Shown: positions 1 to 64,000 of the stretch, piece after piece
Layout: every line of letters starts with the position of its first letter
Numbering within the stretch: position 1 is the first letter of the stretch
The notes under the pieces: generated by a model
The model's database searches: none
Told to the model about the DNA's origin: nothing
The model's input: the letters and a program-made list of their open reading frames with translations, nothing else
Origin: Bacteroidota bacterium
GTDB lineage: Bacteria; Bacteroidota; Ignavibacteria; Kryptoniales; JAKASW01
Assembly (NCBI GenBank): GCA_021789975.1
Contig: JAJYIT010000003.1
Location: forward strand, 1-64,000
Length of the DNA: 64,000 nt
Direction: 5' to 3'
Program-made: the position numbers and the translations under genes

Positions 1-90
1 AGCCTCTTCGGTTCCGAACATGCGATTGAACTCAATTAAGGATTTAGGGAAGTTCTCCATATACCGCAAGATGGCCGGATTAGCCCGCAT
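1..90 (-). mobile_element. IS1595-like transposase, N-terminus only (cut by window edge)
   Basis: Thirty codons are open from an ATG at position 90 to the left edge. The translated segment contains MENFPKSLIEFNRMFGTEEA, which resembles the start of IS1595-family (ISXO2-like) transposases, where a short helix ending in a TEEA-type motif precedes a zinc-ribbon. The zinc-ribbon and the DDE catalytic core would lie outside the window, so activity cannot be judged. The start may instead be the internal Met at residue 11. The identification rests on about 20 residues and is an inference. Confidence 0.5.
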
Positions 91-108
91 AGTCAATCCC
101 TGTATGTG

Positions 109-198
109 CTAATCGGAAAAGCATATTATATTTTGCTTTTGTAGTTCCCGGTTCTCTCTCCACCGAGCTTCTCCGACGCAGTGCACATTTAATGTCAT
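109..198 (-). other. Short ORF with a strong ribosome binding site, possible remnant of an interrupted gene
   Basis: A 29-codon ORF beginning MTLNVHCVGEARWRERNREL starts at the ATG at 198 and stops at 109. It is preceded by AGGAGG at ideal spacing, which is stronger than most sites in this window. It ends just upstream of the transposase start at 90. It could be a gene start truncated by an insertion, a leader peptide or chance. I do not recognise the peptide. Confidence 0.2.
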
Positions 199-520
199 CG
201 TCTATCCTCCTGTCACCGAGTTACAATTAAGCTCACGTTTCCACCAGCCAAGTGATCCTGATCGGTCCAATTCTCGAAATACGGGACACAGATTTCCTGG
301 CAAGTTACGATGCGAACTCTGCTTATGACCCTTCTCGATCTTGATTTCTATGTCCAACATCGATTAACTAAGCCTGGAGTGGGAAAATCAGTTTAATATT
401 CCTGACCTCGATGCATACCTTAGAGTAATCGGGGCTTTGGTCTTTCCCTCTGGTATGAGCCACTAAGTAGTAGCTTTAGCAAGAATATAGCGTCAGGGTG
501 CACAGATTGTCAAGCAGAAA
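199..520. other. Non-coding stretch, nothing recognised
   Basis: No ORF with a credible start and no repeat, palindrome or RNA gene was recognised between the short ORF and the dispersed repeat copy. Confidence 0.4.
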
Positions 521-669
521 CAAGATTGGGTAGTGGCTCAATTTCAATTCACACGTCACCCAGAACCCTGGACTGATACGCTCCAGGTCAGGCTTGTTTC
601 GGGGTCTAAAACCAGATGTTGAACCGAGTTCAACATGACGGAATACTTCAAAGTGAGCCAGTACTCAAG
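521..669. repeat. Dispersed structured repeat, copy 1 (149 bp)
   Basis: This segment aligns without gaps to 47926-48074 with about eight differences by eye. It carries an inner hairpin (CCTGGA paired with TCCAGG) inside a longer stem (ACCCAGAA against TTCGGGGT, one mismatch in this copy). A separate perfect hairpin, GTTGAAC-CGA-GTTCAAC, follows. The mismatch in this copy and the restored pairing in copy 2 suggest the fold matters or did when the element spread. No coding potential is apparent. It behaves like a REP/MITE-type intergenic element. Confidence 0.85.
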
Positions 670-944
670 ATTGATGCACACTGGGGCATGGATATCACTA
701 AAGAGCTATCCGTTTAATATATGCGGCACTGACGAATCAACTGCAATCGCCATCTCTTGAAACATTTGTCTCTTCGGGAGACATCCGCCACAGGACAATA
801 CCCCCCCTTCGGTGTTTCATGCTCTTTGCGAGGCGTCTGGCGAAGTCATCCCTTTTGGGGGGTCTAACCGGTGCCGATTGGCTACGCCCCTTCAAGTCAC
901 CCGTCATTGAGAGGAGATTGTGGTTGCCTCAAAAGAACCGGGGC
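670..944. other. Non-coding stretch with repeat-like sequence
   Basis: A plus-strand reading frame is open from 819 to 1133 but has low-complexity, non-protein-like content and runs into the inverted repeats at 945-1021. The segment around 820-850 resembles common intergenic palindromic debris rather than coding sequence. Nothing else is recognised. Confidence 0.4.
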
Positions 945-1021
945 GTCATTCCCGAATGCGTTTATCGGGAATCCATCTCTCAAAATAGAATGGATTCCCG
1001 CTTGGAGCGCGCGGGAATGAC
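945..1021. repeat. Nested perfect inverted repeats
   Basis: GTCATTCCCG at 945-954 pairs with CGGGAATGAC at 1012-1021. Inside it, CGGGAATCCAT at 966-976 pairs perfectly with ATGGATTCCCG at 990-1000. The two nested stems form a two-tier hairpin typical of dispersed intergenic palindromes found in many bacterial genomes. No second copy is seen in this window. It could act as a terminator or be a mobile palindromic unit. Confidence 0.7.
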
Positions 1022-1343
1022 AAATTGGGTGAGTTGCTTGTTGTTTTGGGACGACCCCAGAACGACCCGCGCCAGCGGGTCAGACGACGCGGCTATCCCA
1101 AACATGAAACTCGCAGACCGTACCACCAAGTAAGGGATCGCCACGCGCTGCTGGCGCAGCGCTCACGATGACAGGAGACATGTCAGGACATCGGTTCGAC
1201 CCAAGGTCGACGACTCGTCAAGCATCCGCCCACATTCTGTATCCCGGGCGGACTAAACGATGCAACCCGCGAATGCATCCGCGTCCCGACACTATAAATG
1301 TGCGCCGGGACGCGTCTGCCTGGATTGCCTCTCGTTACTTAGC
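1022..1343. other. Non-coding stretch downstream of the 1344-2018 gene
   Basis: GC-rich sequence with small palindromes, such as GACATGTC near 1180 and TCGACC..GGTCGA near 1196-1211. It lies 3' of the minus-strand gene ending at 1344 and may hold its transcription end. I see no credible gene. Confidence 0.35.
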
Positions 1344-2018
1344 CTATGCCTGCGGCGCAGGTGCCGGCGGCTTTGGTGTCGCCTTTCCTCGTGCTTTAAC
1401 TATCGACTTGAATTCCTCCAGCGCCGCCGGGTCATCTTTGAACACGGCCTTCAGGTAGCTCCGTGTCGCACTTACTGTTTCCCGAAGCTTCGCTGCTGCG
1501 GCATCCCTGATTGCCGTGGCGGCATTACGCAGTTTCTTAGCGTTCTCCTGTGCTGCTTCGGCACCGACCAGGATGGCGTAAAGATTCGACAGGTTAGTTA
1601 TGTCGTCCTGGGTCAGTCCGTTCGCAAGCAGGTCCTCGCTGTACTTCTGCACGCCGCCTGCCAGGTAAGCCAGCAAAGCTATCATGGCCTTCACCGAATT
1701 CGGCTTGTTCATACCGACTTTGAATTCCTTGAGGGTCACTTCCTTTCCAGGGAAAGCCGACTTCGCGGCGTTCTGAATTTGAGTAACGGCCCTCTCGGCA
1801 TCCTTCATCAGATCGTCCTGCTCTTTCGTCTTTTGTTCCGCTGTCATCTGTGCCGCTTTCTGGGCTGAGTTCTTGTTGACAAGATCGGCCGTGTCGGCGT
1901 GAAGCTTATCCATCTTCTGCTTGCCATCAGACCTGGCAGAGATAACATCCGGATGGTTATCTATTCCTTTCGCCAATCCTACTGCTTCATCGATTGCGTT
2001 ATCCACCTTTACAGGCAT
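1344..2018 (-). CDS. Hypothetical alanine-rich helical protein, 224 aa
   Basis: I do not recognise this family. The protein starts MPVKVDNAIDEAVGLAKGID, has no signal peptide or clear membrane segment, and is dominated by Ala, Lys, Asp and Glu in helical patterns. A short hydrophobic stretch (MIALLAYLAGG, about residues 132-142) sits in the middle, and the tail is Pro/Ala-rich (KPPAPAPQA). The ATG at 2018 is preceded by a purine-rich GGAAAGGAGAAAGGA stretch, which supports the start. It stands alone between repeat-rich regions. A small cytosolic structural or stress-related protein is possible, but the function is unknown. Confidence 0.75.
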   Translation of the reverse strand: MPVKVDNAIDEAVGLAKGIDNHPDVISARSDGKQKMDKLHADTADLVNKNSAQKAAQMTAEQKTKEQDDLMKDAERAVTQIQNAAKSAFPGKEVTLKEFKVGMNKPNSVKAMIALLAYLAGGVQKYSEDLLANGLTQDDITNLSNLYAILVGAEAAQENAKKLRNAATAIRDAAAAKLRETVSATRSYLKAVFKDDPAALEEFKSIVKARGKATPKPPAPAPQA

Positions 2019-2203
2019 ATCCTTTCTCCTTTCCTTATCCGGTCATCGTTCCCTCAGACGGGATGATTAAGTTGACTGAGACGTTAGCTCTTCCTCAAAG
2101 GAGCTGAACTGTTTAGCAATCGCTCAGGGTCGGGAATTCTACTGGTAGGAAACCTGGTCTTATGGAAACCCGCATCGCATATCACACAGGTTCTTTGCGG
2201 ATC

Positions 2204-2221
2204 AAGATGCCATGGCATCTT
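2204..2221. promoter_or_regulatory. Perfect 18-bp palindrome upstream of the 1344-2018 gene
   Basis: AAGATGCCA followed directly by TGGCATCTT forms a perfect palindrome about 185 bp upstream of the start at 2018. Symmetry with no loop is more like a dimeric-regulator operator than a hairpin terminator. No second copy was noticed, so assignment as an operator is inference. Confidence 0.35.
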
Positions 2222-2299
2222 TGCTACAATTTGACAAACAGGGACTAAAAACCAAATGAAATATAGGAAGAATCTTCAAGAGAAGATGGAGCCCTTCTC

Positions 2300-2719
2300 C
2301 GCCGTCGTGCCGCACACACCGTCAGGTCTTCGGCATCTTCGGGCGAGCCGTTCGATCCTCCCGATGAGTCTTCGGCATCCGCAGGCGAAGATTTGACAAC
2401 CTCCCGCCGATGTTTGGTAGCTACCCGTGAGCCACAGGCAACACCTGGTGAGTCATCGGCAGGACTCGGTCAACGTTTCGTAACCTCCGGTGAGCGTCCG
2501 GCACGTTCCGGCAAGTCTTTGACGGGATCCGGCAAACGTTTGGCGGCTCCCGGCGAACACTTTGAACTCATCGAAGAACTTGTCGGGAGCTCAGGCAAAT
2601 CCCAGGGAGTTCCCGGTGTGGATCCGACAACTTTCCCTCAACGCCTGGTGGTTCTCTGCGAGCGGCATGGAATCCCCCGCAATCGACAGGCCTTGGCGGA
2701 CGAACAGCCTGACCATTCG
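2300..2719. repeat. Degenerate 21-bp tandem repeat, about 20 units
   Basis: Units begin every 21 bases, for example at 2342, 2363, 2384, 2447, 2468, 2489, 2510, 2531 and 2552. An approximate pattern is GGCGAACGTTTGGCANCTCCC. The first position is usually GG and the last usually TCC or CCC; interior positions vary. Because 21 is a multiple of three, one plus-strand frame stays open and reads as heptads such as GERPARS and GKSLTGS. That frame has no ATG after the stop at 2264 and no ribosome binding site. I treat it as a non-coding minisatellite. Confidence 0.7.
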
Positions 2720-2813
2720 ACCGTTCCGCCCACTACATCGCTCTTGTCTTCCTATCCTCACCTTCCGGTGTCTTCAAGTTCTTACGTTTCTATCCTTTTA
2801 ACTTCTATCTTCT

Positions 2814-3704
2814 TCAGTAGCTTTCTTCTTTACTCGGGAATTTCCCCTTCCTGACATCATCGGCGTAGTTGAGGAATGCCTTCCGCATCTCCTCCGCGAC
2901 ATTTGCGTAGTGTCTGACAAACCTGGGCTTGAATTCCTGTGTCAATCCAACCATGTCGGCATACACAAGTATCTGCCCGTCACAACCTGCACCGGCGCCT
3001 ATCCCGATCGTCGGAATCTCCAGGCTCTTCGTCACTCGCGACGCAAGCTGTGACGGAATTTTTTCAAGGACCAGGGCAAAAGCACCTGCCCCTTCAAGCA
3101 ACTTCGCGTCTGTAAGGATCGCGGTCGCCTCTCCTTTCTCTTCACCGCGCGGCTTGTAGCCCCCGAACTTGTTTATCGATTGCGGAGTCAGACCGAGGTG
3201 TCCCATGACGGGTATCCCTATTTCGGTCATCCTTCGCACGGACTCCACTATCGGTTTGCCTCCTTCGAGCTTTACAGCGCTCGCGCCGGTCTCTTTCAAA
3301 ATTCTGCCCGCGTTCCTGATCGCTTCTTTGACGTCTACCTGGAAGCTCATGAAAGGCATATCGACAACAACCAGAGCACGCTTGACGACTCTTGCCACAA
3401 TTTTCGCGTGATAGATCATCTCTTCAAGAGTCACCGGTATCGTCGTGTCGTTCCCCTGGAACACATTGGAAAGCGAATCTCCGACGAGGATGATGTCGAG
3501 ACCCGCTTCATCGAGTATGCGAGCAGTTATCGCGTCATAGCCTGTCAGAGCCGCGATACGCTGCCCCTTCCTTTTCATCTCGGATATGGTTCGAGTAGTA
3601 ATCGCTTTCGGCTTAGACTGCGAAACGCCGTCCAGTGAGGTAGAGCCCGACTCGTTATCTGGCCCGTTACTTGCCCGCGAGCTCTCGGAAACTTTTGGTG
3701 ACAT
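2814..3704 (-). CDS. panB: 3-methyl-2-oxobutanoate hydroxymethyltransferase (PanB)
   Basis: PanB converts 2-oxoisovalerate and methylene-THF to ketopantoate in pantothenate/CoA synthesis, in the cytosol. Family signatures are clear: [33 protein letters not shown] (metal-binding Asp), [16 protein letters not shown] and [21 protein letters not shown] set the start at the ATG at 3704 because AAAGGAG lies six bases upstream. The ATG at 3725 lacks this, and even from 3704 there is a low-complexity N-terminal extension of about 35 residues before the usual PanB start. It is the last gene after lpxA and the lipoate ligase. No panC or panD is nearby. Confidence 0.95.
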
Positions 3705-3771
3705 AAACGACTCCTTTCTAATCAATTGACGCGCCCGATATCTTCTGCTTCCATCATCCGGAAACTTCTGC

Positions 3772-4572
3772 TTACTGCTGTGCGGAAGTTTTACTCGATT
3801 CCACAGGGATCATCGATCCGGCATAAGGCTCACATTCTGCATCGAAGCTTCTCTCAAACCCTGACTCGATGGCACGAATGACGCTTTCAACATCAGCCTG
3901 TCTTCCAAGAATCTCATTCAGGGTTGTGGTGTGCGCAGCGAGGTCGTCCCGCGTCTTCACTCTTGTGTCCTCATTCACGGCAAGATAGTCGACAATCCGT
4001 TTATGAAAGTCTCCGATAAGTATCGAGCCGTGCTGAAGGAGAATTTCTCCGAACCTGCGCTGGGCACTGCCAACCAATTTCTTTCCGTGGTATTCAACTT
4101 CAAAGATCGCGGAAGTGGAAAAACATGGGATGGTTGCAGGGTCGTGGAAAAGCTTACGGAAGTCGGCCGAACTTTTCGACAGCTCGAAGTCAACGCCGAA
4201 TGTACGCAGCCCGTCAACGAGCGCCCCGCTGATCATGTTATAACTTTCTATCACGGATAAGCCGCCCGTCTCCATAACTACCGAATAAGTCAGCTCTTCG
4301 GCGTGCAGGACGGCTTTGCCCCCCGTCGGTCGTCGGACTATGTCAATGCCGTCGCGTTTGGCCGCCAAGACGTCGATGTCCGACTCGGCTTGATTCCTGC
4401 CAATAGAAATACAATACGGTTTCCATTCATAGAAACGCAGGATCGGCACAGAAGTCTGGCTACGTTCCAGCCTTCCACGAAACCGATTCACCAGTTGAAG
4501 ATCAAACCGCATATTGAATTGCCCATCTCGTTCACCGGTGTACATGCTCAGCCAGCGACGGGCACCGCTCAT
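3772..4572 (-). CDS. Lipoate-protein ligase A / octanoyltransferase family
   Basis: The enzyme attaches lipoyl or octanoyl groups to E2 and GcvH-type proteins. The biotin/lipoate-ligase core is visible: the acyl-binding loop [19 protein letters not shown] and the catalytic-lysine segment KLVGSAQRR followed by LLQHGSILI. At 266 aa it lacks the C-terminal accessory domain of E. coli LplA (338 aa). It is closer in size to LipM/LplJ-type enzymes, so ligase and octanoyltransferase activity cannot be separated by reading. Its ATG overlaps the lpxA stop by four bases (ATGA), implying translational coupling to the lipid A genes. Confidence 0.85.
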
Positions 4573-5348
4573 GAGGCAGCCCTGATAATTCCGCGGGAGG
4601 AAGACTTCACGAATTCAGCCATGACGGAAGCTTCGTGGCAGTGTGGAAACTCATTTTCAATCTTCTTCACAGCCTCACTAAACATCAGACCGGAAGAGTA
4701 CAAAACCCGGTAAGCTTCCTGGATGGATTCGATCTGTTCCCGACTGAATCCCCTTCTGCGGAGACCGACAATGTTCACCCCCTCGTACTTAAGGGGGTCG
4801 CGCCCTGCAAGCACATACGGAGGCACATCCTGTGTGACTCTTAGGCCACCGCCGACCATCGCATGACTTCCGATCTTCACAAATTGGTGGATCGGCGTCA
4901 GCCCGCCAATCGTCACCCAGTCGCCGAGAGTAACGTGCCCTGCAAGTGTAACAACGTTCGCAAGTATGCAGTGATTTCCCACTATGCAATCGTGCGCGAC
5001 GTGGACGTTGGCCATGAGCAGGCAGTCACTCCCGATCGTCGTGTTCCCCGTTTCCGCCGTACCACGATGCAACGTACAGTACTCTCGGACAACAGTGTTG
5101 GCGCCGATCACGAGGGTCGTGACTTCGCCCGCATATTTGAGATCCTGAGGTGCGTTAGAGATTACTGCACCATGATGGACCACACAGTTCTTGCCGATGC
5201 GTGCGCCGTTCGCGATATAAGCCGAACTTCCGATCTTGCATCCGTCGCCTATCACCACATCGTCTTCCACCACGGTGAACGGACCGATCTGCACATCACT
5301 TCCCAGGCTCGCCTTTGAACTTACAACCGCTCTCGAATCTATTGTCAT
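4569..5348 (-). CDS. lpxA: Acyl-[ACP]-UDP-N-acetylglucosamine O-acyltransferase (LpxA)
   Basis: LpxA catalyses the first acylation of UDP-GlcNAc in lipid A synthesis. The protein is a left-handed beta-helix of hexapeptide repeats with the typical NAPQDLKYAGE segment, the catalytic-His region HVAHDCIVGNHC and a C-terminal helical domain. I choose the ATG at 5348 (MTIDSRAVVSS), giving 259 aa as usual for the family. The longer frame from 5435 adds a non-homologous Cys-containing tail. It follows lpxC-fabZ with a gap of about 240 bases and is coupled to the lipoate ligase. Confidence 0.95.
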   Translation of the reverse strand: MTIDSRAVVSSKASLGSDVQIGPFTVVEDDVVIGDGCKIGSSAYIANGARIGKNCVVHHGAVISNAPQDLKYAGEVTTLVIGANTVVREYCTLHRGTAETGNTTIGSDCLLMANVHVAHDCIVGNHCILANVVTLAGHVTLGDWVTIGGLTPIHQFVKIGSHAMVGGGLRVTQDVPPYVLAGRDPLKYEGVNIVGLRRRGFSREQIESIQEAYRVLYSSGLMFSEAVKKIENEFPHCHEASVMAEFVKSSSRGIIRAAS

Positions 5349-5591
5349 ATAGAAAGCACCTGATAATGAATGGGAACCAGAGATGTTGGCACAGTCGAGG
5401 CAACCGGCTTGCAACCCCGAAAGGCTCGAAAACACGTCGAGAACCTTGTCGATTGCGAAGAGATTTCTGAAGCGCGGTCTCGCAGCTCAATTGCATTGTA
5501 AATCGAAGCAGTCAAACTGCCAGCATCTTGCCCGGCCGGCATTTCTTCAAAAGACTTGAAGTTCAACCCTCTCCCCCCTATTTGCAGTTTG

Positions 5592-7016
5592 TTATTTGAC
5601 ATCCGACATTTGTGATTTGCTATCTGTTTCCACAATGGCAGCGGTCATCTCGGCCTCAGCTACCAGCGTGCCATCTACGAAAGCTTTACCGCTCATAGTT
5701 GCGATCTTGCTTCGCCTTGAGACCAATTCCAACTGCATAACGAGCTGATCACCCGGGAGGACGGTCTTTCTGAACTTCACATTGTTCATCGACATAAAGT
5801 AGACAAGTTTCCCATCAGGGTTCTCCATACCATTGAGCAGCAGGATTCCGCCTGTCTGTGCCATGGCTTCGACGATCAGAACGCCGGGCATGACCGGTTT
5901 TCCGGGAAAGTGTCCCTGGAAAAAGGGCTCGTTCCCGGAAACATTCTTGATGCCGACGACCCTCTCGTCCAGCTTGAAGTCGACGATTTTATCTACAAGA
6001 AGGAAAGGATAGCGGTGCGGAAGAATCCTGCGGATCGCCTCATTGTCGAAGATTACGCCCGCCGTCTTTGTGAACTGGAACTTCTTGACAATTTTCTTCT
6101 GCTGATAAAGCTTTCGGATTTTTCTTGCAAACTCGACATTGTGAGGGTGTCCGGGTCTGGCGGCGAGAATCTGCGCCTTCATCGGGGCACCAACCAGGGC
6201 AAGGTCCCCGAGCAAATCGAGAAGCTTGTGGCGTGCCGGCTCATTCTTGTAACGGAGGGTCCTGTCGTTTAGAACACCAGTGGAACCGAGAATGACGGAA
6301 CCGTTTATGCCCAGTTTCCCGGCCAGTTTCTTTAACTCCGCAGGTTCCATCTCATCATCTACAATGACAATGGCATTATCTAGATTTCCACCCTTGATGA
6401 GGCCCTGCTCGCGAAGCATCTCCACTTCTTTGAGAAAGCAAAACGTCCTCGCCGAAGCGAAGTCCTTCACAAACTCGTCTTCCAGGGAGAAGAGTCCGCT
6501 ATGCTGACTTCCAAGCGCGGGGTTCTTGTAGTCAATCATTATCGTGATTCTAAAGTCGTCAAGAGGAAGCGCGACCATTTGAGCTTCCTTCTTCTCATCG
6601 AGGTACTCTACGGTCTGGTCTATGATAAGATAATCTTTCGGTGCATCCTGGACTGCGAAGCCGGCTTTCTGAAGCACTTCCACGAAAGGGATTGCGCTAC
6701 CGTCTCCCACCGGCGGCTCCGGTGCATTGAGCTCTACGACAACGTTGTCGATCTCAAGCCCGGCAAGGGCTGCCAACACGTGCTCGACGGTGTGGACCTT
6801 CACGTCACCAATTCCGAGCGTCGTACCCCGCGACACATCGACGACATAATCTGCAAGGGCAGGAATTTCAGGGTTGCCGCCCACATCGCTGCGCCGGAAT
6901 GTTATGCCGTGGTTTTCCGGGGCGGGCAAGAAACTCACGGTCGATTCGAAACCCGTGTGCAAACCCACCCCCGAAAGTGAAACTCTATCTGCAATGGTAC
7001 GCTGTTGAACAAGCAT
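5592..7016 (-). CDS. lpxC/fabZ: Bifunctional LpxC deacetylase / FabZ dehydratase fusion
   Basis: Residues 1 to about 310 are LpxC, the zinc deacetylase that commits UDP-acyl-GlcNAc to lipid [11 protein letters not shown] and [10 protein letters not shown] carry zinc and catalytic residues. Residues from about 320 to 474 are FabZ, the 3-hydroxyacyl-ACP dehydratase, with [14 protein letters not shown] and the catalytic [20 protein letters not shown]. The fusion is characteristic of Bacteroidota/Chlorobiota and is a main taxonomic clue here. AAGGAG precedes the ATG at about 11 bases. The last residues ([11 protein letters not shown]) look like an untidy extension. Confidence 0.97.
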
Positions 7017-7191
7017 CTATATGGTCACTCCTTGTTTTCGTACTGTCCTGTTTTCAACAACTCCTGATCCTAAAGAAATCTCTTAACCGCCAGGAACGAC
7101 TGCAAATTATTCTGAATGTGACAACTTTATGTGCCTTTGCGGTCTTCCCGGCGTGTACGAATCTTATTCCTACGGTAGCTCAACCGGAAGA

Positions 7192-8226
7192 CTACTCATC
7201 GCCTTTCAATCTCTTGACTTCATGCTGCAGCGTCGTGAACTCCTGAATTATTTTCGGCAACATCCTAACCGCGGCATCGATCCTCTTCGCCTCATGGATC
7301 TCTTTGGCGGGGGAACCAAAATAGAGAGTACCGGGATCTTTGATAGATTTAGAAATCCCTGATTGTGCCCCGATGGAGGTATTGTCGGCAATCTCCAGGT
7401 GTCCGGCGAATCCCACCTGCCCGGCAATCATACAGTTCTTCCCGATCTTCGTGCTCCCGGAGATTCCAGTTTGAGCAGCAATGACGGTATTTGCTCCGAT
7501 AACAACGTTGTGTGCAACCTGAACCAGGTTGTCGATTTTACAGCCGCGGCAAATCTTCGTTTCTCCCAGAGTGGCGCGATCGACCGAGCAGTTGGAGCCT
7601 ATTTCTACATCATCTTCGATCTCGACAATGCCGAGCTGGGGAATCTTCTCGTAAGTCCCGTCCCCTTTCGGCGCAAATCCAAACCCGTCGCTTCCAATAA
7701 CAGTTCCGCTGTGAATTGTCACACCGCTGCCGATTTTACAGCCGCGGTATACAGTCACATTAGGATAAATTGTCGATCTTTCGCCGATGACCACGTCTTC
7801 GCCGAGCACGACATGGTCGGCAAGCGCGGTGCCGTCCCCGACTCTTGCACCTGCATTCACGCTTACGAAAGGTCCGACTCTCACACTTTTTCCGAGCGAT
7901 GCAGCAGGCGAAACGTAAGCGGTCGGATGGACTCCTTCGGGGACCGGTTCCGCGGCCGGGAGCATCTTCCTGAGCGCGAAAACAAAGGACACATACGGAT
8001 CCTTCGCACGCAGGAGAACGATATCGCGCCTGTCCGTCCTGAATTCCTCCGACACGATGAGTGCGGAGGCCCGCGTCGTCGCAACATATTTCGCGTATTT
8101 CTGATTTGCGAGAAACGATATGTCGCCCGGTCCGGCTTCTTCGATTTTTCCAATCCCCGAGATTTCCAGGTCGGCGTTGCCTTCGACCTTAGCTCCGATT
8201 ACCGCAGCTACCTCGGAGACTTTCAT
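7192..8226 (-). CDS. lpxD: UDP-3-O-(3-hydroxyacyl)glucosamine N-acyltransferase (LpxD)
   Basis: LpxD adds the second acyl chain in lipid A synthesis. At 344 aa it has the N-terminal uridine-binding domain ([20 protein letters not shown] and [13 protein letters not shown]). A hexapeptide beta-helix follows, including the catalytic-His segment [20 protein letters not shown] and [13 protein letters not shown]. The start codon overlaps the upstream ompH stop (TAATG), showing tight coupling in the bamA-ompH-ompH-lpxD order. A gap of about 175 bases separates it from lpxC-fabZ. Confidence 0.96.
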
Positions 8227-8882
8227 TAATGTATGCTGGGCTGCTGTGTCGGCTGCCCTGGGGGCGGAGTAGTCGGAGTGGTAGTCGGCGGCATCGGTCG
8301 AGGCTGAGTCGGGTTCATTGTCGGCGAAGTCTGAGTTCCCGGCAGAGCATTCGTCGGAATCTTCAACTCATCGAGAACCTGCTGAGTAACATCGTACTTG
8401 TCGCTCGCAAACATCAGTAAGATTTGGCCGCTCTTATCGAAGATATAGTCGTAACCGTCTTTCTTCGCGACTGCATCGATAGCGTTCAGGACTTGCTCCT
8501 GAACGGGGCGCATTATGGCGTTCTGCTGCTGGTAAAGGTCGCCGTGTTCGCCGAATCTTCTGTTCCTCAAATCGACGATTTGCTTCTGCATGTCCGCCAA
8601 TTTTTGCTCTTCCTGCACACGCGCCTGTTCAGGAAGTATGAGTCTCCGCTTTTGGTAATCACTGGCTTCCTGCTGAAACTGGCTTTGAAGCTTGTTGATC
8701 TCGCCCTGCCATTGGGCTACCAGACCGTCAAGTTTCGTTTGAGCCTCAAGTGCGGCGGGAAACTTCTTCATTATTTCCTGCGAGTCTATCCAGCCTACTT
8801 TTTGTTGTGCCGACGCGCTCACGGCCGAAGCCAGAACGACGGCACCCATAGCCAGCCATAGCCCGAGTCTTCTTGCCTTCAT
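8226..8882 (-). CDS. OmpH/Skp-family periplasmic chaperone, first of two by strand position from lpxD
   Basis: Skp-like proteins escort unfolded outer-membrane proteins in the periplasm. A signal peptide (about residues 1-26, ending SASAQ) precedes the [20 protein letters not shown] motif, a long Gln/Lys-rich coiled coil and the [17 protein letters not shown] segment typical of OmpH. The C-terminal 40 residues are unusual for the family: Pro/Thr-rich ([20 protein letters not shown]). It lies six bases downstream of the second ompH copy, so the pair probably arose by tandem duplication. Confidence 0.92.
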
Positions 8883-8888
8883 CTTAGA

Positions 8889-9440
8889 TCACTGTCCTTG
8901 TCTCGTTAGTATATCTAGTACCTTGTAAGTAAGATCATAATCCGGATTGGCATAAAGGACGACCGCCAGGTCCTGCCTTTTGTCCAACACATATTGCATC
9001 CCCTGCGTCTTTGCCACCTGCGCGATAACTCCATAGACCTTATCACGGATCGGCTTCAATAATTTCTCGCGCGTTTGATCCAGCTCTCCTCCCTGGCCGA
9101 CTTTTTCCTGACGGTACTGGAGGATCTGCTGTTGAAGATTATTGATTTCCTGTTGCGCCTGCTGTTTTGCCTGGTCGGTCATCATTGTAGCCTGCTTCGT
9201 GTAAGAGTCAACCTTGGCTTGATAGTCCTGGCTCATCTGGTTGACGGTATCGCTCCACGCCTTCATCAACGCATCTAATTTCCTCTGTGCAGCCTGTGCT
9301 TCCGGCAGTTGATTCAATATTGTTTCAGAATTAACGTATCCGATCTTCACACTCGGATCCTTCGGGGAAACCGCAAACATGAAGCCCAGTGCGGACAGGA
9401 TGATCGCGGCAGAAAGCAAAACTATCGATCTTTCTTTCAC
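8889..9440 (-). CDS. OmpH/Skp-family periplasmic chaperone, second copy
   Basis: 183 aa with an N-terminal hydrophobic signal or anchor (SIVLLSAAIILSALGFMFAV), the KIGYVNSETILNQLPEAQAAQ motif, a Gln-rich coiled coil and a C-terminal MQYVLDKRQDLAVVLYANPDYDL-type end (seen as consecutive short segments). Skp proteins trimerise through the coiled coil. It sits between bamA and the other ompH, as in many Bacteroidota, and supplies chaperone capacity to the BAM pathway. Confidence 0.92.
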   Translation of the reverse strand: MKERSIVLLSAAIILSALGFMFAVSPKDPSVKIGYVNSETILNQLPEAQAAQRKLDALMKAWSDTVNQMSQDYQAKVDSYTKQATMMTDQAKQQAQQEINNLQQQILQYRQEKVGQGGELDQTREKLLKPIRDKVYGVIAQVAKTQGMQYVLDKRQDLAVVLYANPDYDLTYKVLDILTRQGQ

Positions 9441-9486
9441 TGCTTACCTCTTATTTTGTTATGAGTAAAATTAGCAACTTGGGAGC

Positions 9487-11856
9487 TTAAAAGCTCTGCC
9501 CAAATTCAAAGTTGAAATGCCATCCCGACGGCGGGGCGCCCGGAGCGACCGGATCAAAACCGTAGCCGTAGTCGAATCCCACCAATCCGATGGGATTTAT
9601 CATCACGCGGGCGCCGAACCCTGCTGCCCGATCAAGCTGAAAGATATTCGCGTGAGCCAGGTCGGTGTAGACATTACCTCCCTCGGCAAAAAGGTCTATG
9701 TACAGCGGGATCGGATCCTGCAATACCGAGAATCGCAGTTCGAATGTCTGCTTGAACATGACGCGGCCGCCGACCGGTGTTCCACTCTGCGTGTCTGGCC
9801 GTTTCGGGCCGACCTGCTGGTCGCCATATCCGCGAAGAGGGGTCGTTGAGATGTAACCCAGTCCGGTGCCACCCATGAAGAACAGATCAACGGGATTCAC
9901 GTTTAGGTTGGCCGTCATCGAACCTGTAATTCCGAAGGTTGTGCCGCTGAAAAGAACCACGCGGCTCGAGCCTAATACCTGAGTGTACAAATCAGCATTG
10001 AATATGTGCTTGTCGAACTCGATCGTACCCGGGAATATCGGCGCACCTGCAATCTGGTCCGACAAAGATATGTCTGACCCCACGGTCGGGAATATCGGGC
10101 TGTCTGTACTGTTCCTGGAAATTACCTGAGTAAGGCTAACCTCGGTGTTCACACCGGACTCATAAACGCCGCCGCCATTGGTAATGTCGAGCTTCTGTCC
10201 CGTTAGTATCCAGTTGATCCTGAAATAATCATCGGGCCAGCGAAGTCTTCTTCCGATGCTGAGCGAGCCGCCCTGCATCGTCAGGTCGTAAATATATGCC
10301 TGCTGCGTGTCGAATATGTTCACACCGAGCGAGGTCGGGGTGTCCATGAACCATGGCTCATTGAACCCGAGCTGAAAAGTCCGGTAGTATGTGCTCACTC
10401 CAAATTGCCAATTGAAAGTAAGTGACTGGCCCGCTCCCCCCTCAAGCGGATGCGTAATATCAAAATTGTTGAAGCTCAGACCGATCGCGCCGGTGAAGCC
10501 GAATGCCTGGCTGTACCCGACCGACATGTTGAACGTGTCGCTTGATTTCTCTTTGACGGAGTATGTCACGTCTACGGTCGAGTCGCTTACGATATAATAG
10601 TCCGGCTTGATTTTCTGGGGATCGAAATAGTTTATCTGAGAGAGTTGCCTCACACTGTTAATAATCATGGCCCTGGAAAAATAGTCACCTGGTACGGTGA
10701 ACAGTTGCCTGCGGATAACCTTATCCTCGGTCTTTGTGTTGCCGCTGATCAGCACCTCGCCTATTCGGAACTGATTGCGTTCCATGATCTTGATATGCAG
10801 GTTGACTGAGTCGGGCGGAACGCGAACCACTTGCGGGTCAAGATTGAACGTCAGATAGCCGGTATCCAGGTACAAAGAGGCCACGTCTGTCTGGTCTTTG
10901 TTGCCTTTCAAGTTCTCGTCGAACTTTTGCTCGTTAAAGACCTCGCCTGCCTTGAGTCCCAGCCGGTCGTTCAAAATCGCATCTGTATATTTTGTATTTC
11001 CTTCCCAGGTAATCTGCCTGATGTAATACTTCTTTCCCTCGTACAGGTCCATGTGGATAAACATCCATTTTTTATTTGCACTGTACCAGATCGTGTCGGA
11101 GATAATGGACGCGTCTATGAAGCCATGGGACTGATAGAAATCGACCACATTCTGCTTGTCGTCTTCAAACTTCTTCTTCTCGAATTTCGAGCTCTGCCAG
11201 AACATCCACCACACATCCTGGTGGGTATCCTTCATTGCGCCTCGCAACTGGGACGCTGAAAAATCGTGGTTGCCGGTGAACGTGATCGATTTTACTTTTA
11301 CCTCCTCGCCTTCGTCGATATTCACGAGCAGGTTGACGGGTGCACCGACTGTATCCGCAATGGGGACTAGTTTCGTATCCACTTCCGCAAGCAAATACCC
11401 CTTCTCTTCGTACTTCTTCTTGAGATTATACGTGAGCGTGCTGAGGTCCTCAGGCCTAACGATTTGGCCTTTTACAAGGCTTATCAGGTTCTTTATGTCT
11501 TTTTCATCAATCTTATGATTCCCCTTTATGATAATGTCGTTCAGCCGCGGATATTCTTTGACCTTTATCAGGAGGAAAACGCCCTCGCCAATTTTGTTGT
11601 CGATGAGGATCTGGATATCGGAGAAGATTCCGAGTGACCACAATTGCTTGATCGCCTGTCGGATCTGGTCTCCACCGGGGGTGAAGGAGCTGTCAACTTG
11701 CAGACCCGAATATCTTATGATGGCAGCGGCATCTGTAAGCTTGTTGCCTTCAACGGATATGCCAAGTATCTTCAGCGGATTGGGTTTTTGCGCGTCCTGT
11801 GCCCGCACGCTCGTTGCCAGCGAAATAAAAATCAGTGAGACAAGAAGATACTTCAT
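9487..11856 (-). CDS. bamA: Outer membrane protein assembly factor BamA
   Basis: BamA is the Omp85 core of the outer-membrane protein insertase. The mature protein has POTRA repeats (for example EGNKLTDAAAIIRYSGLQV, ITFTGNHDFSASQLRGAM and RIGEVLISGNTKTEDKVIRR). A 16-strand Omp85 barrel with the family-typical GGTGLGYISTTPLRGYGDQQ region near the end follows. The start is placed at the ATG at 11856, where a signal peptide begins (MKYLLVSLIFISLATSVRAQ). The longer frame from 11958 would overlap uppS and lacks a signal at its front. The gene ends in aromatic Phe (FGQSF), the BAM recognition signature. Confidence 0.95.
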   Translation of the reverse strand: MKYLLVSLIFISLATSVRAQDAQKPNPLKILGISVEGNKLTDAAAIIRYSGLQVDSSFTPGGDQIRQAIKQLWSLGIFSDIQILIDNKIGEGVFLLIKVKEYPRLNDIIIKGNHKIDEKDIKNLISLVKGQIVRPEDLSTLTYNLKKKYEEKGYLLAEVDTKLVPIADTVGAPVNLLVNIDEGEEVKVKSITFTGNHDFSASQLRGAMKDTHQDVWWMFWQSSKFEKKKFEDDKQNVVDFYQSHGFIDASIISDTIWYSANKKWMFIHMDLYEGKKYYIRQITWEGNTKYTDAILNDRLGLKAGEVFNEQKFDENLKGNKDQTDVASLYLDTGYLTFNLDPQVVRVPPDSVNLHIKIMERNQFRIGEVLISGNTKTEDKVIRRQLFTVPGDYFSRAMIINSVRQLSQINYFDPQKIKPDYYIVSDSTVDVTYSVKEKSSDTFNMSVGYSQAFGFTGAIGLSFNNFDITHPLEGGAGQSLTFNWQFGVSTYYRTFQLGFNEPWFMDTPTSLGVNIFDTQQAYIYDLTMQGGSLSIGRRLRWPDDYFRINWILTGQKLDITNGGGVYESGVNTEVSLTQVISRNSTDSPIFPTVGSDISLSDQIAGAPIFPGTIEFDKHIFNADLYTQVLGSSRVVLFSGTTFGITGSMTANLNVNPVDLFFMGGTGLGYISTTPLRGYGDQQVGPKRPDTQSGTPVGGRVMFKQTFELRFSVLQDPIPLYIDLFAEGGNVYTDLAHANIFQLDRAAGFGARVMINPIGLVGFDYGYGFDPVAPGAPPSGWHFNFEFGQSF

Positions 11857-11926
11857 CCTTACCAAATTCTTTCCGATCCGAAGGATCCTTTGGACGGAGT
11901 GCAATGATTTATAGTTGAGTTTACTC

Positions 11927-12709
11927 TTAGAGCGTTTGGAGATGCTTGACCTGTTCACTTACTAGCCCGAATCGGCGCTCGCGCTTTTGATAGTCCCTGA
12001 TCGCTTCGTATAAATGTTTCCTCCGAAAGTCGGGCCAGTAAACCTTCGATATATAGATTTCAGTATAAGCAAGCTGGTAAAGCAGGAAATTGCTGATTCG
12101 AAATTCACCGCTCGTTCGCACAAGTAGGTCCGGATCGGGAATCGCTGACGTGCTCAAGTAAGCCGATATAAGAGATTCCGTTATGTTATCTCCGGAAATC
12201 TTTCCGTCGATGGCATCCGAAACTATTTTTTTCACAGCCTCTGTGATCTCCCATCTACCAGAATAGCTCAGCGCGAGATTGAGATTCAAACCTGTATTAT
12301 GCCGGGTTTTCTCAAAGGCATCTGAGAGCTCCCGCTGAACATCGGTAGGAAGAGAATCCAGATCACCGATCGCCGTCAGTCTGACATTATTCTTGTACAA
12401 CCTGTCTGTCTCATCGCGCAAAGCTTTTACCAGCAGTCTCATCAAAGTCGAGACTTCCTGTTGAGGTCGCTTCCAGTTCTCGGTCGAAAAAGCATACAGG
12501 GTCAGGCATCTGACTCCCAGTTGCCCACAGGCTTCGACAATGTCGCGCACCGAGTTTACTCCTTCGCGATGTCCGGCAACTCGCGGCAGAGCCCGTTGCT
12601 TGGCCCATCTACCGTTGCCGTCCATTATGATGGCGATATGCTGGGGTATGCTACCACTCCCTCTTAGCTCTTCCTGCATGACTTCGTCATCAGACCCGGG
12701 TGCTGTCAA
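11927..12709 (-). CDS. uppS: Undecaprenyl diphosphate synthase (isoprenyl transferase)
   Basis: UppS makes the C55 lipid carrier for cell-wall and O-antigen synthesis by cis-prenyl elongation. Signatures are IAIIMDGNGRWAKQR (Mg-binding Asp), VAGHREGVNSVRDIVEACG, YAFSTENWKRP and PDPDLLVRTSGEFRISNFLL. At 260 aa it is of normal length, with about 20 extra residues before the conserved start. It is 70 bases upstream of bamA and is transcribed in the same direction, as is common in this group. Confidence 0.97.
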   Translation of the reverse strand: MTAPGSDDEVMQEELRGSGSIPQHIAIIMDGNGRWAKQRALPRVAGHREGVNSVRDIVEACGQLGVRCLTLYAFSTENWKRPQQEVSTLMRLLVKALRDETDRLYKNNVRLTAIGDLDSLPTDVQRELSDAFEKTRHNTGLNLNLALSYSGRWEITEAVKKIVSDAIDGKISGDNITESLISAYLSTSAIPDPDLLVRTSGEFRISNFLLYQLAYTEIYISKVYWPDFRRKHLYEAIRDYQKRERRFGLVSEQVKHLQTL

Positions 12710-12835
12710 GATTTCGGCCTCATTTTTTTGCTGTGCAATTTAAACCCGCATGTAGTAAAAATCAAGGTTTTCAAGCGGCCGGAAAATGTATAACACACAA
12801 CAGCTTCGTGACTTACGCGCACAGCTCACCACACT

Positions 12836-15208
12836 TCATCTCCAGTTGACCAATTCATATTGCTTAATCGTTGCCTTTAAGTAGGCACCGCCGAGCGAGT
12901 CGGTCCGCCAAACCAATCTCGACTTGCTTGCCAATCGGTTGAGCACATCGGCCGATGGATGACCGAAACGGTTTCCAGTGCCCACGGAGATAACAGCATA
13001 GTCAGGGTCCACGGCGTTGATGAACTCCTCTGAGGAACTCGTATTGCTGCCGTGGTGACCGACTTTGATGACACCTGACGAAAGGAAACCGCCATAACAT
13101 TTGACAAGAACATGCTCAACCTCACTTTCGACGTCCCCGGCAAACAGGAAGTTTGATCTACCGACTGACATTTTCAACACGATCGAACCATTGTTAAACC
13201 TGGTTCGGAAGGAACTTCCGCGCTCACCCACATACATTCCGTTCGGATGAAGAACATATATTCGATAGGTCAAGCCTGAGTCTAGGATCATCCCTGAGTG
13301 TGCAGTCCTCGTCGGTATCTTCAAAGACTTGGCTGCGGTCAACGTGCTTTGCCACATGGCCGAGGCAGAAATCTGATCCGGGTAGATAAAATTAGCCACC
13401 CTGAATTTTCTCATAAGAAAAGCTGCACCTCCAATGTGGTCGCTGTGGAGATGCGTTATGACAAAATAGTCCAACTTTCTAACCCCGCGTCGTTCGAGAA
13501 AGGGCGCGATAACTCTTTCACCCATATCCGAAGCTCCAAATTTCATCCCTGAGTCTACAAGGAGATTCCTGCCGTCCGGCAGCTCAGCATAAATTGCATC
13601 CCCCTGACCGACATCGAGGACAAAGACCCTTGCTTCACTGGCTGCTCGTAGAGAATCCACCAGCATCACAAGGTCGCCGCCAAGAAGGATCGCAAGTAAG
13701 AGTTTTTTCCGTATGTCGTTCTCACCAAACCACACGACGGCGGCAAGCCAGGAAAAGTAAAGCACACTGAAAAGCAATCGTGAATCGGGGATCCTTGTAT
13801 TGCTGAAGACCAGGGTCCCGAGCCTGTAGTTGATAGTGAGAATGATGTAGGCGATAAGCTGGGCACAGGCTCCATACAAAGAGGAGAGAACCGACGAAAA
13901 CAATCCCACAAATATGGAAGCGAACGTCATGATTGCAAATATCCCTGCGGCGGGCACAATCAACAGGTTTGCGAAAACGCTGACCACTGAGATTCTACCG
14001 AAGTAGAAGACAGTGAGCGGAACAGTACCCAATGTCGCAGCAACGGTGAGTCCTGCGAGCGAAACAATGGAGTCAAGGAATCGCCTATTTTCGAGCACCG
14101 GGTATGCGCGCCTGACCATCTGAGTTATTCTTCTGTGAAAGAAAGCTATCGACAAAACAGCAGCGAAGGAGAGTTGGAATCCCGGAGAGAAGAACTGAGC
14201 AGGATTGATCGTCAGAACAACCAAACAGGCAAAACCGATCGAGTTGATCACCTGACTTCTCCTCTGCAGATAGATACCGAACAGGATCACAAGCGCCATG
14301 ATCACTGCTCTCATGATGCTCGGTGTCATACCCACAACGAAGGCATAGAAGATCAGAAGCGGCGCAATCACGAAGAACCTAAACTTGCGCGGGATTCTCA
14401 TAATGGCGGCGAGTGCCGCGAGCATTGCGGTCAGGAAACCCACGTGTAGACCGGAGACTGCAAGAATGTGTACCGTGCCGGTGTTTACGAACTGCTCATT
14501 TACCTCCCTGCTGATCCCCATCCGCTCCCCGAGAACCATCGCTCTTGCGAGGGCGGCCTCCTCGCCACTCATTGAAGACCTGATCTTTTTCCTCATGAAT
14601 TCTCTCACCGGTTCGACCACGGAACGCATGAAAGAAAATCCGTGATTGTGTTGAATGAATAGGACATCTTTTTGACTCTGCAAATATACTCTGCCTGTCA
14701 CTCCAGCCAGCGAGTAGTATGATTTGAAATCGAAATCCCCGGGGTTTCTTGCAGACGAAATCGGCAGGCCTTTCCCCTTGACAATCAGGCGGTCGCCGGT
14801 CTTAAACGAAGATAAACCTCTGATAGAGAGCGAAACCTCACCCGGTATCTTCTCCCATCTTTTGTCTAAGATGTAACAACCGTCGAGAAGAACCGATGTA
14901 GATGAAGAATCACGAGGAGATTCAATGACAGTCCCGGCAAAGAACCGGGAACCGGACAGATCAACATCACGAAGAGAGGAGACTTTCATCCCCATGACGA
15001 AGGCAAAGCTGAAGAGGAGGGCTAAATAACAGAAGAAGGCAGATGAGATGGATGCTCTTCTATTGCTGGTGAGAATCCGTATGCCAGAGACAAGGAGGAA
15101 GAGGGCCGCAGCCGTCAGAAAGAAGAGTTCATATCCTGGAAAAGTTCTCCCAAGACCAACACCAAGCGCGGCGAACAACGCCGCTTTGAACGCCGGCAAA
15201 TGCTTCAA
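12836..15208 (-). CDS. comEC: ComEC/Rec2 competence DNA channel protein
   Basis: ComEC transports single-stranded DNA across the inner membrane during transformation. At 790 aa the protein shows an N-terminal hydrophobic domain with an OB-fold-like insertion (DUF4131). The central Competence domain has VNTGTVHILAVSGLHVGFL and many membrane segments. A C-terminal metallo-beta-lactamase domain follows (FVLDVGQGDAIYAELPDGRN, THLHSDHIGG, VGHHGSNTSS) and may be the strand-degrading nuclease. The start is TTG, with a GGGCGGG stretch six bases upstream. It precedes uppS by 126 bases. No other competence gene is visible here. Confidence 0.93.
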   Translation of the reverse strand: MKHLPAFKAALFAALGVGLGRTFPGYELFFLTAAALFLLVSGIRILTSNRRASISSAFFCYLALLFSFAFVMGMKVSSLRDVDLSGSRFFAGTVIESPRDSSSTSVLLDGCYILDKRWEKIPGEVSLSIRGLSSFKTGDRLIVKGKGLPISSARNPGDFDFKSYYSLAGVTGRVYLQSQKDVLFIQHNHGFSFMRSVVEPVREFMRKKIRSSMSGEEAALARAMVLGERMGISREVNEQFVNTGTVHILAVSGLHVGFLTAMLAALAAIMRIPRKFRFFVIAPLLIFYAFVVGMTPSIMRAVIMALVILFGIYLQRRSQVINSIGFACLVVLTINPAQFFSPGFQLSFAAVLSIAFFHRRITQMVRRAYPVLENRRFLDSIVSLAGLTVAATLGTVPLTVFYFGRISVVSVFANLLIVPAAGIFAIMTFASIFVGLFSSVLSSLYGACAQLIAYIILTINYRLGTLVFSNTRIPDSRLLFSVLYFSWLAAVVWFGENDIRKKLLLAILLGGDLVMLVDSLRAASEARVFVLDVGQGDAIYAELPDGRNLLVDSGMKFGASDMGERVIAPFLERRGVRKLDYFVITHLHSDHIGGAAFLMRKFRVANFIYPDQISASAMWQSTLTAAKSLKIPTRTAHSGMILDSGLTYRIYVLHPNGMYVGERGSSFRTRFNNGSIVLKMSVGRSNFLFAGDVESEVEHVLVKCYGGFLSSGVIKVGHHGSNTSSSEEFINAVDPDYAVISVGTGNRFGHPSADVLNRLASKSRLVWRTDSLGGAYLKATIKQYELVNWR

Positions 15209-15440
15209 TTACCCGCCCTGACACTTTTAAATTCGAAGCACGATACTCTCCAGAAGGAACGCCTTCGGCATAAATCATAAATAATTTCAGATTCGAAGAC
15301 ATGAAAGGCAAGGTTGGAACGACGCAGCTGCCGCTGCCAACTACCTGCAACCCTATCACCTACGATCCGCCGCGTCCCCCATTCGCCGATTCCCCCGTCC
15401 GCCCCTTCCCCGGTTCAACTTTCAAACATCCTGTTCGCTC

Positions 15441-17018
15441 TCAAATCCGGTAATGGCACCCCACGCTGTTCTTGTTTTCCCAAGCAGCCAAAGCGACTAT
15501 CAAACCTGTCCTCACGGCGTTTCTCAGCCCGACGAGATCATCGTTTAGTTTCACTGCACGATAGAATCTCTCTATCTCGACTTCGAGATGTCGCAGCTCG
15601 CTGATCGCTCTCTGAAGTCGCCGCGTTGTCCTCACCAGTCCGACATAATTCCACATTACATGTTTGAGCGAGCTCATGTCCTGGCTGATTAGAGCCGGAT
15701 CCGCTGTCTCGGTGCCGGTATCTTCCCAAGCCGGCATGTCCGATACTCTGGTTGTTGGGGCATCCTTCAGCGTGCGCGCGATATCTTGCGCTGCACGATA
15801 TCCCCAGACGAGCCCTTCGAGAAGAGAAGTGCTTGCGAGCCTGTTCGCTCCGTGCAGCCCTGTGCATGACACCTCACCGACGGCGTAGAGAGAACCGACC
15901 GAACTTCTTCCCCAATCATCCACCCACACCCCGCCGCAGAAATAGTGGGCAGCTGGGACTACCGGGATCGGCTCGAGCGTCATGTCGATTCCGTTCTTAA
16001 GACACTGATCGTAAATCGACGGGAACAGGTCTCTGATCTTTTCGCGCGGGATATAAGACGCGAGATCGAGATATACGTTCGGGATATCTTCTACAAGCAT
16101 TTCATGGTGGATGCTTCGAGAGACAACATCGCGAGGCGCCAGATCCTTCCACTCAGGATCGTACTTTTCCATGAAGGGTTTTCCATCTGAACCGACGAGC
16201 TTTGCTCCGGCACCGCGCACCGCCTCTGAAATCAGAAAGCATGGTGCGTTCGGCTGATAGAAGGCAGTCGGATGGAACTGCATGAATTCACTGTTGATTA
16301 CCCGCGCGCCGGCACGGTAAGCCATGGCAAGCCCGTCGCCTCGTGCACCGGGAGGATTTGTTGTTCGAAGAAAAATCTGTCCTATGCCTCCCGTCGCAAG
16401 CACGGTTTTCTTCGCGAGGCACGTTATGATCGAGCCGGTTTCCTGGTCGAGAAGGTAAGCGCCGACGCAGGACAACGGTTCATACACTCTTAAGCGATCA
16501 AGAGAATGGTGAGCCGGCGTCAGAAGATCAACGGCAGTAAAGCCAGTCAGTAAGTGGATGTTCCTGTGCTTCCGCAGGGCTTTCATCAACGCCACTTCGA
16601 TGGCCTTGCCGGTTGCATCCGTGGCGTGGACTATGCGACTGATCGAATGTCCGCCCTCTCTTGCGAAGGAAAGTTCGTCATTGTCCGTCCTGTCAAAAGG
16701 AACGGCTATCTTGTCAATTAGTATTTCGCGTATGAGCTTAGGACCCTCGGTGGTCAGCAGATCGACCGCGCGCGGGTTGCAGTACCCGGCCCCGGCGCGG
16801 ATGATGTCCTCGGCAAGTAATTCAGGTGAATCGTGTTCCCCGGCGTACACGATGCCGCCCTGCGCGTAGTATGTGTTCGACTCTTCGGGAATCTTCGAGC
16901 GGTTAACAAGCGTGACTTCGATGCCGGCACCGGCAAGCTGAAGAGCGGCTACTCCACCCGCAATGCCGCTTCCTATTATCAGGACTTCTGTCTCGAAGTC
17001 TTTTTTCTTCTCAGCCAA
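15441..17018 (-). CDS. nadB: L-aspartate oxidase (NadB)
   Basis: NadB oxidises L-aspartate to iminoaspartate, the first step of de novo NAD synthesis. The N-terminal FAD Rossmann motif is VLIIGSGIAGGVAALQLAGAG. The succinate-dehydrogenase-like core includes YYAQGGIVYA, GGHSISRIVHATDATG, the FMQFHPTAFY substrate region and YAVGEVSCTGLHGANRLAST, followed by a C-terminal helical domain. It overlaps nadA by eight bases and is the third gene of a nadC-nadA-nadB operon. Length (525 aa) is normal. Confidence 0.96.
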   Translation of the reverse strand: MAEKKKDFETEVLIIGSGIAGGVAALQLAGAGIEVTLVNRSKIPEESNTYYAQGGIVYAGEHDSPELLAEDIIRAGAGYCNPRAVDLLTTEGPKLIREILIDKIAVPFDRTDNDELSFAREGGHSISRIVHATDATGKAIEVALMKALRKHRNIHLLTGFTAVDLLTPAHHSLDRLRVYEPLSCVGAYLLDQETGSIITCLAKKTVLATGGIGQIFLRTTNPPGARGDGLAMAYRAGARVINSEFMQFHPTAFYQPNAPCFLISEAVRGAGAKLVGSDGKPFMEKYDPEWKDLAPRDVVSRSIHHEMLVEDIPNVYLDLASYIPREKIRDLFPSIYDQCLKNGIDMTLEPIPVVPAAHYFCGGVWVDDWGRSSVGSLYAVGEVSCTGLHGANRLASTSLLEGLVWGYRAAQDIARTLKDAPTTRVSDMPAWEDTGTETADPALISQDMSSLKHVMWNYVGLVRTTRRLQRAISELRHLEVEIERFYRAVKLNDDLVGLRNAVRTGLIVALAAWENKNSVGCHYRI

Positions 17019-18057
17019 TCTGTATCATCCGTTCCACGGCACGTGCCGCTTTAACTCTTATCTCTTCCGGTACTTCGATGACAAACCGGTTCTTCTGCAA
17101 CGCCGCCAGCGTGTCTTCGAGAGTTATTTGGTTCATATGAGGGCACCTGATGTTGCACAGCCGAAGCATCTCTTTGTCAGGATTCGCTGCCGCAATATTG
17201 TCACCCATGGAGCATTCAGTCAACAAAAGATACCGGTTCGCTTTCGACTGTTCCACATATCGCGTCATGGCAGTAGTGCTCCCCGAGAAATCCGATGCAC
17301 CTACGACTTCCGGACTGCATTCGGGATGTGCCACTATAACGACATCTGGAAATTGCTTCCGGATGTTCGTTATGTCTTCAACCGTAAATTTCTCATGCAC
17401 CTCGCACCTGCCGCGCCAGCCTATCATTTGAAATGTTTCGTCCGGTGCATCCTCGTGATTCCACTTCCCCACAGAACCGACAGAAGGGAATATGACCCTC
17501 TTACCCGTTTCCGCCGCAACATTTCGTGCAAGAAATTCATCGGGGAGGAAAATCACTTTGTCGCTTCCGATTGCATTGACGACCGCCGCCGCGTTGCCGG
17601 AGGTGCAGCAGTAATCCGATTCAGCTTTCACGTCCGCGTAAGTATTGACATAACTCACGACCGGGACTCCCGGAAATCTCCTTTTCAGCTCTCTGACGTC
17701 TCCTGCCGTTATGCTGCCGGCGAGCGAGCAACCCGCCTTCTCGGAAGGGAGCAGCACAGTTTTGGCGGGGTTGAGTATCTTTGCCGTTTCCGCCATGAAG
17801 CGGACGCCGCAGAAGACTATGATTTTCCGCTCCGTCTGTGCAGCCTTCCGCGAGAGCTCTAACGAATCCCCGACAAAGTCAGGTACAGAATAGTACAACG
17901 CAGGCTCCATATAGTTGTGACCGAGAATTACCGCGTCTCGTTCTTCTTTCAGCCTGTTTATCTCATAAGCCAGTTCGGACTTGTATTTCAATTCCGGCTC
18001 CGGCACAATATCTCTCAGCTTCTCCTTCATCTTGAGATACATCTCATGCACGCTCAT
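17011..18057 (-). CDS. nadA: Quinolinate synthase (NadA)
   Basis: NadA condenses iminoaspartate with DHAP to quinolinate using an oxygen-sensitive [4Fe-4S] cluster. The three cluster cysteines are identifiable in VFCGVRFMAETAKI, VAHPECSPEVV and CNIRCPHMNQITLEDTL. Other family motifs are AVILGHNYMEPALYY, DFVGDSLELSR and FLPDEFLARNVA. At 348 aa it is complete. Ten bases separate its start from the end of nadC, and it overlaps nadB, so the three genes are one transcript. Confidence 0.97.
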   Translation of the reverse strand: MSVHEMYLKMKEKLRDIVPEPELKYKSELAYEINRLKEERDAVILGHNYMEPALYYSVPDFVGDSLELSRKAAQTERKIIVFCGVRFMAETAKILNPAKTVLLPSEKAGCSLAGSITAGDVRELKRRFPGVPVVSYVNTYADVKAESDYCCTSGNAAAVVNAIGSDKVIFLPDEFLARNVAAETGKRVIFPSVGSVGKWNHEDAPDETFQMIGWRGRCEVHEKFTVEDITNIRKQFPDVVIVAHPECSPEVVGASDFSGSTTAMTRYVEQSKANRYLLLTECSMGDNIAAANPDKEMLRLCNIRCPHMNQITLEDTLAALQKNRFVIEVPEEIRVKAARAVERMIQIG

Positions 18058-18066
18058 CTCATCTAC

Positions 18067-18939
18067 TCACTTTCCTATTATCATTAAACTAATATCCATC
18101 GCAGTCACGGAATGCGTCAGCGCACCGACCGAAATAAAATCCAGTCCGGTTGCGGCAACTTCGGCCACGTTTTCGAGATCCACATTTCCGGAGGCTTCCA
18201 ATGGTACCCGACCGCCTGCAATTTCCACCGCCTCGCGCATCTGACCGACCGTCATGTTATCCAGCAGAATTCTATCGACTGGTAGACCGAGAGCTTCCAG
18301 GAGCTCGTCGTTGGTCCTGACTTCCACTTCGATTTGTATCCTGTTTTGGATTTTCCTCTTCACTCGAGTAACCGCTTCCGTGATGCCGCCTGCCGCCGTA
18401 ATGTGGTTGTCTTTTATGAGCACCATGTCGAAAAGTCCGAAGCGATGATTTTGGCCCCCGCCGATGCGGACGGCTGCTTTGTCGAGAACTCTTATGCCGG
18501 GCGCTGTCTTCCGGGTATCCAGAATAACTGCTTTCGTGCCGGCAACTGCATCTACAAAACGCCTCGTCATCGTGGCTATCCCCGACATCCGTTGAAAGAA
18601 ATTCAGTGCGGTTCTCTCGCCTTTCAGGATTGCCTGCGTTGGGCCGGTGACAGAACCGATAAGGTCTGCCCGCCGTACATTCATGCCATCCGGAAAGTTT
18701 CTGCTGATCGCGACACGTGCATCGAGGATTGAAAACACTGCCTCAACTATGTCCCAGCCGGCAATCACTCCATCTGATTTGCCGATGAACTCGCCGTGGG
18801 TGACTGCGTCGCGAACGATAGTTGACTCGGTGGTGATGTCGCCTGACCCGATGTCTTCATCGAGAGCATTGTGAACTATCTCCAGGATCCGCTTGTCGAT
18901 ACTTCCTTTAATCATACTATGGGGGCTATTTGCATTCAC
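18067..18939 (-). CDS. nadC: Nicotinate-nucleotide pyrophosphorylase (carboxylating), NadC
   Basis: NadC converts quinolinate and PRPP to nicotinate mononucleotide. Motifs include LNFFQRMSGIATMTR, VILDTRKTAPGIRVLDKAAV, RIGGGQNHRFGLFDMVLIKD and SVGALTHSV. It is the first gene of the nad operon, and its promoter must lie in the 176-base gap shared with the divergent CHRD gene. The start could be 18939 or the Met eight codons in (18918); neither has a convincing ribosome binding site. I saw no NAD riboswitch-like sequence in the leader. Confidence 0.96.
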   Translation of the reverse strand: MNANSPHSMIKGSIDKRILEIVHNALDEDIGSGDITTESTIVRDAVTHGEFIGKSDGVIAGWDIVEAVFSILDARVAISRNFPDGMNVRRADLIGSVTGPTQAILKGERTALNFFQRMSGIATMTRRFVDAVAGTKAVILDTRKTAPGIRVLDKAAVRIGGGQNHRFGLFDMVLIKDNHITAAGGITEAVTRVKRKIQNRIQIEVEVRTNDELLEALGLPVDRILLDNMTVGQMREAVEIAGGRVPLEASGNVDLENVAEVAATGLDFISVGALTHSVTAMDISLMIIGK

Positions 18940-19115
18940 AGTTTGGACTTCAAGTTACAAAGAATTCGGAGGAAAAGGCAAACATGGGGGAACTACACCC
19001 AAGATGAGTACGTTGTCCACGGTACAGGTTCGGGTTCCGGAATACTACGACGGTTCCCGGTCCACGGGGATAGAATGAGCAAAGGACACAATTTATTATT
19101 GGAAAGGATGAACAG

Positions 19116-20951
19116 ATGAGAAGGTTCGTGATTTTATTCGGGGCTTTGCTTGCAACTACAACCATCTTCCAGCGAATCGGGCATACCCAGGTATTCTTTA
19201 CAGCCACCATAGATAGCAGCGGAGGGCCGGTCCACACCATCTCAAATGGTACTGGTACAGCATGGGCGGTTCTCAACCCATCCACCGCTACTCTGAAGTA
19301 CCAGATTACGTATGCAAATCTTGATAGCACTTTTATTGCCGCTCATTTCCATTATGGATCGGCATCCGATGCGTCCGGGCCGGTTGTCATGCCGATAACT
19401 ACATGGGTGGGTAATACTGCAGCAGGAACCTGGTCCAACATCCCAGATAGTATCGTCGCGGCCATTATGAAAGGCGACATCTACATAAACATTCACTCAA
19501 AGAAATATCCGGCGGGGGAAATTCGTGGTCAGCTTGAGCCGGCTCCCGACTTCGGTGTTTCCATCAGCCTTGATGGAGCACAGGAAGGGCTGTCCGTCAA
19601 CGGAACTGGCACAGGCTGGGGGGTGTTCTTGCCCGACACAAACGCAATCATGTATCGAATTACTGTGGCCGGATTGTCTTCACCTCTAACCGCCGCACAT
19701 TTCCATCTCGCTCCTGCCGAAAGCAATGGACCCGTTGAACACAACCTCAACATGACCGACAGCACAGTGACCGGTGTCTGGTATTTCCCCGACACATCCT
19801 GGACGGCATTGGTTACCGATTCCATGTACGCAAATGTCCACACGACTAACCATCCTGCCGGTGAAATAAGAGGTCAACTGACGCTTGAGCCGTCAAACAA
19901 TATCTTTCTCAAAGGGACTCTCCAGGGCGAAAATCAGGTACCCCCAAGCATCTCCAACGGCATGGGGGCTGCGTGGGTTGTCGTGAATGTCACTCCGGGA
20001 GCAGGGGGCACATACCCGACTCCGGCCACCGCCAACCTCACCTATCGGCTCACTTATGCGGACCTTGACAGCAACTTCACTGCAGCACACTTTCATTATG
20101 GCGTCGATGGCACAAACGGTCCGGTAGTGTTTGGAATAACTACCTGGGTCGGCAACACAGCTCAAGGGACATGGACGTCTCTTCCCGACTCAGTTCTTGA
20201 TGCTCTTCTAGATGGCGGGATATATCTCAATGTTCACTCATTGAAATATCCAAAAGGAGAGATACGAGGTCAACTTGAGAGAACAGATGGCACTCCATTC
20301 GCGATCAGTTTGTCGAGCAATCAGAGTGTTCCTCCAGATTATACGTCGGGTACCGGAACCGGATGGGCAGTTTTAGACACAACCGGAACCACTGTGACTT
20401 ATGATATCACCGTCGCAAGTCTATCATCCATGCTTACTGCCGCACATTTCCACATCGGGACCGCCGGAGAGAACGGTATTATAGCGCAAGGCCTGACTTA
20501 TTCAGACAGCACCGCATCAGGAGAGTGGTCACCTGTTCCCGATTCTCTTCTGACTAATCTTCTCAACGGAGGAATTTACGCTAACTTCCATACTGTGGAT
20601 TATCCGAAGGGCGAAATTCGCGGCCAGCTTATGCTTGACAACGGATTCCTGACTGCGATCAAGACAGTGTCGAACGATGCTCCCCCATCCAGGTTCGAGC
20701 TCGCGCAGAACTATCCTAATCCGTTCAACCCATCAACGGTCATCAGCTTCTCACTTCCGTCAAAAGAAAATGTCCAACTTGAAGTCTACAACATTCTCGG
20801 ACAAAGAGTGGCTTCCCTTTTAAGCGCCAACTTGAACGCCGGAATTCATGTAGTAAGATTCGACGGGTCGAGATATGCCAGTGGAGTTTACTTTTACATG
20901 CTGAGGGCCGGAAACAACATGCAGGTCAAGAAGATGTTGCTGCTTAAATAA
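19116..20951 (+). CDS. Secreted four-CHRD-domain protein with T9SS sorting domain
   Basis: A 611-aa secreted protein with a signal peptide at about residues 1-24. Four CHRD (chordin-like) domains follow at about 25-141, 145-258, 263-388 and 392-512, each ending in a GEIRGQL motif. Domains 1 and 3 share ITTWVGNTAAGTW-like sequence, and 2 and 4 resemble each other, so a two-domain unit was duplicated. The last 80 residues are a type A T9SS signal (LAQNYPNPFNPSTVISFSLP, ILGQRVASLL, SGVYFYMLRAG, KKMLLLK). It probably ends up on the cell surface or outside. The substrate of bacterial CHRD domains is not known to me. AAAGGA lies upstream of the ATG. Confidence 0.92.
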   Translation: MRRFVILFGALLATTTIFQRIGHTQVFFTATIDSSGGPVHTISNGTGTAWAVLNPSTATLKYQITYANLDSTFIAAHFHYGSASDASGPVVMPITTWVGNTAAGTWSNIPDSIVAAIMKGDIYINIHSKKYPAGEIRGQLEPAPDFGVSISLDGAQEGLSVNGTGTGWGVFLPDTNAIMYRITVAGLSSPLTAAHFHLAPAESNGPVEHNLNMTDSTVTGVWYFPDTSWTALVTDSMYANVHTTNHPAGEIRGQLTLEPSNNIFLKGTLQGENQVPPSISNGMGAAWVVVNVTPGAGGTYPTPATANLTYRLTYADLDSNFTAAHFHYGVDGTNGPVVFGITTWVGNTAQGTWTSLPDSVLDALLDGGIYLNVHSLKYPKGEIRGQLERTDGTPFAISLSSNQSVPPDYTSGTGTGWAVLDTTGTTVTYDITVASLSSMLTAAHFHIGTAGENGIIAQGLTYSDSTASGEWSPVPDSLLTNLLNGGIYANFHTVDYPKGEIRGQLMLDNGFLTAIKTVSNDAPPSRFELAQNYPNPFNPSTVISFSLPSKENVQLEVYNILGQRVASLLSANLNAGIHVVRFDGSRYASGVYFYMLRAGNNMQVKKMLLLK

Positions 20952-20962
20952 GGACATTTGTC

Positions 20963-20999
20963 GCGACGGGTCACTTCTTGTAATAGCAACCCGAGTCGC
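20963..20999. terminator. Imperfect hairpin downstream of the CHRD gene
   Basis: GCGACGGGT pairs with ACCC(GA)GTCGC, with a two-base bulge and a 17-base loop, starting 12 bases after the CHRD stop. There is no clear U-run, so this is a weak intrinsic-terminator candidate. Confidence 0.35.
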
Positions 21000-21168
21000 A
21001 CATGGAATTACAATTTGATTTGCTGAGGTCTGCTCCAGCCGGGCAGACCTCTTTTGTTCCAGCTATATTCTTGCAAATCGGACTTGCATGAAGTAGTTTT
21101 CCACAGATGAATCCGGCGGAACACTTCCGCTTATTGGTCAGAGACCGCTGTAGACTATAATTATTCAT
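20971..21168 (-). CDS. Possible Cys-rich 65-aa protein (doubtful)
   Basis: An ORF with eight-odd cysteines, including CSAGFIC, CPAGAD and NCNSMCDSGCYYKK. This spacing looks non-random and could bind metal or form disulfides. An AAAGGG motif lies eight bases before its ATG. Against it, the start codon overlaps that of the plus-strand ligase gene (CATG at 21166-21169), and the putative ribosome site lies inside that gene. No homologous family is recognised. Confidence 0.25.
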   Translation of the reverse strand: MNNYSLQRSLTNKRKCSAGFICGKLLHASPICKNIAGTKEVCPAGADLSKSNCNSMCDSGCYYKK

Positions 21169-22573
21169 GAAGATAACCCTTTATCGACGATTCCCGGCTG
21201 GAGTGCAGAGGATCGTGCGTCGCATGTACTCCTTCCTTCCGATAGAAGCCCGGATGGGCAAAGCATACACCTCCATGAAGAAATTTCTCCGTTCCGCCGA
21301 GCGCTGGAGCGAAGATGAGATTGTCCACTGGCAAACCGGTCGACTGAAAGAAATTATCAGTCATGCTTACAATACGACTCCCGGTTACAACCAGCTTTTC
21401 CGCGAAGCTAATGTCTCACCCGACACGTTCCAAAAACTCGACGACATCCGCCTGTTCCCGTTTGTGTCGAAGGAGCTTCTCCGAGACAACCTGAAGGAAT
21501 TTACTTCCACCGCTGTGCCGGATTGGAAGCGCCTCTATCGTACCACCGGAGGTTCAACAGGGATCCCGTTCGGATTTTATCTTCAGCAAGATGACATCGA
21601 GCGGGAAATGGCATTCTTGAACTCAGCCTGGGAACGAGCAGGCTGGAAATTAGGGGACGTGTCTGCCGTGTTCCGCGGCGCTTTTGTCGGAAGCCCTGAA
21701 CATTTCTGGGAATACGACCCGTTCCTGAGAGACCTGAGATTTTCTACGTACTATCTTACGGAGGAAACGTATCCTCGTTATAAAAAGAAGATCTTAAGCG
21801 AGCGACCCGATCACCTGCAGGCTTATCCATCTGCGGCAACGCTACTCGCCGATTTGGTACTGCAAAACGGCGACACCGGCAAAATCCCATTCAAGCTGCT
21901 CCTGCTCGGCTCGGAAAATCTTTACGACTGGCAAAAGGAGAAAATCATTTCCGCATTCCCCAGTTCAAAGATTTTCTCATGGTACGGTCACGCTGAACAA
22001 GTTCTGTTCGCGCCGATGTGCGAGCACTCAGCGAGCTTGCATCTCGATCCATTCTACGGATTGCCTGAAGTGATCGATGACCATAACAACGAGATCGACG
22101 AAGGTGAATCGGGAGAGCTGGTGGGAACATCCCTCTGGAACAAAACCACACCACTCATCAGGTATCGCACCATGGACGTCGCACGTAAAGGTACCTTGGG
22201 TTGCCGGCAATGTGGCAGAAACTATCGGTTGTTGGATAAAATTGACGGACGCCTCCAGGAGTTGATAGTGACCAAATCAGGCAGATATATTTCCATGACG
22301 GCGATTAACATGCATTCGGATGTGTTCGACAATGTGAAGCAGTTTCAGTTCCACCAGAAGGAAAAAGGGAAGGTGACGTTCAAAATCGTGAAGAAGGCAG
22401 GATACAACGAGAAAAATACGGAGATGATAAATTCCGAATTGAAGAAGAAGCTCGGTAACGATGTCGAACTTGAGCTTGCATTTGTTGGGTCTATCGAGAA
22501 ACCACAGAGCGGCAAATTCCGATTTCTGATTCAGGAGATTCCCATGAAATACGGCAATCATGACAGACCTTAA
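21167..22573 (+). CDS. PaaK/CapK-like AMP-dependent ligase
   Basis: A 468-aa adenylate-forming enzyme of the phenylacetate-CoA ligase/coenzyme F390 synthetase group. It shows the P-loop-like YRTTGGSTGIPFGFYLQ, the SWYGHAEQVLFAPMCEHSA core motif, the ELVGTSLWNKTTPLIRYRTMD hinge region (seen as two short motifs) and a CRQCGRNYRLLDKIDGRLQE C-lobe segment. CxxC cysteines in that last segment are common in this subgroup. Relatives occur in capsule and polysaccharide gene clusters, where the acyl substrate is mostly unknown. It overlaps the next gene (DUF362) by 14 bases, implying joint function. Confidence 0.85.
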   Translation: MKITLYRRFPAGVQRIVRRMYSFLPIEARMGKAYTSMKKFLRSAERWSEDEIVHWQTGRLKEIISHAYNTTPGYNQLFREANVSPDTFQKLDDIRLFPFVSKELLRDNLKEFTSTAVPDWKRLYRTTGGSTGIPFGFYLQQDDIEREMAFLNSAWERAGWKLGDVSAVFRGAFVGSPEHFWEYDPFLRDLRFSTYYLTEETYPRYKKKILSERPDHLQAYPSAATLLADLVLQNGDTGKIPFKLLLLGSENLYDWQKEKIISAFPSSKIFSWYGHAEQVLFAPMCEHSASLHLDPFYGLPEVIDDHNNEIDEGESGELVGTSLWNKTTPLIRYRTMDVARKGTLGCRQCGRNYRLLDKIDGRLQELIVTKSGRYISMTAINMHSDVFDNVKQFQFHQKEKGKVTFKIVKKAGYNEKNTEMINSELKKKLGNDVELELAFVGSIEKPQSGKFRFLIQEIPMKYGNHDRP

Positions 22574-24089
22574 GGATTATTACAGAAATCTTTCGGTTGC
22601 CGTCTACCATGGCGAAGCCGATTACCCTTCCGGCCCTCCCTTCAACCCGTCTGAGAAATACCCCGAGTACAACCCGTCACTTCCCGTCTCAGACAAACGC
22701 AACCTTGCTTACGAGAGTGTCAGAGGGGCCTTCAAGCTCCTAGGACTCGATTCTTCGAGATACGGCTCGGCCAATTGGAACCCGCTCGGCGACGTGATCA
22801 CCCCGGGAAATACAGTAGTCATAAAACCGAACTTCGTGTTAAGCGATCACTACCACGGCGGAAACCTTTTCTCAATCATAACGCACCCCTCTGTCATAAG
22901 GGCAGTAGTCGATTACTCTTTCAAAGCGTTACGCGGCGAAGGCCGGATCATAATAGCCGACACGCCTCAGATGGACTGTGACTTCCAGGAGCTGTTGGCG
23001 CGGACGGATCTCCTCTCGATCCAGGAGCTTTACCGCAAGAGCTTTAACTTTGAGATTCCGGTCCGCGATCTGAGAAACTTTTGGTTCAAGTACAAGGACG
23101 AAAATTATGTGGCAAGCCAGGAGAACCGGCAGAAATTGCCCGGCGATCCGGAAGGAAGTTTGTCCATTAATCTCTCGGGGAAAAGCGCGTTTGACGAAAC
23201 ACATAACACAAACTTCTACGGCGCGGACTACAACAGGGACGAGACGATCTCGCATCACTCCGGAGGCAAACAGGAGTACATGCTCTCGAAAACGATCCTG
23301 AGCGCCGACGTGTTGATCTCGGTGCCCAAACTGAAAGTTCACAAGAAGGTCGGAGTCACACTGAACGCAAAGGGGCTTGTCGGTACTATCACTAACAAAA
23401 ACTATCTCGTCCATTATACACTCGGTACTCCCAGCAAAGGTGGCGATCAGCTTCCAGACGAGTTTCTAAAGGGAAAGACGAAGCTCATCGTGGGCGTCCA
23501 GAGATTCTTGTATGATGCGCTCCTCTCAAAGAAGAGCCGAATCACAACAAGACTGTTCCAGCTCGCCTACGTGCCGTACAGGAAATTTATCAAGCCGTTG
23601 ATGCGTGAAACCAGCGATAAGATCGTCCTCTTCGACGGTGGAAACTGGCACGGGAACGACAGCGCGTGGAGAATGGTATCAGATCTCATGGAGATTTCTA
23701 TTTATGCGGACAAGAACGGTGTCATGCAAGACACTCCGCAACGGAAAGTATTCTCGGTGATCGACGGGATAGTCGGCGGAGAGGGAAACGGACCGCTCTT
23801 TCCCGATGAGCGAAAAGTGGGTTTGATAATCTCAGGTTTCAATCATCTCGCGGTTGATATGGTGGGCGCGAGACTCATGGGATTCGATTGGAGGAAACTC
23901 CCATGGGTCCAAGATTTGCGGAAGAACAAGTACTATGACTTTTTCGTTGAGGACTCTTCGGCGATCAGGTTGGAGAGCAACGAGGATGGATTGAGTAACA
24001 TCTTCTCAACGGATGATATGTATTTTGCCTTCAAGCCGCACCCGGGATGGACCGGGCACCTTGAAGTCGAGAAAACGCAAAATGATTAG
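22560..24089 (+). CDS. DUF362 domain protein
   Basis: 509 aa with DUF362 features: VVIKPNFVLSDHYHGGNLFS, ITHPSVIRAVVDYSF, ADTPQMDCDF, LISVPKLKVHKKVGVTLNAKGLVG (two adjacent short motifs) and VIDGIVGGEGNGPLFPDE. DUF362 proteins are uncharacterised, and some carry ferredoxin domains; no ferredoxin Cys cluster is present here. It is translationally linked to the PaaK-like ligase. DUF362/CapK pairs are found in surface-polysaccharide clusters, so a shared role in modifying an envelope compound is a reasonable but untested inference. Confidence 0.85.
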   Translation: MTDLKDYYRNLSVAVYHGEADYPSGPPFNPSEKYPEYNPSLPVSDKRNLAYESVRGAFKLLGLDSSRYGSANWNPLGDVITPGNTVVIKPNFVLSDHYHGGNLFSIITHPSVIRAVVDYSFKALRGEGRIIIADTPQMDCDFQELLARTDLLSIQELYRKSFNFEIPVRDLRNFWFKYKDENYVASQENRQKLPGDPEGSLSINLSGKSAFDETHNTNFYGADYNRDETISHHSGGKQEYMLSKTILSADVLISVPKLKVHKKVGVTLNAKGLVGTITNKNYLVHYTLGTPSKGGDQLPDEFLKGKTKLIVGVQRFLYDALLSKKSRITTRLFQLAYVPYRKFIKPLMRETSDKIVLFDGGNWHGNDSAWRMVSDLMEISIYADKNGVMQDTPQRKVFSVIDGIVGGEGNGPLFPDERKVGLIISGFNHLAVDMVGARLMGFDWRKLPWVQDLRKNKYYDFFVEDSSAIRLESNEDGLSNIFSTDDMYFAFKPHPGWTGHLEVEKTQND

Positions 24090-24096
24090 TCCGCGA

Positions 24097-24122
24097 CAGG
24101 CGATGTGAATTCACTTCGCCTG
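24097..24122. terminator. Bidirectional hairpin between convergent genes
   Basis: CAGGCGA pairs with TCGCCTG around TGTGAATTCACT, whose GTGAATTCAC core is itself palindromic, so the whole stem can extend with one mismatch. It sits eight bases after the DUF362 stop and 25 bases from the end of the convergent minus-strand gene, so it can serve both. It is closely similar to the hairpin at 40862-40885. Confidence 0.6.
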
Positions 24123-24146
24123 CCGCTTCCCTCGATCTACCAATCT

Positions 24147-25532
24147 CTATTTGTAGAGAAATCCCCTCTGTATGTAGTACGTCACCCCAACCTGCACACT
24201 ATTGTTGTTTTGAGTACCATCATAACCTACATAATTGAGGTTCTTGTTATCTACATAATTCCACGAATAGGAACCTGACAATGAAATGTTGTCTTCCACG
24301 AAGTAATTCGCCGCAACATTCAGGTTGTCAGTCAGAGTCTTCCTTTGCGCCGATGCGTTAGCGAATAATACATCAAACCCCTCATTGGCTGAGACCACCA
24401 GCCTGTCGGTCAATTCGTACGCATAGCCGATGCTGGCGGTTACCTCGTACTGCTGCTTGACGGGAGAATCCTTGACCAGATTCGGCCCGCCCGACAACGA
24501 TGCGTTCAGATAATACTGTGAATTCAAATCAAGCTGGTGACTGAGGTTCACGTAAACATTCCCAAGCGCGAAAAACTGCTCGGCTATCCTGTTCGGAACA
24601 GGATTCTGGGAGTAGTAATTGTTTAAGTAATTCATCTGAACGTTCAATCCGCCCACCAGTCCTTCATTCCTCATGAAACGGAGTTCACCGGGGACTTCCC
24701 TGATATACGAATCCGCATATTGGTTAAGCCCTTTAAGAGACACGCCGTCTTTTGCAAGAGTAGTCTGGACATCGCCCCAGAAATATTTGTCAGGTCTTAC
24801 GTGAACGTCTGAATAATATCCCTGTCTGTAGAACTGTTGCGCGAGGTCCTCGATAGTGTTCTCGCTCAGATCATGGTTAAGCAAGTTCAGTTGTTTTAGT
24901 ATCTCCTGGAAACGAATCGCCGAGACCACCGATGTCACGTTTCTCATCTTTCCCCAGCCGAAGCCTAGTGAGATAACGTAGTTCTGGTGCTTTGTCGCGC
25001 TGTAAATCTTGTAACGTGTGGTGTCTGAAGCCCGGTTATCATTATAACTTTCGTTGATGTTCAACTGGATGTTCGATCCGACCGAGCAGAATTCCTCACC
25101 ACCTGCCGCATAGTTCCTATAGGTCTCGCCAGCACCCAGGTTGAATCCGTCGGAGTAGTTCTTATTGTAATTGTTTGGTGGGTCGCCGGGTCCTTCGCCC
25201 TGCCAATAGTAGTTTGCGTAATTCCCGGATAGATTCGCACTTACCGACAAGTACATGTTGTCCGATTCCTTCAGGAAGAAGTAACCAGGCTCAAGCCAAC
25301 TTGAAAAGGACCGGCTGTAGCTCAGCGAATTCGACGCACCGACATTGGAACTGGAATACTTGCCCGAGTAAAAACTAAGACTGGAACCAAGCGACAGTGC
25401 GTTCAGCGACGTCTCGGGTACTCGGAATTTTGTGAATAGTGCCGGATCAGCATTGTCCAGGCCGTAAGTTTGCGCCGACAGTGTTCCGGAAATGCAAAGA
25501 GCAAGCAACAGAAATGCGATTGAGAGTTTCAT
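24147..25532 (-). CDS. Predicted outer-membrane beta-barrel protein
   Basis: 461 aa with a signal peptide (about residues 1-20, LLLALCISGTLSAQ). Alternating hydrophobic/polar Tyr- and Asn-rich strands run through the whole length (for example LSVSANLSGNYANYY and QYYLNASLSGG), and the end is aromatic (YIQRGFLYK). No named family is recognised. The strand pattern and lack of membrane helices indicate a transmembrane barrel of perhaps 18 or more strands. Its neighbours (a DUF362 gene pointing toward it and archaemetzincin behind it) give no functional clue. Confidence 0.7.
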   Translation of the reverse strand: MKLSIAFLLLALCISGTLSAQTYGLDNADPALFTKFRVPETSLNALSLGSSLSFYSGKYSSSNVGASNSLSYSRSFSSWLEPGYFFLKESDNMYLSVSANLSGNYANYYWQGEGPGDPPNNYNKNYSDGFNLGAGETYRNYAAGGEEFCSVGSNIQLNINESYNDNRASDTTRYKIYSATKHQNYVISLGFGWGKMRNVTSVVSAIRFQEILKQLNLLNHDLSENTIEDLAQQFYRQGYYSDVHVRPDKYFWGDVQTTLAKDGVSLKGLNQYADSYIREVPGELRFMRNEGLVGGLNVQMNYLNNYYSQNPVPNRIAEQFFALGNVYVNLSHQLDLNSQYYLNASLSGGPNLVKDSPVKQQYEVTASIGYAYELTDRLVVSANEGFDVLFANASAQRKTLTDNLNVAANYFVEDNISLSGSYSWNYVDNKNLNYVGYDGTQNNNSVQVGVTYYIQRGFLYK

Positions 25533-25720
25533 CTCACAGCTCCCTTGTTTTGATGGCTATACTTCTTCGACCCATCACACGCGAAGCACGATTCAGCAGG
25601 ATGGATTCTTCTTTATCTGTTAGACGCGACTATTCGGAGAGAGTTCCATAATAGATCACCGGGTTGCCTCTCCAACCTTTGAAACCGATCCACGATACCA
25701 GCCTGCCGATGCACAATATG

Positions 25721-26254
25721 TTACCTTGATCCCCGGAATTTCGCTCTGCACTCGGAGCAGAGTTTGTCCGTCTTCAAGTCTATCTCTTCCACTACAGTTG
25801 ACGAATGCATGACACAGAGATAATTGTTGCAGTGGAGCAGGCCGAAAGTATGGCCTAGTTCATGTATGGCTTCCTTCAGTAGTCTCACCTCAAGAAGTCC
25901 TTCGTTCGGCTGAAGACCGTAAAATTCCTCGCGAAGCCTGTGGTATGATACAACCGCAGCTTTTCCTTCAAGCTGGGCTTCTCCGAAAACGTAAGTGAGC
26001 ACCGGTACAAAGAGATCGCCCGAGGTCACGCCCAGAACCCTTCCGTCGAAATCCTCATACATCTCGAGAAGCTCCGAGATAATCATAGTGGAAGAGAATT
26101 GGTTTCTTGAGACGTTGAAAGAGAAAGAGGCGTCGAGTGGGTGCTTCAGTCCGACGCTGACAGGAATCGAAAAGATCTCTTCAAGCGGAGCAACCAGATT
26201 ACCAAGCAAACGCCGATCTGCAGGAGTAATGGCCGCTATTAGGATTGAAAACAT
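25721..26254 (-). CDS. Archaemetzincin-type zinc metalloprotease
   Basis: 177 aa with the archaemetzincin signature. HELGHTFGLLH (His131, Glu132, His135, His141) is followed by C142-x4-C147, a Met-turn (Met149) and a second pair C166-x2-C169, which together form the extra structural zinc site of this family. No signal peptide is present, so it acts in the cytosol. Physiological substrates of archaemetzincins are unknown. It starts three bases after the stop of the sigma-54 regulator gene and so ends the kinase-regulator transcript; proteolytic feedback on that system is a speculative possibility. Confidence 0.9.
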   Translation of the reverse strand: MFSILIAAITPADRRLLGNLVAPLEEIFSIPVSVGLKHPLDASFSFNVSRNQFSSTMIISELLEMYEDFDGRVLGVTSGDLFVPVLTYVFGEAQLEGKAAVVSYHRLREEFYGLQPNEGLLEVRLLKEAIHELGHTFGLLHCNNYLCVMHSSTVVEEIDLKTDKLCSECRAKFRGSR

Positions 26255-26257
26255 CCG

Positions 26258-27619
26258 TCACGGCTTCTTGAGACCATATTTGGATATCTTGCTGTAGAGC
26301 GTCACTCGATCTATTCCGAGGGCCTCCGCGCTTCTCGTGATATTCCAGTTGAGCTTCTCAAGAACCCTTGCGATATGAACTCTTTCCATGCCTGCGATAG
26401 AATCATCTGGTTGGGAATTCCCAGGTTGCATCTGTGAAAACTGGAATGGCAAATCAGAGGAGCGGATTGCAGGCGGCTTTGCCAAAACCATCGCCCTCTC
26501 AATTACGTTTTCGAGCTCACGAACATTGCCCGGCCATCTGTTGGCTATCAGCATACCCATCGCGCCAGGGTCGACGTCCATGGCAGGCTTGTTCATTAGA
26601 GTTGCATACTTTCTTATGAAGTGATTGACCAGTGGAGGAATATCGTCCCGTCTTTCACGGAGTGGAGGGATGAATATAGTAAATACATTCAGTCGGTAAT
26701 ACAGGTCTTCGCGGAAGCTTCCGTCAGTAATCGCAGCCTCCAGGTCACGGTTAGTGGCGCAAACGACCCTAAAGTCGCTCGATATCACTTCATTCCCGCC
26801 GACCCTGGTGAATTGTTTGGTCTCTATAACACGCAGCAGTTGGATCTGCATCTTCTGGCTGATTGTGCCAATCTCATCAAGAAAGATTGTGCCGCCGTCG
26901 GCCATTTCGAATTTGCCTTTACGTCGGTATTGCGCGCCCGTGAACGCCCCCTTTTCATGGCCGAAGAGCTCGCTCTCCAGAAGTGTCTCAGGCACTGCTC
27001 CGCAGTTCACTGTTATTATGGGGAAATATCTGCGCGAGCTGTTCGCGTGGATAGTTCGCGCGACCATCTCTTTTCCTGTCCCGCTTTCACCCCGGATCAT
27101 AACGGTGGTATCGGTCTGGGCAACCGTTCTCGCGAGGTCGACCACTTTCTTCATCTGCAGGCTTTCGCCGACTATCTCCTCGACACCGGACAACTCAGAC
27201 ATTTGCTGACGAAGGCGCCAGTTCTCGTCACTCAGTTTCTTCGTCCTTAACGCATTCTCAACCAGGTGGGTTAGGTGTTCCGGATCTACCGGTTTGGTAA
27301 CATAGTCGAACGCACCTTCTTTAAGTGCCTGCACCGCACTGTCCACTGCGCCGAACGCAGTCACCATGATGATCGCCGCACTCCTGTCGATTTCCTTCAG
27401 CCTCTTCTGCAGTTCCAGCCCATCCATGCCCGGCATCTTGATGTCAAGGAGTATGATGTCCCATGGGCCCTCGTTCATAAGGCTCAACGCCCGGTTTGCA
27501 TTCTCGGCGGCCCCGACACGGTACCCGTCTTCCTTGAACCATTTGCTAAGGGAGTCTCGTACCGAGAGTTCGTCGTCGACAACGAGGATGCTCGGCTTGA
27601 TCTTCTGATTTATAGTCAT
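26258..27619 (-). CDS. Sigma-54-dependent response regulator (NtrC family)
   Basis: 453 aa with receiver, AAA+ and Fis-type domains in order. The receiver has VVDDE and the phospho-acceptor Asp59 in IILLDIKMPG. The AAA+ domain has Walker A GESGTGKE and the sigma-54 contact loop GAFTGAQYRRKG, then GGTIFLDEIG. The Fis-type helix-turn-helix ends NITRSAEALGIDRVTLYSKI. It activates sigma-54 promoters in response to the heme-containing kinase encoded just upstream; the two genes overlap by four bases (ATGA). I looked for -24/-12 elements with GG-N10-GC spacing upstream of the neighbouring operons and found none convincing. Confidence 0.96.
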   Translation of the reverse strand: MTINQKIKPSILVVDDELSVRDSLSKWFKEDGYRVGAAENANRALSLMNEGPWDIILLDIKMPGMDGLELQKRLKEIDRSAAIIMVTAFGAVDSAVQALKEGAFDYVTKPVDPEHLTHLVENALRTKKLSDENWRLRQQMSELSGVEEIVGESLQMKKVVDLARTVAQTDTTVMIRGESGTGKEMVARTIHANSSRRYFPIITVNCGAVPETLLESELFGHEKGAFTGAQYRRKGKFEMADGGTIFLDEIGTISQKMQIQLLRVIETKQFTRVGGNEVISSDFRVVCATNRDLEAAITDGSFREDLYYRLNVFTIFIPPLRERRDDIPPLVNHFIRKYATLMNKPAMDVDPGAMGMLIANRWPGNVRELENVIERAMVLAKPPAIRSSDLPFQFSQMQPGNSQPDDSIAGMERVHIARVLEKLNWNITRSAEALGIDRVTLYSKISKYGLKKP

Positions 27620-29256
27620 TTCCTCCTGCCATCATTCTGTGAGTTTAAGCTAACCGACTCTCCACTTCCCCCCGGATTGCAAGGAAGCGTAATCGTAACC
27701 GTCGTGCCCAGGCTTAATTCCGACTCTACTTTGATATTGCCGTTGTGCCGCTCCACGATACCATGGACAACGGCGAGGCCAAGTCCCGTCCCCTTCCCGT
27801 CCTTCTTAGTCGTAAAGAACGGCTCGAAGAGATGCTCGAGGTCTCCTTTCGAAATTCCTATGCCTGTGTCGACAATCTTGATTTCCACCGACTTCGGTTG
27901 CGTATTTCTGGTCAGTGAAATTTTCAGCTTGCCCCCCTCCGGCATCGCTTCAATGGCGTTGATCTCCAGCGCAATTAGAGCCTGCTCAATCTGCTGTGGG
28001 TCGCAGATCAGCTCTATCGGTTCGCCGCCTCCGATCACTTCCGACTTCACATTATGCACGGCAAGATGATGGGCGATCAGTTTAAGACTCTGCTCAACCG
28101 CTAAAGTGAGATCGCAAGTGCGATATTCGCCGACCTTCTGCCTGGAAAAGAGAAGCAGGTTGTTTACTATGTTCCCGCAGCGTGCTGTCTCATCCGCTAT
28201 CATTCCCAGGTCGGTATCCACTTCGGTCGCGTTTTCCTTGCTAATATTTTCGGCGCGAAGTTTTTTTCTCAGAAGTTTTGCGTAGGCAAGAATACCGGAG
28301 AGCGGGTTGTTGAGCTCGTGCGCCACGCTCGCCGCAAGCTTGCCGAGGGAAGCCATCTTTTCCATCTGGACCATGTTTGACATCGCACTGCGAAGCTCGT
28401 CGGTCTTCTGTTCCACTTTGTCTCCCAACGTTTCCGCCCAATCCGTTAGCTCATTCCTTGCCCTCCCCAGTTCCTCGGCCATCTTGTTGAACGACTCAGC
28501 GAGATCCCCGATCTCGTCAGATGCGTGCACCTTTATCCTGTATTCAAGATTTCCTTTTGTGATCTCATGAGTTCCATAACTCAGCCGCCGTACGGGAATA
28601 TTGACCATTATCCAAATGAACACTCCCGCAAATGCTGTCACACTGAAGACCATTAGGGCTCCCCAGAGATAGGTGGACCGACGTAGCTGCGCCAGGCTGG
28701 CATCCAAACCGGTCAGCGGCAACATTACATCGAGTACGCCGAGAACGGTTTGGCTCTCCGGGTGAACATGACATGCCGCATTATAACATGCTGGTTCATT
28801 CTTGATTGGCGTTATCACACCGAGGACACGGTAACCTTTATGCGATACGAATATGCGTGTGAGTGCGGACTTGCTGTTAGTCGGGAGGGGCTTGCCGGGC
28901 TGGTGGCATGCATTGCAGGCCTCGGCGTTCATGTTAACATAATTTCCAACCTCACCTTTGACCGTCGAGAAAGTAATCTCACCCTTCTTGTTATAGATTC
29001 TGATCGCCTCTATACCCGGTTCCGATCCCAGTGTGTTGATTGTTTGGTAAATATCCTCACGCCTGTTTCGGAGCATGCTGTATCGGGTGGATCTCTTTAT
29101 GAGGTCGCTTGTGCGTACAGCCCAGCCGGTTGTGAAACTCACATACTTCTCCGAATGCCAGTTCAACATGATCGTCGTAAACACGGCAGTCGATACTATC
29201 ATTACCAGCAGGACGATGGCCAGTAGCCTGAACGCCAGGTATTTCGTTACTCGCAT
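27616..29256 (-). CDS. Sensor histidine kinase with two periplasmic c-heme motifs
   Basis: 546 aa. A membrane helix at about 11-31 is followed by a periplasmic sensor of about 160 residues carrying C114-x2-C117-H118 (CNACH) and C157-x4-C162-H163 (CYNAACH). A second helix at about 197-219, HAMP, a HisKA dimerisation helix with H313 in VAHELNNPLSG, and a HATPase domain with LEINAIEAMPEGG and GTGLGLAVVHG follow. The Cys-His motifs predict covalent heme and thus sensing of redox state or a heme ligand. CX4CH is a rarer but known heme site. The gene overlaps the sigma-54 regulator and follows the GcvH/HybAB genes after 176 bases. Confidence 0.93.
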   Translation of the reverse strand: MRVTKYLAFRLLAIVLLVMIVSTAVFTTIMLNWHSEKYVSFTTGWAVRTSDLIKRSTRYSMLRNRREDIYQTINTLGSEPGIEAIRIYNKKGEITFSTVKGEVGNYVNMNAEACNACHQPGKPLPTNSKSALTRIFVSHKGYRVLGVITPIKNEPACYNAACHVHPESQTVLGVLDVMLPLTGLDASLAQLRRSTYLWGALMVFSVTAFAGVFIWIMVNIPVRRLSYGTHEITKGNLEYRIKVHASDEIGDLAESFNKMAEELGRARNELTDWAETLGDKVEQKTDELRSAMSNMVQMEKMASLGKLAASVAHELNNPLSGILAYAKLLRKKLRAENISKENATEVDTDLGMIADETARCGNIVNNLLLFSRQKVGEYRTCDLTLAVEQSLKLIAHHLAVHNVKSEVIGGGEPIELICDPQQIEQALIALEINAIEAMPEGGKLKISLTRNTQPKSVEIKIVDTGIGISKGDLEHLFEPFFTTKKDGKGTGLGLAVVHGIVERHNGNIKVESELSLGTTVTITLPCNPGGSGESVSLNSQNDGRRK

Positions 29257-29432
29257 GGGGGTGCTAACCTTCTACATTGTCCGCGCAAAAACTATGCCGG
29301 TCGCAAAGGCAGTTCTTGCCAGCTTTGCCTGTAATATCGAACAATTTGGAGGACGATGGCGGTTGGGTTGTATTGACGACTATCATTGTCCTGGATTAGG
29401 GAGGGAGCGTGGCATAATTCCGCTCACACAGA

Positions 29433-30266
29433 CTAGATGCCGACAGTAATTAACTTATTCAGAAAAGAGATGTACTTTCGTGTGCCGATAAGATCACTGA
29501 GGTTATTCGGACGCAATCCGCCATCCATGAGAGTGGCACCGAGGGGCGGGACGCCTGCTTCAAGTTCGATCAGGACTTCCTCTTTGAGTTGTCTGAATTG
29601 CTCCTCGAAACGTAAGCGAAGTTGCAACTGACCTTGCAAATTGTCTTCACTCATTTGGGAGTAGTCAGTGGTTATCACACTGACCCATCCTTGTCCATAC
29701 GGGTCGTCGAATACCATCCTGCCTGAGTTTGCAACGGCGGGGTTTACGTCTGTCACCCTGCCGCTGATCGGTGATGGAACCGCCACTGCTCCGTCATTCG
29801 ACGTAATCCATATCAATGGACAGTTCCTTGAGAAGCTGCAACCCGGCTGCAGACAAATCACATTTTCTATTTGCCCCAAGAAATGAGCAGCGTAGAGATC
29901 GAGTCCTATACGATGGACTCGATCTCTCACTCGCTTCATCCATATGTGGTTGCGCGAATACACACGGTCATCGGGTAATGGTACAAACGACGGCATAGAG
30001 AACATATCGTCCACCAGCGATCTGAGCGATGCTCTTGCGGTAGCCACATCTTTGCCGGAGCCGGACATGTCCGGAACATCGCTTCTCTTAGTTGTAGGCG
30101 GAGCGAAGGCGGGCCCGGATTTTCCCCGCATGACTTTGTCAAACGGACAGTCTTCGCACTGGTACTGGCGCTCGCAAAGCTTGTACGAAACTAGTCCGGC
30201 TTCTGCCCAGATACAATTCATTTCACCGCTAGGTATCAGTCTGCCTATCTTCTTATCTGATTCCAT
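29433..30266 (-). CDS. GcvH-like protein lacking the lipoyl-lysine, with N-terminal Cys motif
   Basis: 277 aa. Residues about 98-200 align with glycine-cleavage H protein (RVYSRNHIWMKRVRDRVHRI, IGLDLYAAHFLG, VPSPISGRVTDVN, DPYGQGWVSVI). The position of the lipoylated lysine is Asp158, and no lysine occurs anywhere in residues 142-180, so canonical lipoylation is excluded. The N-terminus has C18 and C31-x5-C37-x2-C40 in SYKLCERQYQCEDCPFDK, a likely metal site. The C-terminus has GATLMDGG (243-250), shared with the other GcvH-like protein of the cluster. It follows the HybB-like gene by 22 bases. It is not part of a glycine cleavage system. Confidence 0.8.
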   Translation of the reverse strand: MESDKKIGRLIPSGEMNCIWAEAGLVSYKLCERQYQCEDCPFDKVMRGKSGPAFAPPTTKRSDVPDMSGSGKDVATARASLRSLVDDMFSMPSFVPLPDDRVYSRNHIWMKRVRDRVHRIGLDLYAAHFLGQIENVICLQPGCSFSRNCPLIWITSNDGAVAVPSPISGRVTDVNPAVANSGRMVFDDPYGQGWVSVITTDYSQMSEDNLQGQLQLRLRFEEQFRQLKEEVLIELEAGVPPLGATLMDGGLRPNNLSDLIGTRKYISFLNKLITVGI

Positions 30267-30288
30267 TGCACCATCCTCACCAAGTTTC

Positions 30289-31581
30289 TTATTTAACCTG
30301 AAATCCGTATGACTGATGCGCTTTCAAGTGACCTCCGTCTCCGACAACTATGACTTCGTAGCCTTCGGCGGGAAAATGCTCTCTCTCTGCAGTTCGCTCA
30401 GGAAATACCGCCAGGTTCTTTGCTGCCCATCCAAATGCAGCGAACCCGACCGCGACAATCATTAGGGTGGTAGATATTTCCATCCAGCTTGGGAAATAGC
30501 CTGAGGTTTGCGGAATGTGGTTGACCGCTACTTTTGATGCTTCCAATAAGTAGTTGTTGGAGTGACGCTCCAGCGAAGTTACACTAACGTTCATCCTATT
30601 CAACACAAAGCCGATCACAGCAAACATACCGCTGTAAAACAAACCGCGTTTGTTCATCCTGACGCTGGGAATCAGAAGCATCGAGATCGGCACCAATACT
30701 CCAATCGCTATCTCGGTCCAAAAGAGCATGCCATCGACATTGAATTTGAACAGATATGGCTCGAGGTGATAATTGAAGATGTCTTCAACTTTCAAAACAA
30801 GGTAGACCGCAAGTGCAACCGCGGTCACTTTCCCAAGCCTGGACAGGATCGGCAGCTCAATCTCTCTATGGAATGCCCGATAACTGAGGAATGATTCCAT
30901 AATGACCATTGCCGGGCCGACTGCCACCGCCGACACGAAGAACAGGATCGGTAGATTGCCGGAGTACCAGAGTGGATAGACTTTTTCCGGCATGATTAAG
31001 TACAATGACCCCAGTGAGGATTGGTGAAGGGACGAGAGCATCACGCCAAGAATCACAAGGGGAATTATAATCTTGTGCACGGCTTCTGATGCTCTGTGCA
31101 TCTTAAAGCGGTCGAACACCATCGGGCTGAATTCCAAAGCGAGCACAGTGGTGTACAACATAACACACCAAGCGAGCTCGAACATCGCAGAATGCGGGTT
31201 CCACATAATTAGCGGATGCCAAATGTTCCATGGCTTCCCGAGATCGAAAAGAAGCGCAAACACGACGAGCCCATACCCGAGGAATGCAGTCAGAACGGCC
31301 GGGCGAGCGATCGGTTTGTAGTAATCAAGATGGAACACATATACAGCTCCGGCGACAACAAACCCACCAGCGGCAAGCCCTACACCGCAGAGCACATCGA
31401 AGCCGATCCAGATCCCCCACGGGAACCTATCACTTAGGTGAGTTGCCGCGCCTAATCCGAAGGCAAACCGGACAAAAGTAGAATATAAACCGGCAGCAAC
31501 GAGAACCAGGAAAACCGCCTTCCAGAATGTCAGATGATGGAACCATGCCTTTATGTTTATCAAGAAACTCTTGTTCTTCAT
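30289..31581 (-). CDS. NrfD/HybB-type membrane quinone-interacting subunit
   Basis: 430 aa with about ten membrane helices. The N-terminal FPWGIWIGFDVLCGVGLAAGGF is the signature of HybB/NrfD-like proteins, which exchange electrons with menaquinone. HPLIMWNPHSAMFELAWCVM and VLSSLHQSSLGSLYLIMPEK also match HybB. No hydrogenase large or small subunit is nearby, so it is not a standard Hyb hydrogenase. It pairs with the HybA-like Fe-S gene 18 bases upstream. The last 40 residues form a soluble tail (EGYEVIVVGDGGHLKAHQSY). Confidence 0.92.
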   Translation of the reverse strand: MKNKSFLINIKAWFHHLTFWKAVFLVLVAAGLYSTFVRFAFGLGAATHLSDRFPWGIWIGFDVLCGVGLAAGGFVVAGAVYVFHLDYYKPIARPAVLTAFLGYGLVVFALLFDLGKPWNIWHPLIMWNPHSAMFELAWCVMLYTTVLALEFSPMVFDRFKMHRASEAVHKIIIPLVILGVMLSSLHQSSLGSLYLIMPEKVYPLWYSGNLPILFFVSAVAVGPAMVIMESFLSYRAFHREIELPILSRLGKVTAVALAVYLVLKVEDIFNYHLEPYLFKFNVDGMLFWTEIAIGVLVPISMLLIPSVRMNKRGLFYSGMFAVIGFVLNRMNVSVTSLERHSNNYLLEASKVAVNHIPQTSGYFPSWMEISTTLMIVAVGFAAFGWAAKNLAVFPERTAEREHFPAEGYEVIVVGDGGHLKAHQSYGFQVK

Positions 31582-31599
31582 TTTGTCTCCAGAATGTTT

Positions 31600-32373
31600 T
31601 CAGTTCCTAGCAATCTTCTTTTCGATATTCTTCCGCTTCAAGTCTTCCTCATACTCTGCGACCTTCTTCTTCCGATTCGTCAACCACCAGAAACCGGCCA
31701 TCAGCGTACTCCCCCAAACGAAATAATCCGGAATCTTCTCCATGATATCCCACGTGTACTTGGGGAGAGCTCTGTCAGGGAGTTTCGATGAGAATCCAAG
31801 GTGGTCGAACTTTACCCCGGCAAGATATATAGCGGAGGTGCCGCCGACTTCAGTGAGCCCGAAAATGTGGTTAACGTAGCTCTTCGGGTTCTCCCGAATT
31901 CTCTTTTTAGCCTCTTCTATCAAATCATCACGGGAACCGAAGATCCGGGCCTGCGCCGGGCACGCCTCAACACAAGCCGGCTGCTTCCCCTGCTCCTGAC
32001 GGGGAAGGCACATGTCACACTTTGTAACTTTCGGATTCGGTTTGTTCCATTGATACTTAGGAATCTGAAAAGGGCATGCCTGGACGCAATACCGACAGCC
32101 CATGCATTTGTTCGCGTCATAGACCACAGGTCCACTCTTGCTCTTAGTGATCGCACCCACCGGACACACCGACGCGCAAGTCGGATCCTCACAATGCATG
32201 CAGAGCCGTGGGACGTAAGCCTCACCATATTGTTGTACCACTGTATTCTTCTCACAGGAAAGCTCATGGACGTCTGTATGCGGGAAGCCCCACCTGTCGG
32301 CGCAGGCGTCCTCGCATGCCATACAGCCTATACATTGGGTTGAATCGACTAGAATTCCCACCTGCTTCTTCAA
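31600..32373 (-). CDS. HybA/DmsB-type Fe-S electron-transfer subunit with C-terminal anchor
   Basis: 257 aa with 16 cysteines in four ferredoxin clusters: C14/17/20/24, C58/61/66/70, C90/93/96/100 and C119/122/134/138. This predicts four [4Fe-4S] centres that wire electrons to or from the NrfD-like subunit. A single membrane helix lies near residues 214-232, followed by a Lys-rich tail. Unlike E. coli HybA it has no Tat signal (it begins MKKQVGILVDSTQCIGC). The cluster domain may therefore face the cytoplasm, or it could be carried across by an unseen partner. Confidence 0.92.
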   Translation of the reverse strand: MKKQVGILVDSTQCIGCMACEDACADRWGFPHTDVHELSCEKNTVVQQYGEAYVPRLCMHCEDPTCASVCPVGAITKSKSGPVVYDANKCMGCRYCVQACPFQIPKYQWNKPNPKVTKCDMCLPRQEQGKQPACVEACPAQARIFGSRDDLIEEAKKRIRENPKSYVNHIFGLTEVGGTSAIYLAGVKFDHLGFSSKLPDRALPKYTWDIMEKIPDYFVWGSTLMAGFWWLTNRKKKVAEYEEDLKRKNIEKKIARN

Positions 32374-32402
32374 TTTGGTACTCCTTGTTCATCTGGCGGT
32401 GA

Positions 32403-33110
32403 TTAATTGAGTTTTGTGTTCAGGTCCGACTCACAAAGGAAGTCATGTTCGAATTGTCTCCACGTTTCCAGGGGCGAGTGTTCCAACACATCATTTACAG
32501 GAATACCACCATCCAGCAGTGTAACTCCGGCAGGGAGCGCAGAGTCGCCACTTTCACCGTTGGGAGCCTGGCTGGCAATAAAGTCGCGAAATCTTTTCAC
32601 CTCCCGTTTCATCCATTCAGCGGCCTCGCGCCCAATCGACAGATGCTTCAATTCATCAGACAGATCGACCGGCTCCAGCGCCACAACCCAACCTGTCTTG
32701 TAAGGTTCTTTTCGTGCACTCCCAGGATGCTGTATTATATCGTTATTCACCGCGATTACTCTTCCTGACACAGGCGAATAGAATGACAAGGCTTTTTCTC
32801 CCTGTCTGATTGAGAATAGTTGTTCGCCTCTGGCGACTTTGCTCCCCAACGACACCGGCGTTATGCCGTGTATCGGGCCGACAATCTTCTGAACGAAATC
32901 GTCGAGTCCTATCCTCGTTGTACCATTTGGAAGGAGCTCAACCCAGGTATGACCTTTTCCGATGAAGTAGCCCTTAGGGATAACAAATCGCGATTTGACT
33001 CCGGCCCCGGCTTCTTGCGCCGATAGGCCTCTCCGCTTTCTCGCGCGGTAGACGAGGTAGTCCACCAATAGGAAAACGGATATTGTAGCGACAACAAATA
33101 GTGCGACCAT
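32403..33110 (-). CDS. Membrane-anchored GcvH-like protein
   Basis: 235 aa from the ATG at 33110, which has GGAGG five bases upstream; the longer frame from 33188 lacks this. An N-terminal helix (residues about 2-21) anchors an H-protein-like domain (GKGHTWVELLPNGTTRIG, FYSPVSGRVIAVN, EPYKTGWVVALEP). In an ungapped alignment with E. coli GcvH, the lipoyl-lysine position is Glu105 and the next residue is Lys106, so modification is doubtful. The C-terminal GVTLLDGG (195-202) is shared with the other GcvH-like protein here. It is the first gene of the HybA/HybB transcript. Confidence 0.8.
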   Translation of the reverse strand: MVALFVVATISVFLLVDYLVYRARKRRGLSAQEAGAGVKSRFVIPKGYFIGKGHTWVELLPNGTTRIGLDDFVQKIVGPIHGITPVSLGSKVARGEQLFSIRQGEKALSFYSPVSGRVIAVNNDIIQHPGSARKEPYKTGWVVALEPVDLSDELKHLSIGREAAEWMKREVKRFRDFIASQAPNGESGDSALPAGVTLLDGGIPVNDVLEHSPLETWRQFEHDFLCESDLNTKLN

Positions 33111-33541
33111 TTCAACCTCCAAAGATTTAATTCTAGATATATCGGAGGCAATTTGTCCTTCTGAATCTCTCATCAATCCGGATGGCAAGTTCCGCCGGAC
33201 TTTGACTAGCGATCAAGGATTTTGCTACCTCCGCTGACTTCGGTCTTGGTGTTTGATCATTCTGTGGCATTCGCCTCAGTTACCTCAACTGCTGTACCAA
33301 AGAAACGCGAAATGGGTCGGAAGCGTCCTCTCAACCCTCAGAGCGTTAGCGACTTACAAGACGAGAGAGAGCGAGATTCACGACAGGTCAAGCATTGGTG
33401 TCGGAGTGTTGAAGTAAGCAACGGTTCGATGCTACTCCACAAAAAAGTGCGCAGGAAGGCAAAAAAAAGCATCCGTGACCTGTTGTGTGAATCAACGGCC
33501 ACTGATGAAAATTTTAACGGTGATTATATGATCACCGGTAA
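33111..33541. other. Leader region of the GcvH-like/HybAB operon and flanking non-coding DNA
   Basis: The promoter of the operon starting at 33110 must lie here. A small perfect hairpin GGTGAT-TATATG-ATCACC occurs near 33520-33537. A plus-strand frame is open at 33222-33554, but its composition and lack of a ribosome site argue against a gene. I found no element with sigma-54 GG-N10-GC spacing. Confidence 0.4.
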
Positions 33542-33594
33542 TTCGGTGAAATAGATCGTCGATCATTGCCTAAGCTACTTCTATTTCGCCGGAA
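33542..33594. terminator. Inverted repeat downstream of deoC
   Basis: TTCGGTGAAATAGA (33542-33555) pairs with TCTATTTCGCCGGAA (33580-33594) with one bulge and one G-T pair. It begins about 30 bases past the deoC stop on the minus strand. A long loop and no U-run make it a moderate candidate. Confidence 0.45.
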
Positions 33595-33625
33595 GGTACA
33601 AAGGAGAAGATGTAAAGGTTGCAGG

Positions 33626-34309
33626 CTACGCGGCTAATGCCTCGGCAATTATTTTCACGCCGGAGCTCGTGCCGATTCGAGTGGCACCGCTCCGAATCAT
33701 AAGAACTGCATCGGCATAGCTTCTTATCCCACCCGATGCTTTCACCCCGATGGATTTACCGACCACTTTTCTCATCAATGCGACGTCGGCAGCAGTTGCA
33801 CCCCCTTTGCTGAATCCGGTGGAGGTCTTCACGAAATCTGCTCCTGCACTCTTTGCAAGTACACAGGCTTTCTCTTTCTCCTTATCGGTTAGAAGACAGG
33901 TCTCTATGATTACTTTAACGATCGACAAATCCGGGTGAGCAGCCTCCACAACTGCGCGAATCTCATTCTCAACATAACCGTCATTGCCCGATTTGAGCCT
34001 CCCAATATTGATGACCATGTCGACTTCTCGGGCTCCGTGCGCAATCGCCTCCCTGGCCTCCTGCACTTTTGAATCCGTCGTTGTCGCACCGAGAGGGAAG
34101 CCGATCACCGCACAAACCTTGACTGAAACGTCTCCAAGCGCCCGACCTGCAAGAGTCACGTAAGATGGATTGACACAAACGCTTGCGAAATGATTCTCGA
34201 CAGCTTCGCGACACAACTTTTCAATTTCATCGGGCATCGCTTCAGGTTTCAGTAGGGTGTGATCGATCATCCCCGCGATCATACCCGGAGTAATCTCCTT
34301 GTCACTCAT
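33626..34309 (-). CDS. deoC: Deoxyribose-phosphate aldolase (DeoC)
   Basis: DeoC cleaves 2-deoxyribose-5-phosphate to glyceraldehyde-3-phosphate and acetaldehyde in nucleoside catabolism. It has [30 protein letters not shown], the Schiff-base lysine region [17 protein letters not shown] and [19 protein letters not shown]. 227 aa is normal for the family. Its ATG overlaps the stop of the upstream secreted phosphoesterase gene by four bases (ATGA), an unusual partner that may link external nucleotide breakdown to intracellular sugar use. Confidence 0.96.
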
Positions 34310-36882
34310 TGGCTGCCTCCCTGATCCCCCATCAATTCATGGTACAATTGTTTATCAGAAGTCATCAGCTCAGACGAAGGCTCAGCTGGAATGTATGGAG
34401 AGTAGTCCGGTTTCTTTGTGAATATCCCGAACATCGGAACCGCAAGGGCATCCCCAAGATTGAGAGGTTTCAGTCCAAGGATAAGTTCGATAGTCCGAAG
34501 CATACTAATCTGATCGTAACGGTCGTGTACCACGATGTCCCGTTTCACGTATGGGCCGGCCGCAAGCGCGACGGTCCTGGTGGCATCGACATGGTCTGGT
34601 CCGTTCTGTGCGTCATCCTCTTCAACGAGTACCAGGCTGTTCTTCCAGATGCTGCTGTGTGAAATTGTCTTTAGGAAAAGGCCGAGAGCCGCATCGTTCT
34701 CCGAGACAAGCTGGTACGGATTCGGATAATTCGGATTCGTTCCTGCCGTGTGGTCGTTCGGAAGCCAGATGTATTCGAAGCTAGGCACGATGGAATGCTG
34801 CAGCTGATATTGAAAGTCTTCTCTCCACCCCTCGAAGCGTCTAAGGTCGGAGTATTTCAAATCCCACGAGTAGTAGTTGAAAGCGTAGTGGAAAAGGAAT
34901 TCTGCGAATCTCTCCCTGAATTTATCATTAGTTCTAAAAGCATCTAACAAAGAATTATCGCCTACAAAGATCCTGGATATTTCGCCTCCGAAGGACTCAG
35001 TACGAAGAAGTCCAGAGATTTCACTTTCTGAATGAGAGTTCTTGTAATACTTCGGTGCAAATTCCGAGAAATCTCTTCCTCTGTCAACCGACCATGCCAG
35101 GCGCACGCTTTGGTCGTAGAACTTCTTTGAAAGTGGGCTGTTGACTCCAAAACTTTCCGCAATAACTCTGTATGCCCCTGTCGAAAGGTAATAGGGTTCT
35201 CCGTAGATCCTGTAAGAGACTCTCTCCGCGTTCAGATCATCCCATATGTAGGCAGGCGAGAAAACCGCCGGTACCGTTCCGAAGGGATAGCCGCGATATC
35301 TGCCGGAGTAGTCAATGTTACCGAGGAGCTCTAGGAACGGACTCGCATATCCGCTGGTGGTGAAACTGTGACCGAGCACGCTGATCTCACCGTCCGCAAA
35401 GTAATTGTCAAGATCGACAAATTCCCCGGCAATCTTGTGGGCGTTAGGCGTAATTGGTTCGCCGAATAGAGTGAGCGTGGAATCACCATTACCTTTGCCA
35501 AGATCGCCGAGTACCTGGTCGTAGGTCCGGTTCTCACGTATGAAATAGAACACATGTTTTATCGGCAGCTTCAGGCCTTCTGCCGGACTGTATAGTGGAG
35601 AGCCGTCTTCCACTTCCTTTGTCCATGAGGACAGGTGAGAAGGGATTGCGTTTTCCGGTACAATTGAGAGTGCACCTTTGAGCAGGTTAAGGACATAATC
35701 GGGTCCGCCTCTTCCTTTGATAGGCTGCGGCCCGTTGGGATTCGGTCTCCGCGCATGAATACCCTTGGCACTTAGTATCAGGACCTTGCCTCCTCCAACA
35801 ACTACATTGGTCGTGTACCACCCGGCAGGGATGAAGCCGAGCAGCTTTCCCGAAGCTAAGTTTAGAACAGCCACGGCGTTTACCGTCGCGAGACTGACGT
35901 AGATTCGGTCACCGGAAATAGCACAGGATGTCGGGGCGGCCCCGTATTTCATCCCTTTTTCAGAAAGACTAATCCTCCTGACCGTCCTGTCTGAAACACA
36001 ATCGACCACGGTTATCTCGTCTGAATTCTGATCGACAACGTACAGGTATTTCCGGTCGACGGTCATGTTCCAGGGACCTTTACCGACCTTCAGAGACTTC
36101 TCCAATTTCAGATCCTTCGAAAAAACATCCAGTTTGTCTTCACCAAGCACGGAGACAAATAACTTACCGCTCGAATAAGCTACTGCATATGGGAAGTAGC
36201 CTGCATCCGCCTCCTTCACAACACTGCCGGTTTCTAAATTGAGGATCGCAATCTTACCTTTTCCGTATTGCTTAGCCGCGTTTTCGGAAGTCAGATACAC
36301 GACTGCGAGATGGGTTTCATCGATCGGGCAGATTCCTGCGACATAACCATTGAGCTTGAAAGTCTGTTTAACATCGAAGTTCTTGTCTATCATGTAAACC
36401 TGGGAATCGTACCCACCGCTGACGTACAAGTTTCCATCAGGCCCAACGCAAGCCGATGGAAATATCGAATTCAGCTTTATGGTTTTGACCACTTCCGCGC
36501 CTTCGACATCGACGACTGAGATTTCCTGCGGCTCTTTGTAATAGTCTCCGTTGTTCAGGACGACGAGTTTGTCATTGTAGAAAATCGCGTCATAGGGAAG
36601 TCTGCCCAGTTCGACCTGCGTACCTGCCGGGCGAATCTTCCACCCTGTGGGAAGAGCTAACTGATCCGATTCCGACAATTGCGAACGAAGATGCGTCTCC
36701 CTGAGATACGGTTGAATTGAGGAGTAGGGAGTCCCTTTGGCAAAAGTCCACAGTTGGCTGTTCAAGATATGCTCTGTGCCGGGCACATCGAAACCCTCAT
36801 TGTCGGTTTGCGCCCAAGAGGATACGCTGATAAGAAGCGCTGAGAGAAAAAGGACAAAAGAAAGGAGTCGATGAGGTTTCAT
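34306..36882 (-). CDS. Secreted YVTN beta-propeller fused to a phosphoesterase
   Basis: About 858 aa from the ATG at 36882. The start is chosen because a signal peptide begins there ([20 protein letters not shown]) and AGGA lies upstream; the frame from 36984 has no signal at its front. Residues about 70-400 form a YVTN-type propeller ([39 protein letters not shown]). The C-terminal half is a PF04185-type phosphoesterase ([53 protein letters not shown]), with the Glu-Asn-Thr and Asp/His metal residues present. It likely hydrolyses phosphate esters in the periplasm or outside, and it is coupled to deoC. Confidence 0.9.
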
Positions 36883-36964
36883 TCTTACCATCCTGCTGTT
36901 TGTGTGGTGTTTAATGTGAACAAAGATAGCCCCCGTGGGGGAGATTAAGCAAGAGGTAAGGGAA

Positions 36965-37011
36965 GTTACCTTGCGAAGGTGCATGAAGTGTAGTCACGTT
37001 CGCAAGGTAAC
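36965..37011. terminator. Perfect 13-bp inverted repeat downstream of the DUF4097 operon
   Basis: GTTACCTTGCGAA (36965-36977) pairs exactly with TTCGCAAGGTAAC (36999-37011) around a 21-base loop, starting five bases after the stop of the minus-strand DUF4097 gene. The following minus-strand sequence is pyrimidine-rich (TTCCCTTACCTCTTGC). It probably ends the ECF-sigma operon ahead of the phosphoesterase gene. Confidence 0.55.
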
Positions 37012-37015
37012 CAGA

Positions 37016-37819
37016 TCAGTTCTCGCTACCTGATTTCAAAATTCTTATCGACCCATTCACCACAGACAGGGTTATGCTCGCCGCGCCATTTCCAAGTTTT
37101 CCGTTTAGAGAATCCCCGACTTTCACAAACGATTCGGGATGCTGCTCGTTGTAAGTTTCCAGCCCAAATTCGTTCGAGATACTTCCAGTCGTCACCCTTG
37201 CTTTTATGCTTGCGGCGGAATTCTGCGGCAAAGTCACAACCAGTGGGCCGTTTACTGATTCCATCTTCACATCCGCATCGGCGGGCAGAACATTGAAATC
37301 GGCGCTGACCTTTCCGTTCACCGTCCTCAGTTCACATCCTTGTTCCAGACCTGAAGCTTGTATTACTCCGTTTACAGTAGAAGCAGTTACTCGTCCTTCG
37401 ACACCATCCACGGTTATCTTCCCATTAACTATCCTGACATCATGGAGGTTCGCCTTTCTTGGCACGGTTATAGTGTAATCGACACCCAAGCCGGAGCCGT
37501 GGTTGTTGTTTCCTTCATCCGGATATTTGGTAGCTATGTTCACAGAACCGTCGGTCGAAGTCACTTCGATATCCAGGTCTTTGAGTTCTTCCTTGTTGTC
37601 GGCATATTTCACAGCATCGATCTCTACCTCATTCCTGTCCCATACCTTTATCACTGCGTTTCCGTTTACGTTTTTCAATACAACTGTGCCGTTTGATTCC
37701 AGCTTAAACGACTTGTGGAATTGCCCGGTTACACGCGCGTAGGCCGTCGTGCTCAGCGCCAGGCAGATTGCCATAACCAGAGTAATTCCGGATTTGCGAT
37801 TTCTTTTCATGAGATTCAC
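37016..37819 (-). CDS. DUF4097-family exported protein
   Basis: 267 aa with a signal peptide (SGITLVMAICLALSTTAYA) and a DUF4097 beta-helix-like region of short repeats (FKLESNGTVVLKNVNGNAVI, VRIVNGKITVDGVEGRVT, TVNGVIQASGLEQGCELR). These proteins are often encoded beside ECF sigma factors and envelope-stress regulators; their function is not established. It is the fourth gene of the sigma/anti-sigma operon, 14 bases after its paralogue. Confidence 0.88.
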   Translation of the reverse strand: MNLMKRNRKSGITLVMAICLALSTTAYARVTGQFHKSFKLESNGTVVLKNVNGNAVIKVWDRNEVEIDAVKYADNKEELKDLDIEVTSTDGSVNIATKYPDEGNNNHGSGLGVDYTITVPRKANLHDVRIVNGKITVDGVEGRVTASTVNGVIQASGLEQGCELRTVNGKVSADFNVLPADADVKMESVNGPLVVTLPQNSAASIKARVTTGSISNEFGLETYNEQHPESFVKVGDSLNGKLGNGAASITLSVVNGSIRILKSGSEN

Positions 37820-37833
37820 TTCTACACTCCTTT

Positions 37834-38976
37834 CTAGTTTTCGTGACTACCCATCTTCTTTACGTATATGCTTCCTGATGTCGTGCGGAGATCAATCTTC
37901 TGACCGCCGCCGTTAATAACTATTTCCGCCTTTCGGTTCCCAAAGTTTCCGATGTCTCCCTGCAAAGTCATCGGGAAATCAGACTCTATCGAATTGTCCG
38001 ATGCCGCACCGAAAACTTCAGCTTCTATCGTGGCTCTGGCATCCGCGGGCAAATACAGGTAAACATCGCCGCCTGTCGAAGTCAGCCGGCTGGTACCGCT
38101 TCCTTTTGGAGTAAGACCGGCTTTAACTGTTCCGCCGGACGATATGGCATGAACTGAGCCGACCGCCCTCTGGATATCGATATCTCCTCCGGACGTATTT
38201 GCATCGACGTTTCCACCCCCCGATCGCATGGATATGTCTCCGCCTGAGGTTGATATAGCGGCACTCTTACCGACGTTACCTACGGTGACATCACCGCTCG
38301 AAGTGGAGACGTGGAGTTCACCGCCTACCCTACCCACGTTCACGTCGCCTCCTGCGGTATAAGCTTTCAGGTTTCCACCGACGGTGCCTGTCTTTATATC
38401 TCCGCCAGACGTAGACAACTCAAGGTTTGCCCCAGCTTGCTCAACCTTTATATCACCTCCTGAGCTGGAGAAACGCGAATCACTCGAAACATGGTTTACG
38501 GTAACATCGCCTCCGGAGGTTTGGCCTTCGACTTTGCCGTTTACATCATCAACATGAAGGTCGCCACCGGAAGTTGTAAGACTGACTGCGCCTGAAATTG
38601 CACCGGATGTCGAGATATCACCTCCAGAAGTTGTCAGTTCCAGATTGAATTTGCTCGGGACGTAGAAGTCGAACTTTACATCGCTGCTGCTGCTCCACAA
38701 TCCTCCTCTCGACCTGTATTCAACCGTGACGGTATTTCCGTTTTGTTCGGCTTTGACTCGATCAGCGTCGTCGCCGATGTTCTCAACGTTCATCTGGACT
38801 TGTGACTTGTTCCAAACCCGTACCAGGATATCGCTCCCGTCAACACGGACGACCAGGCTTCCTCCGTCCGACACATTGAAATCTTTCTGCAACTCGTGCG
38901 GAGCTTCGCGCGCCGGGACCCTTGAGGCCGTGAGCAACAACACGAACATCACTACAATCGAAGAAAGCTTTTTCAT
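37834..38976 (-). CDS. DUF4097-family protein with TSGGD beta-helix repeats
   Basis: 380 aa with a signal peptide (SSIVVMFVLLLTASRVPA). From about residue 110 to 300 the motif (T/S)SGGD or a close variant recurs about every 18-19 residues (LTTSGGDIST, LTTSGGDLHV, GQTSGGDVTV, LSTSGGDIKT, ISTSGGDISM). This fits one turn of a right-handed beta-helix per repeat. It is probably periplasmic or surface-attached. It lies directly behind the anti-sigma gene and is likely a target of the sigma factor through the shared operon. Confidence 0.9.
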   Translation of the reverse strand: MKKLSSIVVMFVLLLTASRVPAREAPHELQKDFNVSDGGSLVVRVDGSDILVRVWNKSQVQMNVENIGDDADRVKAEQNGNTVTVEYRSRGGLWSSSSDVKFDFYVPSKFNLELTTSGGDISTSGAISGAVSLTTSGGDLHVDDVNGKVEGQTSGGDVTVNHVSSDSRFSSSGGDIKVEQAGANLELSTSGGDIKTGTVGGNLKAYTAGGDVNVGRVGGELHVSTSSGDVTVGNVGKSAAISTSGGDISMRSGGGNVDANTSGGDIDIQRAVGSVHAISSGGTVKAGLTPKGSGTSRLTSTGGDVYLYLPADARATIEAEVFGAASDNSIESDFPMTLQGDIGNFGNRKAEIVINGGGQKIDLRTTSGSIYVKKMGSHEN

Positions 38977-38977
38977 T

Positions 38978-39943
38978 TCACATCTCCTTATACTCTTTCA
39001 ATATATCCGCTGCCTTTGTCCTGACATAAAGGTTCTGATCCGACTCTATCCTCTGTCGAAGGACTTGAAGTACCTGCGGGTCGATTTTGTTTTTGTCGGA
39101 TTGAGCATTATTGGACAGCTCTTTCTCCGAAAGAATGTTGATAGCAGCGACGCGCATTCCTGGATTCGGGTCCCTCTGTAGTACATACAGAAGAGCATCT
39201 TTGGTCTTGCTGTCAAACTTCATCTTAGCGAGGGAAAGCAACGCAGCGCGCCGAACTCCGGGATTGTTGTCTGACTCGGCTGCCTTGATCAGAGCATCTT
39301 CAACATCGCTGTCCGGCCTTTCGACGACCGAATTGAGCATATCGACTGTCTTGATGCGAGTTCCGGGGTTGTCGGAATTCACGAGTGCGTATGCGAGTAC
39401 CTTCTGAACGTCACGGTTATCAATGTCGCTTCGAACCTGATAGTGCTTCACCAGATTGAAGGAAAAATCGATTTCACCAGTGCGTGGACCACTCGAAGCA
39501 AATCGGACGTCGCCAATCGAGACATTGTCTGAGCCTTGAGAGACCATGCCTGCTATTGCCGAGAGCTCAGATTTTTTCTCCCACCCGCTTGAGCCAAAAA
39601 ACAGGTAAGAAGAGGCGGCACCGAGAAGGAAGACTCCCAATCCCACCGTAGCCACGGTAAGTCTTGGGAAGCTCGCAAATCCATAACCGCGGCTTGTCTC
39701 TCGTATACGATTCACATCCTTCAGCTCATTTCGGAGTGAAGCCCGCATTAAGGGGAGCCGGTTCTCTGCCGTTGCCCGGCCGCTCGCCGCAACGCCGGTC
39801 GGTGCCATTCTGACAGTACGTTTGGACAGCCGTCTGCATTTTTCACAAGTTAGGAGATGAGTTGATAAGACTTTCCTTTCTGCATCGCTCAATTCCTCAT
39901 AGACTGACAGGACCGCCAGCTTCTCATATTTTCTGTGAAACAT
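38978..39943 (-). CDS. Membrane anti-sigma factor with zinc finger and HEAT repeats
   Basis: 321 aa from the ATG at 39943, which has AGGAG eight bases upstream; the upstream GTG and ATG at 39952 and 39949 are too close to that site. The cytosolic N-terminus has the anti-sigma zinc-finger motif HLLTCEKCRR (H-x3-C-x2-C). A membrane helix follows at about 96-117 (VATVGLGVFLLGAASSYLFF). The periplasmic part contains HEAT-like repeats (NPGTRIKTVDMLNSVVERP, NPGVRRAALLSLAKMKFD, NPGMRVAAINILSEK). It should sequester the sigma factor encoded 71 bases upstream. HEAT repeats are an uncommon sensor domain for this class. Confidence 0.88.
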   Translation of the reverse strand: MFHRKYEKLAVLSVYEELSDAERKVLSTHLLTCEKCRRLSKRTVRMAPTGVAASGRATAENRLPLMRASLRNELKDVNRIRETSRGYGFASFPRLTVATVGLGVFLLGAASSYLFFGSSGWEKKSELSAIAGMVSQGSDNVSIGDVRFASSGPRTGEIDFSFNLVKHYQVRSDIDNRDVQKVLAYALVNSDNPGTRIKTVDMLNSVVERPDSDVEDALIKAAESDNNPGVRRAALLSLAKMKFDSKTKDALLYVLQRDPNPGMRVAAINILSEKELSNNAQSDKNKIDPQVLQVLRQRIESDQNLYVRTKAADILKEYKEM

Positions 39944-40014
39944 TCTCATCACTCCTGGTCGATTTTATTATCTTCCACCATGAATCCAATAACCGATATC
40001 TCTCGTCATCTGAT

Positions 40015-40599
40015 TTAAGATTCTTCAAGTAAATCTTCCAGTTGAACCTGCAGCCGTCTGACCGCATTGAACATGTGCTTCTTCGCAGTACCTTCAGTGC
40101 AGCCGACCATAACGGCAATTTCTCTTAGCTTGTACCCTTCATAATGTTTCATAGTGAAAACTATTCTCTGCATGGGCGACAAACTCGCGAGTGCGGACTC
40201 GATGTTTCGTGCAATCTCGTTTCTCATGAAGTCTGCCTCCGCCGAATTATCGGTTGATGGATATGGAGCCTCGGCTGTCGTACCATTCCCTTCCCGCTCG
40301 CACTGAAAGTCATCCACCAAGCGCGCTTCTCTGCTTTGTCGGATTCGGAATGTGAGGCAGACATTAACAGCGATGCGATAAAGCCACGTGGAAAACTCGC
40401 TTCTGAATTTGAATTTCCGGATTGCCCTGTAGGCGCGTAAGAACGTTTCCTGATATATGTCCTTAGTATCATCTGAGTTCCTCGTGTAGGAAAATGCCAG
40501 GGACAATACATGACGGTCGTATCTTTCGATAAGCTTTTCAAATGCCGAATCGTCGCCAAGCTGTGCTTGTCTTATGAGCTTATTATCCTCGGAGGACAT
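40015..40599 (-). CDS. ECF RNA polymerase sigma factor
   Basis: 194 aa with region 2 (DDTKDIYQETFLRAYRAIRKF, FRSEFSTWLYRIAVNVCLTF as separate motifs) and region 4 (LSPMQRIVFTMKHYEGYKLR, EIAVMVGCTEGTAKKHMFNA). It directs transcription of envelope-related genes and is controlled by the downstream anti-sigma factor. It is the first gene of a four-gene operon ending at 37016. The linker is rich in Glu, Asn and Ser, as usual. Confidence 0.95.
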   Translation of the reverse strand: MSSEDNKLIRQAQLGDDSAFEKLIERYDRHVLSLAFSYTRNSDDTKDIYQETFLRAYRAIRKFKFRSEFSTWLYRIAVNVCLTFRIRQSREARLVDDFQCEREGNGTTAEAPYPSTDNSAEADFMRNEIARNIESALASLSPMQRIVFTMKHYEGYKLREIAVMVGCTEGTAKKHMFNAVRRLQVQLEDLLEES

Positions 40600-40861
40600 A
40601 TTCAGTTTTTTCCGTTGACGGTCGATTCCTTCCTGGCTTCAATAGTTTCGACTCCAGTTGAGCCAAAAAGGTTGGTGGCAGGTGAAGGAATTTTCTATTT
40701 CGAGGGAGACATCGTTCATGAACACCCCTCAATTTACGGACGCCTCGCAAAAAGCGGTACAAAAACTAACTGAATCCGCTCAAGCGTTCAGCTAATCACC
40801 GTCCCCAATTATCGGCGAATCGATCCGTCAGTTTACGAGGCTCGACCCTGCCGAATAGGTC
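40600..40861. other. Promoter region of the ECF operon
   Basis: Non-coding sequence between the sigma-factor start and the hairpin at 40862. It must hold the operon promoter; I could not identify a conventional ECF GGAAC-type -35 element. No gene is supported. Confidence 0.4.
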
Positions 40862-40885
40862 AGGCGAGGTGAAATCACCTCGCCT
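40862..40885. terminator. Hairpin downstream of the sortilin-like gene
   Basis: AGGCGAGGTG pairs perfectly with CACCTCGCCT around the tetraloop AAAT, 15 bases past the stop of the minus-strand gene ending at 40901. No U-run follows. The 24-base palindrome resembles the one at 24098-24121 closely enough to suggest a shared element. Confidence 0.6.
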
Positions 40886-40900
40886 ACACCCAACCGACAA

Positions 40901-43900
40901 TTATTTCCCCTTCCACTCGGGCAACGTTCCAGGAATCCATGGTGCGCCCTCAGCCCGCATCCTACCTTCAAGATCCTTCAGATCCACCCTCACAAGCTCG
41001 CGAAGCTCTGACACCACTGAGGAAAACTCCCGGCTGGCTATTTCGTAAGAATCGACGGTGGTCTTCGGAGGAAGCGCAGTGGACATCGCTTCATTGCCTA
41101 GAATCGTCTCGATCCTTCCGCTTATGGAGATCGGTATATTCACGTTGAGCGACGCAAGGGTCTGGTTACCGCGAAGAGACAAGAGGATTGAATCAACCTT
41201 CATATTCATACTACTGACTTCCGACATGAGGCCCTCTATGTTTGTCGGCGTCTGGTTGAGGGCATCTTCGATCAGATCGAAACGCGCCTTGAGTCGGTTT
41301 GCAGTCTGGAGAGCACCGTGGATTTCGCCATAAAGCCGTGTGACCTTCTTTTGGAACGCCGCAAGTGCGGTGTGATCGGCCATTGTCATACTGTCGGCAC
41401 CGGGGACGTAGACCTCGAAGCTCTCGGGCGATGACAGATGAACAGTTCTTCCATCTACAACCTTCAAGAGCGTCACGGTGTACTTGCCCGGCATGACAAA
41501 CGGTCCATCGTTATTTCCACCGAAGCCCGTCGGTTCCTTTCGCACGACCATGCTGGGATAGGTCAAATCCCATGTTACTCGATGCGTGCCGGCAACTACC
41601 GGTCCCTCTATTCTCCTCACGACATTTCCATCTTCGTCGGTGACCATCAGCTCAATCTTCGGCTGTGATTCCATCGACTCAGCCGTAAGCTCACGGTCGG
41701 TTGGATATTGGAAAACTTTCCCGCTCTTCTCTGCCTCGGCTTCTTCCTTCTGACGGATCTCTTTCTTCGTTTTCAAAGAATGCTTCAGGTAGTACGTGAA
41801 TGTAGCACCGAACAGAGGATTAGGCGCGGTAAAATAAGATTCCCCTTGTGCACCTTTGCCGATGTCACCAAGCGGCTGAGACTGTACAAACAGCATTGCG
41901 TTCCCGACAGGAAGCAGGATGGCGTCTTCCGACAGTGCTTTTTCATCAAGCGTTCTGAGCGGAGCGTAATCGTCAAGGATATAAATTCCGCGGCCGAATG
42001 TTGCTACAGCCAGATCATTTTCTTCCTTCTGGATCGCGATATCCATAACGGCTATGGTAGGCATACTGCCTTTCAGCTGTACCCACTTCCCGCCTCCATC
42101 ATTTGAGAAGAAGAGGCCGAACTCCGTCCCGGCGAACAGCAACTCTGGATCTTTGTAATCTTCGGCGAATGCATGAACCGGGCCGTTGACCGGGAGATTC
42201 GAGCTGATCGAAGTCCACGTCTTCCCCTGATCGGTACTCTTAAGAATGTATGGCTTGAAGTCCTCATTCTTATGATTATCGAAAGTTACGTAAACTGTGT
42301 TCACGTTATGCTGAGATGCCACCACTCTACTCACGTAAGCCAGTTCCGGCACACCGGGAAACTTGTCGATCTTGCGCCACGTTTCGCCGTCGTTGTCGGT
42401 GACTTGTAACAATCCATCATCGGTGCCTGCGTACAGCAAACCGCGTTTCAGTGGTGATTCCGAGAGAGCCGTGATTGTCCCATAGAACGAGGTGGATGCA
42501 TTTTTCGCAACGGCATAAGGCCCCCAAACGCGGTCGAGGATCTTGAGCTTGTTGACATCAATGTGCCTCGTCAGATCCCCGCTTATCTCAGCCCAACTGT
42601 TGCCGCGGTCGGTGCTCTTGAAGAGTTTGTCCGCCGCGAAATAGATTGTCGTGTGGGAGAACGGGCTTATGATGAGAGGCGAATCCCATTCCCATCGAAG
42701 CGGCGCTTCGTTCTCTCCTTGTTGCGGTTGAATACCGAGAATCTGACCCGTCTTACGGTTGAATCGAACAAGACCACCGTACTGGCTCTCTGCGTAGATC
42801 GTATTCGGATCCTCGGGATCGACGCGCGATTCGAATCCGTCTCCGCCGACTGTAATAAACCAATCGGAATTTACGATGCCTGAAGCGCTTATCGTCTGCG
42901 AAGGTCCCCCCAGGGAGTTATTGTCCTGTGTACCACCATACACGTAGAAGAATGGCTTTGAGTTGTCAACTGTCACGTCGTAGAACTGTGCGATGGGAAG
43001 GTTTGATTTGAAGTTCCAATTCTTGGCCTGATCATAGCTTTCGTAAAGACCGCCGTCGCAGCCGACCAGGTAATAGTCTGGATCACGCGGGTCGACATAC
43101 ATGCAATGGCTGTCGACGTGTTTCCACTTCTCGTTCATGTGCTTCATGGTCTTCCCGCCATCATTCGAGTACATCAAAAAAGTGCCCATGAGATAGATTC
43201 TGTTGACATTTACCGGATCTGCGTAGATGGTTGCGTAGTACATAGCAGTCTCATTATAACTATTTCTCTTTTGCCACGTCTCACCATAGTCGGTGGAGCG
43301 AAAGATCCCACCCTTTCCTTCCGCAGCTTCGACTGTCGCGTACACCACACTGGGCTTGACAGGCGACACTGCCAGTCCAATCTTACCCATGTCGAGAGTC
43401 GGCAGGCCGTCAGTCAGCTTGTTCCACGTTTCTCCGGCGTCTGTCGATTTGTAGATGGCGCTCTCAGGTCCGCCGTCGATGAATCCCCAAATGTGGCGCC
43501 GTCTCTCATACGCCGAAGCATACATGACATCATGATTTGTGGGGTCCATTTCAACATCATTTACGCCGGTGTTTTGGCTTATCTTCAAAATACACTTCCA
43601 TGATTTTCCGCCGTCGGTGGTCCCATACAGTCCGCGGTCCCCACCCGGCCCCCAGAGCGGGCCTTGCGCCGCAACAAAAACAATATTCGGATTGGTCGGG
43701 TCGATTAAGATTTTCCCGATATGTTCCGATGACTTCAGCCCCATATTCGTCCAGTGTTTTCCCCCATCCAGGGTTTCATAAACTCCGTCACCATATCCCA
43801 CGCTCCGCTGACTGTTGTTCTCGCCCGTGCCGACCCAGACAACGTATGGATTCTTAGGGTCGATGGCGATTGCTCCGACGGAATAGACGGGCTCGTGTTC

Positions 43901-44194
43901 AAAAACCGGTGTCCACGACGTGCCGTCGTTCTCGGTCTCCCAGACTCCTCCGGACGCGGCGCCGACGTAAAAGTGCGCACGGTTATTCGGATCAACGGCG
44001 ATGCACGATACTCGGCCGGAGGTGACTGCCGGTCCGATGGATCTGAGTTTAATACCGCCGAAGTTGGCAGAGGTCATGAGAGAGTCTCTCGGAGACGCCG
44101 AATGGGCATCGGAAGGCAGAGGAGAAGTGAGAAGCAAGACAGTAAAAACAAGAGGCGAGAAACAAAAGAAGAGTGAGTGGAAGCGTAGTTTCAT
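40901..44194 (-). CDS. Sortilin/VPS10-like Asp-box repeat protein
   Basis: 1097 aa, exported (signal peptide LFFCFSPLVFTVLLLTSPLP). At least eight Asp-box (BNR) motifs of the S-x-D-x-G-x-T-W type occur (STDAGETWNKL, STDYGETWQKR, STDRGNSWAEI, NDGETWRKI, STDQGKTWTSI), giving one or two many-bladed propellers over residues 40-720. The remaining part has a beta-sandwich-like stretch (GNVVRRIEGPVVAGTHRVTW) and a helical end. Such proteins are common and numerous in this bacterial group; activity is unknown, and glycosidase names given to them are unproven. A hairpin follows its stop. Confidence 0.9.
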   Translation of the reverse strand: MKLRFHSLFFCFSPLVFTVLLLTSPLPSDAHSASPRDSLMTSANFGGIKLRSIGPAVTSGRVSCIAVDPNNRAHFYVGAASGGVWETENDGTSWTPVFEHEPVYSVGAIAIDPKNPYVVWVGTGENNSQRSVGYGDGVYETLDGGKHWTNMGLKSSEHIGKILIDPTNPNIVFVAAQGPLWGPGGDRGLYGTTDGGKSWKCILKISQNTGVNDVEMDPTNHDVMYASAYERRRHIWGFIDGGPESAIYKSTDAGETWNKLTDGLPTLDMGKIGLAVSPVKPSVVYATVEAAEGKGGIFRSTDYGETWQKRNSYNETAMYYATIYADPVNVNRIYLMGTFLMYSNDGGKTMKHMNEKWKHVDSHCMYVDPRDPDYYLVGCDGGLYESYDQAKNWNFKSNLPIAQFYDVTVDNSKPFFYVYGGTQDNNSLGGPSQTISASGIVNSDWFITVGGDGFESRVDPEDPNTIYAESQYGGLVRFNRKTGQILGIQPQQGENEAPLRWEWDSPLIISPFSHTTIYFAADKLFKSTDRGNSWAEISGDLTRHIDVNKLKILDRVWGPYAVAKNASTSFYGTITALSESPLKRGLLYAGTDDGLLQVTDNDGETWRKIDKFPGVPELAYVSRVVASQHNVNTVYVTFDNHKNEDFKPYILKSTDQGKTWTSISSNLPVNGPVHAFAEDYKDPELLFAGTEFGLFFSNDGGGKWVQLKGSMPTIAVMDIAIQKEENDLAVATFGRGIYILDDYAPLRTLDEKALSEDAILLPVGNAMLFVQSQPLGDIGKGAQGESYFTAPNPLFGATFTYYLKHSLKTKKEIRQKEEAEAEKSGKVFQYPTDRELTAESMESQPKIELMVTDEDGNVVRRIEGPVVAGTHRVTWDLTYPSMVVRKEPTGFGGNNDGPFVMPGKYTVTLLKVVDGRTVHLSSPESFEVYVPGADSMTMADHTALAAFQKKVTRLYGEIHGALQTANRLKARFDLIEDALNQTPTNIEGLMSEVSSMNMKVDSILLSLRGNQTLASLNVNIPISISGRIETILGNEAMSTALPPKTTVDSYEIASREFSSVVSELRELVRVDLKDLEGRMRAEGAPWIPGTLPEWKGK

Positions 44195-44344
44195 GGTTGT
44201 AATCTCCTTTGATGGTTATGGCTCGCAGGAAACCCTGGGGAGAAATATAACTGAACGCGGGAAAATGTGTAATATAGACCGAGAGTGCAATGGCCGGTCG
44301 GTCGAGGATATTTTTATGCAGGCAAGAGCCGGCATTGGGGGGAG

Positions 44345-45823
44345 TTAAACGGTGACAGCCTCCGCATTCTTCCTCGAATATTTCTCCAGATATTTCTCCC
44401 TGTGGATTGTGTTATACGAACAAAACGGAATCACCTTTAAGTCTGGAGTGACATAGTGGATGCAGCAGCGTTCGCTTCTCTCACAATCGAAATTATACGG
44501 ATCCATGAAGTGCATGCTTCCTATGAATAGCACCGAGCTGTCATGGAACTCGCTAGCCGCCTGATAACTTCCCTTGAGAATCACCGTCTTCAAGAGTGAA
44601 AGCACCTTACCGGAGTGAGTTATGGCGCCCGCACGGATTAATCTGGGAAGTTGCGTTGTAACCCTTGTGAGGACCTCTCCCTTAGAAGTGGATTTTAGAG
44701 ATGCGATCAAATCGAAAACTGCTTCCGTGTTTATCAGCCTGTTGAGAGGTACGAGCTTCTTCCCGTCTTTGAATAAATATGTCCAGGCGCCGCAAGCAGG
44801 ATGCGTGTTCAAGAACGGATACTCTCCCGTTCCGTCATTCCTTCTCAAAAGATCGAATAGCGGCGCAAAAACAGGAATAGGCAGGAAATCATCGGCAGTT
44901 ATTTGACCATCGAGCTGTTCCTCGAGCGCGGAAAAAATGTCCGGGATTGTGATCCGCTTCTTAAGCAGCTCCTCTTTTGATATCCTGCCGGTAAATGAAA
45001 CGGGTTGGAAATTTACACCGCGAACCACTTCTATATTTGCGGCGGCAAATTTGACGATGTCACCAAGCTGGCGGTCGTTGATTCCTTTTACCACAGTCGG
45101 CACAAGAACGGCGTTGGGAAGCGGGCCGTGATTCTTCAGATTCTCAACCGCCTTCAACTTCTCCGGGAGTGCGTTGAAACCTCTAAGCGCCTGATAAGGC
45201 TCTGGCGTAACTCCGTCAAACTGAAGGTAGACTGTGGTAACGTCTGCAGCGATCAACTTCTTCGGATAATCCGGGTCCCTGGCAAGCTTTCTACCGTTGG
45301 TCGCAACCTGTATATGCTGGAAGCCTTTGTCTCTGGCCATTTCCGCGATCTTGAAGAAATCCTTCCGAATTGTCGGTTCCCCACCTGAAAACTGGATCAC
45401 CCCGCAGGCAGGACTCTGACCGCGCAGTGTATCCATCATCTCGGAGATTTGAGCCAAGCTTGGATTGAAAACTTTCCGCCCCTTTGCAGTATCCGCAAAG
45501 CACGTCGGGCATTCGTAGTTACATGCATTGGTAACGTCTATGTTTGCAAGTACCGTGCTACTTTTGTGGTTCTCGCAAAGTCCGCAGTCGTACGGACAGC
45601 TCTTGTTCTTTTCCACAAGGTGGCCATCTCTGGCAGCGCCGGTGTCGTAGTTTCGCATGAACTTCCTGTACACATCGGCATCGCCATAATAGATATCTTC
45701 GAACTCACCATGGCGACTGCACTTCTTTCGGATGAAAATCTTCCGCTCATGTTCGTATAGCTCTGCCGGCACTTTCTTAAGGCAAACCGGACAAAGGGAT
45801 TCGCTAATCTTGATTATGTCCAC
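44345..45823 (-). CDS. Radical SAM enzyme of the MJ0619/tetraether-synthase (Tes) type
   Basis: 492 aa. An N-terminal zinc-ribbon-like part (C11-x2-C14, C35) and CPYDCGLCENHK (C76, C80, C83) precede the radical SAM core VTNACNYECPTCFAD (C101-x3-C105-x2-C108). VIQFSGGEPTIRKDF, VYLQFDGVTPEPYQALRG, VLVPTVVKGIND and VRGVNFQPVSFTGR follow. This architecture matches archaeal MJ0619-like proteins, now known to include the tetraether lipid synthase that joins lipid tails by C-C bonds, with bacterial relatives linked to membrane-spanning lipids. The substrate here is inferred. Upstream is a membrane protein gene. Confidence 0.85.
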   Translation of the reverse strand: MDIIKISESLCPVCLKKVPAELYEHERKIFIRKKCSRHGEFEDIYYGDADVYRKFMRNYDTGAARDGHLVEKNKSCPYDCGLCENHKSSTVLANIDVTNACNYECPTCFADTAKGRKVFNPSLAQISEMMDTLRGQSPACGVIQFSGGEPTIRKDFFKIAEMARDKGFQHIQVATNGRKLARDPDYPKKLIAADVTTVYLQFDGVTPEPYQALRGFNALPEKLKAVENLKNHGPLPNAVLVPTVVKGINDRQLGDIVKFAAANIEVVRGVNFQPVSFTGRISKEELLKKRITIPDIFSALEEQLDGQITADDFLPIPVFAPLFDLLRRNDGTGEYPFLNTHPACGAWTYLFKDGKKLVPLNRLINTEAVFDLIASLKSTSKGEVLTRVTTQLPRLIRAGAITHSGKVLSLLKTVILKGSYQAASEFHDSSVLFIGSMHFMDPYNFDCERSERCCIHYVTPDLKVIPFCSYNTIHREKYLEKYSRKNAEAVTV

Positions 45824-46013
45824 TTTATTCCCAATGGTTCTATTTAGTTAAGCACCTGCATCTCTCCAAGAAGCATCTCAACCGGCGTCATTCCCCAGTT
45901 ATCACTTGTATCGCTTCTACCTACTCTATTTTCCCCGCGACATCACAATCGGTACAACAGACCTCATCACTTCCCTGCAGGCAGCTTGAGGCAGACGCTC
46001 CGTGTTTGTAGGG

Positions 46014-46844
46014 TCAGCTTGGAACAGCTCGCGGCTCGCTCTTGATATGGTTCAGGAACTCCACCATCACCACAACACTGATTGCGGCTAATCCGACAAA
46101 TACCAAAAGTGACGTCTCGTCTACGTTTAGTCCTGAGAACCTCATGCTTACTACCATCGCTCCGATTGCAACCGCAGTCAGCATGCCGAACACCACAAAG
46201 CTGGGAGCAATCAAATATCCAATAGGGTGACGCTTCCTTAGAAGTACGGCAGCCACAAAGAAGCCAGGGAGAAAGATCGACAGGTCAAGAACGTGTACAG
46301 CGCTTGTAAATGCCCCGGCATCCTTCACGCTCTGAGGCACATCATTGTTGATCATAGCAGGTATAATTTCCTTAAGCCACTGAGCTGAGAACAAAAGGGC
46401 GATGATCCACAGGTACGCAATGACAACATTATTCGACTTCTTCTCATCGAACCAGCTCATTACGGCGTGCGAATCAGTACTTGCAAGGATGGTTGTTATC
46501 GAATAGAAAGACAAACCCAACGTGAAACAGTAGACGAGAAACAGGTCGTTGAAGTGCACACCAAAGCAGTAGATGACAAATGTATAGGCTACATACATCA
46601 TAGCCCCGAGCCAGATGAAGTAGGAGTATTTGCTCCCCTTCCTGATCAAGACCGAAGAGATAAGCAGTGTCGGTACAACGATGATCAGATCGATGACATC
46701 CTGCGCAAGTGCCTGGGCCGCGGCAAATGCGGTCTCGCGAGAATACATGCCGCTGATAAACAACCCTCCAAGGCTTGCTGCGGCGATGAGCAACGATAGA
46801 GGAACTGTGAAAAGCAAAGGCTTCTGTCGGAGGCCCGATTCCAT
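46014..46844 (-). CDS. Seven- or eight-helix membrane protein of unknown function
   Basis: 276 aa with about eight predicted membrane helices, beginning LLFTVPLSLLIAAASLGGLF and ending VFVGLAAISVVVMVEFLNHI. Conserved-looking polar features are WLGAMMYVAYTFVIYCFGVHF and HVLDLSIFLPGFFVAAVLLR. I recognise no named family. It lies 190 bases upstream of the Tes-like radical SAM gene in the same direction, so a link to membrane lipids is possible but unsupported. Confidence 0.75.
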   Translation of the reverse strand: MESGLRQKPLLFTVPLSLLIAAASLGGLFISGMYSRETAFAAAQALAQDVIDLIIVVPTLLISSVLIRKGSKYSYFIWLGAMMYVAYTFVIYCFGVHFNDLFLVYCFTLGLSFYSITTILASTDSHAVMSWFDEKKSNNVVIAYLWIIALLFSAQWLKEIIPAMINNDVPQSVKDAGAFTSAVHVLDLSIFLPGFFVAAVLLRKRHPIGYLIAPSFVVFGMLTAVAIGAMVVSMRFSGLNVDETSLLVFVGLAAISVVVMVEFLNHIKSEPRAVPS

Positions 46845-47010
46845 ACAAATTCTCCGTTTTTTAAAGAGACCGAGTCGGACTTTCAGGATTCAGCCGCCGT
46901 GCGCCTTGCATATGTCCCGCAAATGCCAAAACCGAACTGTCTGCGACCCACTTTGACATTGAAATTTTAGCGAAGTACCACGAGAAATTCAAACCTGGCA
47001 GAGTGATTCG

Positions 47011-47583
47011 TCACCGAACTCCCGGCACTGCAGCACCATCGCCCCGTCGTTGGGTAATGTACATTTCGTACAGCCTGTACACGGCGATCCCGTAGGCTAC
47101 CGCGACGTTCAGTGAATGCTTCACACCGAGCATCGGTATGTCTACGGCGACGTCTGCCGCATCGACAATTTCCCCTGTTGTTCCGCCAATCTCATTTCCC
47201 ACTGCTATGCACGCCGGAAAGATATCCTGCGGTATCTCCCAAATCGGAATGCTTTCTTTTGTCTGCTCCAGGAGGATGAACTTTATACCCATTGATTTGA
47301 TTTCGTCCAATGCATCGAGAGGCCTCTTATGATAAGACCATGGTACACTCTCCACCGCACCCAGCGCAGTCTTCGAAATTTCCGGTCTCGGCGGGTATGG
47401 AGTAAAGCCGGTTAGGTACAGTTTGGATAGGAGAATTGCATCTGATGTTCTGAATATCGAGCCGACATTGTACAGACTCCTGACATTCTCCAACAAGCCG
47501 TATATGGGCGACCGGGCAGCGGAGATCGCATCTTCTACTGACAATCTTCTCGAAGAAATCTCGGAGTGAGTGAGCTTACGCAT
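47011..47583 (-). CDS. SpoU/TrmH-family RNA ribose methyltransferase
   Basis: 190 aa from the ATG at 47583 (MRKLTHSEISSRR), the usual start of small TrmH-type proteins; the longer frame from 47622 adds non-homologous residues. The knotted SPOUT fold is shown by LLENVRSLYNVGSIFRTSDA, FPACIAVGNEIGGTTGEIVD and IPMLGVKHSLNVAVAYGIAV, which form the SAM-binding knot. The target RNA (tRNA or rRNA 2'-O position) cannot be read from sequence. It overlaps the upstream small membrane-protein gene by eight bases. Confidence 0.92.
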   Translation of the reverse strand: MRKLTHSEISSRRLSVEDAISAARSPIYGLLENVRSLYNVGSIFRTSDAILLSKLYLTGFTPYPPRPEISKTALGAVESVPWSYHKRPLDALDEIKSMGIKFILLEQTKESIPIWEIPQDIFPACIAVGNEIGGTTGEIVDAADVAVDIPMLGVKHSLNVAVAYGIAVYRLYEMYITQRRGDGAAVPGVR

Positions 47584-47890
47584 CGGGGATCTCATCCGTG
47601 CCGGCGTTGGATTTCTCTGCATGATTTGAGAACCAAATCTTGTAAAAGATTGACTCCAGGATAGTCAGCAGGATGAGGGAAAGCGAATCGTCGTCCAGAA
47701 GCGGACCAAGCCCTTTAGGAGTGAACATCAGGTGAATCAGGAATGATGCGAACGTCCAGCCGGCAGTGAAAATAATTCCGGCAAAGACGATCGAGAGTAT
47801 CGCCTCCCCGAGAGTCTCTTCATAATACCTTTTCACGAAGAGGTAGACCCATCCAACAATGTGTATCCAGAAAATAAATACGGGAATCAT
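47576..47890 (-). CDS. Small membrane protein, 104 aa
   Basis: Two to three membrane helices (IPVFIFWIHIVGWVYLFVKR, AILSIVFAGIIFTAGWTFAS, SLSLILLTILESIFYKIWF) and a short charged tail. No family is recognised. It overlaps the SpoU methyltransferase gene, so the two are co-translated. The dispersed repeat copy starts 36 bases upstream of its start codon. Confidence 0.65.
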   Translation of the reverse strand: MIPVFIFWIHIVGWVYLFVKRYYEETLGEAILSIVFAGIIFTAGWTFASFLIHLMFTPKGLGPLLDDDSLSLILLTILESIFYKIWFSNHAEKSNAGTDEIPDA

Positions 47891-47925
47891 AGTGGGATCA
47901 AATTCTCATTCGAAAAGGGGAAAAT

Positions 47926-48074
47926 CAAGGTTTGGCAGTGGCTCAATTTCAATTCACATGTCACCCCGAACCCTGGACTGATACGCTCCAGGTCAGGCTT
48001 GTTTCGGGGTCCAAAACCAGATGTTGAACCGAGTTCAACATGACGGAGTACTTCAAAGTGAGCCGGTACTCAAG
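47926..48074. repeat. Dispersed structured repeat, copy 2 (149 bp)
   Basis: Nearly identical to 521-669. Here the outer stem is perfect: ACCCCGAA (47963-47970) with TTCGGGGT (48003-48010). The inner stem is CCTGGA (47972-47977) with TCCAGG (47987-47992), and the second hairpin is GTTGAAC (48023-48029) with GTTCAAC (48033-48039). It fills the divergent gap between the small membrane protein and thrB and so lies in or near both promoters. Its fortuitous ATG at 48021 extends the thrB frame. Confidence 0.85.
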
Positions 48075-48140
48075 GTTTTCTGTTTTTGTAAAAGACATCT
48101 TTCAAAGATATATTTCATAATACAAAAAGGAGTTCAACCC

Positions 48141-49025
48141 CTGAAAGTCATCGTCCCAGCATCTACTTCCAACCTGGGTCCGGGCTTCGATACGCTAGGA
48201 CTTGCGGTAAACAAATACATGACAATCGAGTCCAGTCCATCCGAGAGTTTTTCAATGGTTATCAAAGGCGAGGGTTCAGCAGATGTCCCCAGAGATGAGA
48301 CAAATCTCGTGGCTGTCGGAATGAAGGCAATCCTTAAGGACTTGCCGCCTGTAAAACTGTCGGTCAAGAACGATATACCCGCATGCGGCGGATTTGGTGC
48401 TAGTGGCGCGGCCATCATAGGCGGTCTACTTCTTGGAAGCAGACTGGCAGGAAAGAAGTTACGCACCGAGGAAATATACAACCTGGCAGTCCGAATTGAA
48501 GGTCATCCCGATAACGTAAGCGCTGCTCTCTTCGGCGGACTCGTAGTCAACGCGCGCGGAGATAATGAGACTTACTCGCACATAAGAATACCCGTGAATG
48601 ACGGGCTGAAGCTGGTGACTATTCTCCCTGATACTAAGATCGAGACTCATGCGGCGCGAAAGCTCCTTCCGGATTCGGTGAGTCTCTCCGAGGCAGTATC
48701 AAACGTTCAGCATAGCTCGCTGTTGGTAGCAGCTTTCGGCTCTGGCAATTACGGGATGATTAAGGAGGCCGTACGGGATGAGCTACATGAGAAATACCGC
48801 AAGACACTGATTCCACACTTCGACAGGTTTTCAGAAGCTGCATTGAAATCCGGCGCCCTTGCCTTCACAGTCAGCGGTGCAGGAAGCTCGTGCGTCGCTT
48901 TTTGTATCCGTGGGCATAAACTGGTGCAAGATGCATTCGAAAAGCTCATCCGCAAACTAAAACTTGGCTGGCGCACCGAAACACTTCTCCCCGTGAACCA
49001 GGGAGCAGAAGTTCTGGCAAAATAG
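48141..49025 (+). CDS. thrB: Homoserine kinase (ThrB), apparent CTG start
   Basis: ThrB phosphorylates homoserine in threonine synthesis. GHMP-kinase motifs are present: VPASTSNLGPGFDTLGLAV, the ATP loop IPACGGFGASGAAIIGGLLL, GHPDNVSAALFGGLVV and FTVSGAGSSCVAF. Homology begins at LKVIVPAS, encoded from CTG at 48141. AAGGAG lies eight bases before that codon, and no ATG, GTG or TTG occurs in the right place. The in-frame ATG at 48021 lies inside the dispersed repeat and yields a non-homologous 40-residue tail. From 48141 the protein is 294 aa. Confidence 0.9.
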   Translation: MKVIVPASTSNLGPGFDTLGLAVNKYMTIESSPSESFSMVIKGEGSADVPRDETNLVAVGMKAILKDLPPVKLSVKNDIPACGGFGASGAAIIGGLLLGSRLAGKKLRTEEIYNLAVRIEGHPDNVSAALFGGLVVNARGDNETYSHIRIPVNDGLKLVTILPDTKIETHAARKLLPDSVSLSEAVSNVQHSSLLVAAFGSGNYGMIKEAVRDELHEKYRKTLIPHFDRFSEAALKSGALAFTVSGAGSSCVAFCIRGHKLVQDAFEKLIRKLKLGWRTETLLPVNQGAEVLAK

Positions 49026-49179
49026 GATGCAGCCCATGTCAGCTCATTTCCTAAACTATAAATCTAAGACTGATTTCAAGCTGAACTTTTTAAGGGCTTT
49101 GCCGGTCATTCGTTTTCAGATTTACATGTCTCGAGTTTGCTTAGAGTTTGAAGTATAAAGATTAGGATTTTCCTGAGTT

Positions 49180-50484
49180 ATGTCAACCATAGCAATAGTA
49201 GGCCGCCCAAACGTCGGCAAGTCGACACTCTTCAACCGTCTGATAGGCGGACGTCGAGCAATCGTCGATAATAAGCCGGGCGTAACACGCGACAGGATAT
49301 ACGGCTCGTTCGAATGGCGAGCGAAACAATTCACCGTTATCGATACCGGAGGTTTCGTCCCCGACACTCAGAACGTTTTCGAGCGTGCAATCAGAGAGCA
49401 AGCCCAGTATGCCGTCGATGAAGCGGATGCGATCATACTTGTCGTGGACGGAGCGGCCGGACCACATCCTATCGACAAGGTCTTGGCAGATATACTCCGG
49501 AAGAAAAGCAAGAAGGTCGTACTTGCGGTAAACAAGATAGACGACACCAAACACGAGACCAGCGTTGCACAGTTCTTCGAACTCGGTTTCAAAAACGTCA
49601 AAGGAATTTCTGCCCAACTCGGTCGAAGCGTTGGAGATTTCCTCGACGAGGTGGTTGGCGTAATTCCTGACGGGGAGTTAGCACAGGATGTCGCAGGAAG
49701 AAAACGAATTGCAGTTATCGGGAAGCCTAACGTTGGCAAATCCTCGTTTGTAAATCTTCTTCTCGGAGAGAGCAGGTCGATTGTTACTGATATACCGGGC
49801 ACAACTCGCGACTCGATAGATTCACTACTTGCTTTCGAGGGGAAGGAAATTGTGCTTATCGATACCGCGGGTCTCAGGAAGAAAAGTAAAATCAAAGAAT
49901 CCGTGGAGTTCTTCAGTGCATTAAGAACATTTCAGTCTGTGGAACGATGTGATACGGCAATAGTACTGTTCGATGCCTCTTTGGGGGTGGAAAAACAGGA
50001 TCTCCAAATAGTAGAGTACACCTTAGAAAAGGGGAAACCCGCAGTGATCGGCGTTAACAAGTGGGACATAGTGGAAAAGGAAGCGGCCACGGCACTTGAT
50101 TACGAGCGGGCAATCAAGGCGAGACTCAGGACCTATGATTTTGTCCCAATCATGTTCGTTTCTGTCCTGAAGAGATTAAGGGTCCAGAAGCTGCTGTCAA
50201 AATCACTTACCATAATGGAAAGTGCATCAACAAAATTAAAAACTAGTGAGCTCAACGCCTACCTGCAGCCGATCATAGAACGGTCACCGCCTTTCTCGCG
50301 AACCGGGAAAGAAATACGAATTAAGTACGTGACCCAGGTCGAGAGTAAGATTCCGACTTTCGCAATGTTTACCAACCTTCCCGAAGACGTGTCCGAAAAC
50401 TACAGACGCTTTCTTGAAAACAGAATCAGAGAAAAATACAGCTTCGAAGGGGTACCCATCAGGATTGTGTTCAAACAAAAGTGA
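49180..50484 (+). CDS. der: Ribosome assembly GTPase Der (EngA)
   Basis: Der has two tandem GTPase domains and acts in 50S subunit maturation. G1 motifs are VGRPNVGKSTLFNRL and IGKPNVGKSSFVNLLL. DTGGF and DTAGLRKKSK are the G3 regions, and NKID and NKWD are the G4 motifs. A C-terminal KH-like domain ends VPIRIVFKQK. 434 aa is normal. It is 155 bases downstream of thrB. Confidence 0.98.
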   Translation: MSTIAIVGRPNVGKSTLFNRLIGGRRAIVDNKPGVTRDRIYGSFEWRAKQFTVIDTGGFVPDTQNVFERAIREQAQYAVDEADAIILVVDGAAGPHPIDKVLADILRKKSKKVVLAVNKIDDTKHETSVAQFFELGFKNVKGISAQLGRSVGDFLDEVVGVIPDGELAQDVAGRKRIAVIGKPNVGKSSFVNLLLGESRSIVTDIPGTTRDSIDSLLAFEGKEIVLIDTAGLRKKSKIKESVEFFSALRTFQSVERCDTAIVLFDASLGVEKQDLQIVEYTLEKGKPAVIGVNKWDIVEKEAATALDYERAIKARLRTYDFVPIMFVSVLKRLRVQKLLSKSLTIMESASTKLKTSELNAYLQPIIERSPPFSRTGKEIRIKYVTQVESKIPTFAMFTNLPEDVSENYRRFLENRIREKYSFEGVPIRIVFKQK

Positions 50485-50575
50485 GAAGCACAAAGCGGAG
50501 TAAGCAAGGCTGTACGAAGCCAGGGAACGGTGCGATGGATATTCCGCCAAAGATCAGACGCGAATTTATTCGACG

Positions 50576-51286
50576 ATGCTTGAATTAGTTTCGTTGACGA
50601 AAAAGTTCGGTTCGTTCACGGCTGTTGACAATCTGTCCCTCAACGTGGATGCCGGCACTATATTCGGTTTTCTTGGCCCAAACGGGGCTGGCAAAACCAC
50701 CACAATTAAAATGATCGCCACGCTGTTGAAGCCTACTTCCGGCAGCGTAAGAATAGACGGTGTAGATGCACATGTTTCGCCTGAAGAAGCCAAGAGGTAT
50801 CTCTCATACGTGCCCGATCAGCCGTTCCTCTACGAGAAATTGAGCGGGAAAGAATTTCTCCTTTTCGTTGCCAATGTCTATCGCCTCAGCGTCGAAGAGA
50901 CAAAAAAGGGTATCGGGGAATGTTCGGCGGACTTCGAACTGACACCGTGGCTGGATAAACGGATCGAGGATTATTCGCAGGGGATGAGGCAAAGGCTCAT
51001 ACTCGCCGCAGCAATGATGCATTCGCCTCGGCTTGTCGTTATCGACGAGCCCATGGTTGGGCTGGATCCGAAGGGAGCAGAGACATTCAAGACACGCATC
51101 AGAACGGCGGCGCGAAACGGCACGGCAGTGTTCCTGACGACCCACCAGCTATCCCTCGCCTGGGAAGTATGCACGCGAGTAGGCATCATCCGCTCGGGAA
51201 AACTGGTCTACGATGGTGCGATGAGTGAGATTTCTGCAGACGGTGTCGGAGAACTCGAGAAAAAGTACCTGGAACTTACATCCTGA
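50576..51286 (+). CDS. ABC transporter ATP-binding protein
   Basis: 236 aa with Walker A GPNGAGKTTTIKM, signature YSQGMRQRLILAAAMMHSP, Walker B RLVVIDEPMVGLDP and the switch His region FLTTHQLSLAWEV. It belongs to the ABC-2/NatA-like exporter ATPases. The permease gene follows after nine bases. No clear ribosome binding site precedes the ATG. Substrate unknown. Confidence 0.95.
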   Translation: MLELVSLTKKFGSFTAVDNLSLNVDAGTIFGFLGPNGAGKTTTIKMIATLLKPTSGSVRIDGVDAHVSPEEAKRYLSYVPDQPFLYEKLSGKEFLLFVANVYRLSVEETKKGIGECSADFELTPWLDKRIEDYSQGMRQRLILAAAMMHSPRLVVIDEPMVGLDPKGAETFKTRIRTAARNGTAVFLTTHQLSLAWEVCTRVGIIRSGKLVYDGAMSEISADGVGELEKKYLELTS

Positions 51287-51295
51287 AGAAGCAAG

Positions 51296-52948
51296 ATGTT
51301 TTTGCAGCTCATGAAAACGAAGGTTCGACTCCTTTACCTGGAAGGAGGAGAACGTGTGAGCCGTCACCTTTACAGATCCCTCTTCTCGTTAGCAACGTTC
51401 ATAGTCTTCTGGTTCCTGACTTTCACGGTCGTCAGATTCGCCACACAGTATCTGCTCACACAAGCTAAGATCGGTCTGTTCCTATATCACAGGCTGCTGG
51501 CCCTCGCATTGTTCGTCTTCTTTACGATCATCAGTGTCGCCAACATACTGGTGGCATTTGCGACTGTTTTCAGAAACTCCGAGGCCGAATTCCTGAATAC
51601 ACTTCCGATAAAATCTGTGGAGATTTTTGCGGTCAAGTTCTTCGATTCCTTCCTGTACAGCTCTTCTCTTATGATGATATTGGTGTTAGCAGCGATATCA
51701 GGATATGCCAGCTATTTCGGGAATTGGCTGAGTGCGGGCATCGGTCTTTTGGTTGCGGTGTTGCCTCTCATCCTGGCGGCGGCATCGATCGGCGGTATCG
51801 TGCTCCTTATCCTGCTGAAGACTTCACGTAAACTCTCGATTAGAACTGCGGTTGGTGCAGTGTTGACTCTGTACGCTGGAAGCACTTATCTGTACGTCAA
51901 GCTTAACAATCCCTTCACGCTCTTCACTGCCGTTATGAAGTACTATCCACACATCGACCGTTACCTTGGCGTCTTGGATCCAAAGTTGGATTATCTCGCA
52001 CCGAGCTTCTGGTCGGCCAACTATTTCTACTTTTCGACTACAGGGAACATGATAGGTGCCGTGGCATCCGCACTGATCGTTTGCACAGCGGGCATCGGGC
52101 TCTTCCTTATCATGCTGAAGCTCGCATCGCTCTTCTACCAGGAAACATTCTGGACTGCCCGTCACAAACTCTTCGAGCGGAGAGTTGGATCGAGGCATTC
52201 CGGAAGAAGAAGGTCCGCACGCGAGACCTTTCGGCCAATGACGCTATTGAAAAGAGATTTGCTGCTCTTCATACGAGAACCCAGCCAGATATTTCATTTC
52301 AGCGTTCTCATTTTGTTGATCGGAATTTTCCTCTTCAATCTATCCGCGATGAGGATCTATCTTGCAGATCCGTTTATCATGTCATCAGCCTTTGCACTTA
52401 TATTTGCATTCAATGGTTTCTTGGTTTTGTCGCTTGCCATCCGGTTCGTATATCCCATGTTGAGCCTTGAAGGTGAAACGATCTGGCTTCTTCGCTCCTC
52501 GCCGATCAATCTTGGAAAGGTGGCTTGTACGAGGCTCATGCCGGCTATTGTATTATTATCGTCCATCGGACTTACCCTCGGGTATGCAGCTCCATCTCCC
52601 TTTGGACACTTTCACGGCCTGATCCCTTCGAGCGTGATCTACGGGCTCGCTTGCGGAATAATATTCCCTTCCATCGTGATGGCATTCGGGGGAGCGTTCG
52701 TGAATTACAAGGAGGTAAACCCTGTCAGGGCATCTTCCTCACACGGAGCAACAGTGGCCTTGCTAGTTTCGCTGGGAGTATTGGTTATACTGAGCTCTAT
52801 AGTGTTCAGCGGGACTTACCGGTATTTTTTATCGAGAGGAATCATCCCGGTCGACTTGTCAGGGATTTGGATCTGGGGAGTGGTTGCTGTTTTTTGCGTG
52901 TTGATTGCCCGAGCGTTCAGCTTGCTGGCACTTAAGATAGACCTGTAG
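51296..52948 (+). CDS. ABC exporter permease, 550 aa
   Basis: About twelve to fourteen membrane helices in two halves, separated by a basic stretch near residue 300 (RRVGSRHSGRRRSARETFRP). The sequence resembles large ABC-2-type permeases (putative ABC exporter family) rather than a short NatB. Features include FLNTLPIKSVEIFAVKFFDS and LEGETIWLLRSSPINLGKV, which recur in this permease type. It is co-transcribed with the ATPase. It converges on the cyclase-like gene with a single base between stop codons. Confidence 0.88.
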   Translation: MFLQLMKTKVRLLYLEGGERVSRHLYRSLFSLATFIVFWFLTFTVVRFATQYLLTQAKIGLFLYHRLLALALFVFFTIISVANILVAFATVFRNSEAEFLNTLPIKSVEIFAVKFFDSFLYSSSLMMILVLAAISGYASYFGNWLSAGIGLLVAVLPLILAAASIGGIVLLILLKTSRKLSIRTAVGAVLTLYAGSTYLYVKLNNPFTLFTAVMKYYPHIDRYLGVLDPKLDYLAPSFWSANYFYFSTTGNMIGAVASALIVCTAGIGLFLIMLKLASLFYQETFWTARHKLFERRVGSRHSGRRRSARETFRPMTLLKRDLLLFIREPSQIFHFSVLILLIGIFLFNLSAMRIYLADPFIMSSAFALIFAFNGFLVLSLAIRFVYPMLSLEGETIWLLRSSPINLGKVACTRLMPAIVLLSSIGLTLGYAAPSPFGHFHGLIPSSVIYGLACGIIFPSIVMAFGGAFVNYKEVNPVRASSSHGATVALLVSLGVLVILSSIVFSGTYRYFLSRGIIPVDLSGIWIWGVVAVFCVLIARAFSLLALKIDL

Positions 52949-52949
52949 A

Positions 52950-53714
52950 TCAGGCGGGCACAGGCTTTTCGGCATTGTAGCTCCAAATCTCATATTTGTC
53001 CTGCAGATCGTCCCTGTAATGCCAGGACCAATCGGCCGGGGTTGCGGTCATAAAGTAACTCTGTCTGTACACCTTGGCATTCTTCTTCACGAGATCGCCG
53101 ACGAGGATTTCATTGGGAAGTGCCTGTGATCGCAGGATTGATGACAGTTGAGCAGCGGGACCTATGACGTTGAGGAACTTCCTCGCTCTTCTCCCGGAAA
53201 GCGACCTTCTGCCTGTCATTGAAATGAGTATCGGGCCGAGGTCTATGCCGATGCGGGCGTTGACCTCTGGAATCCCAACCTCGCCAAGAAACGGATTGAC
53301 TATGGTTTTAATCGCATAAAGAATAGTGGTCGATATATCGAGAGCAGCGTTTGCCGCGTGATAGTCCGAACCGTGGGCCGACAATATGCCTAATACATTT
53401 GCTCCGGAGTTTTTCTCGATGTATCCGCCGTGATCGTTGATAATCTGCATTACCAGTGGGACAAGCGAATCTACCGTGATGAAGAGTTTCTTCATTGTCA
53501 CGGGATCGGGAGAAGTCGCTGCGGGCATATAATCACAAATATCGAAGTTCAGCACTGCTCCCCTGGCCCTCTTCGCTCCTCCGATAGCCAGATCATCGAC
53601 TCCGTCAGGCGATCGCCCCTTCATCACCGCTTCGAAGGTATCGTCGAGGCCGTTTACAGTTCTCGCAAATTGTCTGACGAGGGACCGGTAGTAGTCCCGA
53701 TTCCAATTCGGCAT
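52950..53714 (-). CDS. Degenerate class III nucleotidyl-cyclase-like protein
   Basis: 254 aa. The fold is recognisable from AVLNFDICDYM (first metal Asp58), NDHGGYIEKNSGANVLGILS, ARIGIDLGPILISMTG and FLNVIGPAAQLSSILRSQAL. Active-site residues are not all kept: the second metal Asp of the usual GDG turn is replaced (SGANV), and the VNxAARL motif reads IGPAAQL, losing the Asn and Arg that stabilise the transition state. It is likely inactive as a cyclase and may bind a nucleotide or act as a regulatory domain. No membrane segment or other domain is visible. Confidence 0.7.
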   Translation of the reverse strand: MPNWNRDYYRSLVRQFARTVNGLDDTFEAVMKGRSPDGVDDLAIGGAKRARGAVLNFDICDYMPAATSPDPVTMKKLFITVDSLVPLVMQIINDHGGYIEKNSGANVLGILSAHGSDYHAANAALDISTTILYAIKTIVNPFLGEVGIPEVNARIGIDLGPILISMTGRRSLSGRRARKFLNVIGPAAQLSSILRSQALPNEILVGDLVKKNAKVYRQSYFMTATPADWSWHYRDDLQDKYEIWSYNAEKPVPA

Positions 53715-54046
53715 ATACTAACTCTCGCTAAAGAAGGTTTGAAAAGATCCAGCATCGCAGTTTGATATCGCAATCGTTGCAGTGAACCGAAATAACTCTT
53801 ATTCATTCGAGAACTCATTGACAAAGTGAATTCATTCGCTAAATCATCTGCCGTCAGAAAAAATTTACCTAACTCGCCCGGTATCTACAATAGTCCTGGC
53901 GGACTATCAATGGCGAGACATGAGAGTGCAAGATAACCCGGAAGGTCTCAAAGCCGTCGCTGCCCAATCTTGTTTCAACGAGATCGAGGGCGTTAATCTC
54001 GCTCTCTCACGCTCGATCGGCGGATCGAAGATGCGAAGCTACGAGT
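53715..54046. other. Non-coding stretch
   Basis: Contains two copies of ATTCATTCG about 29 bases apart near 53800-53838, with TTGACA between them. It must hold the promoter of the minus-strand cyclase-like gene and the end of the 54047-54637 gene. A plus-strand frame at 53920-54186 mostly overlaps the neighbouring gene and is not supported. Confidence 0.4.
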
Positions 54047-54637
54047 TCAGAAATAGACTCCCATCGTCAATCCGGCTGTCTGAAAGCCGAGGGCAAATCC
54101 ACTCCGGTCAGGTTGACCCGTGCTCGTTGTCGTCGTGGACGTCAGTCCGAATTGATATTCTGCGGCCAGGCTTATGTTCTGATTGAAATAGTATTCAACG
54201 CCGCCTATTGCTCCGATAGCCACCGCAACGGAAGTCGTCGTTGATTTCGGAGTAACCGGTCCCTCGAAGGATTCCGAATTATCGGTGAACGTTATGGCAC
54301 CACCGACATATGGACTTACATTTGAATTGAGAGCAAGATGGTACTCAAGACCTCCTCCAATTCCAAAAGACAGCTTGTCGTCTGTGCTTTGAGGTGCCGT
54401 GTTTGTCGTCGCGTTGTTTATTCCAAACAATAAAAGCGCGCGGAGGGCGAGATCGTTGGAAATATAGTATTTTCCTCCTATACCGCCCTGATATCCGGTG
54501 AGAGCTAAGTTGCTTAGCCCGGAAAAATTGAAAAGAACTGCTTTGCTGCCTTGAGAGCCTACCGTCAATGGTTGAGAATATCCACTTGATGTGAAAAACA
54601 CGGTGGCCACGAAAGTCGCATAAATTAGTTTACGCAT
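54047..54637 (-). CDS. Outer-membrane beta-barrel protein (OmpX/OmpA-barrel-like)
   Basis: 196 aa with a signal peptide (IYATFVATVFFTSSGYSQP) and about eight amphipathic strands (GGIGGKYYISNDLALRALLLF, FGIGGGLEYHLALNSNVSPY, VGGAITFTDN). It ends GFQTAGLTMGVYF with a terminal Phe as in BAM substrates. It resembles the porin-family small barrels common in Bacteroidota. Function is unknown; it may be structural or bind lipids. Confidence 0.85.
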   Translation of the reverse strand: MRKLIYATFVATVFFTSSGYSQPLTVGSQGSKAVLFNFSGLSNLALTGYQGGIGGKYYISNDLALRALLLFGINNATTNTAPQSTDDKLSFGIGGGLEYHLALNSNVSPYVGGAITFTDNSESFEGPVTPKSTTTSVAVAIGAIGGVEYYFNQNISLAAEYQFGLTSTTTTSTGQPDRSGFALGFQTAGLTMGVYF

Positions 54638-54994
54638 AGTATTAGCTCCTTAGAGTTGGTTATATGGATGCAGTGAGCGCTCGAACTGAACGCCCGTCGT
54701 CCCTTGTCCCTATCCTTAATAAGAATATACGGGCGCGGCGGCGCACCCGCATACTTATAAGTTAACCATGATTCGGTGACTTTAGTTTCCAGGGGTGGTG
54801 CCTCCTTTGCGATCAAATCAACGAACTCCAGCTACGTCGATCATCCGCTTGAGTGCCAACTCTGCCTGATCGATGATCAATTAGCGCGGAATCAATCCTT
54901 GCCGTCGCCGCTTTAGAAACCATTAGAATTCTGGTTGGTTTCTCCACTGGAAATCGGCCGGGCCGTTGTGATTTAACTGAAACAATTTTCTCAC
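54638..54994. other. Non-coding stretch with a weak inverted repeat
   Basis: AGAAACCA (54915-54922) pairs with TGGTTTCT (54936-54943), about 50 bases past the P5C dehydrogenase stop on the minus strand; it is a weak terminator candidate. Near 54885 TGATCGATGATCA is a small palindrome-like run. No gene is supported. Confidence 0.4.
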
Positions 54995-56635
54995 CTACTC
55001 CTGTTTCTCTGCCATAAACGGATAGCGGTAATTTTTCGGCGGAATCAGGTTCTCCTTCGTGCTCCTCGGCGAGACCCAGCGCACCATGTTGAGGAAGCTT
55101 CCTGCTTTATCGTTTGTCCCACTCGCCCGAGCGCCGCCGAACGGCTGCTGGCCGACGACTGCCCCGGTTGGCTTGTCGTTTATGTAGAAGTTGCCGGAAG
55201 CATTAACCAGAATCCTGTTCGCTGTTGCGACAGCATAGCGGTCATGGGCAAAGATCGCACCCGTCAATGCATAAGGAGAAGTTTCGTCACAAAGATGCAG
55301 TGCCTCTTCGTACTTGTCGTCGTCGTAAACAAATATGCTCATAACGGGTCCGAAGATTTCTTCTTCCATGGTACGGAAGTGAGCGTTCTTCGCCAGAATT
55401 ATTGTAGGCTCGATGAAATAGCCCTTGGAGTCGTCGTAGTTACCGCCATAGACGATCTCTGCCTCGCTCGATTTCTTCGTGTGATCAATGTAACCTGTGA
55501 TGGTTGAGAATGCGCCTTTATCAATAACCGCGTTCATGAAATTACTGAAGTCGCGTGGGTCGCCCATCTTTACCGTCTTGAGCTCTTTGATCATGTGTTC
55601 TTTCAGATCAGACCACATAGTTTTTGGCACGTAAGCTCTCGATGCAGCAGAGCATTTCTGACCCTGGTATTCGAAAGCGCCCCTGATGATGGCTGTTCCC
55701 AGTTCCTCAACGTCGGCACTCTTGTGGGCAAATATGAAATCCTTGCCGCCTGTCTCTCCGACAATTCGCGGATACCATTTGTACTTACTGATGTTCTCGC
55801 CGACAGTCTTCCACATATCCTGGAACACGGCGGTACTTCCGGTGAAGTGTATTCCGGCAAGAAAAGGCGAAGTCATGACCGGACGTCCGACGGCACCACC
55901 CGGGCCGGGAACAAAATTGATCACACCCGGCGGCACGCCTGCTTCCTGCAGCATTTTCATTATGTGATAAGCCGAATATACCGCGCTAGATGCCGGCTTG
56001 TCAATCACGACATTGCCGACCATGGCCGGCGCAGTCGGAAGGTTTCCGGCGATTGAGGTAAAATTGAATGGAGAGACCGCAAATACGAATCCTTCCAGCG
56101 GGCGGTACTCCATCTTGTTGCGGACATCCATTGGCGAATGTAGCGGCTGTTGTTCGAAGAGCTGCATGGCGTAGTAAGCATTGAACCTGAAAAAGTCGGT
56201 CAGTTCTGCGGCCGAATCGATCTCGGCCTGGAAGACATTCTTACTCTGTCCAAGCATCGTTGCAGCATTAAGAGTATCGCGCCAGGGACCGGAGAGAAGT
56301 GCGGCGGCTTTCATGAAAATCGATAGGCGCTCTTCCCAGTCGAGACCCGCCCACGCTTTCCTTGCGGCGAGTGCAGCTTCAATCGCCATGTTGACCTCCT
56401 TCTCGCCAGCCTGATGATATGTGGCGATGACCGTCTTGTGATCGTGAGGCAGGACGCATTTACCAAGCCTTCCCGTTTTGATCTCTTCTCCGCCTATAAT
56501 AAGCGGGATTTCAATTTGCTTGTTCAGCATCTCTTCGAGTTTTGCTTTCAGAGACGCACGCTCCGGCGAACCTGGAAGATAGCTCTTTGTTGGTTCATTC
56601 GGTGGAAGGGGAATTTCAAATTTCGCGTTTGACAC
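54995..56635 (-). CDS. pruA: 1-pyrroline-5-carboxylate dehydrogenase
   Basis: The enzyme oxidises glutamate semialdehyde (or its 4-hydroxy form) to glutamate (or 4-hydroxyglutamate) with NAD. The ALDH fold shows VFAVSPFNFTSIAGNLPTAP, the general-base Glu in IVGETGGKDFIF, the catalytic Cys in YQGQKCSAASRAYVP and EEEIFGPVMSIFVY. 546 aa fits the ALDH4A1-type single-domain enzyme rather than bifunctional PutA. It is the last gene of a cluster with proline dehydrogenase, a HOGA-like aldolase and an aminotransferase; P5C dehydrogenases accept both proline- and hydroxyproline-derived substrates. Confidence 0.95.
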   Translation of the reverse strand: MSNAKFEIPLPPNEPTKSYLPGSPERASLKAKLEEMLNKQIEIPLIIGGEEIKTGRLGKCVLPHDHKTVIATYHQAGEKEVNMAIEAALAARKAWAGLDWEERLSIFMKAAALLSGPWRDTLNAATMLGQSKNVFQAEIDSAAELTDFFRFNAYYAMQLFEQQPLHSPMDVRNKMEYRPLEGFVFAVSPFNFTSIAGNLPTAPAMVGNVVIDKPASSAVYSAYHIMKMLQEAGVPPGVINFVPGPGGAVGRPVMTSPFLAGIHFTGSTAVFQDMWKTVGENISKYKWYPRIVGETGGKDFIFAHKSADVEELGTAIIRGAFEYQGQKCSAASRAYVPKTMWSDLKEHMIKELKTVKMGDPRDFSNFMNAVIDKGAFSTITGYIDHTKKSSEAEIVYGGNYDDSKGYFIEPTIILAKNAHFRTMEEEIFGPVMSIFVYDDDKYEEALHLCDETSPYALTGAIFAHDRYAVATANRILVNASGNFYINDKPTGAVVGQQPFGGARASGTNDKAGSFLNMVRWVSPRSTKENLIPPKNYRYPFMAEKQE

Positions 56636-56770
56636 TGTTGCTCCTTTATCTGAGTTTAACGAAGGCTGAATCGGGAACGTAAAAGGTTAAAATTCAATAT
56701 GAACGATTGGAACCGAAAACCGCGATGTTCCTGCGTCTCGACTTTTGACCTTTGCCTTTTGAGCTGTTGT

Positions 56771-57888
56771 CTACTTCCCGATCTCATCCTCCAATGCTTT
56801 TAGACATAAATTAATATTCTTCTCGTTCGAAGTATATCCCATGATGCCGATCCTCCAGATCTTACCTGCGAGCTGGCCAAGTCCCGCGCCGATTTCAATG
56901 CCGTATTTTTCCAACAGATGGTTTCTCACAGCTTCTTCATTTATGCCATCAGGAACCACGACGGTGACCAGCTCCGGCAGACTGGCATCTCCGTTAACAA
57001 ACGTGTTCAGGCCGATTTTCTTGAGCCCGGCACGAAAAATTTCAGCATTTCTTTCGTGACGCGCCCACGCATTTTCTAATCCCTCCTCATGCACAAGAAG
57101 AAGCGCTTCGTGGAGACCGTAAAGGGAGTGTATCGGTGCGGTATGGTGGTACGTGCGTTTAGCTCCTCCCCAGTAACTCACAAGAAGCGAGACATCGAGG
57201 AACCAGCTCTGCACTTTCACCTTCCGATTCTTCACGAATGCAACGGCGCGGTCACTGAAAGTGATCGGTGAAAGCCCTGGAGGACAGGAGAGGCACTTCT
57301 GAGTGCCTGATAAACTACGTCCAATTCCCATTCATCCACTTTGACAGGGATCCCACCGAGAGAGGTAACGGTATCCGCAATAGTCAGGCAGCCGTATTTG
57401 CGTGCCACCCTGGCAAGCTTTGCAATATCCGATTTTGCGCCGGTCGATGTCTCAGCGTGCACAAATGTTGCCAGCTTGATATCCTTGTTCTCAGCAAGCA
57501 CCTCATCGAGCGCTCCCGGATCAATCGGTTGTCCCCAGGCTGCTTCTACCACGACCGGTGTACCACCATGTCTTGCGACCATCTCCTTAATCCTGCCCCC
57601 GAAAGCGCCGTTGATGCAGACGGCAACCTTCGTACCCGGCTCTACCATATTCGCCACGGCCATCTCCATTCCCGCTGACCCAGGGCCGGACACCGGGAAT
57701 GTCACTTCGTTCTTCGTAAGGAAAGTGTCCCTGAGTAAAGACTTGATCTCATCCATCAGACCGATGAATGCGGGGTCGAGGTGACCAATCGTCGTGCCCG
57801 CCATAGCCTGCAGCACACGAGGGTGAACATTGGATGGGCCGGGACCCATAAGAATTCTATTGGGAGCGTGGAAGGAATTTTGTTTCAT
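56771..57888 (-). pseudogene. Alanine-glyoxylate / serine-pyruvate type aminotransferase, one-base frameshift
   Basis: Class V PLP aminotransferase similar to AGXT and serine-glyoxylate transaminases. The first frame (57888 to about 57310) carries MGPGPSNVHPRVLQAMAGTT, FPVSGPGSAGMEMAVAN and HAETSTGAKSDI and ends in VDEWELDVVY. The second frame (from about 57310 to 56771) resumes exactly with SGTQKCLSCPPGLSPITFS, whose Lys binds PLP, and continues to GAGLGQLAGKIWRIGIMGYT. The break is at TTTATCAGG (57306-57314), consistent with loss of one T. Both halves are fully conserved, so this is a recent mutation or an assembly error. The intact length would be about 372 aa. Confidence 0.88.
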
Positions 57889-58071
57889 GCTTTCTCCAAC
57901 TCAATTTCAAACCCTAATTTCTGCACCAGAGGCGCCTGAGCTTTCGGCTCAGAAATCCCGTACTGAAAATAAATACCTAATCTCAAAAAGACTGGACAAA
58001 ACTCACCAATACCGGGCTTTGAGATTCGAGTCTTTGGAATCCGATGCAATTTGAAATTTCCTATTAAGCCT

Positions 58072-58977
58072 TCAGAGTTTTCCCAAAGATTGCCAATCGC
58101 GCAGTAATCCAGCTGACTTAAGAACGGAAGCCAAATCGTCGCGCTCCGCCGTCGTCAATTCCGTCAGTGGACATCGCGGTTCTCCACCGAAATAGCCGAC
58201 CATGTCCATTGCGGCCTTCAAGCCAGGCACGCCATACCTTGACGTGACCGCCTTGTTCACAGGAATCAATTTCTTCTGAAGTTTGGACGCCTCCTCGTGC
58301 CTCCCTTCATGGAATAAACGCTGCAGATGAACACATTCATCTGCAGCGATATTCGCAAGTGCGAGTATCCCGCCTGTTGCACCAGCCGCAAGACCGGGGT
58401 ACAAGACCGAGGCGGTCCCCACAAGGACCGAAAAGTCTTTGGGAACCGAGGCAATGATCTCCGCGGTTTGTGCCGAATTCTCACAACTGTTCTTGATCCC
58501 GACAATATTGCGGTGCTCGGTTAGCCTGGCTATCGCATCTACCTGGATGTCGACGCCGGTGAACTTTGGGACATTGTAGATGATTATCGGAACTCTCGTT
58601 CCGTCGGCTACGGCGGTGAAGTACCTGATGAATGCGCCGCTGTTCATCGAGCCTTTATAGAACGACGGCGTCATGACGAGAGCGTAATCTGCTCCGCGTT
58701 CGAACACATCGTTAGAGAGCGATATCGTTTCTTTTATCGAGTCCGAGCCCGTCCCCGCAATGAGCTTTTTACCACTCCCGATATTCTTCTTAGTCTCTTC
58801 AACCAGCCTTAGTTTTTCTTCTCTGGTCAGGAAGACCGCCTCGCCGTTCGAGCCCATAACGACAAAACCGCTCAGCCCAGTCTTGTTCCACCTTACAATG
58901 TTCTGTGCCAGCTTATCGTACGCCACCTCCCCGTCCTTGAACGGAGTAGTAATGGGCGGCATGATTCCCTTTATCAT
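58072..58977 (-). CDS. DapA-family aldolase resembling 4-hydroxy-2-oxoglutarate aldolase (HOGA1-like)
   Basis: 301-aa (beta/alpha)8 aldolase. GFVVMGSNGEAVFLTREEKL, IIIYNVPKFTGVDIQVDA (catalytic Tyr) and NIVGIKNSCENSA (Schiff-base Lys) define the family. GSNGE replaces the TTGE of lysine-pathway DapA. The C-terminal LQKKLIPVNKAVTSRYGVPG, KAAMDMVGYFGG and CPLTELTTAERDDL closely track my recollection of human HOGA1 (PGLKKIMDWFGYYGG, APLQELSPAEEEAL). It starts six bases after proline dehydrogenase, so the likely reaction is cleavage of 4-hydroxy-2-oxoglutarate to pyruvate and glyoxylate rather than lysine synthesis. Confidence 0.85.
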   Translation of the reverse strand: MIKGIMPPITTPFKDGEVAYDKLAQNIVRWNKTGLSGFVVMGSNGEAVFLTREEKLRLVEETKKNIGSGKKLIAGTGSDSIKETISLSNDVFERGADYALVMTPSFYKGSMNSGAFIRYFTAVADGTRVPIIIYNVPKFTGVDIQVDAIARLTEHRNIVGIKNSCENSAQTAEIIASVPKDFSVLVGTASVLYPGLAAGATGGILALANIAADECVHLQRLFHEGRHEEASKLQKKLIPVNKAVTSRYGVPGLKAAMDMVGYFGGEPRCPLTELTTAERDDLASVLKSAGLLRDWQSLGKL

Positions 58978-58983
58978 ATTTCC

Positions 58984-59919
58984 TCAACTCGTGAAAAGGT
59001 TTTTCAACACAAATCCAACATTAGCCGGCCGTTCCGCCAGGCGGCGCACGTACCATTTATACCAGGCTTTGCCGTAACTCACCAGCACTCGAATATTGTA
59101 TCCGTCACTTGCCAGCCGCTTTTGCTCCTCGGTCTTGATTCCATAAAGCATTTGGATCTCCACTTTCTCTTTCGTAACACCAACCTCACTCGCGACCTTA
59201 ATGATCCGCCTGTGCAACATCGCATCGTGTGTTCCGAATGCAACTCTAACCCCATTTTGCGAGACCCCTTTGAGAAGTATCTGGGACAACTCGAAGTAGT
59301 TTGTATCCACATCCCTTTTATCGTGAAAAGCCATCTCCTTTGGCTCCTTGTAGGCTCCTTTGACCAGGCGAATCAGCGGTGACATCGGCAGAAGATCCAG
59401 GACATCCTGTTTCGTCCTGCGCAGGTAAGACTGGAGGCATACGCCAGTGTTGGCGAAATCTCTTTTGACTTTCTTATACAACTGCAAAGTCGAGTCAACA
59501 TAGCTGCTCCGCTCCATGTCTATCCAGACTATGTTGTGAAGTGCGAGTGCTTTTTCTGCGACTCTCTCAAAGTTTTCGTAAGCATGATCAGTTGTGAGGT
59601 CAAGACCGAGCTGCGTCAATTTCACCGAGATTTCCACATCGAGCTTCTCGCGATCGATCCTCTCAAGGAGAGAAATATAATGATCCCTCACTTGTGCGGC
59701 TTCGTTGAGGTCCCTGATGCTCTCACCAAGATAGGTGAAAACTGCAGGGATGCGGTCTCCTTGGAACAACCTGGCAGCTTTGACAGCGTCGTCGATTTCC
59801 TCGCCCGGCATGAACTTCTTGAGCGCCTTCCTGACAAATCGGTAATTGGGCACGTGGGTCAGGAGATAGTGATTCTCCGACGCCCGGAGAAGGATATTTC
59901 GCGAGAGTCCCACCGACAA
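58984..59919 (-). CDS. Proline dehydrogenase family flavoenzyme (PRODH)
   Basis: 311-aa monofunctional FAD enzyme that oxidises proline or hydroxyproline to the pyrroline. Motifs include SVKLTQLGLDLTTDHAYENF, IVWIDMERSSYVDSTLQLY, VCLQSYLRRTKQDV, RLVKGAYKEPKEMAF and the substrate-carboxylate arginines in WYKWYVRRLAERPANVGFV. The tyrosine 13 residues before that Arg pair in the Thermus enzyme (PutA Tyr540), which disfavours hydroxyproline, is Leu here. Many bacterial PRODHs share that Leu, so the hint is modest. First gene of the four-gene catabolic cluster. Confidence 0.93.
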   Translation of the reverse strand: MSVGLSRNILLRASENHYLLTHVPNYRFVRKALKKFMPGEEIDDAVKAARLFQGDRIPAVFTYLGESIRDLNEAAQVRDHYISLLERIDREKLDVEISVKLTQLGLDLTTDHAYENFERVAEKALALHNIVWIDMERSSYVDSTLQLYKKVKRDFANTGVCLQSYLRRTKQDVLDLLPMSPLIRLVKGAYKEPKEMAFHDKRDVDTNYFELSQILLKGVSQNGVRVAFGTHDAMLHRRIIKVASEVGVTKEKVEIQMLYGIKTEEQKRLASDGYNIRVLVSYGKAWYKWYVRRLAERPANVGFVLKNLFTS

Positions 59920-60120
59920 GTCTCCTTTCGTTATTCAGCCAGCCAGTCAAGGAATAGATGCAGTTAACTCTTACACCGCCGGTAATCTTGAAGGGTCCTC
60001 AGTGAGATCCGGCTACCGATACATAATGTAATAGTTGGGGAAGAAAATTTCGAGAGGGCTAGAATAACGCGGCCGTGCCGGGTCTAAAATACGCCATTGC
60101 AGCAAAAGATTGCCGCTTTC

Positions 60121-60765
60121 TCAGGTAGACTGCCCGCTCCGTTCCGTGCGATCGGATGCCAGATGTCCTCCCACGGGCGCTTTATGGGCAACCTCGATGC
60201 CGTGTTTCAAAGCGTAGTTCCTCAACTTCGATCGCAGCACCCTTCTTCCACGGTGTAATCTGGATCTGACCGTACCGATTGGAATTTCAACCAACTTGGC
60301 AACTTCCGCATAAGAATATTTTTCCAGGTCGCAGAGAATGATCACCGTGCGGTAATCTTGCTCAAGGTTCTGTAATGCTTCCGCAACTTCGTCTTCGAAC
60401 AAATCCCCTACCGATCCAGGTTGCCAGTGGTTGGGCATCGATGAAAAGCTTTCGGCAAAAGAGGAACGCTCGTCCACGCTTTCGTAATTTATTCTTTCGC
60501 CTTCTCGCAGTCGATACCGGTAGAGGTTGATATACGAATTCCTCAATATTCGGAACAGCCATGCTTTCGCATTTGACCCGCGCCGGTACTTATCAAAATA
60601 GGTGAATGCTTTAGTATAAGTTTCCTGAACAAGGTCCCAGGCATCGTCGGAATTCCGCGCCAACATGAACGCGAAGTTATATAACGAAGACATGTGTGGG
60701 ATCATCTCCGTCTCGAATGCCTTTTGCTTTGCAACCGGCTCCGCTATATCACCAGACTGCCACAT
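60121..60765 (-). CDS. ECF RNA polymerase sigma factor
   Basis: 214 aa. Region 2 is seen in SLYNFAFMLARNSDDAWDLV, QETYTKAFTYFDKYRRGSN and AKAWLFRILRNSYINLYRYR. Region 4 is seen in LEQDYRTVIILCDLEKYSYA and EVAKLVEIPIGTVRSRLHRG. Homology begins around the Met at residue 21 (MIPHMSSLYN), so the true start may be internal. No anti-sigma gene is adjacent. It lies about 200 bases upstream of the proline dehydrogenase gene in the same direction, but a regulatory tie is not shown. Confidence 0.93.
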   Translation of the reverse strand: MWQSGDIAEPVAKQKAFETEMIPHMSSLYNFAFMLARNSDDAWDLVQETYTKAFTYFDKYRRGSNAKAWLFRILRNSYINLYRYRLREGERINYESVDERSSFAESFSSMPNHWQPGSVGDLFEDEVAEALQNLEQDYRTVIILCDLEKYSYAEVAKLVEIPIGTVRSRLHRGRRVLRSKLRNYALKHGIEVAHKAPVGGHLASDRTERSGQST

Positions 60766-60828
60766 TAAAGTATATCCCGGATGTTATCCGCCAATTCCCT
60801 TAGGCTCGCAGATGGAGAGAGTACTCTT

Positions 60829-61128
60829 TCAGACAAGCTTGAATTTCTTCGAGGCGACAAAGTTTTTTCCCAGCAAGCAGATCCAATAATCGCCGCTCAC
60901 CTCGCCAGCAGGATCCCAGGTAACGTTGTACCATCCTGCCGAGAGACACTCCTCAAGGAGAGTCGCGATTTCACTCCCGGCAATGTCGTATACCTTTAGA
61001 GTCACCTCGCCAGTTATCGGTACGGCAAATCTGAAGGATCCGCGATCGACAAAATCTTCAAAGCCCCCAATTGTTGCCTGACTGGGACGACCGGCAACAG
61101 ATGCGAGTTCTTCAAGTACTGCGCTCAT
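60829..61128 (-). CDS. Small ORF carrying only a T9SS sorting-domain-like fold
   Basis: About 99 aa from the ATG at 61128 (AGGGG ten bases upstream); an open frame continues to 61203. The C-terminal 65 residues read as a T9SS type A sorting domain: FRFAVPITGEVTLKVYDIAG, SEIATLLEECLSAGWYNVTW, DPAGEVSGDYWICLLG and ending KKFKLV. No signal peptide or cargo domain precedes it. It could be the tail of a decayed cargo gene or a small cytosolic beta-sandwich protein. The ECF sigma gene follows after 63 bases. Confidence 0.5.
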   Translation of the reverse strand: MSAVLEELASVAGRPSQATIGGFEDFVDRGSFRFAVPITGEVTLKVYDIAGSEIATLLEECLSAGWYNVTWDPAGEVSGDYWICLLGKNFVASKKFKLV

Positions 61129-61849
61129 TCGCCATTCACCCCTGAAGAGATATCCCACGAGTTTCCGCCAACTATCTCTTCTTCCCGATACACTGGAGAC
61201 CAAAATGATATTTGGGTACTCCTAGGGAAATCGTTCCCCGCATCCGGCATTAGAGTTTTCACGGTGCTGTTCGCTCCTGGAACAAAATTCTAATTTGTGC
61301 TTGACACTGAATACATACCCACTTCTCCTGCGCGCAATCACGCGGCTAGAGTGCAGGCATTCTTGAAGCTGCCGTCCCTGAGTTGCCGACGGGTTTTATA
61401 CCGTCAGTCAAGAAAATTACCGGCTTTCGTGCCGGCTGCCGATTCTACAGACGCCCTCTCATGAAACTTTTCTGCAGTTCAGATGCCTGTCGGTAATTTA
61501 AGGGGAAGTTATTACTCGATAGCCGCTCGTTCAATAAGGCATCTGCGCTATTTTCACATCTGGCTGGACTGTCTCGTTCCGTATGGCTGGAAGTTTAACC
61601 GGGCATTGGAATTTCTCATTGAGGAAGGCGCTTGTACCTCTCCACCCGGTCGATCAGGAAACAACCGCGTGAAGTGTTCGCGGCTCCACCGGACTCTGCC
61701 ACGAACGATTTCCGTCACCGACCAGTCGACGGCGCAGAAGATGAGTATTCCCCCAACGGGGGTGGAGATGGGATGGACAAACTTTACGAGTCCATCTGCA
61801 GAACAAAGAACATGAAGATGTTCTAACGATTATTGCTGCCGCCATTTAA
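61129..61849. other. Long non-coding stretch with two hairpins
   Basis: About 720 bases without a credible gene. GACGG (61388-61392) pairs with CCGTC (61401-61405), and 15 bases on CCGGC (61420-61424) pairs with GCCGG (61431-61435) around TTTCGT. CCCCC-AAC-GGGGG occurs near 61749-61761. The paired hairpins could belong to a small RNA or leader, but no known riboswitch class fits. Open frames in this stretch are not protein-like. Confidence 0.4.
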
Positions 61850-62515
61850 TCATAAAATAATTTTCTCGCGCAGCGCTTTTTGAACTGCCTGCATCTTGTT
61901 ATGCACTTCCAGTTTTCGGTAGATATTCTCGATATGTTTGCGTACCGTCGAAGGTGACACACAAAGCTCCACTGCAATCTCTTTGTAATCGAAACCCTGC
62001 CGCAGCAATTTGAGAACTTCTATTTCACGCTTCGACATTCCGATCTCCGGCTGCGAGGGTGGGATATTATCCAATTGCAGGGAGCGGAGCAGACAGAGAG
62101 CCTTTCTTCCAACACTTCCCGACATACGCACTCCGCCTTCAGCCACCACTCTGATTCCTTCGACTATCTTTTCTACCGGCTCCTTCTTCAGCAAATAACC
62201 GGATGCGCCGGACCGGATGGCGTGGATTATTGTGTCTTCATCCTCCGATGCTGTGAGGACAATGATACCGATCCAAGGGTATTTAATTTTGATTTCGTTC
62301 GCCGCGCCCAGACCGTTCAGCGCCGGCGCTTCGATGTCTATTAGAACGGCATCAACAGCGCTATCGTCGGCGAGTATGGTCAGAAGCTCAGTGCCGTCCT
62401 TTGCGCGGAACTTACACCGGACATCATCCGAAAATGTCTCTAACTTCTCTTCAATCGAACGTGCAAAGGACTCGTTGCTTTCAACAATTGCTACTAATTT
62501 GCCCATGCCAATCAC
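61850..62515 (-). CDS. NarL/LuxR-type response regulator
   Basis: 221 aa. The receiver domain has the phospho-acceptor Asp in VDAVLIDIEAP and the Lys in SGYLLKKEP. The C-terminal LuxR helix-turn-helix reads MSKREIEVLKLLRQGFDYKE, then IAVELCVSPSTVRKHIENIY. The usual Asp-Asp acidic pocket near the N-terminus is replaced by Glu-Ser (AIVESNES), which could weaken Mg binding or phosphorylation. The start is 62515 or the Met three codons in. No partner kinase is adjacent. Confidence 0.92.
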   Translation of the reverse strand: MIGMGKLVAIVESNESFARSIEEKLETFSDDVRCKFRAKDGTELLTILADDSAVDAVLIDIEAPALNGLGAANEIKIKYPWIGIIVLTASEDEDTIIHAIRSGASGYLLKKEPVEKIVEGIRVVAEGGVRMSGSVGRKALCLLRSLQLDNIPPSQPEIGMSKREIEVLKLLRQGFDYKEIAVELCVSPSTVRKHIENIYRKLEVHNKMQAVQKALREKIIL

Positions 62516-62854
62516 ATTCTGTTCGTGCTTCTGAGTAGCGCTCTAACGGGGTACTTCCAGCATAACTATCACATCCAAGTCAGGCAATACGTCATATGCC
62601 CTATACACCCATGAACGCGCGCTGCAAATCGGTTCCACTCTTTCTAAATCTGGTTGAACGGCGGCGTCCAAATCTTCGATCACCTTTGATCTATGTCTTC
62701 CAGGACAATCAAGAATCTAAAACAACGCCGGACAGAGAAACAACAGACATATTTTGGAAAGAAGAGACATTAAAAACAAGAAATGAACCCATCGGGTGGA
62801 ATCCTCCTGGTTAGAAGAGAAAGTTCCTTCAAGCCGGCTTTTCGCAATAAACAG
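62516..62854. other. Non-coding stretch upstream of the NarL-type regulator
   Basis: Must contain the regulator's promoter and the transcription end of the purine permease gene. Purine-rich on the plus strand around 62740-62830. I see no gene, hairpin or repeat worth naming. Confidence 0.4.
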
Positions 62855-64000
62855 TCATACCATCAGCGCAAGTACTGAAAACGCGTCGATCACGAGAAGC
62901 ATCCAGCCTATCTCGCTCCGTTTTCCCACGGCGAGTTTGATTAGGGTCCATGAGATGAATCCCCAGACTATACCCTGTGTTATCGAATAAGTGAGAGGAA
63001 TTAGGACCATCGCGAAAAACGCTGGAAAAGCATCGTCGAATTTCGTCCAGTTGATTTTCAATACCGGTTTCATCATGAAGGCGCCCACGAGTACAAGAGC
63101 CGGAGCAGTAGCTATCGGTGGAACGACTGATAGTAGTGGCGAGAAAAACATAAACGGCAAGAACAACACCCCCGCCGTCACCGCCGTCAATCCGGTTCTT
63201 CCTCCTTCTTCAACTCCCGTTGCCGATTCGATGTAGGCGGTCCCGGGGCTCGAACCGAATAGACCTGCTATGGTCGTCGAGATAGCATCGACTATCAGAG
63301 ATCGTTTCAATTCCCTCGGCTCGCCATTCTCGTCAACAATGTCCGCAGCTTCCGCCACTCCGATAAAAGTAGATAGTGAATCGAACATGTCTGTGAAGAG
63401 CATCGAGAAAATCACGGGGAACATTGCAAGTCTAAGGGAACCGAGGAGATCCAGCTTGAAGAGGACGCTGAAATCGGGAATGGAAACAACGCCCTTCCAT
63501 GTCACGAGAGTCGGAACACCGGCGTTTATTGCAGACGCGTCTCCGTACCACCTCCCGATCGGGATTGCAAGCAACGTAGTTACGGCTATGCCCAGCACCA
63601 TAGCTCCCTTCATTCTCTTCACAACCAATATCGAGGTTACGATCAAGCCTGCCAGGAAGGTGAGGACCACCGGATTCATTTTAGCTATCCCGACTAGCGT
63701 CGCAGGATTACCGACGACAAATTTCGCGTTTGCGAAGCCGATGAAGGCAATGAACAGCCCGATGCCAGCAGCAATGGCATAGCGGAGTTGTTTTGCGATT
63801 GCCCCGACGATCATGTTGCGAACATTGAATGCTGAAAGAAGAATGAACACGATTCCCGACCAGAACACCGCGCCCAAAGCAGTTTCCCATCGAACGCCCA
63901 AGCCAAGGACGACCGAATAAGCAAAGAATGCGTTGAGTCCCATGCCGGGCGCGACCGCAATCGGATTGTGCGCGTAAACTCCCATGGCGATGGAGCTGAA
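62855..64000 (-). CDS. AzgA/NCS2-type purine permease, N-terminus cut by window edge
   Basis: The frame is open through the right edge (codons for FSSIA precede the ATG at 63985), so the N-terminus is missing. PIAVAPGMGLNAFFAYSVVL is the diagnostic motif of AzgA-type adenine/guanine/hypoxanthine permeases. FSMLFTDMFDSLSTFIGVAE, GSSPGTAYIESATGVEEGGR and TGLTAVTAGVLFLPFMFFSP confirm the family. About 381 residues are visible, with ten or more membrane helices. It would import purine bases with protons across the inner membrane. The leader, where a purine riboswitch might lie, is outside the window. Confidence 0.93.
   Translation of the reverse strand, partial: FSSIAMGVYAHNPIAVAPGMGLNAFFAYSVVLGLGVRWETALGAVFWSGIVFILLSAFNVRNMIVGAIAKQLRYAIAAGIGLFIAFIGFANAKFVVGNPATLVGIAKMNPVVLTFLAGLIVTSILVVKRMKGAMVLGIAVTTLLAIPIGRWYGDASAINAGVPTLVTWKGVVSIPDFSVLFKLDLLGSLRLAMFPVIFSMLFTDMFDSLSTFIGVAEAADIVDENGEPRELKRSLIVDAISTTIAGLFGSSPGTAYIESATGVEEGGRTGLTAVTAGVLFLPFMFFSPLLSVVPPIATAPALVLVGAFMMKPVLKINWTKFDDAFPAFFAMVLIPLTYSITQGIVWGFISWTLIKLAVGKRSEIGWMLLVIDAFSVLALMV

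Follow-up and report, generated by a model that had tools for sequence, protein, structure and literature searches.

Lipoate-free GcvH-fold proteins flanking an NrfD-type quinone module in a Bacteroidota bacterium: candidate adaptor or regulatory subunits

The closest described relatives of the locus analyzed here are the Hmc and Hyb systems, in which a four-cluster Fe-S subunit with a C-terminal helix (HmcB, HybA) accompanies a ten-TM NrfD-type quinone subunit (HmcC, HybB); HybA and HmcB carry a Tat signal. The QrcABCD menaquinone reductase follows the same plan. Canonical Qrc has been described as a complex of four subunits, with GcvH not among them, and the quinone- and proton-path residues of Qrc/HybB are shown to be important (PMC13059093). 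In the Hdr-like sulfur oxidation (sHdr) system, the electron-transfer complex has an associated protein of the GcvH fold, the lipoate-binding LbpA (PMC6067878).

Here we describe an Hmc/Hyb-like core with two GcvH-fold proteins that lack the lipoyl lysine. Searches of the open-access literature for this module or its parts yielded no published description of the module; the first-pass annotation likewise knew of no described role of the H-protein fold in a quinone-redox complex.

Gene content and conserved order

The window, i.e., the whole 64,000-nucleotide stretch of DNA that was analyzed, contains the following features:

32403..33110, minus strand: GH4, 235 aa, ATG start with GGAGG ahead of it
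31600..32373, minus strand: FeS, HmcB/HybA-like four-cluster ferredoxin subunit, 257 aa, TTG start
30289..31581, minus strand: NrfD, HmcC/HybB-like quinone subunit by profiles, ten TM, 430 aa
29433..30266, minus strand: GH1, 277 aa, with a Cys4 head, GcvH fold, and DGG tail
29284..29299 (approximate), minus strand: weak sigma54-like site CGGCATAGTTTTTGCG, about 43 nt ahead of the kinase gene start
27616..29256, minus strand: membrane histidine kinase (HAMP, HisKA, HATPase)
26258..27619, minus strand: NtrC-type response regulator (REC, sigma54 activator, Fis HTH)
25721..26254, minus strand: archaemetzincin zinc protease (NF033823 and intact motif)
24147..25532, minus strand: unannotated 461-aa ORF with a signal-like stretch at its N-terminus

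GH4, FeS, NrfD, and GH1 are four intact ORFs, and their coordinates bear out the co-directional arrangement with gaps of 29, 18, and 22 bases that had been claimed before. The four-gene unit was previously taken to end at 29433, but it is larger, as the genes of the kinase, the sigma54 regulator, and the archaemetzincin come next and are conserved with it; the kinase and regulator genes share 4 nt. The 461-aa ORF is linked to the module within the genus only and probably lies outside of it.

The order GH4-FeS-NrfD-GH1 is kept in 32 of the 66 same-class loci sampled, so that the GcvH genes are indeed conserved beside HybAB, on which the first-pass reading depended. The kinase, regulator, and archaemetzincin genes follow next in 28 of these 32 core-bearing loci, and this conserved synteny rules out a chance neighborhood. 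Within the phylum but outside the class, the matches resemble canonical GcvH only.

The Fe-S/NrfD core

Among the profiles, the window pair scores best with those of the Hmc and Hyb subunits, but the scores lie far below the curated cut-offs. FeS reached 237.6 bits with HmcB (NF045715, cut-off 420) and 210.8 bits with HybA (NF008134, cut-off 263), and NrfD reached 321.7 bits with HmcC (NF045714, cut-off 550) and 282.8 bits with HybB (NF008133, cut-off 450). When the NrfD/PsrC quinone subunits are delimited by the Pfam gathering score, a minimum of eight TM helices, and the quinone-site residues, the window NrfD belongs to them: it matches Pfam NrfD with 4e-23 (83 bits versus 25.8), has ten TM helices with the N-terminus inside, and retains the quinone- and proton-path residues of Qrc/HybB at positions matched by eye. 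A sequence-based search for a solved structure of NrfD found none. In FeS, the 16 cysteines of the first-pass annotation are all present in the four cluster motifs, although the total number is 17; its C-terminus is a hydrophobic helix followed by RKKK.

The window locus differs from Hmc/Hyb in that there is no adjoining HmcA cytochrome or hydrogenase, that two GcvH-fold subunits are added, and that FeS has no Tat signal. In comparison to QrcABCD, the QrcA cytochrome and the QrcB subunit are absent from the window operon, whereas they are present in a sister module of relatives. A GcvH-like gene is not a constant companion of NrfD cores, as the Qrc-like set (C72) and the ACIII-like set (C71) of the same genome lack it within the stretches fetched.

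An in-frame stop lies 18 nt upstream of the FeS start, and the whole clade is leaderless, a feature not mentioned in the first-pass annotation. A periplasmic FeS would thus have to be exported with a Tat-bearing partner encoded at a distance or in some other way. Alternatively, the leaderless FeS could remain cytosolic and be attached to the membrane-anchored GcvH protein in a cytosol-facing version of HybAB. The TM-type GcvH gene directly precedes 44 of 49 FeS genes without a Tat signal but only 1 of 7 with it, as would be expected for such an inverted complex. However, the orientation of NrfD, judged by its charge pattern, is the same as in relatives with Tat-exported FeS, the FeS tail retains the positive charges after its TM helix, and the common quinone-site tyrosine equivalent to QrcC Y113 (CRYC) is retained in all 38 readable FeS proteins without a Tat signal (38/38). 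Moreover, a sister module (module C, see below) combines a Tat-FeS with a TM-anchored GcvH. An inverted arrangement therefore appears rather improbable to us. It concerns topology and would be compatible with the explanation that we prefer below or with a structural role of the GcvH fold.

GcvH-fold subunits without the lipoyl lysine

GH4 and GH1 had been called GcvH-like, and this identity is confirmed by both gathering score and fold. The two proteins match Pfam GCV_H with 3.9e-19 and 6.6e-15 (69.2 and 55.5 bits; cut-off 22.2), and their AlphaFold models align to solved H-proteins with target-normalized TM-scores of up to 0.93 (GH4) and 0.91 (GH1). The best PDB match of the GH4 model (pLDDT 85.4) is the T. 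thermophilus H-protein, at 0.93. Fold and Pfam family are thus shared with the glycine cleavage H-protein, but the lipoyl lysine is replaced by Glu in GH4 and Asp in GH1 according to the alignments, and the scores with the canonical GcvH profile TIGR00527 (56.5 and 50.5 bits) are below the cut-off of 115.85.

GcvH itself also lacks the additional elements. GH4 consists of a TM helix (residues 1-22), which is its most highly conserved segment, the GcvH fold, a helix, and a C-terminal DGG tail, the latter being common to the non-lipoyl GcvH family. GH1 starts with four invariant cysteines in a C-x12-C-x5-C-x2-C motif, of which the first-pass annotation had correctly noted the last three and omitted the first. 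This Cys4 head matched no Pfam domain, and it cannot be essential everywhere, because GH1 of a neighboring family (f2) has lost it.

Of 184 relatives, 169 have no lysine at the lipoyl position, and in the remaining 15 the customary E-x-x-K context is absent. The earlier designation as a carrier part is therefore not supported. The idea that the proteins bear lipoate like LbpA could draw on a fold that is identical in kind and on the HdrA/HdrB/HdrC-type genes that adjoin Desulfobacterota relatives, but with lysine or context absent across all 184 relatives, we rejected it as exceedingly improbable. Unlike LbpA, GH4 and GH1 are not expected to bind lipoate; the lipoyl lysine and adjacent sHdr genes that characterize the sHdr system are absent, and no sulfur-oxidation genes were noticed in the window. 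A function in glycine cleavage was rejected as well, since another contig (C79) encodes a canonical GcvH that retains the lipoyl lysine, and a GcvP-like ORF comes after it. As had been stated before, there is no gene for a hydrogenase, a molybdoenzyme, or glycine cleavage near the module.

RnfC and NqrA contain barrel-sandwich hybrid domains as structural parts, and the GcvH-fold proteins faintly resemble RnfC/NqrA in structure and profile. This would be in line with a constitutive scaffold of the quinone redox complex, with kinase, regulator, and protease controlling only expression and turnover. Two of the 32 core-bearing loci (L158 and L159) that have the four core genes without the regulatory genes, as well as the high conservation of the GH4 TM helix, would also fit. 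We nevertheless consider a purely structural role unlikely, as receiver domains are fused to both GcvH subunits of module C, and as the occurrence of GcvH with very different cores (Qrc, HdrA, an HdrC fusion) is better explained by an adaptor.

Sister modules, signaling genes, and a possible control of electron flow

In relatives, the non-lipoyl GcvH-DGG family also flanks other electron-transfer cores. Module B, from the same class, has a Qrc-like menaquinone reductase core framed by GcvH genes on either side, together with kinase, archaemetzincin, and regulator genes. In module C, a Tat-FeS/NrfD/13-heme cytochrome set lies beside both REC-GcvH subunits in 12 of the 12 loci fetched for it. 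Both of these subunits have conserved phospho-site residues and no DNA-binding domain, and the larger one (TM-REC-GcvH-tail) corresponds to the GH4 plan with an inserted REC domain. In several genomes, 16- and 19-heme cytochromes adjoin this set. In Desulfobacterota, an HdrA-type flavoprotein is found beside the GcvH family in 24 of 45 loci, with frequencies resting on 80 loci from one search, and HdrB- and HdrC-type genes occur there as well. An HdrC fusion is also among the contexts of the family.

The periplasmic region of the window kinase contains CxxCH (residue 114) and Cx4CH (residue 157), both of which are present in 60 of 61 relatives of the same type, suggesting a putative dihaem-type c sensor. 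The archaemetzincin (peptidase M54) scores above the NF033823 cut-off (162.4 versus 145 bits) and has the full HExxHxxGxxHC...CxM...CxxC motif, as do 93 of 96 relatives. No publication that ties archaemetzincins to respiratory complexes or two-component systems was found in the open-access literature. Our own count of the co-occurrence of GcvH-DGG and archaemetzincin in 61 genomes, which ignores shared ancestry, was 35/1/2/23. Sigma54 sites were found upstream in 12 of 81 regions versus 0.54 expected. The window site ahead of the kinase gene has a chance of about 5% in shuffles and is not convincing alone, and no convincing sigma54 promoter precedes GH4 in the window.

No cytochrome or catalytic subunit adjoins the window module (module A) within the window, which counts against an oxidoreductase. 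This absence, and the constant linkage to a two-component system, would suit an FeS-NrfD pair that senses the redox state of the quinone pool and signals via GcvH to kinase and regulator without bulk electron flow. However, modules B and C hold complete Qrc-like or 13-heme electron routes, and the quinone- and proton-path residues are conserved; we regard a mere sensor as very unlikely.

On the basis of these sequence comparisons, we favor, with moderate confidence, a cytochrome/menaquinone oxidoreductase in which the GcvH-fold subunits are cytosolic, serve as adaptors or regulators, and are controlled by a redox two-component system. The quinone-redox module with H-protein-fold subunits proposed initially is thus supported. 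Its HmcBC/HybAB-like core, a membrane oxidoreductase of the NrfD superfamily, would exchange electrons with menaquinone on the one hand and, on the other, with a periplasmic redox partner whose gene lies elsewhere. GH4 and GH1 would be lipoate-free accessory subunits docking on the cytosolic face of NrfD, GH4 being tethered by its single TM helix, probably packed against NrfD, and GH1 having a head that may bind Zn or Fe-S, and the docked subunits would couple the complex to signaling. The kinase may read the periplasmic redox state via its dihaem-type c domain and phosphorylate the sigma54 regulator, and in module C it probably phosphorylates the receiver domains of both GcvH subunits. The archaemetzincin might process or remove a subunit. 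The REC-GcvH fusions, the linked two-component system and protease, and the Qrc-like, 13-heme, and HdrA contexts, none of which figured in the first-pass annotation, point to a regulatory role of the H-protein-fold subunits and not to a structural one alone.

In several bacterial groups, two lipoate-less GcvH copies on electron-transfer membrane complexes look like on-board controllers of respiration, because the GcvH copies of close relatives are fused to signal-receiver domains. To our knowledge, no NrfD-family respiratory complex is known to be switched by a phosphorelay. We tentatively suggest, with less confidence than for the oxidoreductase itself, that the lipoate-less H-protein fold could be a general docking and control module, with phospho-signals of heme kinases on GcvH gating NrfD- or HdrA-type electron flow post-translationally and the archaemetzincin acting as a reset or maturation protease. 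The module would also offer a candidate setting for the biology of archaemetzincins and account for a set of "GcvH" annotations that lack lipoate. With a REC-GcvH output that has no DNA-binding domain beside a quinone/13-heme set, it becomes testable whether anaerobic or extracellular electron flow is controlled directly.

Core genes of the module and their GcvH-like proteins

Re-reading of the ORFs bore out the first-pass annotation of the four core genes, including the strand and intergenic gaps of 29, 18, and 22 bases, and three more genes downstream complete the set:

32403-33110, minus strand: GH4, GcvH-like (Pfam GCV_H, 69.2 bits; cut-off 22.2)
between GH4 and GH1, minus strand: FeS, Fe-S protein, followed by NrfD, quinone subunit
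29433-30266, minus strand: GH1, GcvH-like (Pfam GCV_H, 55.5 bits; cut-off 22.2)
27616-29256: HK, histidine kinase
26258-27619: RR, sigma54 NtrC-type regulator
25721-26254: AMZ, archaemetzincin

The profile matches of the two middle genes are four-cluster ferredoxins (FeS) and NrfD. The best NCBIfam matches were HmcB (237.6 bits) and HybA (210.8 bits) for FeS, and HmcC (321.7 bits) and HybB (282.8 bits) for NrfD, and as all scores were under the curated cut-offs, the pair is related to the HmcB/HybA and HmcC/HybB equivalogs but falls outside them. The periplasmic part of the kinase contains CxxCH and Cx4CH, haem-type motifs that occur together in 60 of 61 kinases of the window type. The archaemetzincin has the full metal-binding motif.

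The AlphaFold models of GH1 and GH4 (mean pLDDT 80.4 and 85.4) both match solved H-proteins. The lipoyl lysine is missing in 169/184 relatives, and the remaining 15 have a lysine at this position, but without the usual surrounding sequence; a canonical GcvH is encoded elsewhere in the same genome. The earlier view of a quinone-redox module with H-protein-fold subunits is supported and can be extended, except that the missing lysine argues against the proposed carrier role. GH1 begins with an invariant C-x12-C-x5-C-x2-C head, which is lost from relatives in the neighboring family f2, the N-terminal TM helix is the most conserved segment of GH4, and both proteins share a C-terminal DGG tail. A second archaemetzincin, whose motif is degenerate, also occurs in family f2 (L140:6345-6914), with no GcvH or kinase gene adjoining.

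Two side aspects of the window concern an alanine-glyoxylate-type aminotransferase that seems to be divided between two overlapping ORFs of different frames (56771-57888), probably an assembly frameshift, and consecutive genes for a sigma factor, a putative anti-sigma protein, and two repetitive secreted-type proteins (37016-40599).

Distribution and other electron-transfer cores

When 61 related genomes were searched at the protein level, GH1 relatives were detected across the genus and the class Ignavibacteria; in the rest of the phylum, matches resembled canonical GcvH only. Scanning of genome contigs revealed relatives in Desulfobacterota/Deltaproteobacteria, Geobacteraceae, Gemmatimonadota, Nitrospirae, and Calditrichaceae. 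The order GH4-FeS-NrfD-GH1 was found in 32 and the longer order GH4-FeS-NrfD-GH1-HK-RR-AMZ in 28 of 66 fetched loci, many of the others having been picked for modules B and C described below. GcvH proteins with the DGG tail and archaemetzincin occurred together in 35 of the 61 genomes, the former alone in 1, the latter alone in 2, and neither in 23, a raw count that ignores shared ancestry and enters genomes with module C alone as "neither". Upstream of the module, DeoC and a phosphoesterase/beta-propeller gene (33626-36984) are present in most genomes of the genus and not in other families.

The same GcvH family accompanies other cores. In module B of the same class, it lies on both sides of a Qrc-like complex (QrcA 231.8 bits, exceeding the cut-off of 180; QrcB 325.7 of 440; QrcC 368.5 of 400), with divergent HK-AMZ-RR genes alongside. 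The genome of the window itself also has, on another contig (L143, C72), a Qrc-like set without GcvH-like genes (QrcC 272.8 bits), consisting of a five-haem cytochrome, a Tat-bearing 734-aa subunit, FeS, and a membrane subunit. Module C combines a Tat-FeS protein, NrfD, a 13-haem cytochrome, a kinase, and two REC-GcvH proteins, a fixed set in 12/12 loci fetched for it. Pfam confirmed REC and GCV_H in a single polypeptide, and the receivers keep the phospho-site residues. The larger protein (TM-REC-GcvH-tail) follows the GH4 plan with an inserted receiver, and in the smaller one (REC-GcvH) the receiver is placed as if replacing the Cys4 head of GH1. Several module C loci also encode 16- and 19-haem cytochromes; the 19-haem genes near the REC-GcvH module in L146, L147, L155, and L157, joined by 16-haem genes in some, are suggestive of extracellular electron transfer. 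In Desulfobacterota, the family is accompanied by HK-RR-AMZ, and HdrA-type flavoproteins are encoded beside it in 24/45 loci; at L113:7067-8161 and L110:7076-8167, GcvH is fused to an HdrC-like ferredoxin domain, with HdrA- and HdrB-like genes adjoining.

Topology and predicted control of the quinone module

No Tat signal was found on the FeS protein of the window or its clade, and in 44 of 49 such cases the FeS gene comes immediately after one for a TM-type GcvH. Two arrangements would fit: co-export of FeS with a partner that bears the Tat signal and is encoded at another site, or an inverted complex. FdnH of formate dehydrogenase-N, the top PDB match of the window protein, is exported together with a Tat partner. 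The ten TM helices of NrfD have the same orientation as in relatives with Tat-FeS proteins, and this orientation as well as the charges of the FeS tail favor co-export over inversion. NrfD also retains residues tied to quinone/proton handling in QrcD/HybB (positions matched by eye), and the equivalent of QrcC Y113 is present in 38/38 readable FeS proteins without Tat signal. Together with the helices and their orientation, these residues indicate that the core probably functions as a quinone module whose site faces the periplasm.

A cytosolic location of the GcvH domains follows from the positive charges after the TM helix of GH4 and from the receiver fusions. On the simplest interpretation, the GcvH folds would dock on the cytosolic face of the complex and pass on control. 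Among 81 regions upstream of module genes, 12 contain sigma54-type sites vs 0.54 expected; no convincing site was found upstream of these genes in the window. We found no published description of the module in the open-access literature. The NrfD-type redox complex is of a known kind, and the GcvH-fold proteins may be a new kind of control subunit.

What the first reader, a model, noticed from the sequence alone, without database searches (positions are those of the whole stretch)
44345..46844. Bacterial MJ0619/Tes-like radical SAM gene beside an unknown membrane protein
Seen: CPYDCGLC, CNYECPTC, VIQFSGGEPT, VYLQFDG and VRGVNFQPVSF match the archaeal MJ0619 architecture. Known: that family includes the tetraether lipid synthase, and bacterial homologues have been linked to membrane-spanning lipids. 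Inference: this organism may make tail-to-tail joined (diabolic-acid-like or tetraether) lipids, and the eight-helix protein upstream may assist.
Basis: partly seen in the sequence, partly recalled or inferred. Interest (0 to 1): 0.65.

Follow-up and report, generated by a model that had tools for sequence, protein, structure and literature searches.

The report
Archaeal tetraether-lipid synthase in a bacterium
A bacterium related to Ignavibacterium carries an intact copy of the archaeal enzyme that welds two membrane lipids end to end, in a genome that also holds relatives of most of the other enzymes archaea use to build those lipids, so it may naturally make a membrane lipid normally taken as a signature of archaea.

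Summary
Window 44345-45823 (-) encodes a protein that passes NCBI's equivalog model for archaeal tetraether synthase, Tes (582.8 bits, cut-off 450), is 48% identical to M. jannaschii Tes over its full length (TM 0.92), and keeps all published metal ligands and catalytic residues checked.

The membrane protein is not a partner: relatives occur in 11 of 13 genus genomes, and one genome has the same site without tes. Tes is in 1 of 13 genus genomes. Ignavibacterial copies form one clade (100/99) beside euryarchaeal Tes.

The genome also holds a GGGP synthase, a DGGGP-synthase-like UbiA protein and a geranylgeranyl reductase, found in nearly all genus members, but no G1P dehydrogenase. So the substrate may be an isoprenoid archaeol-like diether rather than diabolic acid.

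My reading: tes was added to a resident archaeol-like pathway, like the E. coli strain engineered to make GDGT (PMC12042123). Activity and substrate are inferred. Bacterial Tes homologues are already known; this combination I did not find in print.

The parts
44345..45823 (-). tes: radical SAM tetraether synthase (MJ0619 / GDGT-MAS family), 492 aa, GTG start
   Evidence: ORF; NF045702 582.8 bits vs cut-off 450; 7tol E 4.5e-150; model TM 0.92 to 7tol
45710..45793 (-). rubredoxin-type Fe site, residues C11, C14, C35, H38
   Evidence: aligned to C9/C12/C33/H36 of M. jannaschii Tes (ligands as published, PMC9433317); PF23545 zinc ribbon 59.8 bits
45566..45598 (-). N-terminal auxiliary [4Fe-4S] site, residues C76, C80, C83, H86 (CPYDCGLCENH)
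   Evidence: aligned to C73/C77/C80 and to H83, which I take to be the paper's 'conserved histidine' (29 of 29 archaeal rows)
45500..45523 (-). radical SAM cluster CX3CX2C, residues C101, C105, C108
   Evidence: PF04055 81.2 bits
44420..44515 (-). C-terminal auxiliary [4Fe-4S] domain: M437 (=M439), C453 (=C455), Y457 (=Y459), C468 (=C470); C344 (=C338) lies outside this range at 44792-44794
   Evidence: Met439 and Tyr459 published as completely conserved in 1,000 archaeal homologues (PMC9433317); the three Cys as ligands are my inference from 29 of 29 conservation
46014..46844 (-). Eight-helix membrane protein of unknown family; neighbour, not a tes partner
   Evidence: relatives in 11 of 13 genus genomes; present at the tes-less site in G300; model
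40901..44194 (-). Sortilin/BNR-repeat exported protein; left flank used as synteny marker
   Evidence: PF15902; its start region aligns to G300 contig C199
47011..47622 (-). SpoU/TrmH-family RNA methyltransferase; right flank used as synteny marker
   Evidence: PF00588; 85% identical beside the membrane protein in G300

Best explanation
The gene is a functional tetraether synthase of archaeal type, now in an Ignavibacteria-class bacterium. Using SAM-derived 5'-deoxyadenosyl radicals and its C-terminal [4Fe-4S] cluster as a holding site, it couples the terminal (omega) carbons of two saturated lipid tails (mechanism as published for MJ0619, inferred here by homology and intact residues). Its most likely substrate is an isoprenoid archaeol-like diether made by resident genes: GGGP synthase (PcrB family) adds the first geranylgeranyl chain to glycerol phosphate, a DGGGP-synthase-like UbiA enzyme adds the second, and a geranylgeranyl reductase saturates both. 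Tes then joins tails within or between molecules to give macrocyclic archaeol or a GDGT-like membrane-spanning lipid, possibly on a G3P backbone because no G1P dehydrogenase was found. Shown: the genes, their homology, Tes residues, fold, tree and the tes-less site. Inferred: expression, activity, substrate, stereochemistry and product. I put tail-to-tail coupling of some membrane lipid at about 0.8 and the isoprenoid substrate at about 0.5.
For: Tes: NF045702 582.8 vs 450; 48% identity and TM 0.92 to 7tol; Z 54.1 over 481 residues, next non-Tes Z 21.9; all listed ligands plus Y459 and M439 kept. Clade with five other ignavibacterial Tes, sister to M. jannaschii and Alkanophaga Tes. Pathway: GGGPS 141.8 bits, its nine best PDB matches all GGGP synthases (4jej E 4.8e-54). 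DGGGPS-like UbiA, best PDB match 6m31 DGGGP synthase E 3.1e-35, with aspartate motifs. Reductase, best PDB match 3oz2 digeranylgeranylglycerophospholipid reductase E 4.7e-72, PF22578 90.4 bits. The reductase and the DGGGPS-like gene are in 5 of 6 and 6 of 6 Tes-bearing class genomes tested. Precedent: adding mj0619 to an E. coli strain with GGPPS, GGGPS, DGGGPS, G1PDH, CarS and GGR yields GDGT anaerobically (PMC12042123, passages).
Against: No biochemical or lipid data. No G1PDH: the only PF13685 hit in this genome is an iron-alcohol-dehydrogenase fragment with a stop. The DGGGPS-like protein is below NCBIfam cut-offs (206.7 vs 269; 173.4 vs 296), and the reductase is below the archaeal DGGGPL-reductase equivalogs (255 vs 780; 181.3 vs 580), passing only the broad TIGR02032 model. 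These genes are genus-wide, so they are not specific to tes and may serve another purpose; PMC6431249 calls their role in FCB bacteria lacking G1PDH unclear. The five other ignavibacterial Tes lost M439, and three of them lost the N-cluster ligands, so the bacterial clade as a whole may be drifting in function. By eye, tes is not clustered with lipid genes in any of the six genomes seen (ORF lists for five; for the window). GGPP synthase was not searched.
Confidence: 0.5

Rival explanations
1. The same Tes chemistry acts on iso-branched fatty-acyl or alkyl glycerol lipids (iso-C15:0 tails, whose branched end looks like the phytanyl end), giving iso-diabolic acid esters or brGDGT-like lipids. 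This is.
For: Tes crystallised with E. coli phosphatidic acid in its pockets and makes no direct head-group bonds (PMC9433317). Solibacter usitatus, with Tes homologues, makes brGDGTs, and its authors propose Tes for that step (PMC10087280, passages). Zeng et al. propose the same for bacterial homologues (PMC8941075).
Against: The window enzyme sits beside euryarchaeal Tes and keeps the archaeal catalytic residues. No protein with two PF01869 domains, as described for Ger, was seen. The genome has its own isoprenoid lipid genes. Fatty-acid genes were not tested.
Confidence: 0.3
2. It is a Tes descendant that now performs a different radical reaction on another hydrophobic substrate (for example a menaquinone or polyprenol tail).
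For: Clade-mates have lost M439 and, in three, the N-terminal cluster ligands. Bacterial homologues exist in organisms not known to make biphytanyl chains (PMC9433317).
Against: The window copy itself keeps the ligands and catalytic residues checked and has the highest Tes-model score of the six (582.5 vs 511.1 to 427.5).
Confidence: 0.12
3. A silent or non-functional recent import, or archaeal contamination of the assembly.
For: Present in only 1 of 13 genus genomes.
Against: Intact ORF with neighbour-like GC (0.491 vs 0.481-0.523). Flanks on both sides are syntenic with a same-genus genome, and the contig is 222 kb. The long branch inside a bacterial clade argues against a very recent import from a sampled archaeon.
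Confidence: 0.08

Closest known systems
Tes / GDGT-MAS, MJ0619 of Methanocaldococcus jannaschii (PDB 7tol, 7tom)
   Same: Full-length 48% identity, TM 0.92, all metal-cofactor ligands, M439 and Y459
   Different: Bacterial host; N108 and A109 replaced by D and T; stand-alone gene in a bacterial chromosome
Bacterial Tes homologues (Acidobacteria; Black Sea Chloroflexota, Planctomycetota and others; PMC8941075, PMC11868695, PMC10087280)
   Same: Tes homologue in a bacterium, activity unconfirmed
   Different: Published identities of the two best bacterial hits to M. acetivorans Tes are 42% and 40%; this copy is 48% identical to M. jannaschii Tes; the host class is not mentioned together with 'tetraether synthase' in the library searched
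Mss, bacterial membrane-spanning lipid synthase (PMC13274423, PMC11868695)
   Same: Couples lipid tails; described as sharing the catalytic architecture of Tes
   Different: No Mss sequence could be obtained here, so no comparison was made; T. maritima, which makes such lipids, gave no NF045702 match at E <= 1e-60 (control)
TrsS-like radical SAM proteins common in Bacteroidota (NF045646)
   Same: N-terminal zinc ribbon, N cluster and radical SAM domain
   Different: 13 of 13 sampled lack C455, Y459 and C470; the window scores 375.5 against a cut-off of 490
GGGPS and DGGGPS of FCB-group bacteria (PMC7852524, PMC6431249)
   Same: Same archaeal-type lipid genes, often likewise without G1PDH
   Different: There no tetraether step was identified; here a reductase and tes are present in the same genome

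Membership tests
Tetraether synthase Tes (NF045702) | Score over the curated equivalog cut-off (450 bits) | tested here: met
   582.8 bits
Tetraether synthase Tes (NF045702) | Full-length four-domain fold of 7tol | tested here: met
   TM 0.92, 492 columns; Z 54.1, rmsd 2.1, 481 aligned
Tetraether synthase Tes (NF045702) | Rubredoxin-type Fe ligands C9, C12, C33, H36 | tested here: met
   C11, C14, C35, H38
Tetraether synthase Tes (NF045702) | N-terminal cluster ligands C73, C77, C80 and a histidine | tested here: met
   C76, C80, C83, H86; which histidine is my inference from conservation
Tetraether synthase Tes (NF045702) | Radical SAM CX3CX2C | tested here: met
   C101, C105, C108
Tetraether synthase Tes (NF045702) | C-terminal cluster: Met439, Tyr459 and conserved cysteines | tested here: met
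   M437, Y457, C344, C453, C468
Tetraether synthase Tes (NF045702) | Placement within Tes rather than the TrsS-like outgroup | tested here: met
   37 Tes rows split from 13 TrsS-like rows at 100/100; sister to M. jannaschii/Alkanophaga 99/95
Tetraether synthase Tes (NF045702) | Csp3-Csp3 coupling of lipid tails | not testable with these tools
   needs an enzyme assay
TrsS (NF045646) | Score over cut-off 490 | tested here: not met
   375.5 bits
Mss | Closer to characterised Mss than to Tes | not tested
Archaeal-type diether pathway | GGGP synthase (PF01884) | tested here: met
   141.8 bits vs 23.9; best PDB match 4jej
Archaeal-type diether pathway | DGGGP synthase | tested here: inconclusive
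   best PDB match is 6m31 DGGGPS, but NCBIfam cut-offs are not reached
Archaeal-type diether pathway | Digeranylgeranylglycerophospholipid reductase | tested here: inconclusive
   TIGR02032 245 vs 158.8 met, PF22578 met, archaeal equivalogs not reached
Archaeal-type diether pathway | G1P dehydrogenase (PF13685 proper) | tested here: not met
   one 31-bit hit, an iron-ADH fragment with a stop codon

The most novel reading that the evidence does not exclude
A bacterium naturally makes isoprenoid tetraether or macrocyclic archaeol membrane lipids, having gained the last enzyme, Tes, on top of a resident archaeol-like pathway, possibly on the bacterial G3P backbone. It would be a natural mixed archaeal/bacterial membrane and a bacterial source of GDGT, which is used as an archaeal biomarker.
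Probability: 0.3. Interest if true: 0.88.

Novelty: new member of a known kind. Interest (0 to 1): 0.6.

Why it matters
GDGTs are read as archaeal signatures in climate proxies, and the lipid divide between archaea and bacteria is a long-standing question. PMC8941075 states that no bacteria had been shown to produce GDGTs. A bacterium carrying an intact archaeal-type Tes together with relatives of GGGPS, DGGGPS and GGR makes the question testable with one lipid extract, and its genus gives built-in controls: 12 sister genomes have no tes, and nearly all of them keep the other genes.

Tried and rejected
1. Partner role of the membrane protein: rejected. Relatives are in 11 of 13 genus genomes, of which only one has tes, and it is at the tes-less site. 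A fold search of its model gave no PDB match at E <= 0.001.

2. tes inside a lipid operon: not seen. By eye, the neighbourhoods of five other ignavibacterial tes genes hold unrelated genes. In G525 the reductase lies about 10 kb from tes, among unrelated genes.

3. Archaeal contamination: rejected on synteny and composition.

4. Direction of transfer: partly supported. A constraint keeping the 30 archaeal rows as one clade gave p-AU 0.023, but after removing five long or doubtful rows (29 archaeal rows left) it gave p 0.146. The nesting beside M. jannaschii/Alkanophaga (99/95, then 98/96) therefore stands only on branch support.

5. Other Tes/Mss-like proteins in this genome: none found. 26 other radical SAM proteins were extracted, and the best match to the window Tes was E 2.3e-7 in that 26-sequence set.

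6. Correlation of tes with the other lipid genes: weak. Outside the window's order, the DGGGPS-like gene is in 5 of 5 tes-bearing vs 2 of 6 chosen tes-lacking genomes, and the reductase in 4 of 5 vs 2 of 6. Five of the six tes-lacking genomes were chosen from those with TrsS-like hits, so this is a biased sample.

Iso-fatty-acid genes were not searched.

8. VIA-align listed no family other than 7tol/7tom near the top; absence of others proves nothing.

Rows dropped: of 74 extracted proteins, the tree used 48 plus the window and M. jannaschii. I left out two truncated rows, rows identical to or judged by their identity figures redundant with kept ones, and 17 of the 24 TrsS-like rows from the phylum scan. 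The structure alignment A2 used 24 of the available Tes sequences.

Full report
OBSERVATION. The first passes NCBI's equivalog model for tetraether synthase Tes (NF045702, 582.8 bits, cut-off 450) and fails the sister model TrsS (375.5, cut-off 490). Its best PDB match is M. jannaschii Tes, also named GDGT-MAS (7tol, E 4.5e-150). An AlphaFold2 model from 24 aligned sequences (mean pLDDT 85.6, pTM 0.89) superposes on 7tol over the whole length with TM 0.92 and 48% identity, and by VIA-align with Z 54.1 over 481 residues; the next non-Tes entry has Z 21.9.

RESIDUES. The published Tes has a rubredoxin-type iron (C9, C12, C33, H36), an N-terminal [4Fe-4S] cluster (C73, C77, C80 and a histidine), the radical SAM cluster, and a C-terminal cluster with a labile Met439; Tyr459 lies at the substrate end (PMC9433317, passages). 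In a MAFFT alignment of 50 rows the window protein keeps all of these, plus G145, Q268, S271 and R275, and the cysteines 338, 455 and 470 that 29 of 29 other archaeal rows share. Two nearby residues named in the paper differ (N108 to D, A109 to T). The TrsS-like outgroup (13 rows) lacks C455, Y459 and C470 in every row. Among the five other ignavibacterial Tes, all keep Y459, C338, C455 and C470, but all five have lost M439 (D or E instead) and three have lost the N-cluster ligands. The M439A variant still worked in the published assay (PMC9433317). So the window copy is the most archaea-like of its clade.

DISTRIBUTION AND ORIGIN. In an even draw of 296 genomes of the phylum, 2 exceed the Tes cut-off. 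In 391 genomes of the class, 3 exceed it and 3 more are full-length matches at 427.5-441.6 bits. In the window's family, where all 13 genomes held are of one genus, 1 of 13 has it. Named relatives from GTDB contigs are Ignavibacteriales (47%), Alkanophaga archaea (47%), Ignavibacteriaceae and Melioribacteraceae (43% and 41%) and many archaea. The Melioribacteraceae record's contig length and identity equal those of G066, and the Ignavibacteriales and Ignavibacteriaceae proteins equal those of G525 and G405, all 'same class' as the window; so the window's class is Ignavibacteria in the broad sense. Its species name is not known to me. A 50-row tree puts the six ignavibacterial Tes in one clade (100/99), sister to M. 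jannaschii plus Alkanophaga (99/95) and apart from the TrsS-like outgroup. Removing five long or doubtful rows keeps this (100/100 and 98/96). An AU test rejected archaeal monophyly in the full set (p 0.023) but not in the reduced set (p 0.146), so transfer from archaea is likely but not proven.

SITE. In G300 of the same genus, a 3,273-base contig carries the start of the sortilin-like gene, the membrane protein (64%) and the TrmH-like gene (85%) in the same order, with no tes in the stretch between the first two (the best tblastn of Tes against that contig was E 3.7). GC of tes (0.491) is like its neighbours (0.481-0.523). This argues strongly against contamination and shows gain or loss of tes alone. 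The membrane protein is therefore not a dedicated tes accessory: relatives occur in 11 of 13 genus genomes (one only a weak fragment) and twice in this one. Two paralogues sit directly after an ECF sigma gene, a hint for another role.

LIPID GENES. In the same genome: GGGP synthase of the PcrB family (141.8 bits; full-length matches in 12 of 13 genus genomes, and a fragment in the thirteenth), whose nine best PDB matches are GGGP synthases (4jej E 4.8e-54), with heptaprenylglyceryl synthases far weaker (E 3.6e-6). A UbiA-family protein whose best PDB match is DGGGP synthase 6m31 (E 3.1e-35; M. jannaschii as its source is from my own knowledge), one of six UbiA proteins, of which the other five look like quinone-type, heme O or decaprenyl-phosphate enzymes. 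A geranylgeranyl reductase best matching a solved digeranylgeranylglycerophospholipid reductase (3oz2, E 4.7e-72), with the GGR catalytic domain. DGGGPS and GGR equivalog cut-offs are not reached, so I call them DGGGPS-like and GGR-like. Among 28 chosen genomes the reductase is in 22 (12 of 13 in the genus) and the DGGGPS-like gene in 23 (12 of 13 in the genus). No G1P dehydrogenase: 4 of 13 genus genomes have weak PF13685 hits (3 over the cut-off), and the one in this genome is an iron-alcohol-dehydrogenase fragment (read by eye from its glycine-rich motif).

MECHANISM. By homology, the 5'-deoxyadenosyl radical abstracts a hydrogen from the terminal carbon of one saturated tail, the carbon is stored on the C-terminal cluster, and a second substrate radical joins to it (published for MJ0619; PMC9433317). 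I think the tails here are most likely phytanyl-like, from the resident isoprenoid genes. The closest experimental parallel is E. coli carrying GGPPS, GGGPS, DGGGPS, G1PDH, CarS and GGR: adding mj0619 gave GDGT, with a little macrocyclic archaeol and GTGT, anaerobically (PMC12042123, passages). The missing G1PDH is shared with other FCB bacteria; for Cloacimonetes the GGGPS and DGGGPS were reported to work in E. coli, and the backbone may be G3P (PMC7852524, passages; PMC6431249, passages).

WHAT IS KNOWN. Bacterial Tes homologues are in print: 456 in bacterial genomes (PMC8941075), 281 Black Sea MAGs (PMC11868695), and S. usitatus with a Tes proposal for brGDGTs (PMC10087280). GGGPS and DGGGPS in FCB phyla are in print (PMC6431249). 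I read passages of these papers, not their supplements, and Zeng et al. did search FCB genomes, so ignavibacterial hits may be in their tables. No paper in the library searched holds both 'tetraether synthase' and a word beginning 'Ignavibacteri'. The new point is the combination in one bacterium and its within-genus contrast.

VERDICT. The identity is solid, the membrane-protein idea is not supported, and the lipid inference is plausible but should be widened from diabolic acid to isoprenoid tetraethers. Interest 0.6; novelty is a new member of a known family in an unusual genomic setting.

Noticed in passing
window 46014-46844; G000:C2 (L122:360-1991); L121:7552-9018: An unnamed eight-helix membrane protein family, in nearly every genome of the genus; two paralogues lie directly after an ECF sigma factor gene (the two sigma genes are 74% identical), which suggests a sigma-linked role.
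   Followed up: partly
L072:182-1065 versus window 44195-46013: The stretch between the sortilin-like gene and the membrane protein differs between two species of the genus: tes in one, short ORFs with an NYHNPFNP motif in the other. It may be a variable insertion spot.
   Followed up: no
L125, L126, L127 (G405, G459, G559): Three ignavibacterial Tes proteins have lost the N-terminal [4Fe-4S] ligands and Met439 but keep Tyr459 and the C-terminal cysteines: a possible natural variant of Tes without the N cluster.
   Followed up: partly
L003-L025, L128-L133: Radical SAM proteins in many genomes of the phylum; six scanned score 312-369 bits for TrsS (cut-off 490) and 272-306 for Tes. Sampled rows form their own clade without the Tes C-terminal ligands and have no named function here.
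   Followed up: partly
G000: L200, L206, L208: Three radical SAM proteins with weak matches to BchE and to hopanoid or ladderane-type lipid models, all below cut-offs; whether any is a GrsA-like ring former was not tested.
   Followed up: no
L210 and L211 (G000:C4 and C13): Two radical SAM proteins (524 and 520 aa, motif SLGCPYTCSFC) with nearly the same first 40 residues, on two short contigs, with no NCBIfam match at E <= 1e-25.
   Followed up: no
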